Below, piece by piece: positions 1-53,156 of a stretch of DNA of 53,156 bases. Each line of letters opens with the position of its first letter. Positions within the stretch are counted from its first letter, which is position 1. The DNA lies in the NCBI GenBank assembly GCA_947175605.1, contig CAMWNH010000006.1, forward strand, positions 1 through 53,156, in the 5' to 3' direction. Both the position numbers and the translations under genes were made by a program. The notes under the pieces are model-generated. The model did not search any database and was not told the DNA's origin. It saw only the letters and a program-made list of their open reading frames with translations. Source of the DNA: an uncultured Porphyromonadaceae bacterium (GTDB lineage Bacteria; Bacteroidota; Bacteroidia; Bacteroidales; Muribaculaceae).

Positions 1-258
1 AATTTCAATACAGTTTCTACAGTCATGCGAAGATTAGAGGCTAAAGGATTTGTTGGCCATAATGATGTTGCTGGAACATTTCATTATTTCGCTAAAGTAA
101 AAAAGGAATTTTTTCGCAACCGTCGTTTCGGCAGTTTTATAACGAACTATTTTGGTGGCAGTTATTTTGGTGCAGTCTCTGCGCTCGTTGAAGATGAGAA
201 GATTACTGCTGAAGAATTGAAAGAATTGCTTCGGATTGTAGAGAATAAGGGGGAATAA
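1..258 (+). CDS. BlaI/MecI-family transcriptional repressor (5'-truncated)
   Basis: The reading frame is open from base 1 and runs into TAA at 256-258, so the start lies outside the window; the first ATG visible (25) is internal. The visible 85 residues begin with NTVSTVMRRLEAKGFVGH, which matches the recognition helix and wing of the BlaI/MecI winged-helix family. The rest is the C-terminal dimerisation region ending in a helix rich in E, L and K. Family members repress a cognate M56 metallopeptidase gene and its targets and are cleaved or inactivated when that sensor is triggered. The M56 gene begins 2 bp after this stop, so the two are one operon and presumably one signalling unit. The targets cannot be read from the window. 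Confidence 0.9.
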   Translation, partial: NFNTVSTVMRRLEAKGFVGHNDVAGTFHYFAKVKKEFFRNRRFGSFITNYFGGSYFGAVSALVEDEKITAEELKELLRIVENKGE

Positions 259-259
259 T

Positions 260-1693
260 ATGGGCGCATTGCTTTCATACTCGATTTTGAGCGGAATTTT
301 ATTGCTTGCAATGTATCTTGCCTACCGGCTTTTTTTGGCTGGAGATAATCAGCACACTTTCAACCGCTTTATATTGCTGCTCATTTATTTCATATCCTTC
401 TCTGCCATGCCGATTTATTATGCTGTGAATAAGCTAAAATCGATTGGTATCGAAGATTCGATCATCGTTAATACAGAATTCATCAGTACCGTGACCGGTC
501 CTTCAGTCCAAAAGCCTCTTTGGGGCACAATGCTGATATGGATATTCTTTGGCGGTATGTTCATAGTCGCTGTGAAAACTATCATAACCTGGATACGCCT
601 TACTAATGTAATACGTTCCGGCGAGAAGATCCGGCGTGACGGATATACCTTGGTTGTAACAGACAATGATTGTTACGCGCCTTTCAGCTGGATGCGGTAT
701 ATTGTGATTAGCAGGAATGACTATGTGAATAATTGTCGGCCTATAACCATACATGAGCTTGAGCATGTATTCTCCCGCCATTGGATAGACCTATTGATTG
801 CACAGCTTGCATGTATCATCAACTGGTTCAATCCTGCCGCGTGGCTAATGCGTGAAGAAATCATGCTCATTCATGAATATCAAGCGGATAGAGCTGTGAT
901 TGCTCATGGACATGATCCAAAGGAATATCAGTTGCTTCTAATAAAAAAAGCTGTCGGCTCCAGATTCCCGTCCTTAGCCAACAGCCTCAATCATAGTAAA
1001 CTTAAAAAACGTATCACCATGATGTACAAAGAAAAAAGTCGTGCACGGCGCAAATTCAGAGCCCTCGCACTTGTGCCGATGCTCACGTTGGCACTCGGAG
1101 TGGCGTCGGTGCCTGCCGTGCGCGCCACTGTATCAACGATCAGCAACAGTAGCGTATCTGTCAGCAAAGATAGTGAAAATGCGCCGAAGGACAAAACTCT
1201 TAACTCGAAATTCAAGCTTGCCAACATCAACAATAATGGCAAAGTGACGATCATTACCCTCAAAGGAAATGACCTTGGAGACAACCTTTCCGTTTCCGGC
1301 GGAACCTTCACAAACGATGACCGGACATACAATTCCAATTCCATGGAGTGTAATCTCACAGATGGCGTGGCCGTTATCAAGACCTCCTTTCCGTTCACAG
1401 ATGAAATCAAGAATGGGCGCATGACAATCATAGCCAACGGACAGAACCTTACGTTTGATCTTGATGACTTTATCAAAAACGCGCGAACTGTCGTGTTTGG
1501 AAATGATCCTGATTTCACGGAGAAGTCCACTATAATTATCAATGGCAATTCTTCACCTTCTATTGATGACATGAAGGTTCTTCTTGACGGAAAAGTAATT
1601 GATTATTCCGAAATAAAGAACCTGCCTACAGACAAGATCGTGTCTATGACTGTCGATAAAGAGAAGAACGAAATCAGAATAACAACCAAGTAG
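260..1693 (+). CDS. BlaR1/MecR1-like M56 family membrane metallopeptidase
   Basis: 477 residues. Hydrophobic segments lie near 4-24, 34-54, 89-111 and 268-290. The zinc motif HELEH is at 165-169, followed by HEYQAD at 205-210, which carries the downstream glutamate ligand expected in M56 peptidases. The start ATG is 1 bp after the BlaI-like stop with a G-rich stretch just upstream. In BlaR1 the C-terminal extracytoplasmic domain is a penicillin-binding-like sensor. Here the roughly 185 residues after the last membrane segment show no SxxK/SxN/KTG set. They look like a Ser/Asn-rich beta-strand region with repeated NG/DG turns and possibly strand repeats. The ligand is therefore unknown and beta-lactam sensing should not be assumed. 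A bidirectional hairpin follows at 1719. Confidence 0.85.
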   Translation: MGALLSYSILSGILLLAMYLAYRLFLAGDNQHTFNRFILLLIYFISFSAMPIYYAVNKLKSIGIEDSIIVNTEFISTVTGPSVQKPLWGTMLIWIFFGGMFIVAVKTIITWIRLTNVIRSGEKIRRDGYTLVVTDNDCYAPFSWMRYIVISRNDYVNNCRPITIHELEHVFSRHWIDLLIAQLACIINWFNPAAWLMREEIMLIHEYQADRAVIAHGHDPKEYQLLLIKKAVGSRFPSLANSLNHSKLKKRITMMYKEKSRARRKFRALALVPMLTLALGVASVPAVRATVSTISNSSVSVSKDSENAPKDKTLNSKFKLANINNNGKVTIITLKGNDLGDNLSVSGGTFTNDDRTYNSNSMECNLTDGVAVIKTSFPFTDEIKNGRMTIIANGQNLTFDLDDFIKNARTVVFGNDPDFTEKSTIIINGNSSPSIDDMKVLLDGKVIDYSEIKNLPTDKIVSMTVDKEKNEIRITTK

Positions 1694-1718
1694 AATTCAG
1701 CTTTTCATACACAACCGT

Positions 1719-1753
1719 AAAGAGGTGCGATTGCGAAGTCGCATCTCTTTTTT
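1719..1753. terminator. Bidirectional rho-independent terminator
   Basis: A 12-bp stem (1719-1730 with 1739-1750, one G-T pair) with an 8-nt loop is flanked by T on the plus side and A on the other side. It sits between the convergent ends of the M56 gene (1693) and the NimA-like gene (1778) and can serve both strands. Confidence 0.8.
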
Positions 1754-1777
1754 AGTTGCCGTGAAATGGCGTCCGTA

Positions 1778-2263
1778 TTAAAAGCCCTTATGCTTTCCGA
1801 CTGCTTCTTCGATGAGCATGACCTTGACAATCGTTGTCCGTTCAAGACTTCGTTCTACAGCCGTTTGAAAATGCTCCATATGATTTGGAAGGAAGCGCTC
1901 GCATAGCAATCGGAGCGCGTGTATTTTCTCTTCTTTTTCTTCTACAAAACTTATCCGACCAAGAGCTATTGCGGAGCGATAGTACTCGGTGAAATTATTC
2001 TTTTCTTCCTCATACACCGGCTTGCAACGGCTCACAGCGGAAAGGCTGACGATTGGATTGGCTTTCATGCAGTCTATCTTCTCGCCCTCCGGGGCGCAAT
2101 GAAAATAGAATGTAGTTTCGTTTGCCCTCACCAGCGAAAGCGGGACTCCATATGGCGAGCCATCCACCCGCGTCATACTTACCGTGACATATGGTGCACG
2201 GTCGAAAATTTCCAATGCTTCTACCTCGCTCAGCTTGCGCGAAGCCTTTCTCATTTCTCTCAT
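1778..2263 (-). CDS. NimA-like pyridoxamine 5'-phosphate oxidase family protein
   Basis: 161 residues from ATG at 2263. The frame is open further upstream to 2431, but that extension would run through the divergent promoter region and into the 5' edge of the B12 riboswitch, and it encodes unconserved sequence, so the internal start MREMRKASRKL is preferred. The protein has the split-barrel flavin-binding fold signature of the NimA/PNPOx-like family: RAPYVTVSMTRVDGSPYGVPLS, then FYFHCAPEGEKIDCM with the conserved His and Lys/Cys region. Related proteins bind FMN or haem; a few (nim genes) reduce 5-nitroimidazoles, but most are uncharacterised, and drug resistance should not be inferred. It is a single-gene unit facing the B12 operon. 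Confidence 0.8.
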   Translation of the reverse strand: MREMRKASRKLSEVEALEIFDRAPYVTVSMTRVDGSPYGVPLSLVRANETTFYFHCAPEGEKIDCMKANPIVSLSAVSRCKPVYEEEKNNFTEYYRSAIALGRISFVEEKEEKIHALRLLCERFLPNHMEHFQTAVERSLERTTIVKVMLIEEAVGKHKGF

Positions 2264-2335
2264 TTTTAATTCTGACGTAAATAGTTTGCGGCCTATTCTT
2301 AGAAACCTTATCGTCCCGCTTTTATGCCGGACATA

Positions 2336-2343
2336 CAAATATA
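2336..2343 (-). promoter_or_regulatory. Putative -7 element for the NimA-like gene
   Basis: On the minus strand these bases read TATATTTG, a match to the Bacteroidota TAnnTTTG motif, about 73 bp upstream of the chosen start at 2263. No clear TTG element is seen at the usual distance. Its position supports the short start model. Confidence 0.5.
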
Positions 2344-2389
2344 CAAAAAAAATTTCATGGATAATAGCGGTTTTATCACGGGGAATTTG

Positions 2390-2397
2390 TATCTTTG
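2390..2397 (+). promoter_or_regulatory. -7 promoter element of the B12 operon
   Basis: TATCTTTG followed by CA is a full match to the Bacteroidota -7 consensus. Transcription would begin around 2402-2405, just ahead of the first riboswitch helix at 2416. No good -33 element is evident. Confidence 0.75.
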
Positions 2398-2409
2398 CAG
2401 CGCTATGGT

Positions 2410-2585
2410 TGCTCGCATGGTGAAGAGTCACTGTTCAGGAGCAAGCAAAAGGGAATCCGGTGAGAGTCCGGGACAGTACCCGCTGCTGTAAGTCCCATTT
2501 ATTTTGGTTTCGCATAAGCCATTGGAAATCAGATCCGAGAAGGCGCGAATCCATAGGGATAAGTCAGAAGACCTGCCATGGCACA
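2410..2585 (+). promoter_or_regulatory. Cobalamin (B12) riboswitch
   Basis: Hallmarks of the cobalamin aptamer are present in order: AAAGGGAATCCGGTGAGAGT near 2447, GGGACAGTACCCGCTGCTGTAA near 2470, GCCATTGGAAATC near 2517, and the B12 box AGTCAGAAGACCTGCC at 2562-2577. The closing helix P1 can form between 2416-2420 and 2576-2580. It precedes a btuB-like gene, the standard target. Adenosylcobalamin or another cobamide should shut off the downstream operon. No intrinsic terminator is seen before the btuB start at 2739, so control is more likely translational, but this is inference. Confidence 0.95.
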
Positions 2586-2738
2586 CACGTTGTTTCGAGC
2601 CTGCGGGAATATGGGCTTATCCGACAAATATTTATATTTGCCTTTGTCAATGGTCCGGTAAAACGGATTTACGGCAAAACGGATGTCATTTCCCGCTTGT
2701 ACGTTCAGCGTGCCTGCGGTTATTTTTTTAGACATCAA
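2586..2738 (+). other. Leader between riboswitch and btuB
   Basis: About 150 nt with no supported gene. It should hold the expression platform. It also contains a perfect -7 motif TATATTTG at 2633-2640 without a recognisable -33 element, which could give riboswitch-independent transcription. The btuB ATG follows an AT-rich stretch (TATTTTTTTAGACATCAA), typical of Bacteroidota starts that lack a Shine-Dalgarno site. Confidence 0.45.
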
Positions 2739-4745
2739 ATGGCAAATAAAAACACATACCTATTCCTTGTTTCTTTTTTCCTTCTAAGCATTGACTTGCT
2801 TCAGGCGGAAGAAACGATCGATTCGCTCAAGACTGAAAACCTAAAGGAATTCGTTGTAACGGCAACCCGTCCGAGACACGAGACAATTCCCGTACAAACG
2901 CTTTCCGGTGACGAGCTTCAGAAATTGAACAGCAATAGTATCGCGGATGCTATACGCTACTTCTCCGGAGTTCAGGTAAAGGACTATGGCGGCGTAGGAG
3001 GTATTAAAACCGTCAACATACGTTCTATGGGCACAAACCACACAGGTGTGGATTATGACGGCGTTCAGCTTGGGAATGCCCAGAACGGCCAGATCGACCT
3101 CGGACAATTCTCTCTTGACAATATCGAGGCGATCTCGCTTCATAATGGCCAGAAAAGCTCCCTTTTGCAGCCTGCCCGAGACTTCGGGAATGCCGGTACA
3201 GTCTACATCCGAACCCGTAAACCTATCTTTGACAACGATAAGCGATATAATGCTCGTGCTAATATTCGGTTTGGATCATTTGATCTCATCAATCCCTCCG
3301 CACTTGTAGAACTTAAGCTTTCCGAGACGGTGAACGCATCGTTCAGTACGGAATGGCTTAACTCGAGCGGCAAATATAAATTTCGCTACAGACGTGTCAA
3401 TCCGGCCGGCGAAATAGCTTATGACACCACAGCTGTACGCGAGAACGGAGATATAAATGCCACTCGCGTAGAACTCAACCTCAATGGTAATATGAGCTTC
3501 GGGACGTGGACCGCGAAGGCGTATAACTATAATTCCGAACGTGGTGTTCCGGGGGCCATTGTAAATAATGTATGGCGACGTGGCGAACGAATATGGGACA
3601 ACAATTCATTCATACAAGGCTCCTCAACTATGTCTTTCGGGCGTTGGACCACAATGCAGAACGTCAAATATGCCTTTTATAGAACTCATTACGTCAACAA
3701 TGACGATAAGCAGATTAAGGTCGACAATCTCTATCGTCAACATGAATTCTATTTTTCAACAGCAAATCAGTTTGATATAATCAAGGGATGGAGTGCATCG
3801 GCAAGCTATGATTTCCTTTGGAATACACTCGATGCCGATGTGTATGGATTTGCACGACCGGACCGTTATACAAATCTGCTGTCACTCGCCACGGCTATAA
3901 ATATCAGTCGTTTTTCATTAACTGCAAGTGGACTTCTAACATTTGTTCACGACAAGCTGCAGGGACAGAAGGCTCCGGGGAATAAGCATGTATTTACGCC
4001 GGCGGTATACACTTCTTACTACTTATTGCGTGATAAATCTCTTTCGGTTAGAGCGTTCTATAAGCGCTCATTCCGCATGCCCACATTCAACGATCTGTAT
4101 TATGCCGATATGGGTAATTCACAACTTGACCCAGAGCGTGCCACACAGTATAACCTCGGCGTTCTATACGATAAGTCTCGACGAGGCCTCGTTTCGGCCC
4201 TACGTTTTTCCGCCGATGTGTATTACAACAAAGTAAAGGATAAAATAGTAGCTTACCCCAAAGGACAGCAGTTCCGGTGGACAATGCTCAACCTCGGAGT
4301 AGTCGACATTAGAGGTGTGGATTTATCCGCTCTAACGACCTTTAATCCCTGGCAAGAGCTGTTCCTGACCCTACGCGGCCAGTACACCTACCAAAGAGCC
4401 ATCGATGTGACCAATCCGGCCGACAATTACTATCGTGATCAGATTCCATATATTCCACATCATTCCGGCTCGGCAGTGGTGAACGCGCAGTGGCGCGGCA
4501 TAGGTCTAAACTACAGCTTCATCTACGTTGGAGCACGATATAATCAACAGGAAAACATACGCTACAACTACACGCAGCCGTGGTATACGTCGGATATCTC
4601 CGTAAGTTATGACTTCCATATCGGCCGAGTAAAGACTCGGGCGCTTGCTGAAATAAACAATCTTCTGAGTCAGGACTATGATGTAATCCTTAACTATCCC
4701 ATGCCCAAGCGCAACTATCGCTTCACTCTCTCCTTCGAAATATGA
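2739..4745 (+). CDS. btuB: BtuB-type TonB-dependent cobalamin receptor
   Basis: 668 residues from ATG 2739. The longer open frame from 2460 is rejected because it translates the riboswitch. A signal peptide (about 1-23, ending LLQA) is followed by a TonB box EFVVTATR at 37-44, closely like the TLVVTA box of E. coli BtuB. Then come a plug domain (LNSNSIADAIRYFSGVQV, VNIRSMG, GQKSSLLQPARDFGNAG) and a beta-barrel ending in NYRFTLSFEI. Such receptors use TonB energy to move cobamides across the outer membrane. The riboswitch upstream and the BtuG-like gene overlapping its stop by an ATGA confirm the substrate class. No N-terminal CarboxypepD-like extension is present, unlike the TonB receptor at 15.8 kb. 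The inner-membrane BtuCDF genes are not in this window. Confidence 0.92.
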   Translation: MANKNTYLFLVSFFLLSIDLLQAEETIDSLKTENLKEFVVTATRPRHETIPVQTLSGDELQKLNSNSIADAIRYFSGVQVKDYGGVGGIKTVNIRSMGTNHTGVDYDGVQLGNAQNGQIDLGQFSLDNIEAISLHNGQKSSLLQPARDFGNAGTVYIRTRKPIFDNDKRYNARANIRFGSFDLINPSALVELKLSETVNASFSTEWLNSSGKYKFRYRRVNPAGEIAYDTTAVRENGDINATRVELNLNGNMSFGTWTAKAYNYNSERGVPGAIVNNVWRRGERIWDNNSFIQGSSTMSFGRWTTMQNVKYAFYRTHYVNNDDKQIKVDNLYRQHEFYFSTANQFDIIKGWSASASYDFLWNTLDADVYGFARPDRYTNLLSLATAINISRFSLTASGLLTFVHDKLQGQKAPGNKHVFTPAVYTSYYLLRDKSLSVRAFYKRSFRMPTFNDLYYADMGNSQLDPERATQYNLGVLYDKSRRGLVSALRFSADVYYNKVKDKIVAYPKGQQFRWTMLNLGVVDIRGVDLSALTTFNPWQELFLTLRGQYTYQRAIDVTNPADNYYRDQIPYIPHHSGSAVVNAQWRGIGLNYSFIYVGARYNQQENIRYNYTQPWYTSDISVSYDFHIGRVKTRALAEINNLLSQDYDVILNYPMPKRNYRFTLSFEI

Positions 4746-5896
4746 AACACACATTCTTTCTTATAATTTTTCTGCCGCTCCTGATGGTCGCCACAAGTTG
4801 TCGTGAAGACGAACTTGTGGTGCCGACGGAGTATGACATCATTCCCGAATCGCCTTCTCCGCATAGTAAAGTACGAGGGTTCTACCTTCTAAATGAAGGG
4901 AATATGGGCTCAAACAAATGCACTCTCGACTATTTTGATTATCTGACCGGACTCTATGCCCGTAATTTCTATGCTGAGCGTAATCCTTCTGTAATCAAGG
5001 AACTTGGAGATGTAGGAAACGACATCGGCATATATGGATCCAAGTTATACGTGGTTGTAAATTGCTCGCACAAAGTTGAAATTTTAGACTCCCGGACCGG
5101 TATCCGCCTCGGCCAGGTAGATATCCCTAACTGCAGATACGTGCGATTTCATCGCGGTAAAGCATACGTAAGCTCTTATGTAGGCCCCGTACTGATTGAT
5201 CCATCGGCTCCTAAAGGTGCAGTATATGAGATAGATACCCTGTCGTACGCAATCACCCGAAAAGTCACGGTAGGATATCAGCCGGAAGAGATGGAGATTG
5301 TTGACGATTACATGTATGTAGCCAATTCGGGAGGGTATCGTGCACCCGATTACGATAATACCGTATCGGTGATTCAGATGATTGACTTCAAGCAGGTCCG
5401 TCAGATTCCGGTTGCAATTAATCTGCATCGTCTGAAGAAAGACTGTTATGGAAAGCTATGGGTTAGTTCACGTGGCGACTATCAGACACGTCCATCACGC
5501 TTATATGTACTTCAGAAGAAGAACGGATTCAATACAATGGAAGTTACAGACACGATCCCCGTGGCCTGTTCGAACATGGCTTTCTTCGGAGATTATCTGT
5601 ATTTCTATGCAACGGAATGGAATAACTATACTGCTTCAAACACTATAAGTTATGGAAAAATAAATATTCGCACACTGGAAATCGTATCGACTAATTTCAT
5701 CACCGACGGCACAGAAAAGGAAATAACTATTCCTTATGGTATTGCCATACATCCTGAGACCGGCGACATCTTCATTACCGATGCCAAGAACTATGTATCT
5801 TCCGGCACTCTGTATTGTTTTTCTCAAGACGGCAAAAAGAAATGGAGCGTTCGGACAGGAGATATACCCGCACATATAGCTTTTCTTCGTATATGA
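4742..5896 (+). CDS. btuG: BtuG-like surface lipoprotein, beta-propeller cobamide-binding protein
   Basis: 384 residues. A lipoprotein signal ends in VATSC with Cys20, followed by REDE, an acidic stretch that resembles the Bacteroidota lipoprotein export signal for surface display. The mature protein shows propeller-blade strands: RGFYLLNEGNMGSN, LYVVVNCSHKVEILD, GKAYVSSYVGPVLID, YMYVANSGGY, GKLWVSSRGDY, GDIFITDAKNY. This matches the BtuG/DUF5074 family. The B. thetaiotaomicron member BtuG2 is a seven-bladed propeller that binds B12 with extremely high affinity and caps BtuB. The gene overlaps btuB by ATGA, implying translational coupling and near-stoichiometric expression. Function is strongly inferred from family and context; binding residues were not traced. 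Confidence 0.87.
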   Translation: MKHTFFLIIFLPLLMVATSCREDELVVPTEYDIIPESPSPHSKVRGFYLLNEGNMGSNKCTLDYFDYLTGLYARNFYAERNPSVIKELGDVGNDIGIYGSKLYVVVNCSHKVEILDSRTGIRLGQVDIPNCRYVRFHRGKAYVSSYVGPVLIDPSAPKGAVYEIDTLSYAITRKVTVGYQPEEMEIVDDYMYVANSGGYRAPDYDNTVSVIQMIDFKQVRQIPVAINLHRLKKDCYGKLWVSSRGDYQTRPSRLYVLQKKNGFNTMEVTDTIPVACSNMAFFGDYLYFYATEWNNYTASNTISYGKINIRTLEIVSTNFITDGTEKEITIPYGIAIHPETGDIFITDAKNYVSSGTLYCFSQDGKKKWSVRTGDIPAHIAFLRI

Positions 5897-7095
5897 AAAC
5901 CAGATTTAGATTCAATTGCTTTTTCCTGCTTTTGGCGGTATGTGCCTGCACGGAAGAACTGCCGACCGTCAGTCTTGGCATAGATAACTATTACCATATT
6001 GCCCGGATGACAAAATTGCATTTATCGCCGGCTCTGACAGGTGAGAAATATCTATGGTGTGTCAATGGCGAAGCTGTTTCGCACGAACGCGAGTTCATAT
6101 TCATAGCCGCCGAGGAGGGTATCTATAACCTGTCTTTTGAGATAATTGATCCCGAAACACCATATCGTCATGAATTTACTGTCGCTGTATCTCATGAAGA
6201 AGTCGAGTACAGTGCCTACATTTCTCGTGTTTTCGAATACTGTCCTGCTCCGGGCCAATTTGTAAATGAGATGCCTCGATACGAAGAAGGCGACACTTAC
6301 AAAGATATTCTCCAAAAGGCTGAAGACTGTATCTCGGGGACCAACGACGAAATGATTACACTTGGAGCATACGGGGGATATGTGACGTTCGGATTTGATC
6401 ATACCGTAATGAATGTGCCGGGAGAAAAAGACTTCATGATTCGAGGTAATTGTTTTTACGAGCTGACGCAGCCAGACAAAAAAGGAGGCTCCGCCGAACC
6501 TGGAATTGTAATGGTGAGCTATGACACCAATTGTAACGGGATTCCCGATGACAAGTGGTATGAACTTGCCGGCAGCGAGTATTTTTCGTCCACTTGTACC
6601 CACAACTATTCAATCACGTATTATGCGCCCGATGAAAATCGTGAGATTGTCGGTGATGGGAACTTTATTACCGATTTGAATTATATATCCTGGACCGACA
6701 ATTCGGGCAACACGGGATATGTTGCCAAGAATATATTTCATAATCAGGATTATTTCCCGAAATGGATTCACGATTCGCAAATTTATTTCGAAGGTTCTCT
6801 TCTCGCAAATAATGCTGTGGACACAAGCGGCAACGGATCTTATTTTATCCTTTACAGCTACCCTTGGGGCTATGTTGATAATCATCCGAACGACTATCCT
6901 GAACTAAACTCTTTTGATATATCATGGGCCGTGGATTCAGGTGGAAACCACGTGGACTTGCCCGGGGTGGACTTCATCAGGGTCTACACCGGCGTGAATC
7001 AGTATTGCGGATGGCTGGGAGAGACTTCAACAGAACTAAGTCAAGCGCAAGATCTCCATATCTCCCTACCCGGCACACCTCAACCTCCAATGTAA
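5893..7095 (+). CDS. Surface lipoprotein of the B12 operon (PKD-like N-terminus)
   Basis: 400 residues from ATG 5893, which overlaps the btuG stop by ATGA; an in-frame upstream ATG at 5815 lies inside btuG and is rejected. The signal peptide leads to a lipobox-like AVCAC, most likely lipidated at Cys19, followed by TEE. Residues about 25-110 resemble a PKD/Ig-like strand sandwich (KYLWCVNGEAVSHEREFIF, GIYNLSFEI). The rest contains GGYVTFGFDH, a short DTNCNGIPDD calcium-loop-like motif, PGIVMVSYD, and SFDISWAVDSGG. Similar accessory surface proteins are common in Bacteroides B12 loci, where BtuH is a proven cobamide-binding lipoprotein. Whether this protein is a BtuH homologue cannot be decided by eye. 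Role in cobamide capture is inferred from position. Confidence 0.75.
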   Translation: MKTRFRFNCFFLLLAVCACTEELPTVSLGIDNYYHIARMTKLHLSPALTGEKYLWCVNGEAVSHEREFIFIAAEEGIYNLSFEIIDPETPYRHEFTVAVSHEEVEYSAYISRVFEYCPAPGQFVNEMPRYEEGDTYKDILQKAEDCISGTNDEMITLGAYGGYVTFGFDHTVMNVPGEKDFMIRGNCFYELTQPDKKGGSAEPGIVMVSYDTNCNGIPDDKWYELAGSEYFSSTCTHNYSITYYAPDENREIVGDGNFITDLNYISWTDNSGNTGYVAKNIFHNQDYFPKWIHDSQIYFEGSLLANNAVDTSGNGSYFILYSYPWGYVDNHPNDYPELNSFDISWAVDSGGNHVDLPGVDFIRVYTGVNQYCGWLGETSTELSQAQDLHISLPGTPQPPM

Positions 7096-7114
7096 AACAA
7101 AATAAATATCCCAT

Positions 7115-8089
7115 ATGAAAAAACAACTTTCATCACTTGTTGCACTCTCATCTTTTTGCATTGCCGCTGCATTTACGGTCGACTGGAATCGAATTCAGTT
7201 CTGGACGGGCGAAGGCGAAAACAAGGCTGCAATTGTTGTTCAATTTCTTGATGATGGCCCCGAGGAAGCATATGTATGGGGGTACAGATGGAAAAAGGAT
7301 ACGGAGGCATCCGGCGAAGACATGTTCAGAGCCGTTGCAGCAAGCTCTCCGGACCTGACGCTCTTCACACAGTTCACGGGACCGATGGGGAGCACAGTCT
7401 GTGGCATTGGTTATTCACATGAACACACAATTTCCGATTATCTTGAATTTGATTTTGATGCAGCGCGCGAAGATCCCAATATAAGCTTCAACTGGTTCTC
7501 AGCCAATACGATGCTTGGACAGACTTCTACACCGGGCTGGGATACTCCGGATCTATGCTCGGAAGCTATTATATTATCCAAAACCTCCCATATTCTTGAT
7601 CATCCGATAAATGCAATGGTGTATGGTTATGCATGTTACGACTATGACTGGTGGCAGCCATACGAACTCCCGGCTGATAAGCTCATACGATGGAATGCCG
7701 GCTGGTATAAAGGTTATTGGAGCTACTGGTGCGGCACTGCTGATTCTGAATCCTTCGCCTACTCAGGACTGGGAATGAGTTCCAGAAAACTGGCGGACGG
7801 AGATGTTGACGGATGGAAATATACCTCTCTTGACGGTGAGTATATTGATGGAAGCACCGGAGCAACAGCCGCATGGCATCCCCTTAACTATTCACACTTC
7901 TCAAGTTCGCACGTAAATGATATTACGACAGAGAATAATATTGAAAAAATATATGTGTATAACTCATCTGGTGTGAGGATCAGAGAACTCGAAAGTGATG
8001 TCACAATCGGTTACTTATACTCGATCTTACCCAAAGGCCTATATATAATTACAGGCATGGGCAAGACGAAAAAAATACTTATAGACTGA
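7115..8089 (+). CDS. Secreted Trp/Gly-rich domain protein with T9SS-type C-terminus
   Basis: 324 residues. The signal peptide covers about 1-20. Residues 26-240 form a Trp-, Tyr- and Gly-rich domain with landmarks FWTGEGENKAA (29-39), WGYRW (55-59), GEDMFRAV (67-74), AGWYKGYWSYW (195-205), YSGLGMSSRKL (216-226) and DGWKY (232-236). The same landmarks in the same order recur at residues 60-250 of the next gene. The C-terminal part, about 275-324 (IEKIYVYNSSGVRI then LPKGLYIITGMGKTKKILID), has the form of a T9SS type A sorting domain. This predicts export across the outer membrane and surface anchoring or release. It lies 19 bp after the lipoprotein gene in the B12 operon. I cannot name the domain; a cobamide-binding role is inference. 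Confidence 0.75.
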   Translation: MKKQLSSLVALSSFCIAAAFTVDWNRIQFWTGEGENKAAIVVQFLDDGPEEAYVWGYRWKKDTEASGEDMFRAVAASSPDLTLFTQFTGPMGSTVCGIGYSHEHTISDYLEFDFDAAREDPNISFNWFSANTMLGQTSTPGWDTPDLCSEAIILSKTSHILDHPINAMVYGYACYDYDWWQPYELPADKLIRWNAGWYKGYWSYWCGTADSESFAYSGLGMSSRKLADGDVDGWKYTSLDGEYIDGSTGATAAWHPLNYSHFSSSHVNDITTENNIEKIYVYNSSGVRIRELESDVTIGYLYSILPKGLYIITGMGKTKKILID

Positions 8090-8125
8090 TCAGCGTATTC
8101 TGAGTTTCCTCGAAAATGGAGACTT

Positions 8126-8150
8126 CTCCGGAATAGATTACATTCCGGAG
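8126..8150 (+). other. Intercistronic hairpin
   Basis: A perfect 9-bp stem, CTCCGGAAT (8126-8134) with ATTCCGGAG (8142-8150), and a 7-nt loop lie in the 124-bp gap before the 1,827-residue gene. Only a short T run (TTTT) follows after five bases, so it is a weak terminator at best. It may attenuate transcription or protect the 3' end of the upstream message, giving unequal expression in the operon. The rest of the gap (8151-8213) is AT-rich leader with several ATCA repeats. Confidence 0.6.
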
Positions 8151-8213
8151 ATCGGTTTTACATCCTATGCAAATAAAATCTATAAATCATACAATCATAT
8201 AAATCAATCAATT

Positions 8214-11200
8214 ATGAAAAAATCAATGCTATCGCTTATCGCTCTCGGATTACTAATATCCGGAGCATGGGCAAGTCTTACACCTCCGCGCAAAATTCCG
8301 CGCACTATTCAGGGTGTTGAAGTTTCCAATCCTGAAACACAGACCGGGAAGCTGTCAACAACCGACTACGAATGGGCAGATCCCGACGATTTGAAAGCCG
8401 ACGGGAGTTTTACTTTCGACATGATTCAAAACTGGAGCGGAGAAGGTTCCAACCAGGCCGCGCTTGTCATCCAGTGGAATGACAGCCGTGAGACAGCAGC
8501 CCTTGTATTTGGCTATCGATGGGACGGAGTTGCAACCGGCGCAGATATGATACGTGCCGTAGTTGCAAATAATCCTCGTCTATACACGCTCATTCAGTAC
8601 ACCAATGTGTCTTCCCCCACCGATCCAAACGGAGGTTACACCATCAATGGTTTTGGATGGGATGCAGACAACGACGGAGATATCGCGCTCAAGGACACAG
8701 GACACAACAATCAGATTTACACCTCTGAGGATGGTGTGTTTATTCATCCCCGCGGCTATGTTCCGGGACAGGGTGGTTCATCTGATTATGACTACGATAA
8801 TTGGCTGGCTACAGACGATGGAGATCTGTGGGGCGCGGGATGGTATATCTCGTACTGGTCGTATTGGGTCAAAGGCAGTGCAGATTCAAAATTCGGATAT
8901 TCAGGTTGGGGTGCTTCAGGACGAGTTCTCGAAAACGGATGTTGGGACGGATGGAATTTCGCGCTCAATATGTATGCTCCGGACTTTAAACCTTTCGTTT
9001 CCGCACCGGCGCTTATCCCGGAAGGTGCAAAAACACTTTTTGAACATAACGGTATTCAGTATTCCTTAGTCGATTATTCCAAATCAACGGTTGCTCTGAT
9101 TCCCTCCGAAGGAGTTGTATACAGCGGCGACATTACCATACCGCAGTCTTTCCATGATTCGGAGACAGACAAAGATTATACCGTTGTCGAAATCAAAGAT
9201 GAAGCATTCAAAAACAGCACGATAAGCAGTGTGATTATTCCCTCGTCAGTTACTAAGATCGGCAATTCTGCTTTTGAAGGCAGTTCACTTGCAACAATAC
9301 AGGGTGCGGACAATGTCTCTAAGATCGGAGTAAAGGCTTTCCGTAACTGCGTGGCTTTAAAAACGGTAGTTATTCCCGAAGGCACTACACAAATACCTGA
9401 AGCATTGTATGAAAATACAGCTATCGAAATACTTACAATGCCCGCCGGTATATCGACCATCGGAAACAGAGCTTTTGCAAGTTGTTCGGAACTTAAATCC
9501 ATTAATCTCCCTGAAGGAATAGTTGATTGGGGCACCGAAGTATTTGCAGAGTGTGATAATATCACCGGAGTGCAAACTACTGAAGTATTCCCGACTCCTC
9601 TTCCCGATGGATATTTCTCCGAAAATGCCTTCCAAAATGCCACTGTAACCGTACCGCTTGGCTATACGGATACATATAAGTCCATTTCAGGCTGGAAAAA
9701 CTTTGTTCATTATAGCGAAGAAGCAAAGAATGTATCAGTTGGAGATATGTTTATGCTCGATGGTGTTACTTTTGTAGTTACTTCCATCGAAGACCCGTAT
9801 ACTGTCGCTGTGACACATTGTAAAAGCGTCGGCGAAGATAACAACTCTATCCGAGAGGTAAATGCCACGGGCTATGAAGGTGAACTCCGAATCCCCGCTA
9901 TTATTAATTATCAAGGAAAAACGTTCGAGGTATCGGCAATTGAAAAATCGGCCTTCTATGGTGCCTCCAATCTGCTATCGCTCATAATAGATGCTGGTAT
10001 CCAAGAGATTCCCGACTATGCGTTTTATGATTGTACTTCCTTAAATTCGATTTCACTACCGTCCACCGTACAGACCATCGGGACCTATGCTTTTTCATAT
10101 TGCTCCGCACTCGACCGTCTGCAACTCCCCGACAATCTTACAACTCTTGGCGACCGTTGTTTCTTCCAGTGTACCGGTCTTGAATCACTGACTGTTCCGC
10201 AATCTGTCACAGCGATTCCGAATAATTGCTTCTCCTATTGCACATCCCTGAAGGAAATGATCCTTAGTGACAATATCACTTCATTCGGGTCTACGGTCTT
10301 TCAGAATTGCAAGGCTCTTGAGAAAGTGCGTCTCCCCGAATCGCTCAAAAAAATACCATCATCGACATTTGATGGATGCGTATCTCTTTCAGAATGCGTT
10401 CTACCGGCCGGTATTACCGAAATAGGCTCAACTGCCTTCAGAAATTGTAAAGCTCTCAAGATACTGATCCCCGAAACGGTAACGCAACTTGGCTCTTCTG
10501 CATTCCAAGGTTGCGTCATGCTTAATGAGGTATCCGTTCCTGAAGGGGTAACATCCCTACCCTCATATATTTTTCAAGATTGCTCTGCACTGAAAAGTGT
10601 ATCCCTGCCTGCTACACTCACAACTATTGGGTACGGCGCATTCACCAACTGTAAGGCGCTGACGACCATTTCAATTAATAATGAATCGGATGTTCAGGAA
10701 GGAACGATACATCTTCCCGTAGCATTAAGCTCTTTTGGCGGAGCTGCATTCAAGGGCTGTTCCTCCATACGCTCCGTCACAATGCCCGATGCCGTAAAGA
10801 CTATTCCGGCATCTATCTTTGAGAATGCATCCTCATTACAGGAGATAACACTTTCGCCGCTTACAGCATCCATTGCCACAACGGCCTTCTCCGGAACAGC
10901 GCTTAAGACTCTTGTTATCCCTGCCGCTGTCAAATCCTATTCCGGATCGAATCTCGTCTATGGATGCCAGGATATTAAAGTATATATTTGCAATCCAACC
11001 CCGACAACCCTCGCACAATATATCTGGCGTACGATAAGTTCTCCGCTGTCTTATGCCGACCTATATGTTCCTTTTGGCTCCGCCGATGCGTATTTAGCAA
11101 AAAACTACTGGAACAAATCTAATATCAAGGCACCTGTTCTTACTTCAGTTTCTGCTGAATGCAAATATGCTACCGAGGTCATATCGGGGAATATAACCGA

Positions 11201-13697
11201 TGTTGTATATGATCTGGAGAATCTCCCCTTTGCATATAAAGCAGAATGCGATAAACAGGTTTATTCAAGTTCCAAAGTTCAACTGCGCAATGATAGCTCG
11301 GACATAGTCGAAGGCGAAACCACTATCTCAAATGAGGGTAATTTCTCATTCGAAATTGATGGCAAAGCCGGAGACAAATATGAAATTGTTCTTGTAAACG
11401 GCAATAGCAGCTATGTAATTGCAAATATCGATACCGCTGAAGCTCCATTCCACTTCTCCGAAAGAACCTATCAGGCACGCTTTGATGAGCAGTTCACTCC
11501 GGAATTGGTTTTTGATAACGACAACTATTCTATTGCCGACGTCACTTTCACATCGGATAATACGGCTGTTGCATCCGTCAACTCCCGCACCGGCATGGTT
11601 ACGGTTAAGCGCATGGAGGGCACGGCCACAATAAAGGCAAGTCTCAAAACTGATAATTCAGTATTCGCAGAACTTGCCATCGAATCGGCACTCCGTACTC
11701 CGGTCACAAGTTTCAAGCTTGGGAACGGCAGTAAGGAAATTTCTCTTACCGAGCTTGATATTATGGCGCTATGTCCTGTGGTGGAACCTGTGGATGCCGA
11801 CGTCCAGACCTACGACATTGAGATTTCCGACTCGGAAATTGCAACAACATATAGCGTAACCGCCTTCAATCCGACTCGCAAGTTCTTCGAGCTCGTAACT
11901 CACCGAAGTGGAGAGTTTGATCTTACATTCCGGGCCCAGGATGGATCGGATGCATCCAGTACCTATCATGTTGTTGTATCGCCTCTCGGCATTGACGTGA
12001 ACGACAATTTCACGGATGGCACTTTCTGGCTGAATGAAGACTGGTTTGGCCACACAAACGGTTCAATTAACTATATCAGCAAAGACTATGAGCTTAATTA
12101 TCGAGTGTACGGAGCCCTGAATCCCGGCGAAAGCTTTGGTTGTACATCGCAATACGGAATCATTCATGGCGATAAGCTTATTGTCATGTCCAAACAAGCC
12201 GATGATAAAGGTGATCCACGTCCGGGTGGTGGCCGTGTGGTTATTGCGGATGCCAAGACACTGCACAAACTTGCAAGCTTTGACGAAATTGGCGGCGATG
12301 GACGTGCATGTGTCGGAGCCGGCGCCGGTAAGGTATATCTCGGCACTACGGGAGGTATAAGGATTCTTTATTCCGAACGTCTCGAACTCGGCGAACTCAT
12401 CGAAGGCATTCCTTCCGGATCTCTTTATGCAAGCCAGCCGGGCGACATGGTTCAGGCCGGTAAATATGTTTTCGTTATACGTCAGAATACCGGTGTATAT
12501 GCCATTGATATTGACACGGACAAGGTTGTTGCTTTCTATGATTCGGAAAATTCTGTAGCATACCCTCAAGGAATCACTCAGACTTCTGATGGAACGGTAT
12601 GGGTTGCTTCAACAGAGAAAGCATCCGGTGGCAAAGGCTACCTCGTTGCAATTAATCCTGAGACTCTTGATGTAGAATCCGTCAACGAAATGCCCGATGG
12701 TATGCGCGTTACGTGCGGTTGGGGCTCATGGCGCTCTACCAACTTCTTTGCTTCCAGAAATGAAAATGCTCTATGGTGGGGAAGTGGTGTTGACAATCAA
12801 ATCTATTCGGGTAACACCGGATATTACAAGTGGGACTGCACAACACCCCTTTCGGAACTTGAACCGATTTTTGTATTCCCCAAGAATCTCCAGGGAATCG
12901 ACGAAAAAACCATGCAGGCACCGTATGGCTCTGTACGTTACGATGATCGCACGGACCATCTGTTAGTTGCTGCGACCCATGGCTCATCATCGAACTACCG
13001 ATATACATGGCTGCACTTCGTGGATTGCAAGTCCGGAGAAATAGATAAGACAATACGCATGAAAGACTATTACTGGTTCCCGGCAATTCCTATTTTCCCT
13101 GACAAGCATGCACCGATGTTTGCCGAACTCCCGACGATTGAACTGTCGCTGGAAAATGATGCGGCCGGATACGATCTTGACCTTACGGATATAGTAAGCG
13201 ATGCCGATAATCACGACTTCAATATTCGCCTATCGCTGTTGTCCCGGGAAATTGAGAATAAGTCGCAGGTAATCTCTTTGTTTGAAATGACGGATGAAGA
13301 CAGCGATAATGAGCGTAAGAATGCTGTTATCGATGCCGAGCTCGATGGCAGGACTCTGACACTGACACCTCTTACATCCGGACAGACATCACTGACTCTT
13401 GTTGCGGAATCCAATGGCAAAACAACGCAAAAAGCAATTCCGGTAACCGTCAAATCCATTGACTCCGGCATCGCGAGCCCCTCGTCTGATGGTTCCATCT
13501 GCATAGTTAATAAGACTCTCTACATCAGAGGTCACGAGGGAGAGACTTTTATCATTAACGATCTCAGCGGTCGCGCTCGAGGTGCCTTCATCGTGTCGGA
13601 TAATGAATTCCGTATCGACCTGGCACTCTCGGAAGGAATATATCTACTCCAAAGTGACAAGTCGCTTGGCCATTCATTCAAATTCATAATCAAATGA
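8214..13697 (+). CDS. Giant mosaic secreted protein: Trp/Gly domain, BspA-like LRRs, Ig-like, beta-propeller, T9SS C-terminus
   Basis: 1,827 residues. Signal peptide about 1-20 (LLISGAWA). Residues about 60-250 match the domain of the preceding gene: NWSGEGSNQAA (73-83), GYRW (100-103), ADMIRAV (110-116), GAGWYISYWSYW (207-218), YSGWGASGR (229-237). Residues about 285-500 and 560-950 are BspA-type leucine-rich repeats, unit roughly F-x2-C-x2-L-x-S-x2-LP-x5-IG-x-x-A. About 1080-1260 look like Big_2/Ig-like domains (FTSDNTAVASVNSRTGMVTV). About 1262-1640 are a BtuG/DUF5074-like propeller with NEDWFGH at 1274-1280, paralogous to the next gene. About 1640-1750 are an Ig/cadherin-like spacer, and about 1755-1827 (FIINDLSGRARG, LSEGIYLLQ, KFIIK) are a T9SS-type sorting domain. 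It probably acts as a large surface scaffold or adhesin that gathers cobamides; the binding role is inferred from context. It overlaps the next gene by ATGA. Confidence 0.85.
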   Translation: MKKSMLSLIALGLLISGAWASLTPPRKIPRTIQGVEVSNPETQTGKLSTTDYEWADPDDLKADGSFTFDMIQNWSGEGSNQAALVIQWNDSRETAALVFGYRWDGVATGADMIRAVVANNPRLYTLIQYTNVSSPTDPNGGYTINGFGWDADNDGDIALKDTGHNNQIYTSEDGVFIHPRGYVPGQGGSSDYDYDNWLATDDGDLWGAGWYISYWSYWVKGSADSKFGYSGWGASGRVLENGCWDGWNFALNMYAPDFKPFVSAPALIPEGAKTLFEHNGIQYSLVDYSKSTVALIPSEGVVYSGDITIPQSFHDSETDKDYTVVEIKDEAFKNSTISSVIIPSSVTKIGNSAFEGSSLATIQGADNVSKIGVKAFRNCVALKTVVIPEGTTQIPEALYENTAIEILTMPAGISTIGNRAFASCSELKSINLPEGIVDWGTEVFAECDNITGVQTTEVFPTPLPDGYFSENAFQNATVTVPLGYTDTYKSISGWKNFVHYSEEAKNVSVGDMFMLDGVTFVVTSIEDPYTVAVTHCKSVGEDNNSIREVNATGYEGELRIPAIINYQGKTFEVSAIEKSAFYGASNLLSLIIDAGIQEIPDYAFYDCTSLNSISLPSTVQTIGTYAFSYCSALDRLQLPDNLTTLGDRCFFQCTGLESLTVPQSVTAIPNNCFSYCTSLKEMILSDNITSFGSTVFQNCKALEKVRLPESLKKIPSSTFDGCVSLSECVLPAGITEIGSTAFRNCKALKILIPETVTQLGSSAFQGCVMLNEVSVPEGVTSLPSYIFQDCSALKSVSLPATLTTIGYGAFTNCKALTTISINNESDVQEGTIHLPVALSSFGGAAFKGCSSIRSVTMPDAVKTIPASIFENASSLQEITLSPLTASIATTAFSGTALKTLVIPAAVKSYSGSNLVYGCQDIKVYICNPTPTTLAQYIWRTISSPLSYADLYVPFGSADAYLAKNYWNKSNIKAPVLTSVSAECKYATEVISGNITDVVYDLENLPFAYKAECDKQVYSSSKVQLRNDSSDIVEGETTISNEGNFSFEIDGKAGDKYEIVLVNGNSSYVIANIDTAEAPFHFSERTYQARFDEQFTPELVFDNDNYSIADVTFTSDNTAVASVNSRTGMVTVKRMEGTATIKASLKTDNSVFAELAIESALRTPVTSFKLGNGSKEISLTELDIMALCPVVEPVDADVQTYDIEISDSEIATTYSVTAFNPTRKFFELVTHRSGEFDLTFRAQDGSDASSTYHVVVSPLGIDVNDNFTDGTFWLNEDWFGHTNGSINYISKDYELNYRVYGALNPGESFGCTSQYGIIHGDKLIVMSKQADDKGDPRPGGGRVVIADAKTLHKLASFDEIGGDGRACVGAGAGKVYLGTTGGIRILYSERLELGELIEGIPSGSLYASQPGDMVQAGKYVFVIRQNTGVYAIDIDTDKVVAFYDSENSVAYPQGITQTSDGTVWVASTEKASGGKGYLVAINPETLDVESVNEMPDGMRVTCGWGSWRSTNFFASRNENALWWGSGVDNQIYSGNTGYYKWDCTTPLSELEPIFVFPKNLQGIDEKTMQAPYGSVRYDDRTDHLLVAATHGSSSNYRYTWLHFVDCKSGEIDKTIRMKDYYWFPAIPIFPDKHAPMFAELPTIELSLENDAAGYDLDLTDIVSDADNHDFNIRLSLLSREIENKSQVISLFEMTDEDSDNERKNAVIDAELDGRTLTLTPLTSGQTSLTLVAESNGKTTQKAIPVTVKSIDSGIASPSSDGSICIVNKTLYIRGHEGETFIINDLSGRARGAFIVSDNEFRIDLALSEGIYLLQSDKSLGHSFKFIIK

Positions 13698-15094
13698 AAC
13701 ACTTTTCTTTAGTCTCTATTCTATGTGCACTGCAGCTCGCCTTTCCGGCGAGCATGCAGGCCGAGACCGACTATTCGACAGGGATTCTGTGGGTGAATGA
13801 AGATTGGTATGGACATCAGAACTCAACCGTCAATTATCTCTTGCCTGACGATCCCGAAGAAGTATTCTGGTCATATAGGGTTATCCAGAGTGAAAATCCG
13901 GGTATGGAACTTGGGTGCACAAATCAATACGGTGCAATCTGGGATGGCCGTCTATATCTCATTGCCAAGCAAGACAAGGATCCAGGTGCAAGTATTGCCG
14001 GAGGACGCATCACGGTTGCAGATGCCCGAACTCTTAAGATTCTACATCAACAGGCTCTCATTGATCCTTCAGGCGCACAATGCGACGGACGCGGTTTCCT
14101 TGGCGTAGATGTCCATAAAGGGTATGTTTCTTCAAGCAACGGCGTATGGATTTTTGATCTGGATAAATACGAAGTGATAGGACAAGTCGCCGGAACCGAA
14201 AACCCTAATGTAGATGGGAACAGTTCTCCGAACACCAATCCCGGGGGTTCCCTCTATCACGGGCAGAGCGGAATGATGGTACAAGCGGATGGAAAGGTGT
14301 TCGTTGCGCATCAGCAATATGGGCTTCTCGTAGTCGATCCGCTTCAGGACCGTGTGGTAAAGACTATTTCCATGGATATCGTACGCGATGGTGCCGGCAT
14401 CGGTTCTATTGTAAAATCCAAGGATGGTATGCTATGGCTTTCGATCGCCGCCAATACACAAGGTTCCGGCAGCTGTCTCAACAAACTGCTTCGTATCGAT
14501 CCCAAAACACTTGACCCAGAGATAATCGATGTGCCGGAAGGTATGTATGCACCGTCCAACTCCTGGTATGCATGGACCCCCGATGCTTTCGTCGCCTCTC
14601 AAGTCCGAAATTGTCTATTATGGAAAGGCGGACCAAACAGCTGGTTTTCCGGAACAAAAATATATATTTTCGACTGCGACACTCGCAAGATTGAACTCTT
14701 GATTGATCTCGAACAGGAAGGCGCCAACTGGAAACTCTACGGATGTGCATTAGGTGTACACCCGCGGACTGATGAAATATACATGGCGCTTTATCATGAG
14801 TTTGGTACTCCAACCTACATCACTCGCAGATATTCTCCCGAGGGGACTCTGGTAAAGGACTATCCCATGATTGCGAACTACTGGTTCCCGTCTCTTCCTG
14901 TTTTCACGGAGGGACAAGCGGAAACAGGGGTTGAAAACGCCTTGATCGAAGATGTCAATCATGAAGAAACGGTCTACGATCTGCGGGGTGTCCCTGTTCT
15001 TAAGGGAACAGATCTCAGTGAACATCCGGATCTCCCATCCGGAATATACATACGCAGCGGAGCCTCAGGCACTCGAAAAATTCTGATTCGCTGA
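13694..15094 (+). CDS. Secreted BtuG/DUF5074-like beta-propeller with T9SS-type C-terminus
   Basis: 466 residues. Signal peptide about 1-23 with no lipobox cysteine. The propeller spans about 28-410: ILWVNEDWYGHQNSTVNYL, ELGCTNQYGAIWDGRLYLI, AGGRITVADARTLKIL, GVWIFDLDKYEVIG, KVFVAHQQYGLLVVD, DGMLWLSIA. These align block by block with residues 1262-1640 of the giant protein, so one arose by duplication of the other's domain. Unlike the BtuG-like lipoprotein at 4742, this version ends in a T9SS-type sorting domain, about 412-466 (ETVYDLRGVPVLKG, LPSGIYIRSGASGTRKILIR). Last gene of the B12 operon, translationally coupled to the giant gene through ATGA. A second, T9SS-delivered cobamide-binding propeller is the best reading, but binding is not shown. 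Confidence 0.82.
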   Translation: MKHFSLVSILCALQLAFPASMQAETDYSTGILWVNEDWYGHQNSTVNYLLPDDPEEVFWSYRVIQSENPGMELGCTNQYGAIWDGRLYLIAKQDKDPGASIAGGRITVADARTLKILHQQALIDPSGAQCDGRGFLGVDVHKGYVSSSNGVWIFDLDKYEVIGQVAGTENPNVDGNSSPNTNPGGSLYHGQSGMMVQADGKVFVAHQQYGLLVVDPLQDRVVKTISMDIVRDGAGIGSIVKSKDGMLWLSIAANTQGSGSCLNKLLRIDPKTLDPEIIDVPEGMYAPSNSWYAWTPDAFVASQVRNCLLWKGGPNSWFSGTKIYIFDCDTRKIELLIDLEQEGANWKLYGCALGVHPRTDEIYMALYHEFGTPTYITRRYSPEGTLVKDYPMIANYWFPSLPVFTEGQAETGVENALIEDVNHEETVYDLRGVPVLKGTDLSEHPDLPSGIYIRSGASGTRKILIR

Positions 15095-15116
15095 CGTAAC
15101 GCCCTCTCTATTATAC

Positions 15117-15165
15117 GTGCGGCACATGGGTTTGCGATTACCCATGTGCCGCACATTTCTTTTTG
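15117..15165. terminator. Strong terminator ending the B12 operon
   Basis: A perfect 15-bp GC-rich stem (15117-15131 with 15140-15154) and 8-nt loop are followed on the plus strand by ATTTCTTTTTG. It lies between convergent genes ending at 15094 (+) and 15171 (-), so it may also help terminate the minus-strand operon, although the T run is better on the plus strand. Confidence 0.9.
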
Positions 15166-15170
15166 TTGCT

Positions 15171-15797
15171 TTAGCGAATAAAGTTCGTAAAGTAGGTGTG
15201 TTCTTGTTGCGGCAGGCTGCCGGTGCGCTCCTTTTCAGCACGGATAGCCTTGATAAGGAAGGCCATATTGCGCCCGAGGTTGCGCATCGTCTGCAAACCT
15301 TCCAGGTCCTTCTCTGTTTCCTCGGCCGTACTTCCGTGAACCTCATTCCAATATGTAGAAGATACAACAGGCATTGAGTTCATTGTGAAATATTTATTAA
15401 TTTCTTCCATGGCCGAAGTCGAACCGGCACGACGGGATGATATTACCGCAGCACCTACCTTCATAGTCTTGTCAATCGTTGAAAATGTGCTGTAGAATAA
15501 GCGGTCGAGAAACGCGAGTGCCTGACCGTTGGAATGGGCCCAATATACGGGTGTCCCAACTACAAGCCCGTCTGCCTCTGCGAATTTCTTTGCAACGTCG
15601 TTTACAAGGTCCTTGAATACACATTCGCCATGCGAATAGCAATAGTTGCATGCAATACATCCGCGAATATCAGGTTTGCCAATTTCAATTCTTTCCGTTT
15701 CAATGCCGTGTTCGTGCAGCGTGGTTTCGAGTTCCGTTAGAGCGCGGGCTGTGCTCCCGTGCAAATGCGGACTACCGTTTAATACCAGAACCTTCAT
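15171..15797 (-). CDS. Flavodoxin-fold NAD(P)H-dependent oxidoreductase
   Basis: 208 residues. N-terminal MKVLVLNGSPHLHGSTARAL is the phosphate-binding loop of the NADPH-dependent FMN reductase/flavodoxin superfamily. CIACNYCYSHGECVFKD is the cysteine-rich segment typical of iron-sulfur-flavoprotein-like members, and GLVVGTPVYWAHSNGQALAFLDR is the FMN isoalloxazine loop. Enzymes of this group transfer electrons from NAD(P)H to quinones, flavins or other acceptors. The physiological acceptor is unknown. It lies 25 bp downstream of the TonB receptor gene on the same strand and is probably the last gene of that operon. Confidence 0.85.
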   Translation of the reverse strand: MKVLVLNGSPHLHGSTARALTELETTLHEHGIETERIEIGKPDIRGCIACNYCYSHGECVFKDLVNDVAKKFAEADGLVVGTPVYWAHSNGQALAFLDRLFYSTFSTIDKTMKVGAAVISSRRAGSTSAMEEINKYFTMNSMPVVSSTYWNEVHGSTAEETEKDLEGLQTMRNLGRNMAFLIKAIRAEKERTGSLPQQEHTYFTNFIR

Positions 15798-15822
15798 ACT
15801 TTTTGATGTTTAAATGACTATT

Positions 15823-18252
15823 CTAAAAATCTATCGTCAGACGAACGTTGAATTGGCGACGAGTCAGATAATTCGGAACGGCATATTGAATATCATTTAC
15901 ATCCGTCACCCAGTAGTATGAACTGACGTTAGAAATGTCAAGAAGATTGAAAACATCCACTCCAAGCCATACGCTTTTCAGCTTCCCGAGGAAACCACCT
16001 CGGGGATGTCCGTCTTTCGGAGGTGTGAGAAGGCCATAAGCCAGCCCCACATCGAGTCGTTTATAAGCAGGTGCTCGGAAGTATCCTTTGTCGCGTGAGC
16101 CTCGGGGCGCAGTCGTAGGAAGACCATCGGAAAATATACCGCGCAGATTGAACTTAAGCTTCGGAAATTTCGGGAAATAATCCGTGAAGAACAGTGCAAA
16201 TGAATATCTCTGGTCAGTTGGCCGAGGAACTTTCACGCCATTGAGTGTTTCCTGCGTCTTCATCAGCGAGAAACTCACCCACGAATCGCTCCCGGGCACG
16301 AACTGTCCGAAAAGCTTGAAATCAAGACCGGCAGTAAAACCGTTCGTCAGATTCTCACCGGAATACACCACTTTTAGATTGTCTATTTCATATGGAATCA
16401 GATTGCCGAGGATCTTATAATACGCTTCTGCCGTTAGCTTGAAGGGGCGGTCCATGGCGCGGAATGTATAATCTCCGCCAAGAATAAACTGATACGACCG
16501 TTGGCTTTTAATCTTGTCATTCAGTATGATGATAGTATTGCCCAACTCGTCTGCCACAGGTTTTCTGAACTCCTTGAAAAACGGGCTCTGATAATATAGC
16601 CCTGTAGCAAAGCGAAGCGAAAGTCGCGGACACTTAGCCGGCACAAATCCTACGGAAGCTCGCGGACTCACCAGAAATTCCTTATTGTAATCCCAGTATG
16701 AAAATCTGATACCACCGTTGACATTGAAATATCCCGCAGCTGCGTCGATGCGATAAGTATCTTCCACATAGAATGCCATGCGGTTACTCGATATGTCGTT
16801 CTTTGCGTTGAGGTTATACACAACGCGCACAGCGTCCGGATCAAACGGAAGCGAGTAGCCTGCCGAATCACGCAATTCCCACTCGCGCGCCCGATCGTGA
16901 ATAGTCTCATGCTTGAAGCTTATGCCGTAATCGAGATTATGACGCTTGATACCGGAGGAACCGCGAAGACTGATATCAAACACAGATGCCTTCATGCGAT
17001 TGCGGGCATGTTCGTGATAGCGCCCCACCCCAAGCTCACCACCGATTCCGGCATTTCCGTCATTACTTCCTGACGTACCGGCCTGATCAAGCCAATACTC
17101 ACCCGAAATATCGTAACTCACAAGTTCGTTGGATAAGAATCCACCGGCCTGAAGCGTAAAGATATTGGCTTTAGAAGGTTCCCACGTCAGGGATAAAGCT
17201 CCGAAATATGTTTCGAACCTATCTTTCTCCTGACCATCGAAATACACCGTAAATTCCTTGGCGTCCGTAGATGTGCCGAATTTCGTTGTACGGTTATGCG
17301 GTATGAATTTATAGTTATTTATCGCTATGTTCCCCAGGAAGTTTGCCTTCACCTTGTTGGAAAACTTATACGTCATCGAGGTCTGATAGTCGAAAAACTT
17401 AGGGTCATACTCGCCCTTGTCATCCATAGTGCCGAGAAGTGATGAATTTGTCTTATAACGCACGCCATGAATTTGCGAGAACCTACGCGAAGAAGATCCC
17501 AGTGCAAGCGATGCTCCCTGCAATGAAGCTGACAAGCTTCCTTCGAACGCTTCGGGCTGGCGATAAGTTATATCAAGCACGGACGACATTTTATCCGCAT
17601 AACGAGCCGAGAATCCGCCCGTGGAAAAGCCTATCGCTCCCACAAGATCCGGATTGACTATACTGAGGCCTTCCTGTTGGCCTGATGAAATAAGCTGAGG
17701 ACGATACACCTCCACGCCGTTGATATACACGGAGTTTTCATCGTATGATCCGCCGCGCACGCTATACTGTGAGGACAGTTCATTGTTCGAATTCACGCCG
17801 GCCATAGTGGTAAGCATCCCTTCGACAGAACCACCCGAAACATCAGGCGAAAGACGGAAATCCTTGATATCCATCTTCTGAATGGAGCCAGTCTGCTTCT
17901 GATACTCCGTAACTTCTACTCCCTGAAGGGCATATGATGCGGGAGTCATCTTCACATTTAGGGTCGTTTCCTTCTTGGCGCCGATAAGTCTGCGTCGCAC
18001 TTCCTCATAGCCTATACAGCTGAATACCACACGAATGGTATCGGCTTCCGGCGCTGAAAGCATATACTTTCCGTCAAGATCGGAGGTAGCACCTATTGCG
18101 GTTCCGGCAATGCGGATATTCACAAACTCAAGCGGCTCGTTATTCTCATCCGTGATCTGTCCCGAGATCTTCACGGGAGCAGACAAGGCATCGAACGAGC
18201 ACAGCAAGAAAGCAACAAGTATATAGAGATATAGAAATTTCGGACCTTTCAT
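15823..18252 (-). CDS. TonB-dependent receptor with carboxypeptidase-regulatory-like N-terminal domain
   Basis: 809 residues from ATG 18252 (MKGPKFLYLYILVAFLLC signal peptide). The open frame extends to 18300, but that would overlap the upstream gene and precede the signal peptide. Residues about 26-110 are a CnaB-like regulatory domain (VKISGQITDENNEPLEFVNI, GATSDLDGKYML). Next come a plug domain (GMLTTMAGVNSNNELSSQYSVRGGSYDENSVYINGVEVYRP) and a 22-strand-type barrel ending RRQFNVRLTIDF. There is no SusD-like gene beside it, so it is not a SusCD glycan pair. It follows the DUF5686 gene by 34 bp. Substrate unknown; siderophore, metal or peptide import is possible but not shown. Confidence 0.88.
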   Translation of the reverse strand: MKGPKFLYLYILVAFLLCSFDALSAPVKISGQITDENNEPLEFVNIRIAGTAIGATSDLDGKYMLSAPEADTIRVVFSCIGYEEVRRRLIGAKKETTLNVKMTPASYALQGVEVTEYQKQTGSIQKMDIKDFRLSPDVSGGSVEGMLTTMAGVNSNNELSSQYSVRGGSYDENSVYINGVEVYRPQLISSGQQEGLSIVNPDLVGAIGFSTGGFSARYADKMSSVLDITYRQPEAFEGSLSASLQGASLALGSSSRRFSQIHGVRYKTNSSLLGTMDDKGEYDPKFFDYQTSMTYKFSNKVKANFLGNIAINNYKFIPHNRTTKFGTSTDAKEFTVYFDGQEKDRFETYFGALSLTWEPSKANIFTLQAGGFLSNELVSYDISGEYWLDQAGTSGSNDGNAGIGGELGVGRYHEHARNRMKASVFDISLRGSSGIKRHNLDYGISFKHETIHDRAREWELRDSAGYSLPFDPDAVRVVYNLNAKNDISSNRMAFYVEDTYRIDAAAGYFNVNGGIRFSYWDYNKEFLVSPRASVGFVPAKCPRLSLRFATGLYYQSPFFKEFRKPVADELGNTIIILNDKIKSQRSYQFILGGDYTFRAMDRPFKLTAEAYYKILGNLIPYEIDNLKVVYSGENLTNGFTAGLDFKLFGQFVPGSDSWVSFSLMKTQETLNGVKVPRPTDQRYSFALFFTDYFPKFPKLKFNLRGIFSDGLPTTAPRGSRDKGYFRAPAYKRLDVGLAYGLLTPPKDGHPRGGFLGKLKSVWLGVDVFNLLDISNVSSYYWVTDVNDIQYAVPNYLTRRQFNVRLTIDF

Positions 18253-18286
18253 ATTTTTAAAACGTAAGAAGGACCGAAAAATTGTA

Positions 18287-20863
18287 TCAGAAGGTAACAT
18301 GGAGCGCTATACGCACACCGTCTCGGTCGATTGGATATCCTACATGTCTGTAGTTCAACCTTCTCACGTAGTCGACACGCAGGATCTTAAACAGATTGTC
18401 AATACCTGCGGACAATTCCATGTATGGACCCTCATCCATTGGACGTGCAGGTGCACTGCTTGGAAACGCGAGAAGCCACGGACGTTCCGATGATGGTGTA
18501 CATCTTTCCGAACGGCTGCCGTAAAGTCCTCGGAATCCGACCACCTCGCGCAGCTTGGCTTTCTTAATCCCGGGAATCAGATTTAGCAAGGCTCCGTTCA
18601 GCCAGTAAGTCAGATCCCACGAAACGTATCTCGAGTTGACAAATTCCAAAGGCGACATCAGTGCGAAACTCTGTGGCTGTATGGTGTAGGAAAGATTGGC
18701 GTTGGGAATACATAGATCCAGAAAATCAGTTTCGCCCCATACGTATCCTCCTCCGGCATAACAGTCTATAAAACCAAATGCTGAAAGCCAGAACCGCTTT
18801 GAAACATTCAATTCCGTTTTATTCACACCCCAACGTGACCCGGCGAAACCTTTGGGGGCAAATGTGTGTTCGAGAACAATTACCGGTGCGTCCAGATTTA
18901 TCGGAATACGGTGAGTGCGACCCTGGTAAAATTTCTCACCGGGTGCATAACGAAGTCTGACATTAATCAGATTCTCCGTAAAATGATCTATGGGTGTGCC
19001 GTCGGCCAGCTCAAAGCGGAAAGTCCTGGAGGCTTCCTGTCGTCTTGTTTCCAAAGCAGCCAGCACGGAAAAATTATTCCTGAGTTCAAGAGTATACTCC
19101 AACCTGGTCTTGCGCATATATGTCGTCAGGTCATCGGACATACGACGGAATGAAAGCACAAAATTGTCTTGATTTGTAAAGAGATAGTGTTCACCGGGAG
19201 AATCCGTATCATAGCTATGCAATATCTTTAGGGAATGAACGGGAAATTCGCGTGAATGTTGGAGCTTGTCATGGAAGGAATACTCGCCTTCAATACTATA
19301 TTTCCATCGATGATCCCGTATACCATATGCTACAAAACCGCGTCCGAACCAGCGCTTGCTTAAGGCAGCCGTTGTCAAACCGCCGGCTCGCAGACGCAGC
19401 CCTTCCAGACTGTTGTAACTTATGAAGGTGTTCACAGGTCCTATGTCAAACTTACTTGGGCCGGTTCCCTCCCTCTTAGTGCCCACATAGCCGGTGAACA
19501 ATATCTTGATACATTTTTCAGTCCAGTAATAAACCTTATTACTCCTAAGCTGCCGCACGAGCAGCGCAACGGAACGTTCACCTCTGCCTACAGATACTTT
19601 TCTTTGCTCATCCCACCAAATGCTGTCGCGTGCGGCGGCTTCCGGGTCGGAATATTTCTCGCCAAGTCCGTCGAAGACACTGTCGGGCACAGCCTCAAAA
19701 TTATGGTCGCGAAAGTTGAGTACACGTCGTAGATATATTCCCGGACCACCCGGCACGGGTTTTGCCTCTATCACAAGATCATCAATCCTTTTCAGCCGAG
19801 TACCATCCGGTCCCCGATCATATGTCTGTGTTATCATCAAAGACTCGATAAAGTTCAGATTTATACCCTGGGGAATACGCATTTCAGCCTTTCGCACAAA
19901 CATGTTCGAATCGTTCAGAGCCACATAAACCGAACCTGAAAATCCGAACGAAGCCTTGTTATGAGGGTAAAAAGACAAGACTACACACTTCTCATCATTC
20001 ACCTGCACGGTATCTACCAGATAGAACTTATAGAAGTCGGGAGCGATTCGGGATAGCGGACTTACAAAGCGGTTCTGTAGAAGATTGATGTCATTCTGAT
20101 AAAAATCCACCTCGCCGAGTATATCCTCAAGCATCACAACCATATTTTCCTGACCTATCATTTCGTCTACACCCTCACGCTTCACTCCACTTACACGCTC
20201 GCGACGCTGTCGGTCAGGTTCCCCGCGCTGAAACACATCTTTGATTTTCTCAGTTACGGAAACAGGGAGCACAGTTTTGCCTGAAACCTCGGATGTGTCC
20301 ACATAATTGGTGAGGAATGGGAAACGACGCAAGGTGGCAGCCTTTTCCTCCGGATTGAAGTTATTAAGAGCGATGGTTATACGCTCATATTCATTGTAGT
20401 TGTAATTGGGCTTTAGAGCAGGATTACTCGCATCGGCAGTTTCGCGAAGTCTGCGAGCGAAGTCTACCGCGGGATTATTCTTCTTGGAATACTTCTTCTT
20501 CTTAACTACCAGCTCCCGCAACTCTGTTGTTGACGGCGGCAACTGAAAGTCATATAGATTCAAACCTTCTGGGCGCAAAGGAAGAGTACGGCTTTCATAT
20601 CCCACACTCGTTGCTTTCAATGTGCGGACGTCCGCCGGAACCTTCATCTCGAAAAGTCCTTTTTCGTCAGCTACGACGGCCTTATGCACCCCCTCCGCAA
20701 TAACGGATGCATAGGGCAATCCTTCCATTGTCAGAGAATCTCGCACGATACCTTTGATATAAACGGAAGGAGCCGCACCGGAAGAGGCGAGTGCAATGCA
20801 AAGCAACAAGATCCCCGTTGCAAAAGTCCTGATTGAAATTATTTTTGTATTTTTGTCTCCCAA
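18287..20863 (-). CDS. DUF5686 and carboxypeptidase-regulatory-like domain outer-membrane protein
   Basis: 858 residues. A signal peptide (about 1-30, ending SSGAAP) is followed by a CnaB-like domain (VYIKGIVRDSLTMEGLPYASVI, VADEKGLFEMKV) at about 33-115. The long remainder matches the DUF5686 family (NPAVDFARRLRE, YNEYERITIALNN, then beta-barrel-like strands ending VRIALHVTF). These proteins are widespread in Bacteroidota, look like outer-membrane barrels fused to a periplasmic domain, and have no settled function. Only one plausible start exists near the signal peptide, 18 bp from the divergent CYTH gene, so the minus promoter must lie within or beyond the CYTH coding region. First gene of a three-gene minus-strand operon. 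Confidence 0.85.
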   Translation of the reverse strand: MGDKNTKIISIRTFATGILLLCIALASSGAAPSVYIKGIVRDSLTMEGLPYASVIAEGVHKAVVADEKGLFEMKVPADVRTLKATSVGYESRTLPLRPEGLNLYDFQLPPSTTELRELVVKKKKYSKKNNPAVDFARRLRETADASNPALKPNYNYNEYERITIALNNFNPEEKAATLRRFPFLTNYVDTSEVSGKTVLPVSVTEKIKDVFQRGEPDRQRRERVSGVKREGVDEMIGQENMVVMLEDILGEVDFYQNDINLLQNRFVSPLSRIAPDFYKFYLVDTVQVNDEKCVVLSFYPHNKASFGFSGSVYVALNDSNMFVRKAEMRIPQGINLNFIESLMITQTYDRGPDGTRLKRIDDLVIEAKPVPGGPGIYLRRVLNFRDHNFEAVPDSVFDGLGEKYSDPEAAARDSIWWDEQRKVSVGRGERSVALLVRQLRSNKVYYWTEKCIKILFTGYVGTKREGTGPSKFDIGPVNTFISYNSLEGLRLRAGGLTTAALSKRWFGRGFVAYGIRDHRWKYSIEGEYSFHDKLQHSREFPVHSLKILHSYDTDSPGEHYLFTNQDNFVLSFRRMSDDLTTYMRKTRLEYTLELRNNFSVLAALETRRQEASRTFRFELADGTPIDHFTENLINVRLRYAPGEKFYQGRTHRIPINLDAPVIVLEHTFAPKGFAGSRWGVNKTELNVSKRFWLSAFGFIDCYAGGGYVWGETDFLDLCIPNANLSYTIQPQSFALMSPLEFVNSRYVSWDLTYWLNGALLNLIPGIKKAKLREVVGFRGLYGSRSERCTPSSERPWLLAFPSSAPARPMDEGPYMELSAGIDNLFKILRVDYVRRLNYRHVGYPIDRDGVRIALHVTF
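20848..20855 (+). promoter_or_regulatory. Putative -7 element for the CYTH gene
   Basis: TATTTTTG matches TAnnTTTG, 26 bp upstream of the CYTH start at 20882. It lies inside the first codons of the divergent DUF5686 gene. No convincing -33 element was found, so this is tentative. Confidence 0.4.
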
Positions 20864-20881
20864 TATTTTGTTATTGTTCCT

Positions 20882-21361
20882 ATGGCTAAAGAAATAGAAC
20901 GTAAATTCCTTGTAGTGAGTGAGGATTACAAAGCTCTTGCCTCCGAGTGCAAGCGCATGAAGCAGGCCTACCTGAGTCTGCGGCCCGATTCCACCGTGAG
21001 AGTTCGCATATCAGGCCCCAACGCATGGCTCACGATCAAAAGCCGCAATATCGGTACGACGCGCAACGAATGGGAATACCCCATACCTGTCTCCGATGCC
21101 GAAACCATGATCGCGGAATGCTCCGAAGGCACGGTTATAAGCAAATGTCGCTACATTGTCCCGGCATCGTATGGCTTACGTTGGGAAGTAGATGAATTCG
21201 ACGGAGCACACGCCGGCCTGTGCGTAGCTGAAATCGAACTGCCTTCTCCGGACACTGACTTCGAGCGTCCGTCGTTCATAGGACGTGAAGTCAGCGGAGA
21301 TCCACGCTACTATAATTCATCACTCGCAGCGGACGGCGCTTCCACACCTCCACGCTCTTGA
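20882..21361 (+). CDS. CYTH domain protein (putative triphosphatase)
   Basis: 159 residues. The N-terminal MAKEIERKFLV carries the ExExK signature of CYTH enzymes. Later charged positions in alternate strand order (VRVRISG, AWLTIKSR, EWEYPIP, KCRYIVP, WEVDEFDG, VAEIELPS) fit the eight-stranded tunnel that binds triphosphate and metal. Bacterial single-domain members usually hydrolyse inorganic triphosphate or a related phosphorylated substrate. The actual substrate is unknown. Length is typical. The last 52 bp overlap the convergent RlmD-type gene, so the final residues (about GASTPPRS) are encoded within the other gene's 3' end. Confidence 0.87.
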   Translation: MAKEIERKFLVVSEDYKALASECKRMKQAYLSLRPDSTVRVRISGPNAWLTIKSRNIGTTRNEWEYPIPVSDAETMIAECSEGTVISKCRYIVPASYGLRWEVDEFDGAHAGLCVAEIELPSPDTDFERPSFIGREVSGDPRYYNSSLAADGASTPPRS

Positions 21362-22773
21362 ACGGGCTTTAGTTCGAGGCGAACCACATTCTCCACGTGT
21401 TGGGTATGCGGAAACATGTCCACGGGCTGCACAGCCGTGATTTTATATTTTGTATTTAGCAGCGCAAGGTCTCGAGCCTGTGTGGCCGGATTGCAGCTCA
21501 CATAAACTATTCGAGAAGGCTCCGCGGCAAGTATGACGTCCACAACATCGCCATGCATGCCTGCTCGTGGAGGATCCACAATCATCACGTCGGGGCGTCC
21601 GTGACGCTCGATGAATTCTGCGTTCAGCACATCCTTCATGTCGCCGGCGTAGAATAAGGTATTGTCCAGGCCGTTGAGCGAGGCGTTGATCTTCGCATCT
21701 TCGATTGCCTCTGGCACATACTCAATACCGATAACCTTTCTCGCGCCACGACTAACGAAATTCGCTATTGTACCCGTGCCGGTATAAAGGTCGTAGACAA
21801 GCTCATCACCTGTAAGTCCGGCAAAATCCCTGGCAACCTTATAAAGCTCGTAAGCCTGACGGGAATTGGTCTGATAGAACGACTTCGGGCCGACACGGAA
21901 ACGCAGTCCTTCCATCTCCTCCTCGATAAAATCTTTACCGCTGAAAGTGATGATGTCCAGATCACCAAAAGTATCGTTTGCCTTGGTATTCACCACATAT
22001 AGCAAGGATGTAATTTGCGGGAATTCATCTTTCACCGCCTGCATGAGGGCCTGAATCTCCTGCGGTTTATCCTCGCCGAAACTCATCAAGGCCATAATCT
22101 CGCCTGTGGAAGCCATACGCACCATAAGCGTACGCAGGAAGCCTTCGTTCATTTTCAGGTCATAGAAACTCAGACCATGCTCCTTGCCCCAACGCTTTAT
22201 GAACTTGCGCAGCTGATTTGAGAAATCATCCTGAAGGTAGCAGCGGTCTATATCCAGTACCTTATCAAAAGCACCGGGAATGTGGAATCCTGCCGCATCG
22301 CGGTCTGGGAACTCCTCGCCACTTTTCAGTTGCTCGTAAGTAAGCCAGCACTTGTTGGAGAATGTATATTCCATCTTGTTGCGATATTCCCAGATATCTT
22401 TCGAACCCAAAGTCGGAGCCACCTCGGGATGCTCGACATGACCTATCCTGTCTAGTGCATCCACAACCTGCTGGCGCTTGGCTTTCAACTGAAAATCGTA
22501 TGGAAGATGCTGCCAACGGCAACCTCCGCACACCGTAAAATGCGAGCACCGCGGTTCTACACGCATCTCTCCGGGGCTGACAATTTTCGTAATATGCCCC
22601 ATGGCGTAGGTGCGTCGCTTCTTATCGATCTTCACATCCACGATATCTCCGGGTGCTCCGAAAGGTAGAAAGACCACCATGTCATCGACACGAGCCACGG
22701 CATTGCCTTCTGCAGCAACGTCAATTATCTCCACTCCCTCCATCACGGGAAGTTCTTTGCGTTTTCTTGCCAT
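21310..22773 (-). CDS. rlmD: 23S rRNA (uracil-C5)-methyltransferase, RlmD/RumA type
   Basis: 487 residues. A TRAM domain (about 8-70) is followed by the iron-sulfur cysteines CSHFTVCGGCRWQHL, the SAM-binding motif VYDLYTGTGTIANF, the VDPPRAGMHGDV motif and the catalytic VSCNPATQARDL region, ending HVENVVRLELK. These enzymes methylate a uracil in 23S rRNA (U1939 in E. coli for RlmD); Bacteroidota paralogues can differ in target base, so the exact site is uncertain. The roughly 16 residues past the usual family end (after RLELKPV) overlap the CYTH gene on the other strand. Single-gene unit. Confidence 0.88.
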   Translation of the reverse strand: MARKRKELPVMEGVEIIDVAAEGNAVARVDDMVVFLPFGAPGDIVDVKIDKKRRTYAMGHITKIVSPGEMRVEPRCSHFTVCGGCRWQHLPYDFQLKAKRQQVVDALDRIGHVEHPEVAPTLGSKDIWEYRNKMEYTFSNKCWLTYEQLKSGEEFPDRDAAGFHIPGAFDKVLDIDRCYLQDDFSNQLRKFIKRWGKEHGLSFYDLKMNEGFLRTLMVRMASTGEIMALMSFGEDKPQEIQALMQAVKDEFPQITSLLYVVNTKANDTFGDLDIITFSGKDFIEEEMEGLRFRVGPKSFYQTNSRQAYELYKVARDFAGLTGDELVYDLYTGTGTIANFVSRGARKVIGIEYVPEAIEDAKINASLNGLDNTLFYAGDMKDVLNAEFIERHGRPDVMIVDPPRAGMHGDVVDVILAAEPSRIVYVSCNPATQARDLALLNTKYKITAVQPVDMFPHTQHVENVVRLELKPVQERGGVEAPSAASDEL

Positions 22774-22792
22774 TGTATTCCGAAATTTTTCG

Positions 22793-22800
22793 CAAAGTTA
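22793..22800 (-). promoter_or_regulatory. Putative -7 element for rlmD
   Basis: The minus strand reads TAACTTTG followed by CG, a full TAnnTTTG match about 20 bp upstream of the ATG at 22773. This implies a 5' leader of only about 10-15 nt. Confidence 0.55.
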
Positions 22801-22906
22801 CGTAAATCCCGCGAAATAATGCCCCTGAATGTCATAAAACTCGGAAACATTTCAGCATCATTCATTGTTTATTAAACAAATACAAACTTTCAACTACTTC
22901 GAGACT

Positions 22907-23536
22907 ATGAAAAAGGCCTTCCTGAAACTAATGTTTATCATCGCGGCTGCTGTATCATTTTCAGCATGCTCGCCCTTCGCACTGGTCAATAGCGAGACCT
23001 ACAACGACGCAAACCTATCGCAATATCATACATTCCGGATAGTCACGCCGGGGACTGAAGGCAAGCTTCCCCCGGGGATGCAGATGGTCACATACTACAA
23101 CATAGCCGCCGCCATACGCGAGCAGATGGTGGAGCGTGGATTTACCGAGGACCCCAACTCGCCTCTTCTCATAAATATCGGACTTACAGTTCACCGCGAA
23201 ATCGAGACTGCCCCTGCGCTCCCGCCGGCTCCCGCTCCACCCTACATGGGTCCCTACTACAATGGCTATTACCCATACTTCATGTATCCCCGTCCCTATT
23301 ATTGGCCGGCTGTATACAACAACGCACAAGTCATTACCGGAATCTACAAGGAAGGCGTTCTGACCATGGATCTGGTGAATATGCAGAAGAAGCTTCCGCT
23401 CTATTCCGCATCCGTGGCAACAATTCTTGAAAACGGACAGGGACAATTCAGAAACCTGAGTGGAATTGCTGAAGCCGTGCAGACTCTATTTTCCAAATTC
23501 CCTGTACCACTGGAACCACAATACCGCAACAAATAA
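22907..23536 (+). CDS. DUF4136 domain lipoprotein
   Basis: 209 residues from ATG 22907 (MKKAFLKLMFIIAAAVSFSAC); the upstream in-frame ATG at 22865 would put unrelated sequence ahead of the signal peptide. Lipobox FSAC with Cys21. The mature part has YHTFRIVTPGTE, AAAIREQMVERGFTED, LLINIGLTVHREIET, then a Pro/Tyr-rich segment (about 117-145) and TGIYKEGVLTMDLVNMQKKLPLYSASV. This matches DUF4136, a periplasmic or outer-membrane-associated family of unknown role. It is monocistronic, bounded by a terminator at 23555. Confidence 0.8.
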   Translation: MKKAFLKLMFIIAAAVSFSACSPFALVNSETYNDANLSQYHTFRIVTPGTEGKLPPGMQMVTYYNIAAAIREQMVERGFTEDPNSPLLINIGLTVHREIETAPALPPAPAPPYMGPYYNGYYPYFMYPRPYYWPAVYNNAQVITGIYKEGVLTMDLVNMQKKLPLYSASVATILENGQGQFRNLSGIAEAVQTLFSKFPVPLEPQYRNK

Positions 23537-23554
23537 CTTAAAATCCTTTACTAC

Positions 23555-23587
23555 GCCGGACCTCCGAAAAGAGGCCCGGCTTTTTAT
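23555..23587 (+). terminator. Rho-independent terminator after DUF4136 gene
   Basis: GCCGGACCTC (23555-23564) pairs with GAGGCCCGGC (23571-23580) with one mismatch and a 6-nt loop, followed by TTTTTATTT. Confidence 0.85.
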
Positions 23588-23633
23588 TTAAATAAAGTAT
23601 TGATTGCATACTTTTAATTTCATATTTTTTGAG

Positions 23634-23641
23634 TACTTTTG
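23634..23641 (+). promoter_or_regulatory. Putative -7 element for the DUF4011 helicase gene
   Basis: TACTTTTG matches TAnnTTTG, 26 bp before the chosen ATG at 23667. It supports that start over the longer frame from 23604, which would begin upstream of the promoter. Confidence 0.55.
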
Positions 23642-23666
23642 TACGAACGATTTTGAATCCCACAGC

Positions 23667-26600
23667 ATGAATACAGTCAAATTATCTGTCGACTACCTCA
23701 AAACTGCCAATTACGCGCTATTTCATAATAGAATGCCCGTATGTCGTTCGCTTGAAATCACGAACGAATCGGAGCAAGCGCTTACGGACGTAAAGATCAC
23801 ATGTGCAGGTGATTATATTAGAAAATATGACAGCTCTGTCATTGCCTCTATAAATCCGGGAGAAACAATCCGTGTGGAACGGTTCGAAATTTCGCCGGAT
23901 GCACAGAAACTTGCGGAATTGACTGAGCGTGTTGTCACTGACTTTACATTGACTGTCACTGCTGCAGGAGAACCAGTCTTGGAGGAACGCTATGAAATTG
24001 AATTAATGCCTTATGACCATTGGCTGGGCACTGACATTCTTCCGCAAACTTTGGTGTCCTTCATCACGCCTAACCATCCGGCAATATCCGACCTACTTGT
24101 AAAAACAGCTGCCGAACTTAAAAAAATAACGGGCTCTTCCGTAATCACGGCATACCAGAAAGGAAATGTCAACGACGTCCGGGCCCAGGTTGCTGCGCTT
24201 TTCGCCGCATTGCATTCGCTGGGAATCATATATCGTTCAGTCCCTGCAAGTTATGAAGAGGTGGGTCAGCGGATTACAATGCCTGAGCGAGTATTAAGCT
24301 CTAAAATCGGCAATTGCATTGAACTTACTCTTCTCATGGCAACGGCACTGGAGGCTATGTCCATCAATAGTGTCATCGTATTCCGCAAAGGACATGCCTA
24401 TCTCGGCGTGTGGCTTGTCGACGACTGCTACTCTTGCAGTGTATGCGATGACGCATCCTTCATCGAGAAGAAATGCTCCCGGGGTATCAACGAGATGCTC
24501 GTTATCGAGTGCACCCAGATCACACAGGAAAACACATCATTTGAGACAGCTGTACAAATGGCTGAACGCGACCTTGCAGACCATAGCAGGTTCGAAATGT
24601 TTGTGGATGTGAAGCGGGCGCGACTCGAACGAATCCTGCCGCTTCCCGCACGGGTTGAAAACGATGGCACATGGACTTTCGAGACGAACGGAGTGGAGCA
24701 TGACGCATGCATCGTGGACGTGCAGGAGCACGACAGGTATGATCTCTCTCATCTCAACGATAATATTCAGCGCCAGCTGACAAAATACGACATCTGGGAA
24801 CGTAAACTGCTCGACTTTTCATTGCGCAACTCGCTTCTTAATCTCAATCTGCGACGCAAGGCAATCCAGTTTATTTCTTTCGATGTAAACCGTATCGAAG
24901 ATCACCTTCAGGACGGAAAGGAATACTGCATTACATCAAAACCGAATATTGATTTTTCGATTGATACGAGCGAACGGCTTGTTCGTTCAAAATTATATCC
25001 TGAATTGCGCGAACTCATAAGCACGGACATAAACCGACAGCATCTGCTACACTCTTATCTCACGGAAGCGGAAACAAAGAATGTGCTGAAAAATATATAC
25101 CGTGCTGCACGCAACGCAATTGAAGAAACCGGCGCCAACTCGCTTTTCCTTACAATAGGCACCTTACGTTGGTTTGAGTCGGAACACAGCGAAGTCCCGC
25201 GCTATGCCCCGCTGCTCCTTCTGCCGGTAGAGATGGTCTATAAAAAAGGAAATTACTACATCCGCACCACTGACGAGGAGATAACCCTGAACATTACGCT
25301 TCTCGAATTCCTGCGTCAGAACTTCGATATAAGTTTCAAGGGGCTCGACCCTTTACCCACGGACGAAAGCGGTGTGGACGTAAACTTGATCTTCACCCTG
25401 ATCCGCGATGCTCTGAAGAATCAGAAGCGCTGGGACGTTGAGGAGGAGTGCCTGTTGGGCACTTTCTCGTTCAGCAAATTCCTGATGTGGAATGACATAC
25501 ACAGCCATCGCGACATGCTGGGCGGGAATCCGATTGTGAACAGTCTGGTCGAAAACCGCCTGACGTGGACTCCCGAGGCTTTTGCAGACAATCTCAAAGA
25601 CATAGACGAAAAAGTCTCGCCCACTGAGACTGCCATTCCCGTGGCAGTGGACTCTTCGCAGATGGCAGCCGTGATCGAAGGAGGCAAAGGGCATTCATTT
25701 ATCCTTTATGGTCCTCCAGGAACGGGAAAGTCGCAGACGATTACCAACCTTATAGCCAATGCTCTGTATCAGGGCAAGCGTGTCCTGTTTGTGGCTGAGA
25801 AAATGGCGGCACTAAGTGTGGTACAGGCGCGCTTGGCCAAGATAGGTCTCGATCCATTCTGTCTCGAACTACACTCAAACAAAACCACGAAACGGCACGT
25901 CCTTGGACAACTCGAGAAAGCCCTAAAGGTTGCGCACATCATGTCGCCCGAGGAGTTCAACTCGCTCGCAGAGAAGATTTTCAACGAGCGTAAAACTCTG
26001 ATAGCCTATATGAATGCCCTGCACAATACCGACAAAGCCGATGGACTTTCGCTCTATGAATGTATAGTGCGCTATCTTACTATCGAAGCAGAGCCTCTCG
26101 CAAATTTCCGCTTCGAACCGGGTGTGGATCAGATTCTGCTTTCCGATGGATGCAAGGGACTTGAGAATATGTTCGGAGCCCGTGTGGAAACAATAGTGAA
26201 GCTCGTCGGCCAACCGTCTAAGCATCCGCTCGCAGGCCTTATGATCGACTCCGAAACAGTCATGAATCCGCAAAAGCTGACGGACGATATGGCTGCGGCT
26301 CGGGCTGACCTCATGCAAGCAAGCGAAAAAACAGATGAGCTCCGACATACAAAAGAACTCCGGGATCAGATCTTGCGAAATAACAAGGAGGATATTTTCA
26401 GCGAGGACCCGGCAGATCTAAATAATTCATGGCGTGAAGCATGCTCAAAATGGTTTATACCCCGCTTCTTTGCCAAACGCAACTTCCTAAAACGGCTTAG
26501 GCAGTTCAATCCGTATATCATTGAAGGAGAAGTAACTTCCGTGATTGACTCGTTATCGGTTTATAAAAAACAACATGAGGCACTCGAACGTGTCCGTAAA

Positions 26601-28973
26601 GTGATGACGCAGTATTTTGATCAGGAAATCGCGGAAGACACACTACCGGACAGCGCGCAAATCAAGCAGGCTATCGATAAACTGGCCGAATGGCCCGAAC
26701 AAACAGCCCGTTTGCGCGACTGGCTGCATTGGTGCGAATACGCCAAGGAGCTGGAAGCCAAAGGTCTCGGATGCGTTGCGGATGCGATGACGAACGGCGA
26801 TATCGATGCTTCCGAAGTGGGCAATGCTTACCTCAAGGCTCTATATCGTCATAAGATCGAGGATAAATTGAGTAAGTCGCCCGTGCTCGCCACCTTCGAG
26901 GGCATGATTTTCGATGACAAGGTTGAGGCATATCGCAAAATGACGGACGAGTTCCAACTCCTGACACAAAAAGAACTTTATGCTCGACTGGCATCACGCG
27001 TGCCGAGAGTGACGGAAGGCATAAACAGCAGCAGCGAAATAGGCTTGCTCAACCGCAACATCAGCAACGGAGGACGCGGACTGTCGCTGCGCGACTTGTT
27101 CGACCAGATACCCACCCTCTTGCCGCGTCTGTGCCCTTGCATGCTCATGAGTCCGATGAGCGTGGCGCAGTATATCCGTCTCGGGAGTGAAGACATGTTC
27201 GATCTCGTGATTTTCGACGAAGCCTCGCAGATGCCCACAAGCGAAGCTGTCGGAGCCATTGCCCGAGGCAAGGCCCTGATAGTTGTTGGAGACCCCAAAC
27301 AGATGCCACCCACAAGTTTCTTCTCCTCGACAAATGTAGATGCAGAAGAAGCTTCGATAGATGATATGGAGAGCATTCTGGAAGATTGCCGTACGCTTGA
27401 AATACCGTCCTTGCAGCTATCATGGCACTATCGCTCGCGTCATGAAAGCCTTATAGCTTTCTCCAACAATGAATATTACGAGGGTTCTCTGATAACCTTC
27501 CCATCCGTCGACGACAGTAGTACGAAGGTGCATCATGTGGCCGTGGAAGGCTTTTACGACAAGGGCGGCAAGCGCAACAACCGCGCAGAGGCCGAGGCCA
27601 TTGTCGAGGAAGTCGTGCGCAGACTTCGGGATCCCGAATTGCGAAAACAGAGCATCGGCATAATATCCTTCAGCGTTGTACAGCAGGCGCTCATCGAGGA
27701 CCTACTTCAGGACCGGCTTGATGGCGATAAGGAGCTGCAAGACGCGGCCACGCAGATGTACGAGCCCATTTTCGTTAAGAATCTCGAAAATGTGCAGGGC
27801 GATGAACGTGATGTGATACTGTTCTCGATTGGATATGGCCCGAACAAGGACGGTAAAGTGTCGATGAATTTCGGGCCCCTGAACAATGCCGGAGGCGAGC
27901 GCCGGCTGAACGTAGCCGTAAGCCGTGCTCGACAGGAAATGTATATTTTCTCCACGCTTAAGTCAAGCGATATAGATCTTAGCCGCTCGAAAGCTCTCGG
28001 TGTGGAAGGCCTCAAGCACTTCCTGCGATATGCCGAGACCCAGACGCTGCCCTCTACATCCGCAACGCGCACACAGCGCTCCGACACACTCATAGCGGAG
28101 CAGATCGCCGAGGAGCTCAGGGCGCTCGGATATCGTGTGGATACAAACATCGGACGTTCGAGATTCAAGGTTGATGTGGCCGTGGGTGATCCTGCAACCC
28201 CTGATCGCTATCGCCTTGGCATACTCCTTGATGGAGAAGGCTACCGTGACACGCACACAACCCGCGACCGCGAAGTTGTGCAGCCCTCGGTTCTTACGGG
28301 ACTGAACTGGCAGATAATGCGAGTGTGGAGCGTGGACTGGTACAACAACCCCGACCGTGTAATTGAACGAATCGTTGAAAAGCTGAATTCCGAACCCGAA
28401 AAAGAGCAAGAAACTAAACCGCGTAAATTCGACATCTCCACGGAGAAACTGGCTGAACATAAGGGCGATAACGCCTGCGAATACGTCTGCTGCGAAATCA
28501 GCGGCCGTCAGGCCTCTGCCTTGAGAGATGACGAACTGATGCGAGAAATAATTGCTGTAGAACAGCCCATTACGTTTATCCAACTTTGCAGACGCGTATG
28601 TGCGATAAGGGGTGTAAGCCGTGTCACTGCCACTCTGCAGAAAACGCTCAGTCCCCATCAGAAACTCTTCTATCGCGACAGCACGGGAGCGTTGTGGCTT
28701 GATGCATCCGCCAGCCGCGACTACAAGTCGTATCGTCCTAATTCCGGCCGTGACATCACGGAAATACCCATGATTGAAATCAAGAACGCCATCTGCGACA
28801 CGCTGGCCGAACAGCTTGCCATGGATGAGGACAGTCTGATGCTTGTGGCATCCAAAAAATTCGGCTTCACACGCCGCGGCACCAACGTCGACAGCGCATT
28901 CCGCACCGCCCTTGAACTACTCAAATCAGAAGGAAAAATCACAACCGCCGCCGGCCGTATCCGCCTAAGCTGA
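23667..28973 (+). CDS. DUF4011/DUF3320 superfamily 1 helicase with transglutaminase-like and nuclease-like domains
   Basis: 1,768 residues. The N-terminal region, about 1-200, has a beta-sandwich look (LEITNESEQALTDVKITCAG). Residues about 205-260 contain KIGNCIELTLLMATAL (Cys about 216) and KGHAYLGVWL (His 243), a transglutaminase-like Cys-His pair. DUF4011 starts near 375 (WERKLLDFSLRNSLLNLNLR). Walker A GPPGTGKSQ is at about 682-690, Walker B VIFDEASQM near 1182 with VVGDPKQMPPTSFF, and helicase motif VI NVAVSRARQ near 1415. About 1475-1580 (AEELRALGYRVDTNIGRSRFKVDVAV, GILLDGEGY) resembles a Vsr/DUF559-type nuclease, and DUF3320 lies at about 1680-1768. Helicases of this build are scattered in bacteria and are sometimes near defence genes. 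Here it stands alone between housekeeping genes. A role in nucleic-acid quality control or phage defence is inference. Confidence 0.85.
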   Translation: MNTVKLSVDYLKTANYALFHNRMPVCRSLEITNESEQALTDVKITCAGDYIRKYDSSVIASINPGETIRVERFEISPDAQKLAELTERVVTDFTLTVTAAGEPVLEERYEIELMPYDHWLGTDILPQTLVSFITPNHPAISDLLVKTAAELKKITGSSVITAYQKGNVNDVRAQVAALFAALHSLGIIYRSVPASYEEVGQRITMPERVLSSKIGNCIELTLLMATALEAMSINSVIVFRKGHAYLGVWLVDDCYSCSVCDDASFIEKKCSRGINEMLVIECTQITQENTSFETAVQMAERDLADHSRFEMFVDVKRARLERILPLPARVENDGTWTFETNGVEHDACIVDVQEHDRYDLSHLNDNIQRQLTKYDIWERKLLDFSLRNSLLNLNLRRKAIQFISFDVNRIEDHLQDGKEYCITSKPNIDFSIDTSERLVRSKLYPELRELISTDINRQHLLHSYLTEAETKNVLKNIYRAARNAIEETGANSLFLTIGTLRWFESEHSEVPRYAPLLLLPVEMVYKKGNYYIRTTDEEITLNITLLEFLRQNFDISFKGLDPLPTDESGVDVNLIFTLIRDALKNQKRWDVEEECLLGTFSFSKFLMWNDIHSHRDMLGGNPIVNSLVENRLTWTPEAFADNLKDIDEKVSPTETAIPVAVDSSQMAAVIEGGKGHSFILYGPPGTGKSQTITNLIANALYQGKRVLFVAEKMAALSVVQARLAKIGLDPFCLELHSNKTTKRHVLGQLEKALKVAHIMSPEEFNSLAEKIFNERKTLIAYMNALHNTDKADGLSLYECIVRYLTIEAEPLANFRFEPGVDQILLSDGCKGLENMFGARVETIVKLVGQPSKHPLAGLMIDSETVMNPQKLTDDMAAARADLMQASEKTDELRHTKELRDQILRNNKEDIFSEDPADLNNSWREACSKWFIPRFFAKRNFLKRLRQFNPYIIEGEVTSVIDSLSVYKKQHEALERVRKVMTQYFDQEIAEDTLPDSAQIKQAIDKLAEWPEQTARLRDWLHWCEYAKELEAKGLGCVADAMTNGDIDASEVGNAYLKALYRHKIEDKLSKSPVLATFEGMIFDDKVEAYRKMTDEFQLLTQKELYARLASRVPRVTEGINSSSEIGLLNRNISNGGRGLSLRDLFDQIPTLLPRLCPCMLMSPMSVAQYIRLGSEDMFDLVIFDEASQMPTSEAVGAIARGKALIVVGDPKQMPPTSFFSSTNVDAEEASIDDMESILEDCRTLEIPSLQLSWHYRSRHESLIAFSNNEYYEGSLITFPSVDDSSTKVHHVAVEGFYDKGGKRNNRAEAEAIVEEVVRRLRDPELRKQSIGIISFSVVQQALIEDLLQDRLDGDKELQDAATQMYEPIFVKNLENVQGDERDVILFSIGYGPNKDGKVSMNFGPLNNAGGERRLNVAVSRARQEMYIFSTLKSSDIDLSRSKALGVEGLKHFLRYAETQTLPSTSATRTQRSDTLIAEQIAEELRALGYRVDTNIGRSRFKVDVAVGDPATPDRYRLGILLDGEGYRDTHTTRDREVVQPSVLTGLNWQIMRVWSVDWYNNPDRVIERIVEKLNSEPEKEQETKPRKFDISTEKLAEHKGDNACEYVCCEISGRQASALRDDELMREIIAVEQPITFIQLCRRVCAIRGVSRVTATLQKTLSPHQKLFYRDSTGALWLDASASRDYKSYRPNSGRDITEIPMIEIKNAICDTLAEQLAMDEDSLMLVASKKFGFTRRGTNVDSAFRTALELLKSEGKITTAAGRIRLS

Positions 28974-29022
28974 GATTGAAAGTGTCGTCCTCGTAAATAT
29001 TTTGATTTTTTTAGGGTGAGGA

Positions 29023-29055
29023 TTTGGCAAGGAGTGCAAAATTTTTGTATATTTG
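29023..29055 (+). promoter_or_regulatory. Promoter of the dnaN operon
   Basis: TTTG at 29023-29026, 21-bp spacer, TATATTTG at 29048-29055: a full Bacteroidota -33/-7 pair. The predicted transcript starts near 29061, giving a leader of about 50 nt to ATG 29110. Confidence 0.75.
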
Positions 29056-29109
29056 TACTCTGATATGCCATGCAATCACAAACGCAGAAAATAAACACTC
29101 AGACTACAT

Positions 29110-30240
29110 ATGAAATTCAACGTATCCAGTAAGGTTCTCTACAGCGCTACATCGGCTGTGAGCAAGGTTATCAACAGCAAGAACGCTCTCTCCATCCTCG
29201 ACAACTTCCTGCTGAGTCTTGATGGGAACATCCTGACAATCACCGGCTCGGATGCCGAAAATGCACTTACTGCCCGTGTTGAGGTTCAAGATGCACGTGG
29301 CGCAGGCCGGATATGCCTCGGTGCACGCCGCCTTGTTGAACTCCTCAAGGAGATGCCTGATCAGGGTGTGGAAGTGGACATCAACGAGGATACGCTTGAA
29401 GTTCAGCTGACCTATTCCGCCGGCCATTACGGTTTCGTCGGGCAGCCTGCGGACCAATATCCCGAGTTCCGGGCTCCTGCATCGGAAAGCGAGCCCGTGA
29501 AGTTCACGGTGCCTACCGAAAACTTCCTGACCGGTCTTGAGAATACAATGTTTGCCGTGTCGACGGACGAATATCGTGCAGTAATGCAGGGCGTTTACCT
29601 TGACATCAAGCCGGAAGCAATCACTTATGTAGCAACCGATACGCGCAAGCTGGTTCGCTACATAGACAGCCGTACTGCTCCCGGGGTGACGGCCTCGTGC
29701 ATCGTGCCGACAAAGCCTGCCACGGTGATCAAGAATGTATTTTCGAAGGAGCAGCTTCTGTCCGTGACCATGACATCCCGCTCGGCACGGATCGAAACGC
29801 CCAACTTCACCTTCGAATGCACTTTCCTGAACGGTAACTACCCTGATTACAATCGCGTTATCCCCCGCAACAACACGCTTGTGCTCACCGTGGACCGTAC
29901 CGCACTCATCAACGCTGTGCGCCGTGTGGCCATTTTCGTTGAGGTCGAAGGCGGACTCGAGAAGTTCCGCATCACTCCTGAGTGTATCCTCCTGAAGAGC
30001 AACGATCCGGCACTCTGCACCAGTGCCCGCGAGCAGGTGCCGTGTTCCTTCACCGGCTCTGAACTGACTATCGGATTCAGCGCGTCGTTCCTTCTCGAGA
30101 TCCTGAACACGCTCAAAGGCTCGGAAGTAATCGTGAACCTCGGGGATGCCGGCCGGCCCGGTATGTTCCGTCCGGGCGAGGAAACTGAAGGCACCGAATT
30201 GGTCATGCTTCTGATGCCCATGACCGTAGGCGAATTTTAA
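29110..30240 (+). CDS. dnaN: DNA polymerase III subunit beta (sliding clamp)
   Basis: 376 residues, the family's usual length. The three-domain clamp fold is recognisable: MKFNVSSKVLYSATSAVSKVI at the N-terminus, GHYGFVGQPADQYPEF, then TDEYRAVMQGVYLDI and ATDTRKLVRY, and the C-terminal NLGDAGRPGMFRPG and LVMLLMPM. It encircles DNA and tethers the replicative polymerase and repair proteins. First gene of a compact eight-gene operon reaching lpxB at 37425. It lies about 16 kb from dnaA rather than beside it, a frequent arrangement in Bacteroidota. Confidence 0.96.
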   Translation: MKFNVSSKVLYSATSAVSKVINSKNALSILDNFLLSLDGNILTITGSDAENALTARVEVQDARGAGRICLGARRLVELLKEMPDQGVEVDINEDTLEVQLTYSAGHYGFVGQPADQYPEFRAPASESEPVKFTVPTENFLTGLENTMFAVSTDEYRAVMQGVYLDIKPEAITYVATDTRKLVRYIDSRTAPGVTASCIVPTKPATVIKNVFSKEQLLSVTMTSRSARIETPNFTFECTFLNGNYPDYNRVIPRNNTLVLTVDRTALINAVRRVAIFVEVEGGLEKFRITPECILLKSNDPALCTSAREQVPCSFTGSELTIGFSASFLLEILNTLKGSEVIVNLGDAGRPGMFRPGEETEGTELVMLLMPMTVGEF

Positions 30241-30252
30241 AGCGAGGTAGAG

Positions 30253-31017
30253 ATGCGACTAAAGCTCACACGTCCAATCGTATTTTTTGATCTGGAGACA
30301 ACCGGGACAAATATCACCCATGACCGCATCGTTGAGATTTCCCTGATCAAGGTTATGCCTGACGGATCGGAAATCGAAAAGACTCGACGCATCAATCCCG
30401 AGATGCCTATTCCTGCAGAGGCTACCGCTGTGCATCACATTACTGACGAGGATGTGGCCAATGAACCTACATTCAGACAGATCGCGGCCTCTTTGGCCGA
30501 ACTTATCCGCGGATGCGACATAGCAGGATTCAATTCCAACCGCTTCGACATTCCGCTGCTCGACCAGGAGTTCCAGCGCGCGAAAATAGCGTTCGACATA
30601 TCTGAGGCCAATTTCATCGACGTGCAGACCATCTACCACAAGAAGGAGCCGCGAACACTTGTCGCCGCCTACCGTTACTACTGCGACCGCGACCTGACGG
30701 AAGCACATAGCGCCAACGCCGATACTCGCGCCACGCTCGAGGTGCTGAAGGCTCAGCTTGAAAAATATGATGACCTTCCGGACACGGTGGAGGAGTTGTC
30801 GGAGTTTGCAAGCGCGAACCGTAACGTGGACCTTGCAGGACGACTGATATACGATGATCAGCATCGCGAGGTCATAAACTTCGGAAAATACAAGGGCAAG
30901 CTTGCGGAGGAAGTACTCGCCAAGGACCGCGGCTATTACGGCTGGATTTTAGGAGGCGATTTTCCTCAAAACACAAAGAATGCCTTTACCCGCATTATAA
31001 AACGTATAAAAAACTGA
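30253..31017 (+). CDS. 3'-5' exonuclease, DnaQ/epsilon family
   Basis: 254 residues. DEDDh exonuclease motifs: [10 protein letters not shown] (Exo I, about 12-21), [17 protein letters not shown] (Exo II), and [16 protein letters not shown] (Exo III, with the His and Asp). The roughly 60 C-terminal residues, with [24 protein letters not shown], form the short extra domain common in Bacteroidota versions. It is probably the proofreading or an accessory exonuclease; the gene lies 12 bp after dnaN, which fits a replisome role. It is not possible to say from sequence alone whether it is the main epsilon subunit. Confidence 0.9.
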
Positions 31018-31027
31018 TAACAAGCCA

Positions 31028-32236
31028 ATGAGCGCCAATCTAAAAGGCAAGCACATCATACTTGGAATAACAGGAGGCATCGCCGCATATAAGTCGGTGA
31101 TGCTTCTCCGTTTGTTGATAAAGGCCGGAGCGGAAGTTCAGGTTGTCATCACGCCGAACGGCAAGGAGTTCATCACGCCGGTGACATTGTCGGCTCTGTC
31201 CGGCAAGCCTGTGGTGAGCGAATTTTTCAGCGCCAATACGGGAGAATGGCATTCGCATGTGGATCTGGGCCTCTGGGCTGATGCGATGGTCGTGGCTCCC
31301 GCCACGGCTTCGTCCATAGCCAAGATGGCGAACGGTGTAGCCGACAATATGCTCATTACGACTTATCTCTCCGCCAAGGCTCCGGTATTCATTGCGCCGG
31401 CAATGGATCTGGACATGATGGCTCACCCCTCGACCACACGCAATCTCGAGCTCTTGCGGAGTTATGGCAATCACATAATCGAAGCAGCATCGGGCGAACT
31501 TGCAAGCCACCTCACGGGAAAGGGCCGAATGGAAGAGCCTGAAAAGATCGTGGAAGTGCTTGACCGCTTTTTCGCAAAAGGAAGCTCGCTAAGAGGTAAA
31601 CGGGTAATGATAACGGCCGGGCCTACCATCGAGCGCATTGATCCTGTGCGATATATCGGCAATTTTTCCACGGGCAAGATGGGCTATGCCTTGGCCGAGG
31701 AAGCAGCCTCCCGCGGTGCGGAAGTGATATTGGTGAGCGGTCCGGTTGCTATTGAGGCTCGTACTCCGGGAATCAAAGTCGTCAAAGTAGAGTCAGCGCT
31801 CGAGATGCTTGCAGCATGCAAGGAGGCCTTCAAGGACTCCGACATCGCCATTATGGCGGCTGCAGTCGCGGACTATCGTCCGGCCAATCCGCATGACCAT
31901 AAAATCAAGCGCGAACATGAGGGCATCGACAATATCGAGCTGATAAAGAATCCGGACATCGCGGCAGCTTTAGGCGCGGAAAAACGAGACGGGCAAAAGC
32001 TCGTGGGCTTTGCGCTCGAAACGGATCACGCTCTTGAAAATGGCGGCGAGAAGCTTTCACGCAAGAATCTTGATATGATCGTGGTAAACTCACTTGCAGA
32101 CAAAGGCGCGGGCTTCGGTACGGATACGAATAAGGTGACTCTGCTTTTCCGCGAGGGTCGAGCTCCGGAAAGTTTTCCGTTGAAAAGCAAGACAGCCGTT
32201 GCATCCGATATTCTCGAGGCCATCCTGTCGCTCTAA
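31028..32236 (+). CDS. coaBC: Bifunctional phosphopantothenoylcysteine decarboxylase / phosphopantothenate-cysteine ligase
   Basis: 402 residues. The N-terminal flavoprotein half (CoaC) has [18 protein letters not shown], the active-site-type His segment [23 protein letters not shown] and the lid ANGVADNM. The C-terminal half (CoaB), from about 190, has [33 protein letters not shown] and AAVADYRPA. The two activities convert 4'-phosphopantothenate to 4'-phosphopantetheine for coenzyme A. Full length with no break. Fourth-position neighbours DUF4835 and recN are the usual downstream partners in this phylum. Confidence 0.95.
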
Positions 32237-32274
32237 TATAGGCCGGTGTATCAAATCAATCTCTCCCCTACTCT

Positions 32275-33186
32275 ATGAAACACTTTATAATCACACTCAT
32301 AACCCTTCTGGCCGCCGGTATTATGCCGGCGAGAGCCCAGGAACTTAATTGCAAGGTGACGGTAAATGCTGACCAGATAAACGGTTCGAGCAAATCCGTT
32401 TTCGAGACTTTGCAGCAGGCCATTTCCGAGTACATGAACACCACGGTGTTCACGAACATGCAGTTTTCGGCCAACGAAAAAATAGACTGCACGCTGTTCT
32501 TCACCATCAAGGAATACAACGATGAGCGAATGACCGGCGACCTGCAGATTCAGGCTCTGCGCCCTACCTACAACGCTTCTTACACAACAACGCTGATAAA
32601 CTTCAAGGACACGAAGCTGGATTTCGGATATCAGGAAAACGAGCCTCTGATATTCTCGCCTCAAAACTGGGAAAGTCAGCTTACGGGAATCCTGAATTTC
32701 TATGCATATCTGATAATTGCGATGGATTGCGATTCCTTCCAGCTTCATGGAGGGGATGAATATTACGAGCGACTCGCCACAATAGTGCAGCAAGGTCAGA
32801 GTTCGGGTGAAAGCGGATGGAAAGCGTTCGAGGATACCAAGAACCGTGCCGCCGTGCTATCGTCGCTTACAGATCCGAGCACAACAGGTATCCGTGACCT
32901 GCTCTACAAGTATCACCGCAAAGGGCTCGACGAAATGGTTCAGAGCCCGGATAAAGGACGCGCAAGCATAACCGAATCACTGCAAACTATCGCCGATATA
33001 CATTCCAAGGCGCCCATGAGCGTGGCCTTGTCGATGTTCAAGGATGCGAAGCTCGATGAGCTTGTGAATCTGTATTCAAAGGCTCCTGCAACGGAACGCA
33101 GTTCTGTCTATAATCTTCTGGAGCCAATATATCCCACAGAGACAAGCCGTCTTGAGCAACTGAAGAAAGGAGCGGAAGAGAGATGA
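32275..33186 (+). CDS. DUF4835 family protein (PorD-like)
   Basis: 303 residues with a signal peptide (MKHFIITLITLLAAGIMPARA). The mature protein begins QELNCKVTVNADQINGSSKSVFETLQQAISEYMN, the conserved N-terminal block of DUF4835, and has FYAYLIIAMDCDSFQLHGGDEYYERL and TKNRAAVLSSLTDP. Family members between coaBC and recN are annotated in several Bacteroidota as PorD, a protein linked to type IX secretion, though mechanistic evidence is thin. Its presence is relevant to the T9SS-tagged proteins of the B12 operon but does not prove a working secretion machine. Overlaps recN by ATGA. Confidence 0.83.
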   Translation: MKHFIITLITLLAAGIMPARAQELNCKVTVNADQINGSSKSVFETLQQAISEYMNTTVFTNMQFSANEKIDCTLFFTIKEYNDERMTGDLQIQALRPTYNASYTTTLINFKDTKLDFGYQENEPLIFSPQNWESQLTGILNFYAYLIIAMDCDSFQLHGGDEYYERLATIVQQGQSSGESGWKAFEDTKNRAAVLSSLTDPSTTGIRDLLYKYHRKGLDEMVQSPDKGRASITESLQTIADIHSKAPMSVALSMFKDAKLDELVNLYSKAPATERSSVYNLLEPIYPTETSRLEQLKKGAEER

Positions 33187-34886
33187 TAAGCAGCCTTCAC
33201 ATATCCAACTACGCACTTATCTCCAAGATAGACATTGAGTTTGCACGCGGACTAAACATCATAACCGGTGAAACGGGTGCGGGCAAGTCGATAATCCTCG
33301 GAGCTCTCGGCCTCCTGCTCGGAGGCCGTGCCGACATGAAGGCGGTGCGCGATTCGGGTTCCAAATCCGTAATCGAAGCGACATTCGGTATTGACGGCCA
33401 CGGGACAATCGAACGGATATTGAAAGATGCTGATCTGGACATGATTCCCGGAGAATGCATCCTGCGACGCGAGCTTTCGCCCGGAGGGCGCTCAAGAGCT
33501 TTCATCAACGACACACCCGTATCGCTCGCCACACTGCGCGATGTGGCGATGCGGCTTGTGGACATTCACTCCCAGCATCAGAATCTACTAATTTCCGATC
33601 CTGATTATCAGCTGCGGATAATAGATTCCTTAGGTGGAAATGCGCCTCTACTCGAAGAGTATCGCAAGGCATACCATGCATATCGAATTGCACTGAAGGC
33701 TTATACGGATACCCGTGAAAGCATCCGGCGTAGCCAAAGTGATGCCGAATATCTGCAGTATCAGTATGAGAAGCTTTCGGAAATGAAACTCCGGCCCGGC
33801 GAGCAAGAAAGTCTGGAGCGAGAGCGCGACATCCTAAGCAATATCACAGAGATAAAGGCACGGGTATCCGCAGTGACAGAGCCTCTTTCGGGACGTCCGG
33901 GCAGTGCACTTGCACAATTGAGCGAGGCAGCCTCAGCTTGCGAGACATTGGCGTCGGGTGTTGGAGAAACATCAGAGGAGGACAATGATTCGCATGAAGG
34001 AGGGCTGCGTGCCCTGGCCGAACGTCTGCAGTCAGCGCGTATAGAGCTCCGCGACATTGCCGATTCGCTGCAGGAGTTCGAGAATTCGTTGCAGGCAGAT
34101 CCCGCACGACTTGTTGAGGTCGAGGAACGACTATCCGAGTTGTATTCGCTTGAGATGAAACATCATGTGGACACATGCGACGCACTTATAGAGCTACGCG
34201 ACCGCCTCGGCGAACAGCTTAAAGAGCTGAACAACAGCGAAGACGTATTGTCAGAGCTTGAGAACAAGGCAAGGCGGGCAAAGAAGGAGGCCATGATGCT
34301 TGCGCAGAAGCTAAGCGAAGCACGAGCAGCAACCTCAGCTGACTTTGCCGAGCTGCTGAAGACGCGCGCCATACCGCTTGGAATGCCAAACCTTCGATGT
34401 GAGGTTGCGCTGACCAAGGACAAACTGGGGCCGACGGGATGCGACCGCCTTGACTTTCTATTTGCCTTCAACAAGAATCAGGCACTGACGCCTGTGGGGT
34501 CGACAGCTTCCGGCGGAGAAATCTCACGTCTCATGCTGTGCATAAAGAGCATAGTTGCGGAACGGATGGAACTGCCGTCTATTATCTTTGACGAAGTAGA
34601 CACGGGAGTATCGGGAGATATAGCACAACGCATGGCGGAGATGATGAGCAGCATAGGCCGGAAAATCCAGGTCATCACCATCACGCATCTTCCCGGGGTG
34701 GCCGCTCATGGACACCGACATTTCAAAGTCTACAAAGAGGACGATGAAGAGGCCACGCATACGCATATACGGGCCCTCTCGGAAGCCGAGCGCGCACCTG
34801 AATTAGCCCTTATGCTCAGCGGTTCAAGCGATGATCCGGCAGCCCTTGCGAATGCGCGTGCACTTCTAAAGAAAGCTAAAGCATAA
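33183..34886 (+). CDS. recN: DNA repair protein RecN
   Basis: 567 residues. SMC-like ATPase: Walker A ITGETGAGKSIILGALGLLL at about 28-47, an intervening coiled-coil region about 150-390 rich in E, L and R, signature TASGGEISRLMLCIKS, Walker B SIIFDEVDTGVSGDIA, and the H-loop VITITHLPGVAAHG. RecN acts at double-strand breaks by tethering DNA ends. Length is normal for the family. Coupled to DUF4835 by a 4-bp overlap. Confidence 0.95.
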   Translation: MISSLHISNYALISKIDIEFARGLNIITGETGAGKSIILGALGLLLGGRADMKAVRDSGSKSVIEATFGIDGHGTIERILKDADLDMIPGECILRRELSPGGRSRAFINDTPVSLATLRDVAMRLVDIHSQHQNLLISDPDYQLRIIDSLGGNAPLLEEYRKAYHAYRIALKAYTDTRESIRRSQSDAEYLQYQYEKLSEMKLRPGEQESLERERDILSNITEIKARVSAVTEPLSGRPGSALAQLSEAASACETLASGVGETSEEDNDSHEGGLRALAERLQSARIELRDIADSLQEFENSLQADPARLVEVEERLSELYSLEMKHHVDTCDALIELRDRLGEQLKELNNSEDVLSELENKARRAKKEAMMLAQKLSEARAATSADFAELLKTRAIPLGMPNLRCEVALTKDKLGPTGCDRLDFLFAFNKNQALTPVGSTASGGEISRLMLCIKSIVAERMELPSIIFDEVDTGVSGDIAQRMAEMMSSIGRKIQVITITHLPGVAAHGHRHFKVYKEDDEEATHTHIRALSEAERAPELALMLSGSSDDPAALANARALLKKAKA

Positions 34887-34906
34887 CAAGAAACATCTGA
34901 AATAAA

Positions 34907-35662
34907 ATGGACGTAAACGATTATATCTTCGGGCTACACTCTGTGATAGAAGCCATCGAAGCCGGAAAAACGATAGATAAGATTCTTCTGAAAAAAGATC
35001 TTCACGGCGATCTTGCCATCAGACTGACACAGCTTGCCCGCTCGCACGGTGTGCCGGTTCAGCGGGTTCCGGTTGAAAAAATCAACAGAATCACCCGCAA
35101 GAACCACCAGGGCGTTGTGGCTCAGCTTGCCGCCATAGACTATCACCGGTTGTCGGACGTAGTCTCGAATCTCTATGAGGAAGGTATCCTGCCGTTTGTG
35201 CTTGTGCTGGACGGGCTGACGGACGTCCGTAATTTCGGCGCGATAGCACGTACCGCAGAATGCTGCGGAGTGAACGCCATCATTATCCCCCGCCGCGGGT
35301 CAGTGAGCGTGGGCGCCGATGCGGTCAAAACATCAGCCGGTGCATTGCTCCATATCCCAGTGTGCCGCGAGGACAGTCTGCGGGATGCTGTGGAATATCT
35401 CAAGGACTCGGGATATCAGATCGTTGCCGCCACGGAAAAATCCAACGAGAACTACACCAAAGGGAATTATACAACGCCTGTAGCCATCGTTATGGGTGCG
35501 GAAGATGTTGGTATCTCCAAGGAGGTTCTCGCGCTCTGCGATACGCCGGTGGCTATTCCCATGTTCGGAAAGATCGGTTCTCTAAACGTGAGCGTTGCAG
35601 CCGGCGTGATGATGTACGAAGTTGTACGCCAGCGTCTTGAAAGCGATCTTGAAGTAATCTGA
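34907..35662 (+). CDS. rlmB: 23S rRNA (guanosine-2'-O)-methyltransferase RlmB (SpoU/TrmH family)
   Basis: 251 residues. The N-terminal substrate-binding domain starts DYIFGLHSVIEAIEAGKTIDKIL. SPOUT motif 1 is LDGLTDVRNFGAIARTAECCG, motif 2 is IVMGAEDVGISKEVL, and motif 3 is VAIPMFGKIGSLNVSVAAGVMMYE. The fold binds SAM in a trefoil knot. By similarity it methylates the ribose of a 23S rRNA guanosine (G2251 in E. coli). Target specificity cannot be confirmed by eye. Fifth of the housekeeping operon after dnaN-exonuclease-coaBC-DUF4835-recN. Confidence 0.9.
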   Translation: MDVNDYIFGLHSVIEAIEAGKTIDKILLKKDLHGDLAIRLTQLARSHGVPVQRVPVEKINRITRKNHQGVVAQLAAIDYHRLSDVVSNLYEEGILPFVLVLDGLTDVRNFGAIARTAECCGVNAIIIPRRGSVSVGADAVKTSAGALLHIPVCREDSLRDAVEYLKDSGYQIVAATEKSNENYTKGNYTTPVAIVMGAEDVGISKEVLALCDTPVAIPMFGKIGSLNVSVAAGVMMYEVVRQRLESDLEVI

Positions 35663-35671
35663 ACTCCATCC

Positions 35672-36283
35672 ATGGCCGACACCTATTACACACTTGCAGG
35701 TCCAAGCGAAGGAATCTACAAGGAAAAGATGAGCAAGTTCATGGCATTTGCAACACCCGTCGGGAGCGCTGCAGAGGCCAAAGCCTTCATAGGTGCAGTC
35801 CAGAAAAAATACTTCGATGCGCGACATGTGTGCTGGGCCTACATGATAGGCTCTGCGCGGAGCGAATTTTTATCGAGCGACAACGGCGAGCCATCGGGAA
35901 CCGCAGGGAAGCCTATTCTCGGACAGATCAATTCGTTCAACCTGACTAACGTTGCCATCGCGGTAGTACGCTATTTCGGTGGCATCAAGTTAGGAACATC
36001 AGGGCTGATCGTAGCTTATCGTGAGGCTGCCAGAGAGGCCATAGAGGCCGGCGAAATCATTGAGCTCCACGACATGGAAGACATCAGTTTCACCTATCCC
36101 TATCTAAGCATGGAGGGCGTGATGCGCCTTGCAAAAGGAGGCGAGGCCATTGTGATCGAACAGAAATTTGACAACGTGTGCAGCATGAAGCTGCGGATAC
36201 GCGCCGACCACGCTGACGAGCTCCGCAGGAGACTGGGCGACATCGAGGGTGTATCAATTCTAACAACAGATCAAATGCAATGA
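35672..36283 (+). CDS. yigZ: YigZ/IMPACT family protein
   Basis: 203 residues. The UPF0029/IMPACT signature is clear: SSDNGEPSGTAGKPILGQI, then AIAVVRYFGGIKLGTSGLIVAYREAA, and a C-terminal ferredoxin-like half from about 130. The molecular role in bacteria is not firmly established; links to translation and to proline peptidase have been proposed for relatives. The gene overlaps lpxB by ATGA and follows rlmB by 9 bp. Confidence 0.9.
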   Translation: MADTYYTLAGPSEGIYKEKMSKFMAFATPVGSAAEAKAFIGAVQKKYFDARHVCWAYMIGSARSEFLSSDNGEPSGTAGKPILGQINSFNLTNVAIAVVRYFGGIKLGTSGLIVAYREAAREAIEAGEIIELHDMEDISFTYPYLSMEGVMRLAKGGEAIVIEQKFDNVCSMKLRIRADHADELRRRLGDIEGVSILTTDQMQ

Positions 36284-37425
36284 GATACTTTCTAATTGCC
36301 GGCGAAGCCTCCGGAGACCTCCATGGGTCAGCGCTGATGAAGGCACTGCAAAATGCAGACAGGGATGCTTTGTTCATGTTCTTCGGCGGTGACAAAATGG
36401 CCGAACAAGCTCATACGGCCCCTATAGTTCATATCCGTGAAATGGCCTATATGGGCTTTTCGGAAGTATTGCGACACCTGGGGGATGTGCGCCGGAATCT
36501 TTCGCGGGCACAGCAGGAGCTGAAGCTCTCCAAGCCTGATGCACTGATACTCATTGATTATCCCAGCTTCAATCTCCGCGTGGCTAAAGAAGCAACGAAG
36601 CTCGGCATACCCATCTTCTACTATATTCCGCCGAAAGTATGGGCATGGAAAGAATGGAGGGCTAAAACCATTCTTAAGCTTTGCTCGAAAATATTCACTA
36701 TATTTCCCTTTGAGAATGAATTTTACAAGGGCGTAGGGTCGGTGCGTGAAGGTCAGCTTGTATATGCCGGCAACCCTTCCGTAGAGGAAACAGACCGCGA
36801 ACGCGGACAGGCGATTAGTCACGAAGAATTCCTACTGAAATATCGCTTGCGTCCCAACCGTCCGCTTGTTGCACTTCTGCCCGGTAGCCGTAAGGGGGAA
36901 ATCCGGGCGAACCTTAAAGTGATGCTTGAAACCATGGATCGTTTCACGCAGTATAAGGGAATCATAATCGGAGCTCCGGGCATAGACGACGAGTATTATG
37001 CCTCACTTTTGGGCGGCCGCGAGATTCCAGTTCTGCGCGAAGAGGCACCAAGGATTTTCGCTCATTGCCGCGGTGCGCTTGTCACGTCGGGAACAGCGAC
37101 ACTGGAGGCTGCACTATGTGGGGTGCCGCAGGTTGCAATGTATCGCTCGAACGGCTCCAAGGTTGCATATAAGCTAATGGAGAAGATATTGCACGTGAAG
37201 TACGTGACGCTTCCCAATCTTATTGCCGACCGTGAGATCATTCCGGAGCTGCTGCTGCACAACTGCACGCCGGAGCGCGCAAGCGAGGAGCTGGCCAAGC
37301 TATTGCGTCTTGAATCGGACGCACGCGAAAAACAGCTTGAGGGCTATTCTGAAATACGCAGAATACTCGGACCTCAGAATGCACCCGAGACAGCGGCCAA
37401 ATCGATCGTTAAGGGCTTATCCTGA
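36280..37425 (+). CDS. lpxB: Lipid-A-disaccharide synthase
   Basis: 381 residues. N-terminal FLIAGEASGDLHGSALM, DYPSFNLRVAKEA, YYIPPKVWAWKEWR and the C-terminal nucleotide-sugar region LLPGSRKGEI, VTSGTATLEAALCGVPQVAMYR, KYVTLPNLIADR are all LpxB hallmarks. The enzyme condenses UDP-diacylglucosamine with lipid X to make the lipid A disaccharide at the inner membrane. Last gene of the dnaN operon. Its stop is 4 bp from the stop of the convergent isochorismate-synthase-like gene, with no hairpin between. Confidence 0.95.
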   Translation: MRYFLIAGEASGDLHGSALMKALQNADRDALFMFFGGDKMAEQAHTAPIVHIREMAYMGFSEVLRHLGDVRRNLSRAQQELKLSKPDALILIDYPSFNLRVAKEATKLGIPIFYYIPPKVWAWKEWRAKTILKLCSKIFTIFPFENEFYKGVGSVREGQLVYAGNPSVEETDRERGQAISHEEFLLKYRLRPNRPLVALLPGSRKGEIRANLKVMLETMDRFTQYKGIIIGAPGIDDEYYASLLGGREIPVLREEAPRIFAHCRGALVTSGTATLEAALCGVPQVAMYRSNGSKVAYKLMEKILHVKYVTLPNLIADREIIPELLLHNCTPERASEELAKLLRLESDAREKQLEGYSEIRRILGPQNAPETAAKSIVKGLS

Positions 37426-37429
37426 GGTC

Positions 37430-38386
37430 TTATTCCCGACCAAGGATCTTAACAAGGCGGGAAGCTTTCCGGCTGGTTTCCTCCCATTCATCCTCGGGAA
37501 CGGATCCGGCAACAATACCGCCACCGACAAAGGCGGTCCAGAGCCCCATGCTATCGACATGGGCACAACGAAGATTCACATACGCCATGCGGACATCAGA
37601 TCCCGGCATGCGGAATTCGAAGTGGGAGCCATAACATCCGCGGCTATGCGATTCGTGGCGAGCGATAGCAGCACGAGCTTTGTCGCGGGGAAAGCCACAC
37701 AGAGCAGGAGTGGGACTTAGTTCAGCGACTATTTCCGAGAAGTCTGTTTTGCCGATTCGTGCCGAGATGGGAGTGAACAGATGTTCGACAGGACCGTAAG
37801 GCATCGTTCGAGTGGAACTTACACTTAAGTCGGTGGCGCCTGCCGAAGACAGGATCTCGACAATGTAATCAATTACGTAGGCGTGCTCACGCATGTTCTT
37901 GTCATCCCACGGTCCGCTTGTCCCCGAAGGCCGAGTGCCGGCAAGGGCCATTGTGGAGAGGCGTCCCGCACCATCATCGGCCAAGAGCAATTCGGGTGTT
38001 GCACCAAACCACAGGCCTGTCTCCGGATGATAGAACACGAAGGCAAGTGCTTCCGGAAAAGAATCGAAAAACTCCGTGATACGCGGAGCAAGCTCGGAGG
38101 AACGGATACGGCCCTGAATGGTGCGCGAAAAAACGACTTTGGGCATATCAGGCGAGAGCTCCTTAATGAGTTCGCGCAAGGAGGCAAGATACTCTGCTCG
38201 AGATACGGCCCGAAAACCTTTTTCACCTTTATCCCAAAGACTGATGCGAAAATAAGGCCCCACCTCCGGTGCGGGACCAAAAACAGGATTGTCGAAAAAG
38301 CAAGAGCCAACACCGGGCATACGTACAAAAGCGAACGCACGCCCAAGCGCTATTTTATCCGCAAGCTCATTCGTCAAGTTCGGCAT
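37430..38386 (-). CDS. menF: Isochorismate synthase-like chorismate-binding enzyme
   Basis: 318 residues from ATG 38386, overlapping the upstream rimO by 20 bp; the open frame to 38521 is rejected because it runs deep into rimO and lacks family sequence. Chorismate-binding motifs: KVVFSRTIQG, FGATPELLL, ALAGTRPSG, REHAYVIDYIVEIL, VEHLFTPISARI, LSPTPALCGFP and the metal-binding ESHSRGCYGSHFEF. Isochorismate synthases feed menaquinone or siderophore synthesis; menaquinone is likely in this phylum. The CYGSHFEF segment departs from the usual GxYxGxxG pattern, so substrate specificity is less certain. No other men gene is in the window. Confidence 0.78.
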   Translation of the reverse strand: MPNLTNELADKIALGRAFAFVRMPGVGSCFFDNPVFGPAPEVGPYFRISLWDKGEKGFRAVSRAEYLASLRELIKELSPDMPKVVFSRTIQGRIRSSELAPRITEFFDSFPEALAFVFYHPETGLWFGATPELLLADDGAGRLSTMALAGTRPSGTSGPWDDKNMREHAYVIDYIVEILSSAGATDLSVSSTRTMPYGPVEHLFTPISARIGKTDFSEIVAELSPTPALCGFPRDKARAAIARHESHSRGCYGSHFEFRMPGSDVRMAYVNLRCAHVDSMGLWTAFVGGGIVAGSVPEDEWEETSRKASRLVKILGRE

Positions 38387-39695
38387 ACAGGTCGTAGGCT
38401 TCAGCATCGGTGATGCGTACATTGACAATGTCTCCGGGCTTGAGGACACGTGATTTGGCAATAAGTACACCCGGATCAACCTCAGGAGAATCGAACTCGG
38501 TGCGACCGAGATAGTACTCATCGGTCTCGCCGTCGATTATAGCACGCATCACGCTTCCGATCTTCTTACGGTTCAGTTCGAGCGAGATCTCCTGCTGAAT
38601 GGCCATTATTTCGTCCAATCGACTTTGCTTCACCTCATCGGGGATTGAGTCCTCCAAATTACGCGCAGCGAAAGTATCATCTTCCTCGCAGTATGCGAAG
38701 GCTCCCATACGCTCGAAAAGCTGTTCGCGCACAAAGTCGCAAAGCTCGCGGAACTGCTCGGGTCCTTCGCCGGGGAAACCAGTCATGAGAGTGGTGCGGA
38801 TGTGTATTCCGGGCACCTCGCGACGGATGCGTGCGAGGAGTTCGCGCGTGGCTTTGCCGTCAATGTGACGGCGCATATTCTCGAGCACGGGATCGCTGAT
38901 GTGCTGTAAAGCTATATCGAGATAACGGCAGACCTTGGGATTGGCAGCCATAACGGGCAGAATATCATAAGGGAAATCGGCAGGATATGCATAATGGAGC
39001 CTGATCATCTCCACGCCGGGAATGGCGGACATGTCCTCTATCAACTGCGCGAGCAACGAACGCCGTCCTTCAGCGATATCGCGTCCGTAGTCACTGAGAT
39101 CCTGAGCTATGATATTGAAATCTTTGGTTCCGGAAGCGGCAAGCGAACGTACTTCCTCAAGAATTTCCTCGGGAGCACGCGAGCGATAACGCCCTGTAAT
39201 GAGCGGGATGGCACAATAAGCACAGTAGCGATTGCAGCCTTCGGCAATCTTTATGAAGGCACTATGAGGGGCCTTGGACAAGACACGCTCCCAAGGATGC
39301 ACATGCTGCTCAAGGCCGGGCGAAATCGCCTTTACAATTCCGGGCCAATCAAATTTTCCGAACCATGCGTCGACTTCCGGAATCTCGGATGGGAGTTCGG
39401 ACCGGTAGCGTTCGGAGAGACAGCCCATAACAAATATCCGTCCGATGCCACCGGCTTCCTTGGAGGCAGCGGCATTCAGAATCATTTCGATGGATTCTTC
39501 CTTGGCATCACCGATGAATCCACAGGTGTTTATGACGACGTCGCCTCCGGAGAAACCATCGGCGTCAAAAACGACATCAATGCCAGCCTCGCGGAACATC
39601 CGGGCCAGGCGCTCGGAGTCCACAAGATTCTTGGCACAGCCCATGGTGATAATATTCACGCGCCGCGCTGTATTCCGATGAGCAGCGGTCATCAC
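38367..39695 (-). CDS. rimO: Ribosomal protein S12 methylthiotransferase RimO
   Basis: 442 residues. N-terminal UPF0004 domain with iron-sulfur cysteines (MGCAKNLVDSERL, NTCGFIGDAKEES, MGCLSER), radical-SAM motif AEGCNRYCAYCAIP (CxxxCxxC), and C-terminal TRAM domain (GSVMRAIIDGETDEYYLGRT). RimO thiomethylates an aspartate of S12 (Asp88 in E. coli). It is distinguished from the tRNA enzyme MiaB by its motif spacing and TRAM sequence. The start overlaps the ftsY stop by 4 bp, so ftsY-rimO-menF-like form one minus-strand operon. Confidence 0.93.
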   Translation of the reverse strand: MMTAAHRNTARRVNIITMGCAKNLVDSERLARMFREAGIDVVFDADGFSGGDVVINTCGFIGDAKEESIEMILNAAASKEAGGIGRIFVMGCLSERYRSELPSEIPEVDAWFGKFDWPGIVKAISPGLEQHVHPWERVLSKAPHSAFIKIAEGCNRYCAYCAIPLITGRYRSRAPEEILEEVRSLAASGTKDFNIIAQDLSDYGRDIAEGRRSLLAQLIEDMSAIPGVEMIRLHYAYPADFPYDILPVMAANPKVCRYLDIALQHISDPVLENMRRHIDGKATRELLARIRREVPGIHIRTTLMTGFPGEGPEQFRELCDFVREQLFERMGAFAYCEEDDTFAARNLEDSIPDEVKQSRLDEIMAIQQEISLELNRKKIGSVMRAIIDGETDEYYLGRTEFDSPEVDPGVLIAKSRVLKPGDIVNVRITDAEAYDLYAELDE

Positions 39696-40660
39696 TTGTC
39701 GAGTTTAGCAGCGAAAAGAGACTTCACGAACTCACGCTTGTTGAACATCTGAAGATCGTTGATTCCCTCGCCGAGACCGATATACTTCACGGGGATATTG
39801 AACTGATCGCTGATGCCGATTACCACACCACCACGCGCAGTGCCGTCGAGCTTTGTGACAGCCAAATCGGTGACGCGCGTAGCGGCAGAGAACTGACGGG
39901 CCTGTTCGAACGCGTTCTGCCCCGTAGATCCGTCGAGGACGAGGAGGACTTCATCTGGCGTCTTGCCCAAAACCTTTTCGGAGGAGCGCTGTATCTTGGT
40001 GAGCTCGTTCATGAGTCCCACCTTATTGTGTAGTCGGCCGGCGGTGTCAATAATAACGACGTCGGCACCCTGGGCGACAGCGGAAGTGAGTGTGTCGAAA
40101 GCAACGGCTGCAGCATCCGAGCCAAGCTGTTGCTTGACGATGGGAACATCTGCACGACGGGCCCACTCCTCGAGCTGCTCGATGGCGGCGGCACGGAATG
40201 TATCGGCGGCTCCGAGCACGACCTTATAGCCGGCGGTGCGATACTGATGTGCAAGCTTGCCGATTGTCGTGGTCTTGCCAACTCCATTGACACCTACGAC
40301 CATAATAACGTAGGGACGCTTTGCACCGTCCGGGATAGTGAACTCATATCCGTCGCCGCCTTTGGAGTCAGCCAGCATGTCGGTGATCTCCTCGCATAGG
40401 AGTTCGTTGAGTTCCTCGACATTCATATATTTTTCGGAAGCGGCACGCGCCTTTATGCGGTCGATGATCTTGAGCGTAGTCTCTACACCGACATCACTGG
40501 AAATGAATATTTCCTCAAGTTCATCGAGAAAGTCATCGTCAATAGTACGCCGCCCGGCAAAGGCACGTTTGAGTTTGCTGAAAACCCCTTCTTTAGTTTT
40601 CTGAAGGCCGCGGTCGAGCGTTTCTTTCTTTTCTTTTTTGAAAAAATCAAAGATTCCCAT
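39692..40660 (-). CDS. ftsY: Signal recognition particle receptor FtsY
   Basis: 322 residues. N-terminal NX domain with a short basic start (MGIFDFFKKEKKE) and no long acidic A domain. The G domain follows: VVGVNGVGKTTTIGKLA, DTFRAAAIEQLEEWA, VIIDTAGRLHNK, TKLDGTARGG and GLGEGINDLQMF. FtsY docks SRP-ribosome complexes at the inner membrane for co-translational insertion. First gene of the minus-strand ftsY-rimO-menF-like operon. Confidence 0.96.
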   Translation of the reverse strand: MGIFDFFKKEKKETLDRGLQKTKEGVFSKLKRAFAGRRTIDDDFLDELEEIFISSDVGVETTLKIIDRIKARAASEKYMNVEELNELLCEEITDMLADSKGGDGYEFTIPDGAKRPYVIMVVGVNGVGKTTTIGKLAHQYRTAGYKVVLGAADTFRAAAIEQLEEWARRADVPIVKQQLGSDAAAVAFDTLTSAVAQGADVVIIDTAGRLHNKVGLMNELTKIQRSSEKVLGKTPDEVLLVLDGSTGQNAFEQARQFSAATRVTDLAVTKLDGTARGGVVIGISDQFNIPVKYIGLGEGINDLQMFNKREFVKSLFAAKLDK

Positions 40661-40686
40661 AATCGTACATTGTCATTAATAGACTA

Positions 40687-40694
40687 CAAAATTA
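40687..40694 (-). promoter_or_regulatory. Putative -7 element for ftsY
   Basis: The minus strand reads TAATTTTG, matching TAnnTTTG, 27 bp upstream of the ftsY ATG at 40660. No clear -33 element at 19-21 bp. Confidence 0.45.
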
Positions 40695-40810
40695 GCGAAA
40701 ATTATCGGTATTCGGGCATACATCGGACAAAAATATTCCTCACGTGGCGGCAATGGGCCCTCATTTGAGAGCTTTTCAGAAAAAGCGCGCTGCATTCGCT
40801 GATTTATTAT

Positions 40811-40818
40811 TATCTTTG
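40811..40818 (+). promoter_or_regulatory. -7 element abutting the mutS2 start
   Basis: TATCTTTG followed by CA, a consensus -7 motif, ends 1 bp before the ATGATG at 40820-40825. The predicted transcription start falls on or right beside the start codons, implying an essentially leaderless mRNA. Confidence 0.65.
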
Positions 40819-40819
40819 C

Positions 40820-43324
40820 ATGATGATTTATCCTGAATCTTTCGAACATAAAATAGGCTTCGACGCCGTGCGGGAAATGGTAGAGGGGGAATGTCGATCT
40901 GCCCTCGGCCGCTCGTGTGCGGAGTCGGAACTCGTATTCTCGAGCGATGCATCCGTCGTGGAACGACGTTTGCGCGGATGTGCGGAGATGGCTGCCATAA
41001 TCGGCTCCGAAGATGGGCCGGGGTTCCCTCTGGGCCAAATTTACGATCTGCGAGAAGAGCTGGGTCGACTGCGACTGCCGGGCACATGGATGCCCGAAGG
41101 CGAGCTGCTGCAGCTTCGCACGACCCTGGGAGCCATTGGAGACATCGACGCCTTCTTTGCAGAGGCCCGCGGTGAGGACGGTTCGAGCACATACCCGGTG
41201 CTGGACAGTATAGCAGCCGACGTGCATACTTATCCGGGGATAATTCGCGAAATAGACCGCGTGCTGGATCGCTTCGGGGAGGTGAAGGACTCGGCTTCCG
41301 CCGAGCTATCCCAGATCAGACGTTCCATCGCCTCGACCTCGGCATCTGTGGCGGGCGCCATGAGGCGTGTGATTTCGCAAGCTGTGAGCGAGGGCTATCT
41401 TGAGGCAGATACGACGCCCTCGGTGCGTGACGGACGACTTGTGATTCCGGTGGCACCGATGCACAAGCGAAAGATTCCCGGCATCACCCATGACGAGTCG
41501 GCATCGGGCAAGACATTTTACATAGAACCGGCAGCTGTCGTTGAGGCGAACAACCGTCTGCGCGAACTGCGCATAGAGGAACGGCACGAGATAGTGCGCA
41601 TCCTGACCTCACTGGCCGATACGATAAGACCTCATGCTGACGACATCCGCGAGCAGGGATTGCGCTGCCTGGCGACGTTCGATTTCATACACGCGAAGGC
41701 GCGTTTCGCAAACACTACGGGCGGAACGCTCCCTCATATCCAGGGCACTCCGGAGCTGGAGTGGTATCATGCATGCCATCCGGTGCTGGAACTGTCGCTG
41801 AAGCGTCAGGGCAAGGAGATAGTTCCTCTCGACATTACGCTTCGATCGCCCGGCGAACGCATACTTGTCATTTCCGGTCCGAACGCGGGCGGCAAGTCCG
41901 TAACGCTCAAAACCGTGGCCATAGTCCAATATATGATGCAATGCGGGCTGCTCCCTACCCTGCACGACAACTCGCATATGGGCATCATGGAGAACATCTT
42001 CATAGACATAGGCGACGACCAGAGCATTGAGGACGACCTCTCGACATATTCCTCGCACCTGCGGAACATGAAGTTCTTCCTGACGCGTGGCAACTCACGG
42101 ACACTGGCGCTGATAGATGAGTTCGGAGGCGGCACGGAGCCGCAGATAGGCGGAGCAATAGCTCAGGTTCTTCTGCGTGCCTTCAATGAGCGTGGCATGT
42201 GGGGGGTGGTTACGACCCACTATCACAACCTGAAGCAATTCGCCGAGGAGACACCCGGGCTGGTGAACGGCTCAATGCTATATGACCGTCATCGGATGCT
42301 GCCTACATTCCGGCTTGCGATCGGACAGCCCGGCAGTTCGTTCGCGCTGGAAATAGCCAAGAAGACCGGGCTGCCTGACGAGCTCCTGCAGGAAGCACGC
42401 GAGCTTGTGGGCAGCGATTATGTGAACCTTGACAAATACCTTCTTGACATAGCGCGCGACAGACGCTACTGGGAGAACAAGCGCCGCGACATCCACAATA
42501 AGGAGAAGCACCTTGACGAACTTATCGGGCGCTATGCCGATGATGCGGAGACCTTACGCGCCAAGCGACGCGAGATCATAGGCGAGGCTCGCGAGGAGGC
42601 AAGGAAGATTCTCGAGGGCTCCAATGCCGCAATCGAGAATACGATACGCGAGATCCGTGAGGCTCAGGCCGCGAAGGAACGCACTGCCGAACTACGCAAG
42701 CGACTTGAATGCGAGAAGAAGGATCTGCAAAACGGCGACGAGGCGCAGACGGACTCGCATCCCCTGTTGGAAAAGGCAAGACGCAAGACCGGAAAACGCG
42801 GCCAGAAACAGGCCGCACCACAAAAGACGCAGGATGTAGAGCCACTAAAAACCGGAGACAATGTGACAATGGACGGGTCCAATGCCGTGGGCACGATAAG
42901 CGAGATTTCAGGCAAGACGGCTACGGTGGTGTTCGGCCAACTTAAAACAAGGGTTAAGCTGGACCGCCTTAAGCGCACTATCCGTAAAGCCTCCGAACCG
43001 ACGAGACGACCGGGCGAAGGTTCCGGCGCGTCATATCTTTCGAAGGCTACCGCTGAAATGAGCAGGGAAAGGCAGCTGAATTTCAAGCAGGAGATCGACG
43101 TGCGCGGAATGCGTGTGGACGAGGCTGTGCAGGCCGTGATGTACTTTATCGACGATGCGATACAATTCAATGCGAGTCGTGTACGGATACTGCATGGCAC
43201 GGGGACGGGTGCCCTGCGACAATATATTCGAAATTATCTTCAGAGTGTAGATGCGGTACGATCCTTCCATGACGAGGATGTGCGACTGGGTGGTGCCGGA
43301 ATCACAATTGTAGAATTTGAATGA
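40820..43324 (+). CDS. mutS2: Endonuclease MutS2
   Basis: 834 residues; the conserved Bacteroidota N-terminus MIYPESFEHKIGFD suggests that the second ATG (40823) is used. The core and clamp region (about 1-330) is followed by Walker A VISGPNAGGKSVTLKT at about 350-365, LIDEFGGGTEPQIGGAIA (Walker B), and TTHYHNLKQFAEETPG. A charged coiled-coil linker lies at about 530-680. The C-terminal Smr domain, from about 757, has DVRGMRVDEAV and LHGTGTGALR. MutS2 suppresses recombination and rescues collided ribosomes in some species, rather than doing mismatch repair. It starts a four-gene operon with the chromate transporter pair and DUF4293. Confidence 0.94.
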   Translation: MMIYPESFEHKIGFDAVREMVEGECRSALGRSCAESELVFSSDASVVERRLRGCAEMAAIIGSEDGPGFPLGQIYDLREELGRLRLPGTWMPEGELLQLRTTLGAIGDIDAFFAEARGEDGSSTYPVLDSIAADVHTYPGIIREIDRVLDRFGEVKDSASAELSQIRRSIASTSASVAGAMRRVISQAVSEGYLEADTTPSVRDGRLVIPVAPMHKRKIPGITHDESASGKTFYIEPAAVVEANNRLRELRIEERHEIVRILTSLADTIRPHADDIREQGLRCLATFDFIHAKARFANTTGGTLPHIQGTPELEWYHACHPVLELSLKRQGKEIVPLDITLRSPGERILVISGPNAGGKSVTLKTVAIVQYMMQCGLLPTLHDNSHMGIMENIFIDIGDDQSIEDDLSTYSSHLRNMKFFLTRGNSRTLALIDEFGGGTEPQIGGAIAQVLLRAFNERGMWGVVTTHYHNLKQFAEETPGLVNGSMLYDRHRMLPTFRLAIGQPGSSFALEIAKKTGLPDELLQEARELVGSDYVNLDKYLLDIARDRRYWENKRRDIHNKEKHLDELIGRYADDAETLRAKRREIIGEAREEARKILEGSNAAIENTIREIREAQAAKERTAELRKRLECEKKDLQNGDEAQTDSHPLLEKARRKTGKRGQKQAAPQKTQDVEPLKTGDNVTMDGSNAVGTISEISGKTATVVFGQLKTRVKLDRLKRTIRKASEPTRRPGEGSGASYLSKATAEMSRERQLNFKQEIDVRGMRVDEAVQAVMYFIDDAIQFNASRVRILHGTGTGALRQYIRNYLQSVDAVRSFHDEDVRLGGAGITIVEFE

Positions 43325-43941
43325 TGAAAAGCGAATCAAAAGCCAAGGGGAGCCAACTCAGGACTCTCTTCGGAACTTTTTTCAAAATCGGAGCCTTCAC
43401 CTTCGGCGGAGGCTGGGCAATGATAAGTATTATCGAGCGAGAAATCGTGGACAAGCACCACTGGCTGGACAAGAGGGATTTTCTGGATCTGCTGGCCGTG
43501 GCTCAGTCAATGCCGGGAATACTTGCGGTGAATATATCCGTGGTCGTGGGCGACAAACTACGCGGACTCCGTGGTTCGATTGCCGCAGCACTCGGCACGA
43601 TCATGCCTTCGTTCCTCATAATTCTGGCGATAGCCATGTTCCTGACTCCGGAGACGATAACGTCCAATCCGGTTCTTACAGCAATTTTCAAAGGCATCCG
43701 ACCGGCTGTCGTGGCTCTAATCGTGGCACCTGTGATAAGCTCGGCCAAAGCATCGGGCATAGGCTGGAAGACGTGCTGGATTCCGGCCGTCGTTGCGCTG
43801 CTGATATGGAGTAAGCTACCTGTGGTGTCCAATCCTATTCTCTACATAACTCTCGGAGGGCTCTGCGGGTGGTATCTTACCACGCGTGGCATCATCGCTC
43901 TGGAGTCAAGTAAAAGCGGCAAGGAGGACGCAAGCAAATGA
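43321..43941 (+). CDS. Chromate transporter family protein (first half)
   Basis: 206 residues with about five hydrophobic segments. The family signature GAFTFGGGWAMISIIEREIV is near 22-41, followed by LDLLAVAQSMPGILAVNIS and ALGTIMPSFLIILAIAMF. This is one half of the CHR fold; the second half is the next gene, coupled by ATGA. Short-chain CHR proteins normally work as such pairs. Chromate export is the founding activity, but most family members have unknown ions, so the substrate is open. Confidence 0.88.
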   Translation: MMKSESKAKGSQLRTLFGTFFKIGAFTFGGGWAMISIIEREIVDKHHWLDKRDFLDLLAVAQSMPGILAVNISVVVGDKLRGLRGSIAAALGTIMPSFLIILAIAMFLTPETITSNPVLTAIFKGIRPAVVALIVAPVISSAKASGIGWKTCWIPAVVALLIWSKLPVVSNPILYITLGGLCGWYLTTRGIIALESSKSGKEDASK

Positions 43942-44510
43942 TTTTTCTGCGTCTGATATGGAGCTATCTCAAGATAGGACTATTCGGGTTCGGCGGCGGC
44001 TATGCCATGCTTGCGCTGATTGAAAACGAGATAGTGACACCGGGGTGGATCACGGAACGGATGTTTACGGATATCGTGGCCATATCCCAGATGACTCCGG
44101 GGCCAATCGGCATCAACTCCGCTACGTATATAGGCTATGTGGCCGTGACGAACGATCCGTCGGGCATGTTTGCTTCGCCGATATGGGGCATACTCGGGTC
44201 GGTATTGTGTACGCTGGCGGTAGTGCTTCCTCCGTTCCTCCTTGTGCTCTACGCCGGTCATTACGTGGCCCGGCATCACGACAGCGCGGCTATCCGCGGC
44301 ATTTTCGCGGGGCTACGTCCGGTGGTTGTCGGTCTTATAGCTTCGGCTGCCCTCCTGCTGATGAACAAGGCAAACTTCGGCGAGACGTCGCCCGACATAC
44401 TAAAGAGCATCGGGATTGCCGGCGCATCGCTCTGCGCTGTAATGTTTACAAAGATCCATCCCATTTGGGTGATCGTAGCCGCCGGGGCGCTTGGTTTTCT
44501 GATATTTTAA
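43938..44510 (+). CDS. Chromate transporter family protein (second half)
   Basis: 190 residues, mostly hydrophobic. The matching signature GLFGFGGGYAMLALIENEIV is near 14-33, with VAISQMTPGPIGINSATYIGY and TLAVVLPPFLLVLYAGHYV. It overlaps the first half by ATGA at 43938, so the two are translated together and most likely assemble in opposite orientation in the inner membrane. Together they equal one full-length ChrA. Ion specificity is not determinable here. Confidence 0.88.
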   Translation: MIFLRLIWSYLKIGLFGFGGGYAMLALIENEIVTPGWITERMFTDIVAISQMTPGPIGINSATYIGYVAVTNDPSGMFASPIWGILGSVLCTLAVVLPPFLLVLYAGHYVARHHDSAAIRGIFAGLRPVVVGLIASAALLLMNKANFGETSPDILKSIGIAGASLCAVMFTKIHPIWVIVAAGALGFLIF

Positions 44511-44532
44511 TTCCAAAACAAAATAAACTACT

Positions 44533-44958
44533 ATGGTAATACAACGCATTCAAACCCTGTTCCTGCTTCTGGCTGTAGGATTCATGATTCTCTTCTGCCT
44601 TACGCCGTTCGCTTCGGCAGAGGCTGCCGCAGGAGCTGACTCATTCACGCCCGTTTTTGTAAAGGATGCACCCGTGTATATGATTCTCAATATCGTCATC
44701 GCCGTGCTGCTTTTCCTCGGAATTTTCATGTTCAAGAATCTTAAGCAACAGATGAAGGTGACCTTGGCTTCGATGGTGCTCATATGCGCGTCGATTGTGT
44801 CGTTCGGTTTTCTTCTTTTTGTGGGTATGCCTGACGCGCATGTGATTTGGACCGGCGGTGTGCTCCTGCTGGTATGCGCACTCGTGTGTGCCGTTCTTGC
44901 TTACCGTGGCATGAAAAAAGATCATAAACTGCTTACGAGCTACGATCGTCTGCGTTAA
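44533..44958 (+). CDS. DUF4293 family membrane protein
   Basis: 141 residues. It begins MVIQRIQTLFLLLAVGFMI, the conserved DUF4293 start, and has four membrane segments (about 7-27, 52-70, 78-97, 103-123), with a short extracytoplasmic loop after the first. It ends in a charged tail KKDHKLLTSYDRLR. Function is unknown; the family is confined to Bacteroidota. It lies 22 bp after the chromate transporter pair and before a terminator, so it is the last gene of the mutS2 operon. Confidence 0.82.
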   Translation: MVIQRIQTLFLLLAVGFMILFCLTPFASAEAAAGADSFTPVFVKDAPVYMILNIVIAVLLFLGIFMFKNLKQQMKVTLASMVLICASIVSFGFLLFVGMPDAHVIWTGGVLLLVCALVCAVLAYRGMKKDHKLLTSYDRLR

Positions 44959-44978
44959 GGATAAGGGATAAATCAAAG

Positions 44979-45015
44979 GGGAGGCAAAGCTTCGGCATGG
45001 CCTCCCACTTTTTTA
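44979..45015 (+). terminator. Rho-independent terminator after DUF4293 gene
   Basis: GGGAGGC (44979-44985) pairs with GCCTCCC (45000-45006) around a 14-nt loop, followed by ACTTTTTTAT. Ends the mutS2 operon. Confidence 0.85.
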
Positions 45016-45287
45016 TACCAAAGGGGCTATTTAGACAGTGTATAAACAATGATGGGGTTATCTATTTTGTATGTTTCACGTCTAAAAACACTGCCATACA
45101 CACTGAAAGGGGCAATCTTTCGGGGCAAGCCGCAAACGTGGAACATCGGCACATTGACGTATGTCGCTGTGTTATAGACTTATACACCTGAACAGCTCAA
45201 AATACAGGGCGGCTCCGGGCCCAGGATTCTTAATAGGCTGAAATCAAAATACTTGCAATATTTTCAGAAAAAGCAAAAAAAATAGCG
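45016..45287. other. Intergenic region before dnaA with two DnaA-box-like sites
   Basis: No supported gene; the short open frame at 44997-45191 has no recognisable sequence. It holds TTATACACT on the minus strand at 45037-45045 and TTATACACC on the plus strand at 45180-45188. Each differs from the TTATNCACA DnaA-box consensus only at the last base. The 3' part (about 45236-45310) is AT-rich with A and T tracts. The sites could serve dnaA autoregulation or be part of the replication origin. Two near-matches alone do not establish an origin. Confidence 0.4.
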
Positions 45288-45319
45288 TTTGTTTTTGAAC
45301 TTTTTTTAGACCAATTTTG
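45288..45319 (+). promoter_or_regulatory. Putative dnaA promoter
   Basis: TTTG at 45288-45291, 20-bp spacer, CAATTTTG at 45312-45319 (7 of 8 positions if scored against TAnnTTTG). The transcript would have a leader of about 110 nt that is pyrimidine-rich near the start codon. Confidence 0.55.
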
Positions 45320-45436
45320 CATTGTCGAAAGGCGAATATGCCTCTGATATCATTATTAATTTCTTAACCCCTAATTCTCTCCTCGCTCTCCTCCGGGACA
45401 GCGCTATTCTTTTAGCCCCCTCTTCTTCCAAAACCT

Positions 45437-46828
45437 ATGCCACGCACCCACACAGAGCTCTGGGCCGAATGTTGCGCCTATATACGCGACCTTATCGAGC
45501 CGATACAATACGACACCTGGTTTCGGGACATCACTTCCGTGAAGTTCGAAAACGGCGTGCTGGAGCTCCTTGTCAATTCCAGCTATTTCGCCGACCAGCT
45601 TGAGGAACGTTTTCTGAAAGTACTGAAATCGGGTATCAACAAAGTCTACGGACCCGGGGTGCAGCTTTACTACGTATATCATACGGTAAAGAATGACAAT
45701 GCGTCGACGATAAAAATGAAGTCGGCCGCGCCTTCGCCTGTGATAATGCAGCAGAGCACGGCCCAGGTGGCCAATCCATTCAAGGCAAAAGACAACCACC
45801 AGGTAGAATCGCATCTGAATCCCCGATATACCTTCGAGAACTATTGCCTCTCGAACAGCAATAAAATCGCGGGTTCCATAGGCGAATCCATTGCCGATAA
45901 TCCTTCGGTAAAGACGTTCAATCCGCTGTTTGTGTTCGGTCCGACCGGTGTCGGCAAGACTCATCTTATACAGGCTATCGGCATACGTCTCAAGGAGCAT
46001 AACCCCGAGAGCCGCGTGCTTTATGTGACGGCACGACTGTTCGAGAGCCAGTTTACCGCGGCCAGAGCGAAAGGCGAAATCAACAGCTTTTTCCATTTCT
46101 ATCAACAGATTGACACGTTGATAATCGACGACGTTCAGGATCTACGCAACAAGCCGGCTACACAGAATACCTTCTTCCACATATTCAACCATCTGCATCA
46201 GAACAATAAGCAGATCATAATGTCCAGCGACTGCGCTCCTGCCGAGATGGATGGTCTTGAGGCCCGCCTGCTCTCGCGATTCAAGTGGGGTATGTCCGTG
46301 GCGCTCGATAAGCCTGACATTGAGCTCCGCCGGGATGTTCTGCGCCAGAAAGCCGCACAGGACGGACTATCTTTGCCTGATGATGTGCTGGAATTCATTG
46401 CTGTAAACGTGACGGACAGCATTCGCGAACTGGAAGGCATCGTTGTGTCGCTGCTGGCTCATGCCACCGTGTTGAACCGGGATATAAACGTGGATATGGC
46501 GCGTGCGGTGCTTGCCAATGCCGTGAAGATGCCTCGCAGACAGGTGAACTTCGAAATGATTGCCCAGGCTGTGGCAACGCATTACGATATAGATGCCGAT
46601 CTGCTCTTCACCAAGACCCGCCGGCGTGAAATCTCCGACCCTCGGCAGGTGCTGATGTATCTGGCAAAGAAAATAGGCAAGATGTCTACAACGACTATCG
46701 GCAACAGGCTGTCGCGCTCGCATGCTACCGTGATCTACGGCTGCAAGGAAATCGAGGAGCGCCTGAGCGTGGAAAAGAAGCTAATACAGGACATTCAGGC
46801 TATCGAGAGTTCATTCGCCAGACAATAA
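45437..46828 (+). CDS. dnaA: Chromosomal replication initiator protein DnaA
   Basis: 463 residues. Domain I (ELWAECCAYIRDLIEPIQYDTWFRDI), a short linker, the AAA+ domain with Walker A GPTGVGKTHLIQAIG at about 168-182, Walker B LIIDDVQDLRNK, sensor region LLSRFKWGMSVALDKPD, and domain IV with the DnaA-box-reading helix SHATVIYGCKEIEERL. It unwinds the origin and loads the helicase. The gene stands as its own unit with a promoter at 45288 and a terminator at 46878. rpmH, its ancestral neighbour in many bacteria, is 4 kb downstream. Confidence 0.96.
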   Translation: MPRTHTELWAECCAYIRDLIEPIQYDTWFRDITSVKFENGVLELLVNSSYFADQLEERFLKVLKSGINKVYGPGVQLYYVYHTVKNDNASTIKMKSAAPSPVIMQQSTAQVANPFKAKDNHQVESHLNPRYTFENYCLSNSNKIAGSIGESIADNPSVKTFNPLFVFGPTGVGKTHLIQAIGIRLKEHNPESRVLYVTARLFESQFTAARAKGEINSFFHFYQQIDTLIIDDVQDLRNKPATQNTFFHIFNHLHQNNKQIIMSSDCAPAEMDGLEARLLSRFKWGMSVALDKPDIELRRDVLRQKAAQDGLSLPDDVLEFIAVNVTDSIRELEGIVVSLLAHATVLNRDINVDMARAVLANAVKMPRRQVNFEMIAQAVATHYDIDADLLFTKTRRREISDPRQVLMYLAKKIGKMSTTTIGNRLSRSHATVIYGCKEIEERLSVEKKLIQDIQAIESSFARQ

Positions 46829-46877
46829 GACCGGAATTATTTAATTTTAGTTTACGACACTAAAATAATCTAAAATA

Positions 46878-46912
46878 TTCGGGCGTGCCTTTGCATGTCC
46901 GAAGCTTTTTTA
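46878..46912 (+). terminator. Putative terminator after dnaA
   Basis: TTCGGGC (46878-46884) pairs with GTCCGAA (46897-46903) with one G-T pair and a 12-nt loop, followed by GCTTTTTTATT. A second weaker inverted repeat (ATTTTAG at 46844 with CTAAAAT at 46860) precedes it. A TATCTTTA motif at 46914-46921 just after may be the -7 element of the next operon. Confidence 0.6.
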
Positions 46913-46954
46913 TTATCTTTATGCATTGTTTGTTTCACTCATAATCGCATTACC

Positions 46955-48334
46955 ATGAACCGAAGTCGAATTCTAAGCGCGGCAATCCTTGCCGCTGTTC
47001 TTGCGGGAGCAACCTGGTGGATGGGTAAAAATCCGTCCCACGTTGCTGCAGCTCCGAATGCTGTCCACCCCGTGTGGCTTGAATCCGATTCGTCAGCTGC
47101 TATTGCATCGCGTGTGCGTTCGGACTTTTCTCTGACATTCGACGAGGCCCTCGAAGCTGTGCGTAAGGATCATCCGAAGGTTTCGGAACAGGATTTGCGC
47201 GACTTTATAGCGCTGCACTACATGGAAGCGAAAGTGATCGATGATACCTTGCGTGTGCACCGTAAATCGCCCCGCAACCTAAACCTGCTCAATCCGCAGA
47301 TGAATGGCGGAGCCAGAAGGCGCGGCGACCACGCGTCGGCAGCCCGTATAAGCTATGTGGATTCTGTGCTCGAGTTCAAGGCCGGACGCAACGAGCTTGG
47401 TGGAGCCCACGAAGTCACCTACAGTTTCCGCATTGCCGTTCCGTATAATGAGGCACTGCGTGGCGACAGCCTTAGGGTATGGATGCCCGTGCCCAGAGCT
47501 ACGCAACGCCAGACTGCGCCGGAGATACTCGAGGTGTCGCAGCCGGACTACGTTATCTCGGGCGATCGTTCCGTGCACTCGACAATATATTTTGAAGCAC
47601 CGGCACCATCGGAGGATGGCGATACGGCTGTGTTCGAATACACTGCGCGCTTCATCACGCGCGGGCAGTATGCCTCGCCGGAGGAAATACTTGCAGCGTT
47701 GAAGCCTTACGATACGACTTCCGCCGAGTATATCCGCTACACGTCGCCCGAAGCTCCGCACATTATCCACGCCGACTCTTTGGCCCATGCCATTGTAGGC
47801 GACGAGACCAATCCCTATCGCCAGAGCGAAATGGTGTATGATTACATTATCGAACGTTATCCCTGGGCAGGAGCACGCGAGTATTCCACGATTCCATGCA
47901 TTCCTGAGTACGTGATAAACGAAGGCCACGGCGACTGCGGTCAAGTATCGCTACTCTACATATCGCTTATGCGTTCGCTTGGCGTTCCTGCACGATGGGA
48001 AAGCGGATGGATGCTCCATCCCGGTGAGAAGAATCTGCACGACTGGGCGGAAGTCTATTTCGAAGGAATCGGCTGGCTGCCTGTGGATGTGAGTTTCGGA
48101 AGATACACGACATCACCTTCAAAAGCCGTCCAAGGCTTCTATTCTCACGGCATCGATGCTCACCGCTTCGCCACGAACTGTGGTGTAAGCGGCCAACTAT
48201 GGCCTGCCAAGCGCTATGTGCGCAGCGAAACTGTTGACTTCCAGCTTGGGGAGGTCGAAAGCTCACGTGGAAATCTTTTCTATCCCGGATGGGAACAGAA
48301 TTTTAAACTAATTGATATTCATCCTGTGAAATGA
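46955..48334 (+). CDS. Secreted transglutaminase-like domain protein
   Basis: 459 residues from ATG 46955; an upstream in-frame ATG at 46895 lies inside the dnaA terminator and is rejected. Signal or anchor sequence at about 5-22 (ILSAAILAAVLAGATWWM). A beta-rich middle (about 130-260) precedes the transglutaminase core: GHGDCGQVSLLYISLMRSLGVPARW with Cys328, HDWAEVYFEG with His362, and LPVDVSFG with Asp378, the complete Cys-His-Asp triad. Bacterial members often act as proteases or peptide-cleaving enzymes rather than cross-linkers. It overlaps the NlpC/P60 gene by ATGA, so a role on cell-wall peptides is likely, but the substrate is inference. Confidence 0.87.
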   Translation: MNRSRILSAAILAAVLAGATWWMGKNPSHVAAAPNAVHPVWLESDSSAAIASRVRSDFSLTFDEALEAVRKDHPKVSEQDLRDFIALHYMEAKVIDDTLRVHRKSPRNLNLLNPQMNGGARRRGDHASAARISYVDSVLEFKAGRNELGGAHEVTYSFRIAVPYNEALRGDSLRVWMPVPRATQRQTAPEILEVSQPDYVISGDRSVHSTIYFEAPAPSEDGDTAVFEYTARFITRGQYASPEEILAALKPYDTTSAEYIRYTSPEAPHIIHADSLAHAIVGDETNPYRQSEMVYDYIIERYPWAGAREYSTIPCIPEYVINEGHGDCGQVSLLYISLMRSLGVPARWESGWMLHPGEKNLHDWAEVYFEGIGWLPVDVSFGRYTTSPSKAVQGFYSHGIDAHRFATNCGVSGQLWPAKRYVRSETVDFQLGEVESSRGNLFYPGWEQNFKLIDIHPVK

Positions 48335-49518
48335 AGCACAGCATTATAACCCCTATTTTCGCGATTGCGCTCATGTTCCCGACGGGGGCCGCAGCGCAGT
48401 CGTCGATGAAGGCTCTCGAACGGGCCACCAAACTTGTAGAAGATGTCCGTGCGGTGCATGCTCCGGACAAGCGCCAGACCGTCTATGAAATCAAGGCTTA
48501 CAACGATCCTGACGGCAGCATGGTCGTGGGCGGAAAGACGTCCAGCGCCTCGGCGCGCGAAGCACTCCAGGCGTTTATGAATGCCTCGGGCGATGATTGG
48601 ACGGACCGCATAGAGCTTCTGCCTGACACGCTGTGGGCTCAGCCCCGCATTTCGGTCGCTTGCCTACGTACCGGGCCTTCACATGCTGCCGAGATGGCGT
48701 CACAAGCCATCATGGGCATGCCTTTGCGTGTGCTCGAGAAGAACGGCAGCTGGTATCGGGTTCAGACTCCGGACGGATATATCGCGTGGGTTACGGACAG
48801 TTCCGTCGAGCCCAAAACCGATGCTGAGATGAAGGCATGGCGCGGAGCGCGTCGCTATATCGTGAGCTCACCCTATCAGACACGCGCATACCGGAGTGCG
48901 GATGCAAGCGGGCTTAGAGATGTGGTGACGGATCTTGTGAACGGCAATATCGTCGAAGCGGTGGATACAGAGGGAGCTATCAAGAACGGACGCGTCCTTG
49001 TGAAACTGCCTGACGGGCGCACGGGCTATGCACCCATTGCCGATCTGACTCCCGTCGATGTGTGGGCTGATCAGAATTTCGATCCTGAGAAGATACTCGA
49101 TATCGCTTATTCAATGGAAGGCACGCCATATCTTTGGGGCGGAACATCCGTGAAGAGCCTCGATTGCTCCGGACTGGCTAAGGTAAGTTATCTTGCCAAC
49201 GGCATCATTCTTATGCGCGACGCATCGCAACAGGCACTGACCGGCACTCGCATCGAAGCCAAGAACTGGCGGAACTGCCGCGCCGGCGACCTCCTCTTTT
49301 TCGGCAATGCAAAGACAGGTAAGGTGACCCACGTTGCCATCTATGATCACGACGGAAAGTACGTGCATTCATCCGGTCGCGTGAAACGCAACTCCGTGGA
49401 TCCCGAAGATCCATCTTATCTCACCACACCGTTCCTCCATGCCGTGCGTATAGCCGGCAATGAAGAAACGCCGGGTATAACCCGTGCACGCAATCACCCC
49501 TGGTACTTCAATCTATAA
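48331..49518 (+). CDS. NlpC/P60 family cell-wall peptidase with SH3-like domains
   Basis: 395 residues. Signal peptide about 1-22 (MFPTGAAAQ). Two bacterial SH3-like regions lie at about 105-165 (CLRTGPSHAAEMASQ, GSWYRVQTPDGYIAWV) and 175-240. The NlpC/P60 domain from about 255 has YLWGGTSVKSLDCSGL (Cys279), THVAIYDHDG (His334) and YVHSSGRV (His346). This is the build of dipeptidyl-peptidase VI/YkfC-type gamma-D-glutamyl-L-diamino acid endopeptidases, which trim L-Ala-gamma-D-Glu from murein peptides. That product is the substrate of the epimerase encoded next, 32 bp downstream. Confidence 0.9.
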   Translation: MKHSIITPIFAIALMFPTGAAAQSSMKALERATKLVEDVRAVHAPDKRQTVYEIKAYNDPDGSMVVGGKTSSASAREALQAFMNASGDDWTDRIELLPDTLWAQPRISVACLRTGPSHAAEMASQAIMGMPLRVLEKNGSWYRVQTPDGYIAWVTDSSVEPKTDAEMKAWRGARRYIVSSPYQTRAYRSADASGLRDVVTDLVNGNIVEAVDTEGAIKNGRVLVKLPDGRTGYAPIADLTPVDVWADQNFDPEKILDIAYSMEGTPYLWGGTSVKSLDCSGLAKVSYLANGIILMRDASQQALTGTRIEAKNWRNCRAGDLLFFGNAKTGKVTHVAIYDHDGKYVHSSGRVKRNSVDPEDPSYLTTPFLHAVRIAGNEETPGITRARNHPWYFNL

Positions 49519-49550
49519 AACTGCAACCTTATCACAGACACACGAACAAT

Positions 49551-50687
49551 ATGAACCGACGTAACTTCCTTAAGACAGGCATTATCGGCGCAATAGCCGC
49601 AGCTTCGCCTATTTCCATATCCGCACTCGACAGTGCTACAAAGCCTCTGCTCGGCGGCAAAAGCGGGCGTCTCAACCTCCGTTTCTTTCCTTATGAACTA
49701 CAGCTCCGCCACGCTTTCAATCTGGCCCGCAATCAACGCACCACGACACCCGGTGTGCAGGTTGAAATCGAGTATGACGGCGTAACGGGCTATGGCGAAG
49801 CATCCATGCCTCCTTACCTGGGCGAAAGCGTGGAAAGCGTGACGCGCTTCCTCTCGAGCCTGGATCTCAGTCAGTTCTCCGATCCTTTCCGCATCGAAGA
49901 TATCCATGAATACATGGACAGTGTGGCTCCCGACAACCGCGCGGCCAAGGCCTCGGTGGACATCGCGCTCCACGACCTTCTGGGCAAAATCATGGGGCAG
50001 CCCTGGTACAAAATATGGGGCCTGAACCCGGACAAGTGTCCCAATACATCGTTCACAATCGGAATAGACAAGCCTGATGTAGTGCGCAAGAAGGTGGATG
50101 AAGCTTCGCCCTACCGCGTTATAAAGGTCAAGATGGGACTTGATAATGACAAGGAGCTGGTGGACATTATACGCTCGAAGACGGATGTGCCAATCTGTGT
50201 GGATGCCAATCAGGGCTGGGACAACAAAGAGAAGGCTCTGGAGATGTGCCACTGGCTTGCAGAGCGTAATTGCCTTTTCGTTGAGCAGCCCATGGACAAG
50301 ACAGCAATCGACGAAACAGCTTGGCTGCGCGAACGTTCGCCACTGCCTATCATTGCCGATGAATTCCTGCAGCGTCTTCCCGACGTGCGTCGTGCTGCCG
50401 GGGCATATGACGGCATCAATATCAAACTGATGAAGAGCACCGGTCTGCACGAGGCTCACCAGATGGCCACCCTTGCGCGCGCCATGGGTATGAAGGTAAT
50501 GCTGGGCTGCATGACGGAGACCTCCTGTGCCGTGACAGCAGCTGCCCAACTCGCGCCTATGGTTGACTGGGCAGACCTGGACGGCAACCTCCTTATCGCC
50601 AATGACCGTTTCGACGGCATAAAGATTGTGGATGGTAAGGTGACGATCCCCAATCGTCCCGGAATCGGAGTAGAACTTCTCGGCTAA
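49551..50687 (+). CDS. Tat-exported L-Ala-D/L-Glu-type dipeptide epimerase
   Basis: 378 residues. The N-terminus MNRRNFLKTGIIGAIAAASP is a twin-arginine signal (RRNFLK). The enolase-superfamily fold follows, with the mandelate racemase/muconate enzyme active site: Lys192 and Lys194 in IKVKMG, metal ligands Asp218 (CVDANQGW), Glu245 (FVEQPM) and Asp270 (IADEF), and the opposite lysine Lys292 (NIKLMKS). This arrangement is that of dipeptide epimerases, which convert L-Ala-D-Glu to L-Ala-L-Glu during murein peptide use. The Tat signal places it in the periplasm, beside the NlpC/P60 enzyme that would make its substrate. Exact dipeptide preference is not readable. Confidence 0.9.
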   Translation: MNRRNFLKTGIIGAIAAASPISISALDSATKPLLGGKSGRLNLRFFPYELQLRHAFNLARNQRTTTPGVQVEIEYDGVTGYGEASMPPYLGESVESVTRFLSSLDLSQFSDPFRIEDIHEYMDSVAPDNRAAKASVDIALHDLLGKIMGQPWYKIWGLNPDKCPNTSFTIGIDKPDVVRKKVDEASPYRVIKVKMGLDNDKELVDIIRSKTDVPICVDANQGWDNKEKALEMCHWLAERNCLFVEQPMDKTAIDETAWLRERSPLPIIADEFLQRLPDVRRAAGAYDGINIKLMKSTGLHEAHQMATLARAMGMKVMLGCMTETSCAVTAAAQLAPMVDWADLDGNLLIANDRFDGIKIVDGKVTIPNRPGIGVELLG

Positions 50688-50751
50688 TATGCCCGACCAT
50701 ATCATCCAAGCAATATTTTTAGGGGAGTGTTAACATTTTCCCCTTAGGAAC

Positions 50752-50782
50752 TTGGATGTTTCAAAAAAAAGTTTTACCTTTG
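50752..50782 (+). promoter_or_regulatory. rpmH promoter
   Basis: TTG at 50752-50754, 20-bp spacer, TACCTTTG at 50775-50782 followed by CA. Full match to the Bacteroidota pattern. A leader of about 35 nt precedes the rpmH ATG at 50825. Confidence 0.78.
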
Positions 50783-50824
50783 CACTCCGAATTGTAGAAT
50801 ATAAACAACAAAACACTATAGGCA

Positions 50825-50980
50825 ATGAAAAGAACGTTCCAACCCTCGAACCGCAAGAGAGTAAACAAGCACGGCTTCCGTGAAAGAATGTCCACCCCCG
50901 AAGGCCGCAAGGTTCTGGCCCGTCGTCGTGCCAAAGGTCGTGCACGCCTTACCGTGTCGAGCTCTATCGCCAGCAAGTAA
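50825..50980 (+). CDS. rpmH: 50S ribosomal protein L34
   Basis: 51 residues. The sequence begins [20 protein letters not shown] and continues [19 protein letters not shown], which is the near-universal L34 signature, then ends with a short Bacteroidota-type tail. L34 is a small basic protein deep in the large subunit. In many bacteria rpmH is followed by rnpA, but here it stands alone, with its own promoter and terminator. Confidence 0.97.
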
Positions 50981-51027
50981 TCGCTGACAGACTCGGCGCA
51001 GCAGCTCTTTTGCAGTGCCAAAATTCA

Positions 51028-51076
51028 CGAGCTTCCTGACAGCCGATACAGGCATCAAGGAAGCTCGCTTTTTTAT
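51028..51076 (+). terminator. Rho-independent terminator after rpmH
   Basis: CGAGCTTCCT (51028-51037) pairs perfectly with AGGAAGCTCG (51058-51067), loop 20 nt, followed by CTTTTTTATT. Confidence 0.88.
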
Positions 51077-51096
51077 TCCTTAGCACAGACTCTGAT

Positions 51097-51462
51097 ATGG
51101 ATGTTCTGACAATCCGAGAATACTGCCTGTCTCTCCCTTATGCCACTGAAGATACGGCCTTTGGCGAGGACAATCTGCTGTTTCGTGTATGCGGCAAAAT
51201 ATTTGCATGCCTCTCTCTTGACGGAGATAATAGATTGGCCTTGAAATGCAATCCGGATTACGCGCTTGAACTTCGCGAACAGTACTACGAAATTGAGCCG
51301 GCATGGCATTGGAATAAAAAATATTGGAATCAACTGTTTCTGAACAGTGACCTGAGCAAGGATCTCGTTCTTTCCCTTGTTCGTCACAGCTATTCCGAGG
51401 CTGCGGCAAAGCTCACAAAAAAACAAAGGAGTGAATTTCCTGCGATAGCTGACGTAAAATAA
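51097..51462 (+). CDS. MmcQ/YjbR family protein
   Basis: 121 residues. The YjbR-like fold is recognised from REYCLSLPYATEDTAFGEDNLLFRV, GKIFACLSLDG, LALKCNPDYALELREQY, and the C-terminal HWNKKYWNQLFLN and LVLSLVRHSYSEAAAKL. The fold resembles CyaY and DNA-binding proteins; a DNA-binding role has been proposed for the family but is weakly supported. It lies 4 bp upstream of the tRNA methyltransferase gene, so the two are co-transcribed with the CPBP protease gene. Confidence 0.85.
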   Translation: MDVLTIREYCLSLPYATEDTAFGEDNLLFRVCGKIFACLSLDGDNRLALKCNPDYALELREQYYEIEPAWHWNKKYWNQLFLNSDLSKDLVLSLVRHSYSEAAAKLTKKQRSEFPAIADVK

Positions 51463-51466
51463 TAAG

Positions 51467-52180
51467 ATGTCGGGGCGGATCTTTCATTTCAAGGACTTTT
51501 CCGTGAGCGATGCTCACTGCGGGCAAAAAGTGTGCAGCGATGCCGTACTTTTCGGTGCCTGGGCCTGGCGAGATGAAGCCGTCAAAGGCCTTGTGCTGGA
51601 TATTGGCGCAGGATCCGGAATACTGAGTCTGCTTACCGCGCGGGCATGTCCCGAAGCATGCGTTTATGCAATAGAAATCGATGATGCCGCAGCCACGGAT
51701 GCCTCCGAGAATTTTGTGAGCTCGCCGTGGAGCGAGAGACTGCACGTATTCAAGGCCGACTATCGTCTATTCCCCCCTACCCTGCAGCCAAAAGCTATAA
51801 TCTGCAATCCACCATTTTTCTCAACCGGAGCTCCGGCCGAAGACAGTTCGCGTGCCGCGGCCCGACACGAAGCTTCACTCTCGTATGAAGGCGCTATAAA
51901 GTTCGCTGCAATCCATTTAGGAACTGACGGACGACTTATGCTTATCGGCCCCGCAGAACGCGAGAAAGAAATAGTTTTCGCGGCCGAGTTAGCGGGATTG
52001 AAACTACGTCGCCGTCTGAGTGTACGTACAGTGCCCCGCAAAGCGGCAGTGAGGGCTTGTTGGGAATTCCGACGCCAAGACGGTCCAATCAAATCCGAGG
52101 AAGTCGCCGTCCGTGATGACAAAGGAATCTATACAAAAGAATATCTCAATCTCATCGCAAATATATATCACCATCTCTGA
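51467..52180 (+). CDS. tRNA1(Val) (adenine-37-N6)-methyltransferase, TrmN6/YfiC type
   Basis: 237 residues. Starts FHFKDFSVSDAHCGQKVCSDAVLFGAWA, the TrmN6 N-terminal block, then the SAM motif VLDIGAGSGILSLLTA, the acidic loop YAIEIDDAA, and the adenine-N6 catalytic NPPFF at 114-118. The family methylates A37 of tRNA1(Val) in E. coli. Orthologous use here is likely, but the tRNA target is unproven. Middle gene of a three-gene operon with YjbR-like and CPBP genes. Confidence 0.88.
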   Translation: MSGRIFHFKDFSVSDAHCGQKVCSDAVLFGAWAWRDEAVKGLVLDIGAGSGILSLLTARACPEACVYAIEIDDAAATDASENFVSSPWSERLHVFKADYRLFPPTLQPKAIICNPPFFSTGAPAEDSSRAAARHEASLSYEGAIKFAAIHLGTDGRLMLIGPAEREKEIVFAAELAGLKLRRRLSVRTVPRKAAVRACWEFRRQDGPIKSEEVAVRDDKGIYTKEYLNLIANIYHHL

Positions 52181-52192
52181 CTCGAAAACTAC

Positions 52193-53065
52193 ATGAAAAA
52201 ATCAGATCTACTCCTAAGTCTTGGCCGACGTCTATGGCTTTTATTGTGCCTTTTCATTGTAGGATATGCCGTATGCGTCGGCATATCGATAGTTCTGAAT
52301 AAGGTTCTTCAAAATAATGCAGCAGCCTACCTGCGCATTAGCATGGTTGTACAGGATCTATGTGTATTCGCTATTCCGGCAATCGGTACAGCTTGCATGA
52401 TATGCCGAAAACCGGCCGACTTACTCGGCCTCATGAAGGGAGGGAGCGCTCAGGCATATTTTGCCGTTTTCGCTATTCTCTTTTTCTCAATACCACTGAT
52501 GGAGACAATCGTATATTGGAACGCACATCTCCACTTTCCGCCTTCAATGGAAGCTTTTGAAAAGGTGGCCCGTGAAATGGAAGAGACCGCATCATCTCTC
52601 ACCGAAACGCTTCTCCGCAGCAATACGAGTATAATAGGATTGATCGTGAATCTTCTGATTATCGGAGTTCTGGCAGGTTTTTCAGAAGAGCTTTTGTTTC
52701 GCGGATGTTTTCAAAGGTTGCTTACAACAGGTGGTGTGAATGTGCACGTTTCAATCTGGACCGTAGCCTTTGTGTTCAGCGCCTTCCATTTTCAGGTCTT
52801 CGGTTTTGTGCCTCGCTTGCTGCTTGGAGCATACTTCGGCTATCTGATGCTGTGGACAGGAAGTGTGCGTGTGCCTATGCTCGCTCACATTCTCAATAAC
52901 TCCATATACGTTATCATTGCGTGGCTTCAACTCCTTAAAGATCCTAACGTGCTTCTAAGCAGCAGCGATGCCGGCGAACTGTACTCATGGCCCGTAGTAC
53001 TATGCTCCGTCATCGCAACTTCAGCAGCGTTAGTTTCGCTTAAATTAAGTTCGAAGCGACAATAA
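52193..53065 (+). CDS. CPBP family intramembrane metalloprotease
   Basis: 290 residues with about seven to eight membrane segments. CPBP/Abi motif 1, EELLFRG with Glu165, Glu166 and Arg170, is followed by the motif 2 histidine FSAFHFQ (His199) and motif 3 LAHILNN (His232). These form the glutamate/histidine active site of Rce1-like proteases. Bacterial members process membrane-anchored substrates or bacteriocin precursors, or act in immunity; no such precursor gene is adjacent. Substrate unknown. Starts 12 bp after the methyltransferase gene. Confidence 0.88.
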   Translation: MKKSDLLLSLGRRLWLLLCLFIVGYAVCVGISIVLNKVLQNNAAAYLRISMVVQDLCVFAIPAIGTACMICRKPADLLGLMKGGSAQAYFAVFAILFFSIPLMETIVYWNAHLHFPPSMEAFEKVAREMEETASSLTETLLRSNTSIIGLIVNLLIIGVLAGFSEELLFRGCFQRLLTTGGVNVHVSIWTVAFVFSAFHFQVFGFVPRLLLGAYFGYLMLWTGSVRVPMLAHILNNSIYVIIAWLQLLKDPNVLLSSSDAGELYSWPVVLCSVIATSAALVSLKLSSKRQ

Positions 53066-53067
53066 AA

Positions 53068-53099
53068 TTTGCATAGTCGAGAAAATATCAGTATCTTTG
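53068..53099 (+). promoter_or_regulatory. Promoter of tRNA-Pro
   Basis: TTTG at 53068-53071, 20-bp spacer, TATCTTTG at 53092-53099 followed by CA. This is the best-matching promoter in the window and lies 17 bp upstream of the tRNA 5' end. Confidence 0.82.
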
Positions 53100-53116
53100 C
53101 ACTGCTTTTTAGAGTT

Positions 53117-53156
53117 CGGGGCGTAGCGCAGTCCGGTAGCGCACCTGGTTTGGGAC
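53117..53156 (+). tRNA. tRNA-Pro (anticodon UGG), 3'-truncated by the window edge
   Basis: The 5' acceptor strand CGGGGCG is followed by TA, a D-arm with GCGC and AGTCCGGTAGCGC, and the anticodon stem start CCTGG with loop TTTGGGA, placing TGG at the anticodon positions. This is the common bacterial tRNA-Pro. The variable loop, T arm and acceptor 3' strand lie beyond base 53156. Confidence 0.9.

Follow-up and report, generated by a model that had tools for sequence, protein, structure and literature searches.

A riboswitch-led operon of an uncultured gut bacterium of the Porphyromonadaceae probably encodes a two-layer cobamide uptake system, in which a capture layer delivered by the type IX secretion system (T9SS) would be added to the BtuB, BtuG and BtuH proteins of the outer membrane. 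The added proteins most likely serve, when B12 is limiting, to capture cobamides beyond the outer membrane and to hand them over to BtuG/BtuB. The computed support comprises the operon anatomy, the linkage to riboswitches across genomes, the homology of the P propeller with BtuG, the T9SS genes and the tail family; from these we infer that the added proteins are exported, that Y and P bind cobamides, that the genes are co-regulated in the cell and that cobamides are passed on to BtuG/BtuB. The operon lies in a 53,156-nucleotide stretch of DNA, which was analysed as a whole and is called the window here. Its three extra proteins are combinations of two modules, a domain named Y and a DUF5074 propeller named P, and its features are as follows.

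2389 to 2594, + strand: cobalamin riboswitch aptamer (RF00174, 95.6 bits, E 1.3e-22)
2739 to 4745, + strand: btuB, BtuB-type TonB-dependent receptor, 668 aa (Plug and TonB_dep_Rec_b-barrel domains; operon position)
4742 to 5896, + strand: BtuG-like propeller lipoprotein, 384 aa (solved propellers 8blw, E 3.5e-37, and 8ptf, E 1.2e-36; DUF5074, 54.8 bits)
5893 to 7095, + strand: BtuH-like lipoprotein with PKD_3 and BtuH domains, 400 aa (8blw, E 2.7e-77; 7biz, E 3.1e-44)
7115 to 8089, + strand: protein with one Y domain, a signal peptide and a T9SS-like tail, 324 aa (no Pfam match; Y alignment, AlphaFold2 model and tail)
8125 to 8151, + strand: 10-pair stem in the gap between the 7115 and 8214 genes (stem scan)
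8214 to 13697, + strand: protein with a Y domain, a BspA-type LRR region, a Big_2 domain, a DUF5074 propeller (P) and a T9SS-like tail, 1827 aa (domain and tail profiles)
13694 to 15094, + strand: DUF5074 propeller (P) with a signal peptide and a T9SS-like tail, 466 aa (DUF5074, 371 bits; tail matched by the operon-tail profile at E 3e-9)
15117 to 15154, + strand: intrinsic-terminator-like stem of 15 pairs followed by a T-rich run (stem scan)

The RF00174 match, the domain matches and the stem scan confirmed the order given in the initial annotation, namely a riboswitch, btuB, a BtuG-like lipoprotein, a second lipoprotein and three further proteins with ordinary signal peptides before one terminator. 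The riboswitch is the sole RF00174 match in the 2,241,760-base (2.24 Mb) genome. The ATGA overlaps noted among the lipoprotein genes were found at the btuB/btuG and btuG/btuH joins, and another joins the 8214 and 13694 genes; gaps of 19 nt and 124 nt precede the 7115 and 8214 genes. The btuB product matched TIGR01779 at E 7.8e-32, under the cut-off of that model. The 4742-5896 protein is a propeller lipoprotein that adjoins btuB and is homologous to solved BtuG, with a Cys directly after the signal peptide when inspected by eye. The second lipoprotein, previously named as no more than that, is BtuH: its C-terminal BtuH domain is clear from the match to 7biz, while PKD_3 is borderline (26.6 bits, cut-off 26.3). 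Two large proteins adjoin the operon on the - strand (15823-20863), and by eye one of them is TonB-dependent-receptor-like with a carboxypeptidase-like N-terminal domain.

Operon-internal promoters, which the initial annotation had raised as a way for the last three genes to escape B12 control, were sought with two patterns. The Bacteroidota promoter pattern TTTG-N18-22-TANNTTTG had zero + strand matches within the operon, and a sigma-70-type scan had 8; over the region as a whole the sigma-70-type matches were rarer than in shuffles (17 against a shuffle mean of 24.7). The stem ahead of the 8214 gene could lower the expression of the last two operon genes. As a conserved element this hairpin was rejected, because among the 14 gaps before Y or Y-P genes that were compared the fold was strong in the window (-28.0) and in one other locus (L057, -51.8), the remainder being -2.6 or weaker.

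To place the operon among its relatives, one locus from each other Y-bearing genome of the family (77 fetched) was joined with the window, giving 78 loci, in which genes and riboswitches were mapped with in-house profiles (the riboswitch profile was built from 21 Rfam matches). In 66 of the 78 loci the first Y gene is preceded by a B12 riboswitch on its own strand, and in the other 12 the contig end was reached first. In eight loci 103-229 nt, free of other mapped genes, separate the end of the riboswitch from the Y frame, and Rfam confirmed all eight. The genes btuB, btuG and btuH occurred together in 59/78 loci. The commonest orders were btuB-btuG-btuH-YP-P (17 loci), btuB-btuG-btuH-Y-P-P (11) and btuB-btuG-btuH-Y-YP-P (7, the type found in the window), with gene joins that are mostly overlaps or short gaps. 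B12 riboswitches are general in the family (284/297 genomes, with 1-5 per genome among the matches listed). Seven Y loci from outside the family were also mapped: Y adjoins btuH in all seven, btuB and btuG stand in front in five, and an Rfam riboswitch was found in six, the seventh ending at a contig end. The evidence that the extra proteins are genomically tied to B12 uptake is strong, and the link proposed earlier is supported.

The Y domain comprises approximately 200-250 residues and is present in the 7115 and 8214 proteins, which share 36-40% identity over it. The window protein and 21 Y sequences were searched against Pfam, and no family was found for Y. Among the residues that vary little or not at all in Y are GYRW, Q, T, HP, YDYDxW, WY, YWSYW and YSG. 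The added layer had been attributed to this lineage, and that attribution did not hold: Y occurs in 78/297 genomes of the family (219 are without it) and in 19 of its 30 genera, and also in 7/394 other genomes of the phylum (8/395 when the window's own is counted). These seven fall into three other families: one is of the same order, and the remaining two are placed elsewhere in the class. The best reading of this distribution is that the putative capture layer extends more widely than this lineage. The window's Y had no match among plasmids. Among phage records, two faecal contigs filed as 'Bacteriophage sp.' match Y and are possibly bacterial DNA; the Y of one of these, from human faeces (MT835658.1), is 65% identical to that of the window.

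The two modules differ in what can be said of their relationships. P corresponds to DUF5074 at 371 bits in the 13694 protein and 326 bits in the 8214 protein, and profile comparison aligned it with BtuG at 98.6% probability and 19% identity; judged by these profiles, the P propeller is homologous to BtuG, a B12-binding protein. Profile comparison of Y with DUF4465, BtuH, BtuG, P and BtuB detected no relation, and Y as a relative of BtuH, BtuG, P or BtuB was rejected accordingly. Cobamide binding by Y would thus be argued from context, since the domain has no profile relation to DUF4465, BtuH, BtuG or P. Run against solved structures, the Y profile gave a single chance-level match.

An AlphaFold2 model of the mature 7115 protein was built from 25 sequences (mean pLDDT 85.6, pTM 0.75) and compared with the PDB by Foldseek, which returned 203 matches at E<=10 and none at E<=0.001. 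The top row among the matches listed was an unrelated glycosidase (E 0.012, TM 0.15). Within the best 50 of the 203 rows, 11 were transcobalamin or intrinsic factor chains, none of them significant and all redundant copies of two or three proteins; the best transcobalamin row among the matches listed was the human transcobalamin beta domain (5no0; E 0.53, probability 0.51, TM 0.64 by target length). Five of the best 50 belonged to a T9SS complex, the RgpB tail or PorU, as expected because the model includes the tail, and many others were cytokine receptors, Hfq and similar proteins. The transcobalamin share appears to be above chance expectation, and we regard it as a lead from a predicted model. 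A tentative extension, which may well prove wrong, is that Y would be the bacterial equivalent of the beta domain of transcobalamin and that Y-P proteins would be two-lobed extracellular cobamide carriers exported by T9SS, acting as bacterial transcobalamins that deliver their cobamide to BtuG/BtuB.

The initial annotation assigned C-termini of the T9SS sorting type to all three extra proteins. For the window alone this is a sub-threshold call, because its tails score below the TIGR04183 cut-off of 23 bits: the 7115 protein reached 17.8 bits as a whole and 21.6 bits with its last 90 residues, the 8214 protein 12.2 bits, and the 13694 protein had no match. What stood is membership in a tail family defined by relatives, and the T9SS call is based on these relatives' tails together with the SprA and PorU genes of the genome. 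The TIGR04183 cut-off was passed in relatives by one BtuH (L117) and three Y-P proteins (L148, L149 and L150); of the six Y-P proteins from outside the family, the three that were scanned scored 48-57 bits. At E<=0.1, TIGR04183 matched 85 of 150 Y/P tails (the three of the window and the first 147 of 166 others, 19 being left out) and missed 65, as compared with 1 of 60 BtuG/BtuH tails drawn from 128. An operon-tail profile, for which 94 Y and Y-P tails served as the training set, recovered 73/75 P tails and 0/75 shuffled ones; it matched 6/186 BtuG, BtuH and BtuB tails, all six from BtuH proteins without a lipobox.

The T9SS genes that the proposal calls for were found in the window's genome: SprA at 2718 bits and two PorU-type sortases at 786 and 452 bits, the sortase genes lying approximately 1.5 kb apart on one contig (C45). 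TIGR04183 gave 12 matches at E<=0.01 across this genome, seven of them over the cut-off, with the 7115 protein outside the seven. SprA was detected in 75 of 80 genomes tested, a set that leaves out four genomes with Y, and there was no match in G526, G209, G063, G106 and G134. SprA was absent from the search results of four family genomes with the operon, three of which are 93-99% complete (G209, G106 and G063).

The lipobox, called by a simple pattern, was present in 62/63 BtuG and 46/63 BtuH proteins, and in 6/178 Y, Y-P and P proteins. The 17 BtuH proteins off the pattern consisted of six without a Cys and with a T9SS-like tail, ten with a Cys by eye, and one with a misjudged start. The six come from six genomes (L117, L120, L121, L122, L124 and L125); that of L117 is over the PF18962 and TIGR04183 cut-offs, and that of L120 matches neither model while its BtuH domain matches BtuH2 at 1.8e-38. 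In one 99% complete genome with no SprA match (G526, locus L147), Y and P carry lipoprotein-type signals by eye. In this one genome the domains thus appear to carry a lipid anchor in place of the T9SS tail. P is joined to DUF4988 at that locus.

In the mechanism that we favor, cobamide scarcity would cause the riboswitch to permit expression of the operon. BtuB with the lipid-anchored BtuG and BtuH would form the known outer-membrane layer. The three further Y/P proteins would be exported by Sec and then pass across the outer membrane by T9SS, and on the surface or after release they would bind cobamides and pass them to BtuG/BtuB. The closest competitor, which we consider rather unlikely, accepts that Y/P capture cobamide and holds that they are mainly released or carried on vesicles as shared or scavenging carriers in the manner of BtuJ vesicles. 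Such vesicles are reported to deliver cobalamin in B. theta (PMC12751083), and an Elizabethkingia vesicle proteome lists a cluster of DUF5074, YncE family and cell surface proteins (PMC9431301), which may be the same trio as here. However, the conserved linkage with btuB suggests use by the same cell. It is improbable that Y/P are B12-regulated adhesins or structural proteins, with the LRR region of the 8214 protein attaching to a partner cell or to some surface while B12 acts as a mere signal, for example to reach cobamide-producing neighbours. The LRR_5 score of that protein is high (435 bits), and B12 control by itself is no proof of ligand binding, but many loci of the family have Y, Y-P or P without a mapped LRR, P is homologous to B12-binding BtuG, and the fold search with Y leans weakly toward transcobalamin. 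Least probable of all is that the tails are not T9SS signals and Y/P stay in the periplasm as Sec-exported helpers: the sub-threshold TIGR04183 scores in the window would fit this, and the operon-tail profile results, the clear scores that some relatives reach with TIGR04183 and PF18962, the presence of SprA and PorU, and the lipoprotein-type signals on Y and P in the one SprA-negative genome described above all argue against it.

Competition in the gut depends in part on cobamide capture. If the two-layer reading is true, dedicated B12-binding proteins reach the surface of many Bacteroidota by T9SS, a route for which no uptake test was found, and the unnamed Y domain, possibly with a transcobalamin-like fold, joins the B12 binders. 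The apparent exchange of lipid anchor and T9SS tail would then be a natural experiment on surface-protein delivery. That the arrangement recurs in related and in some more distant bacteria suggests that an outer layer of B12 capture has been overlooked.

Among known systems, the Bacteroides BtuB-BtuG-BtuH loci share with this operon the riboswitch lead, BtuB, the BtuG propeller lipoprotein and a BtuH with a PKD domain (PMC10404256; PMC8941943; PMC12751083). BtuG and BtuH are described as B12 binders in the same publications. The operon goes beyond these loci, as described there, with three more proteins that have T9SS-like tails, two of them with Y. A cobalamin riboswitch also precedes a TonB-dependent transporter in Flavobacterium psychrophilum, as reported in PMC9723704. 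In comparison with human transcobalamin beta domain and intrinsic factor, Y shows a weak but repeated, non-significant fold match of its model and no sequence match. Matches to the SCO2322 family (NF040672) at E<=1 were obtained for 20 of 21 Y sequences (best 1.2e-7); the Y of the window scores 21.6 bits against a cut-off of 85 over model positions 8-43 of 144. A literature search yielded no paper under the name SCO2322, and on the question of SCO2322 in Actinomycetota the 14 control genomes had no match.

The DUF4465/BtuJ proteins are secreted B12 binders, as is proposed for Y/P, and their genes are often found close to those for B12 transport and for PF16819 propellers (PMC12751083; PMC13398666). 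Eight DUF4465 members are reported to bind B12, PF16819 propellers lie near 40% of the larger cluster, and more than 70% of DUF4465 proteins are lipoproteins (PMC13398666); a T9SS-type tail (IPR026444) is given for 229 of 824 DUF4465 sequences (PMC12751083). In the family of the window DUF4465 is also widespread (187/297 genomes). Twenty loci (L155-L174), chosen for length among the DUF4465 matches, have giant frames of 1,990-2,346 aa in which DUF4465 lies close to the C-terminus; in all twenty a B12 riboswitch stands directly ahead with no mapped gene between by the in-house riboswitch profile, eight end in a T9SS-like tail according to the operon-tail profile, and one (L165) is over the PF18962 cut-off. 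The window's genome has a separate DUF4465 lipoprotein (L175, 286-1083), with no riboswitch found in the 2.5 kb that covers it. Unlike these proteins, Y shows no resemblance to DUF4465 at the profile level; the idea that it is a variant of DUF4465/BtuJ was rejected on sequence, at a probability of 0.2% against a DUF4465 profile of 20 sequences and with 0/21 Y sequences matching DUF4465 in Pfam.

The statement in the initial annotation that T9SS-dependent cobamide uptake had not been described needs to be narrowed: T9SS tags on B12-binding DUF4465/BtuJ are in print (PMC12751083), and it stands in so far as the sections on this subject yielded no test of T9SS dependence. The available sections of the open-licence literature on DUF5074, BtuB/BtuG/BtuH, cobalamin riboswitches and T9SS likewise yielded no description of the secreted proteins of this operon. 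Within these sources, T9SS-tagged B12 binders are already known in the form of DUF4465, and what is new here is the Y domain, previously undescribed.
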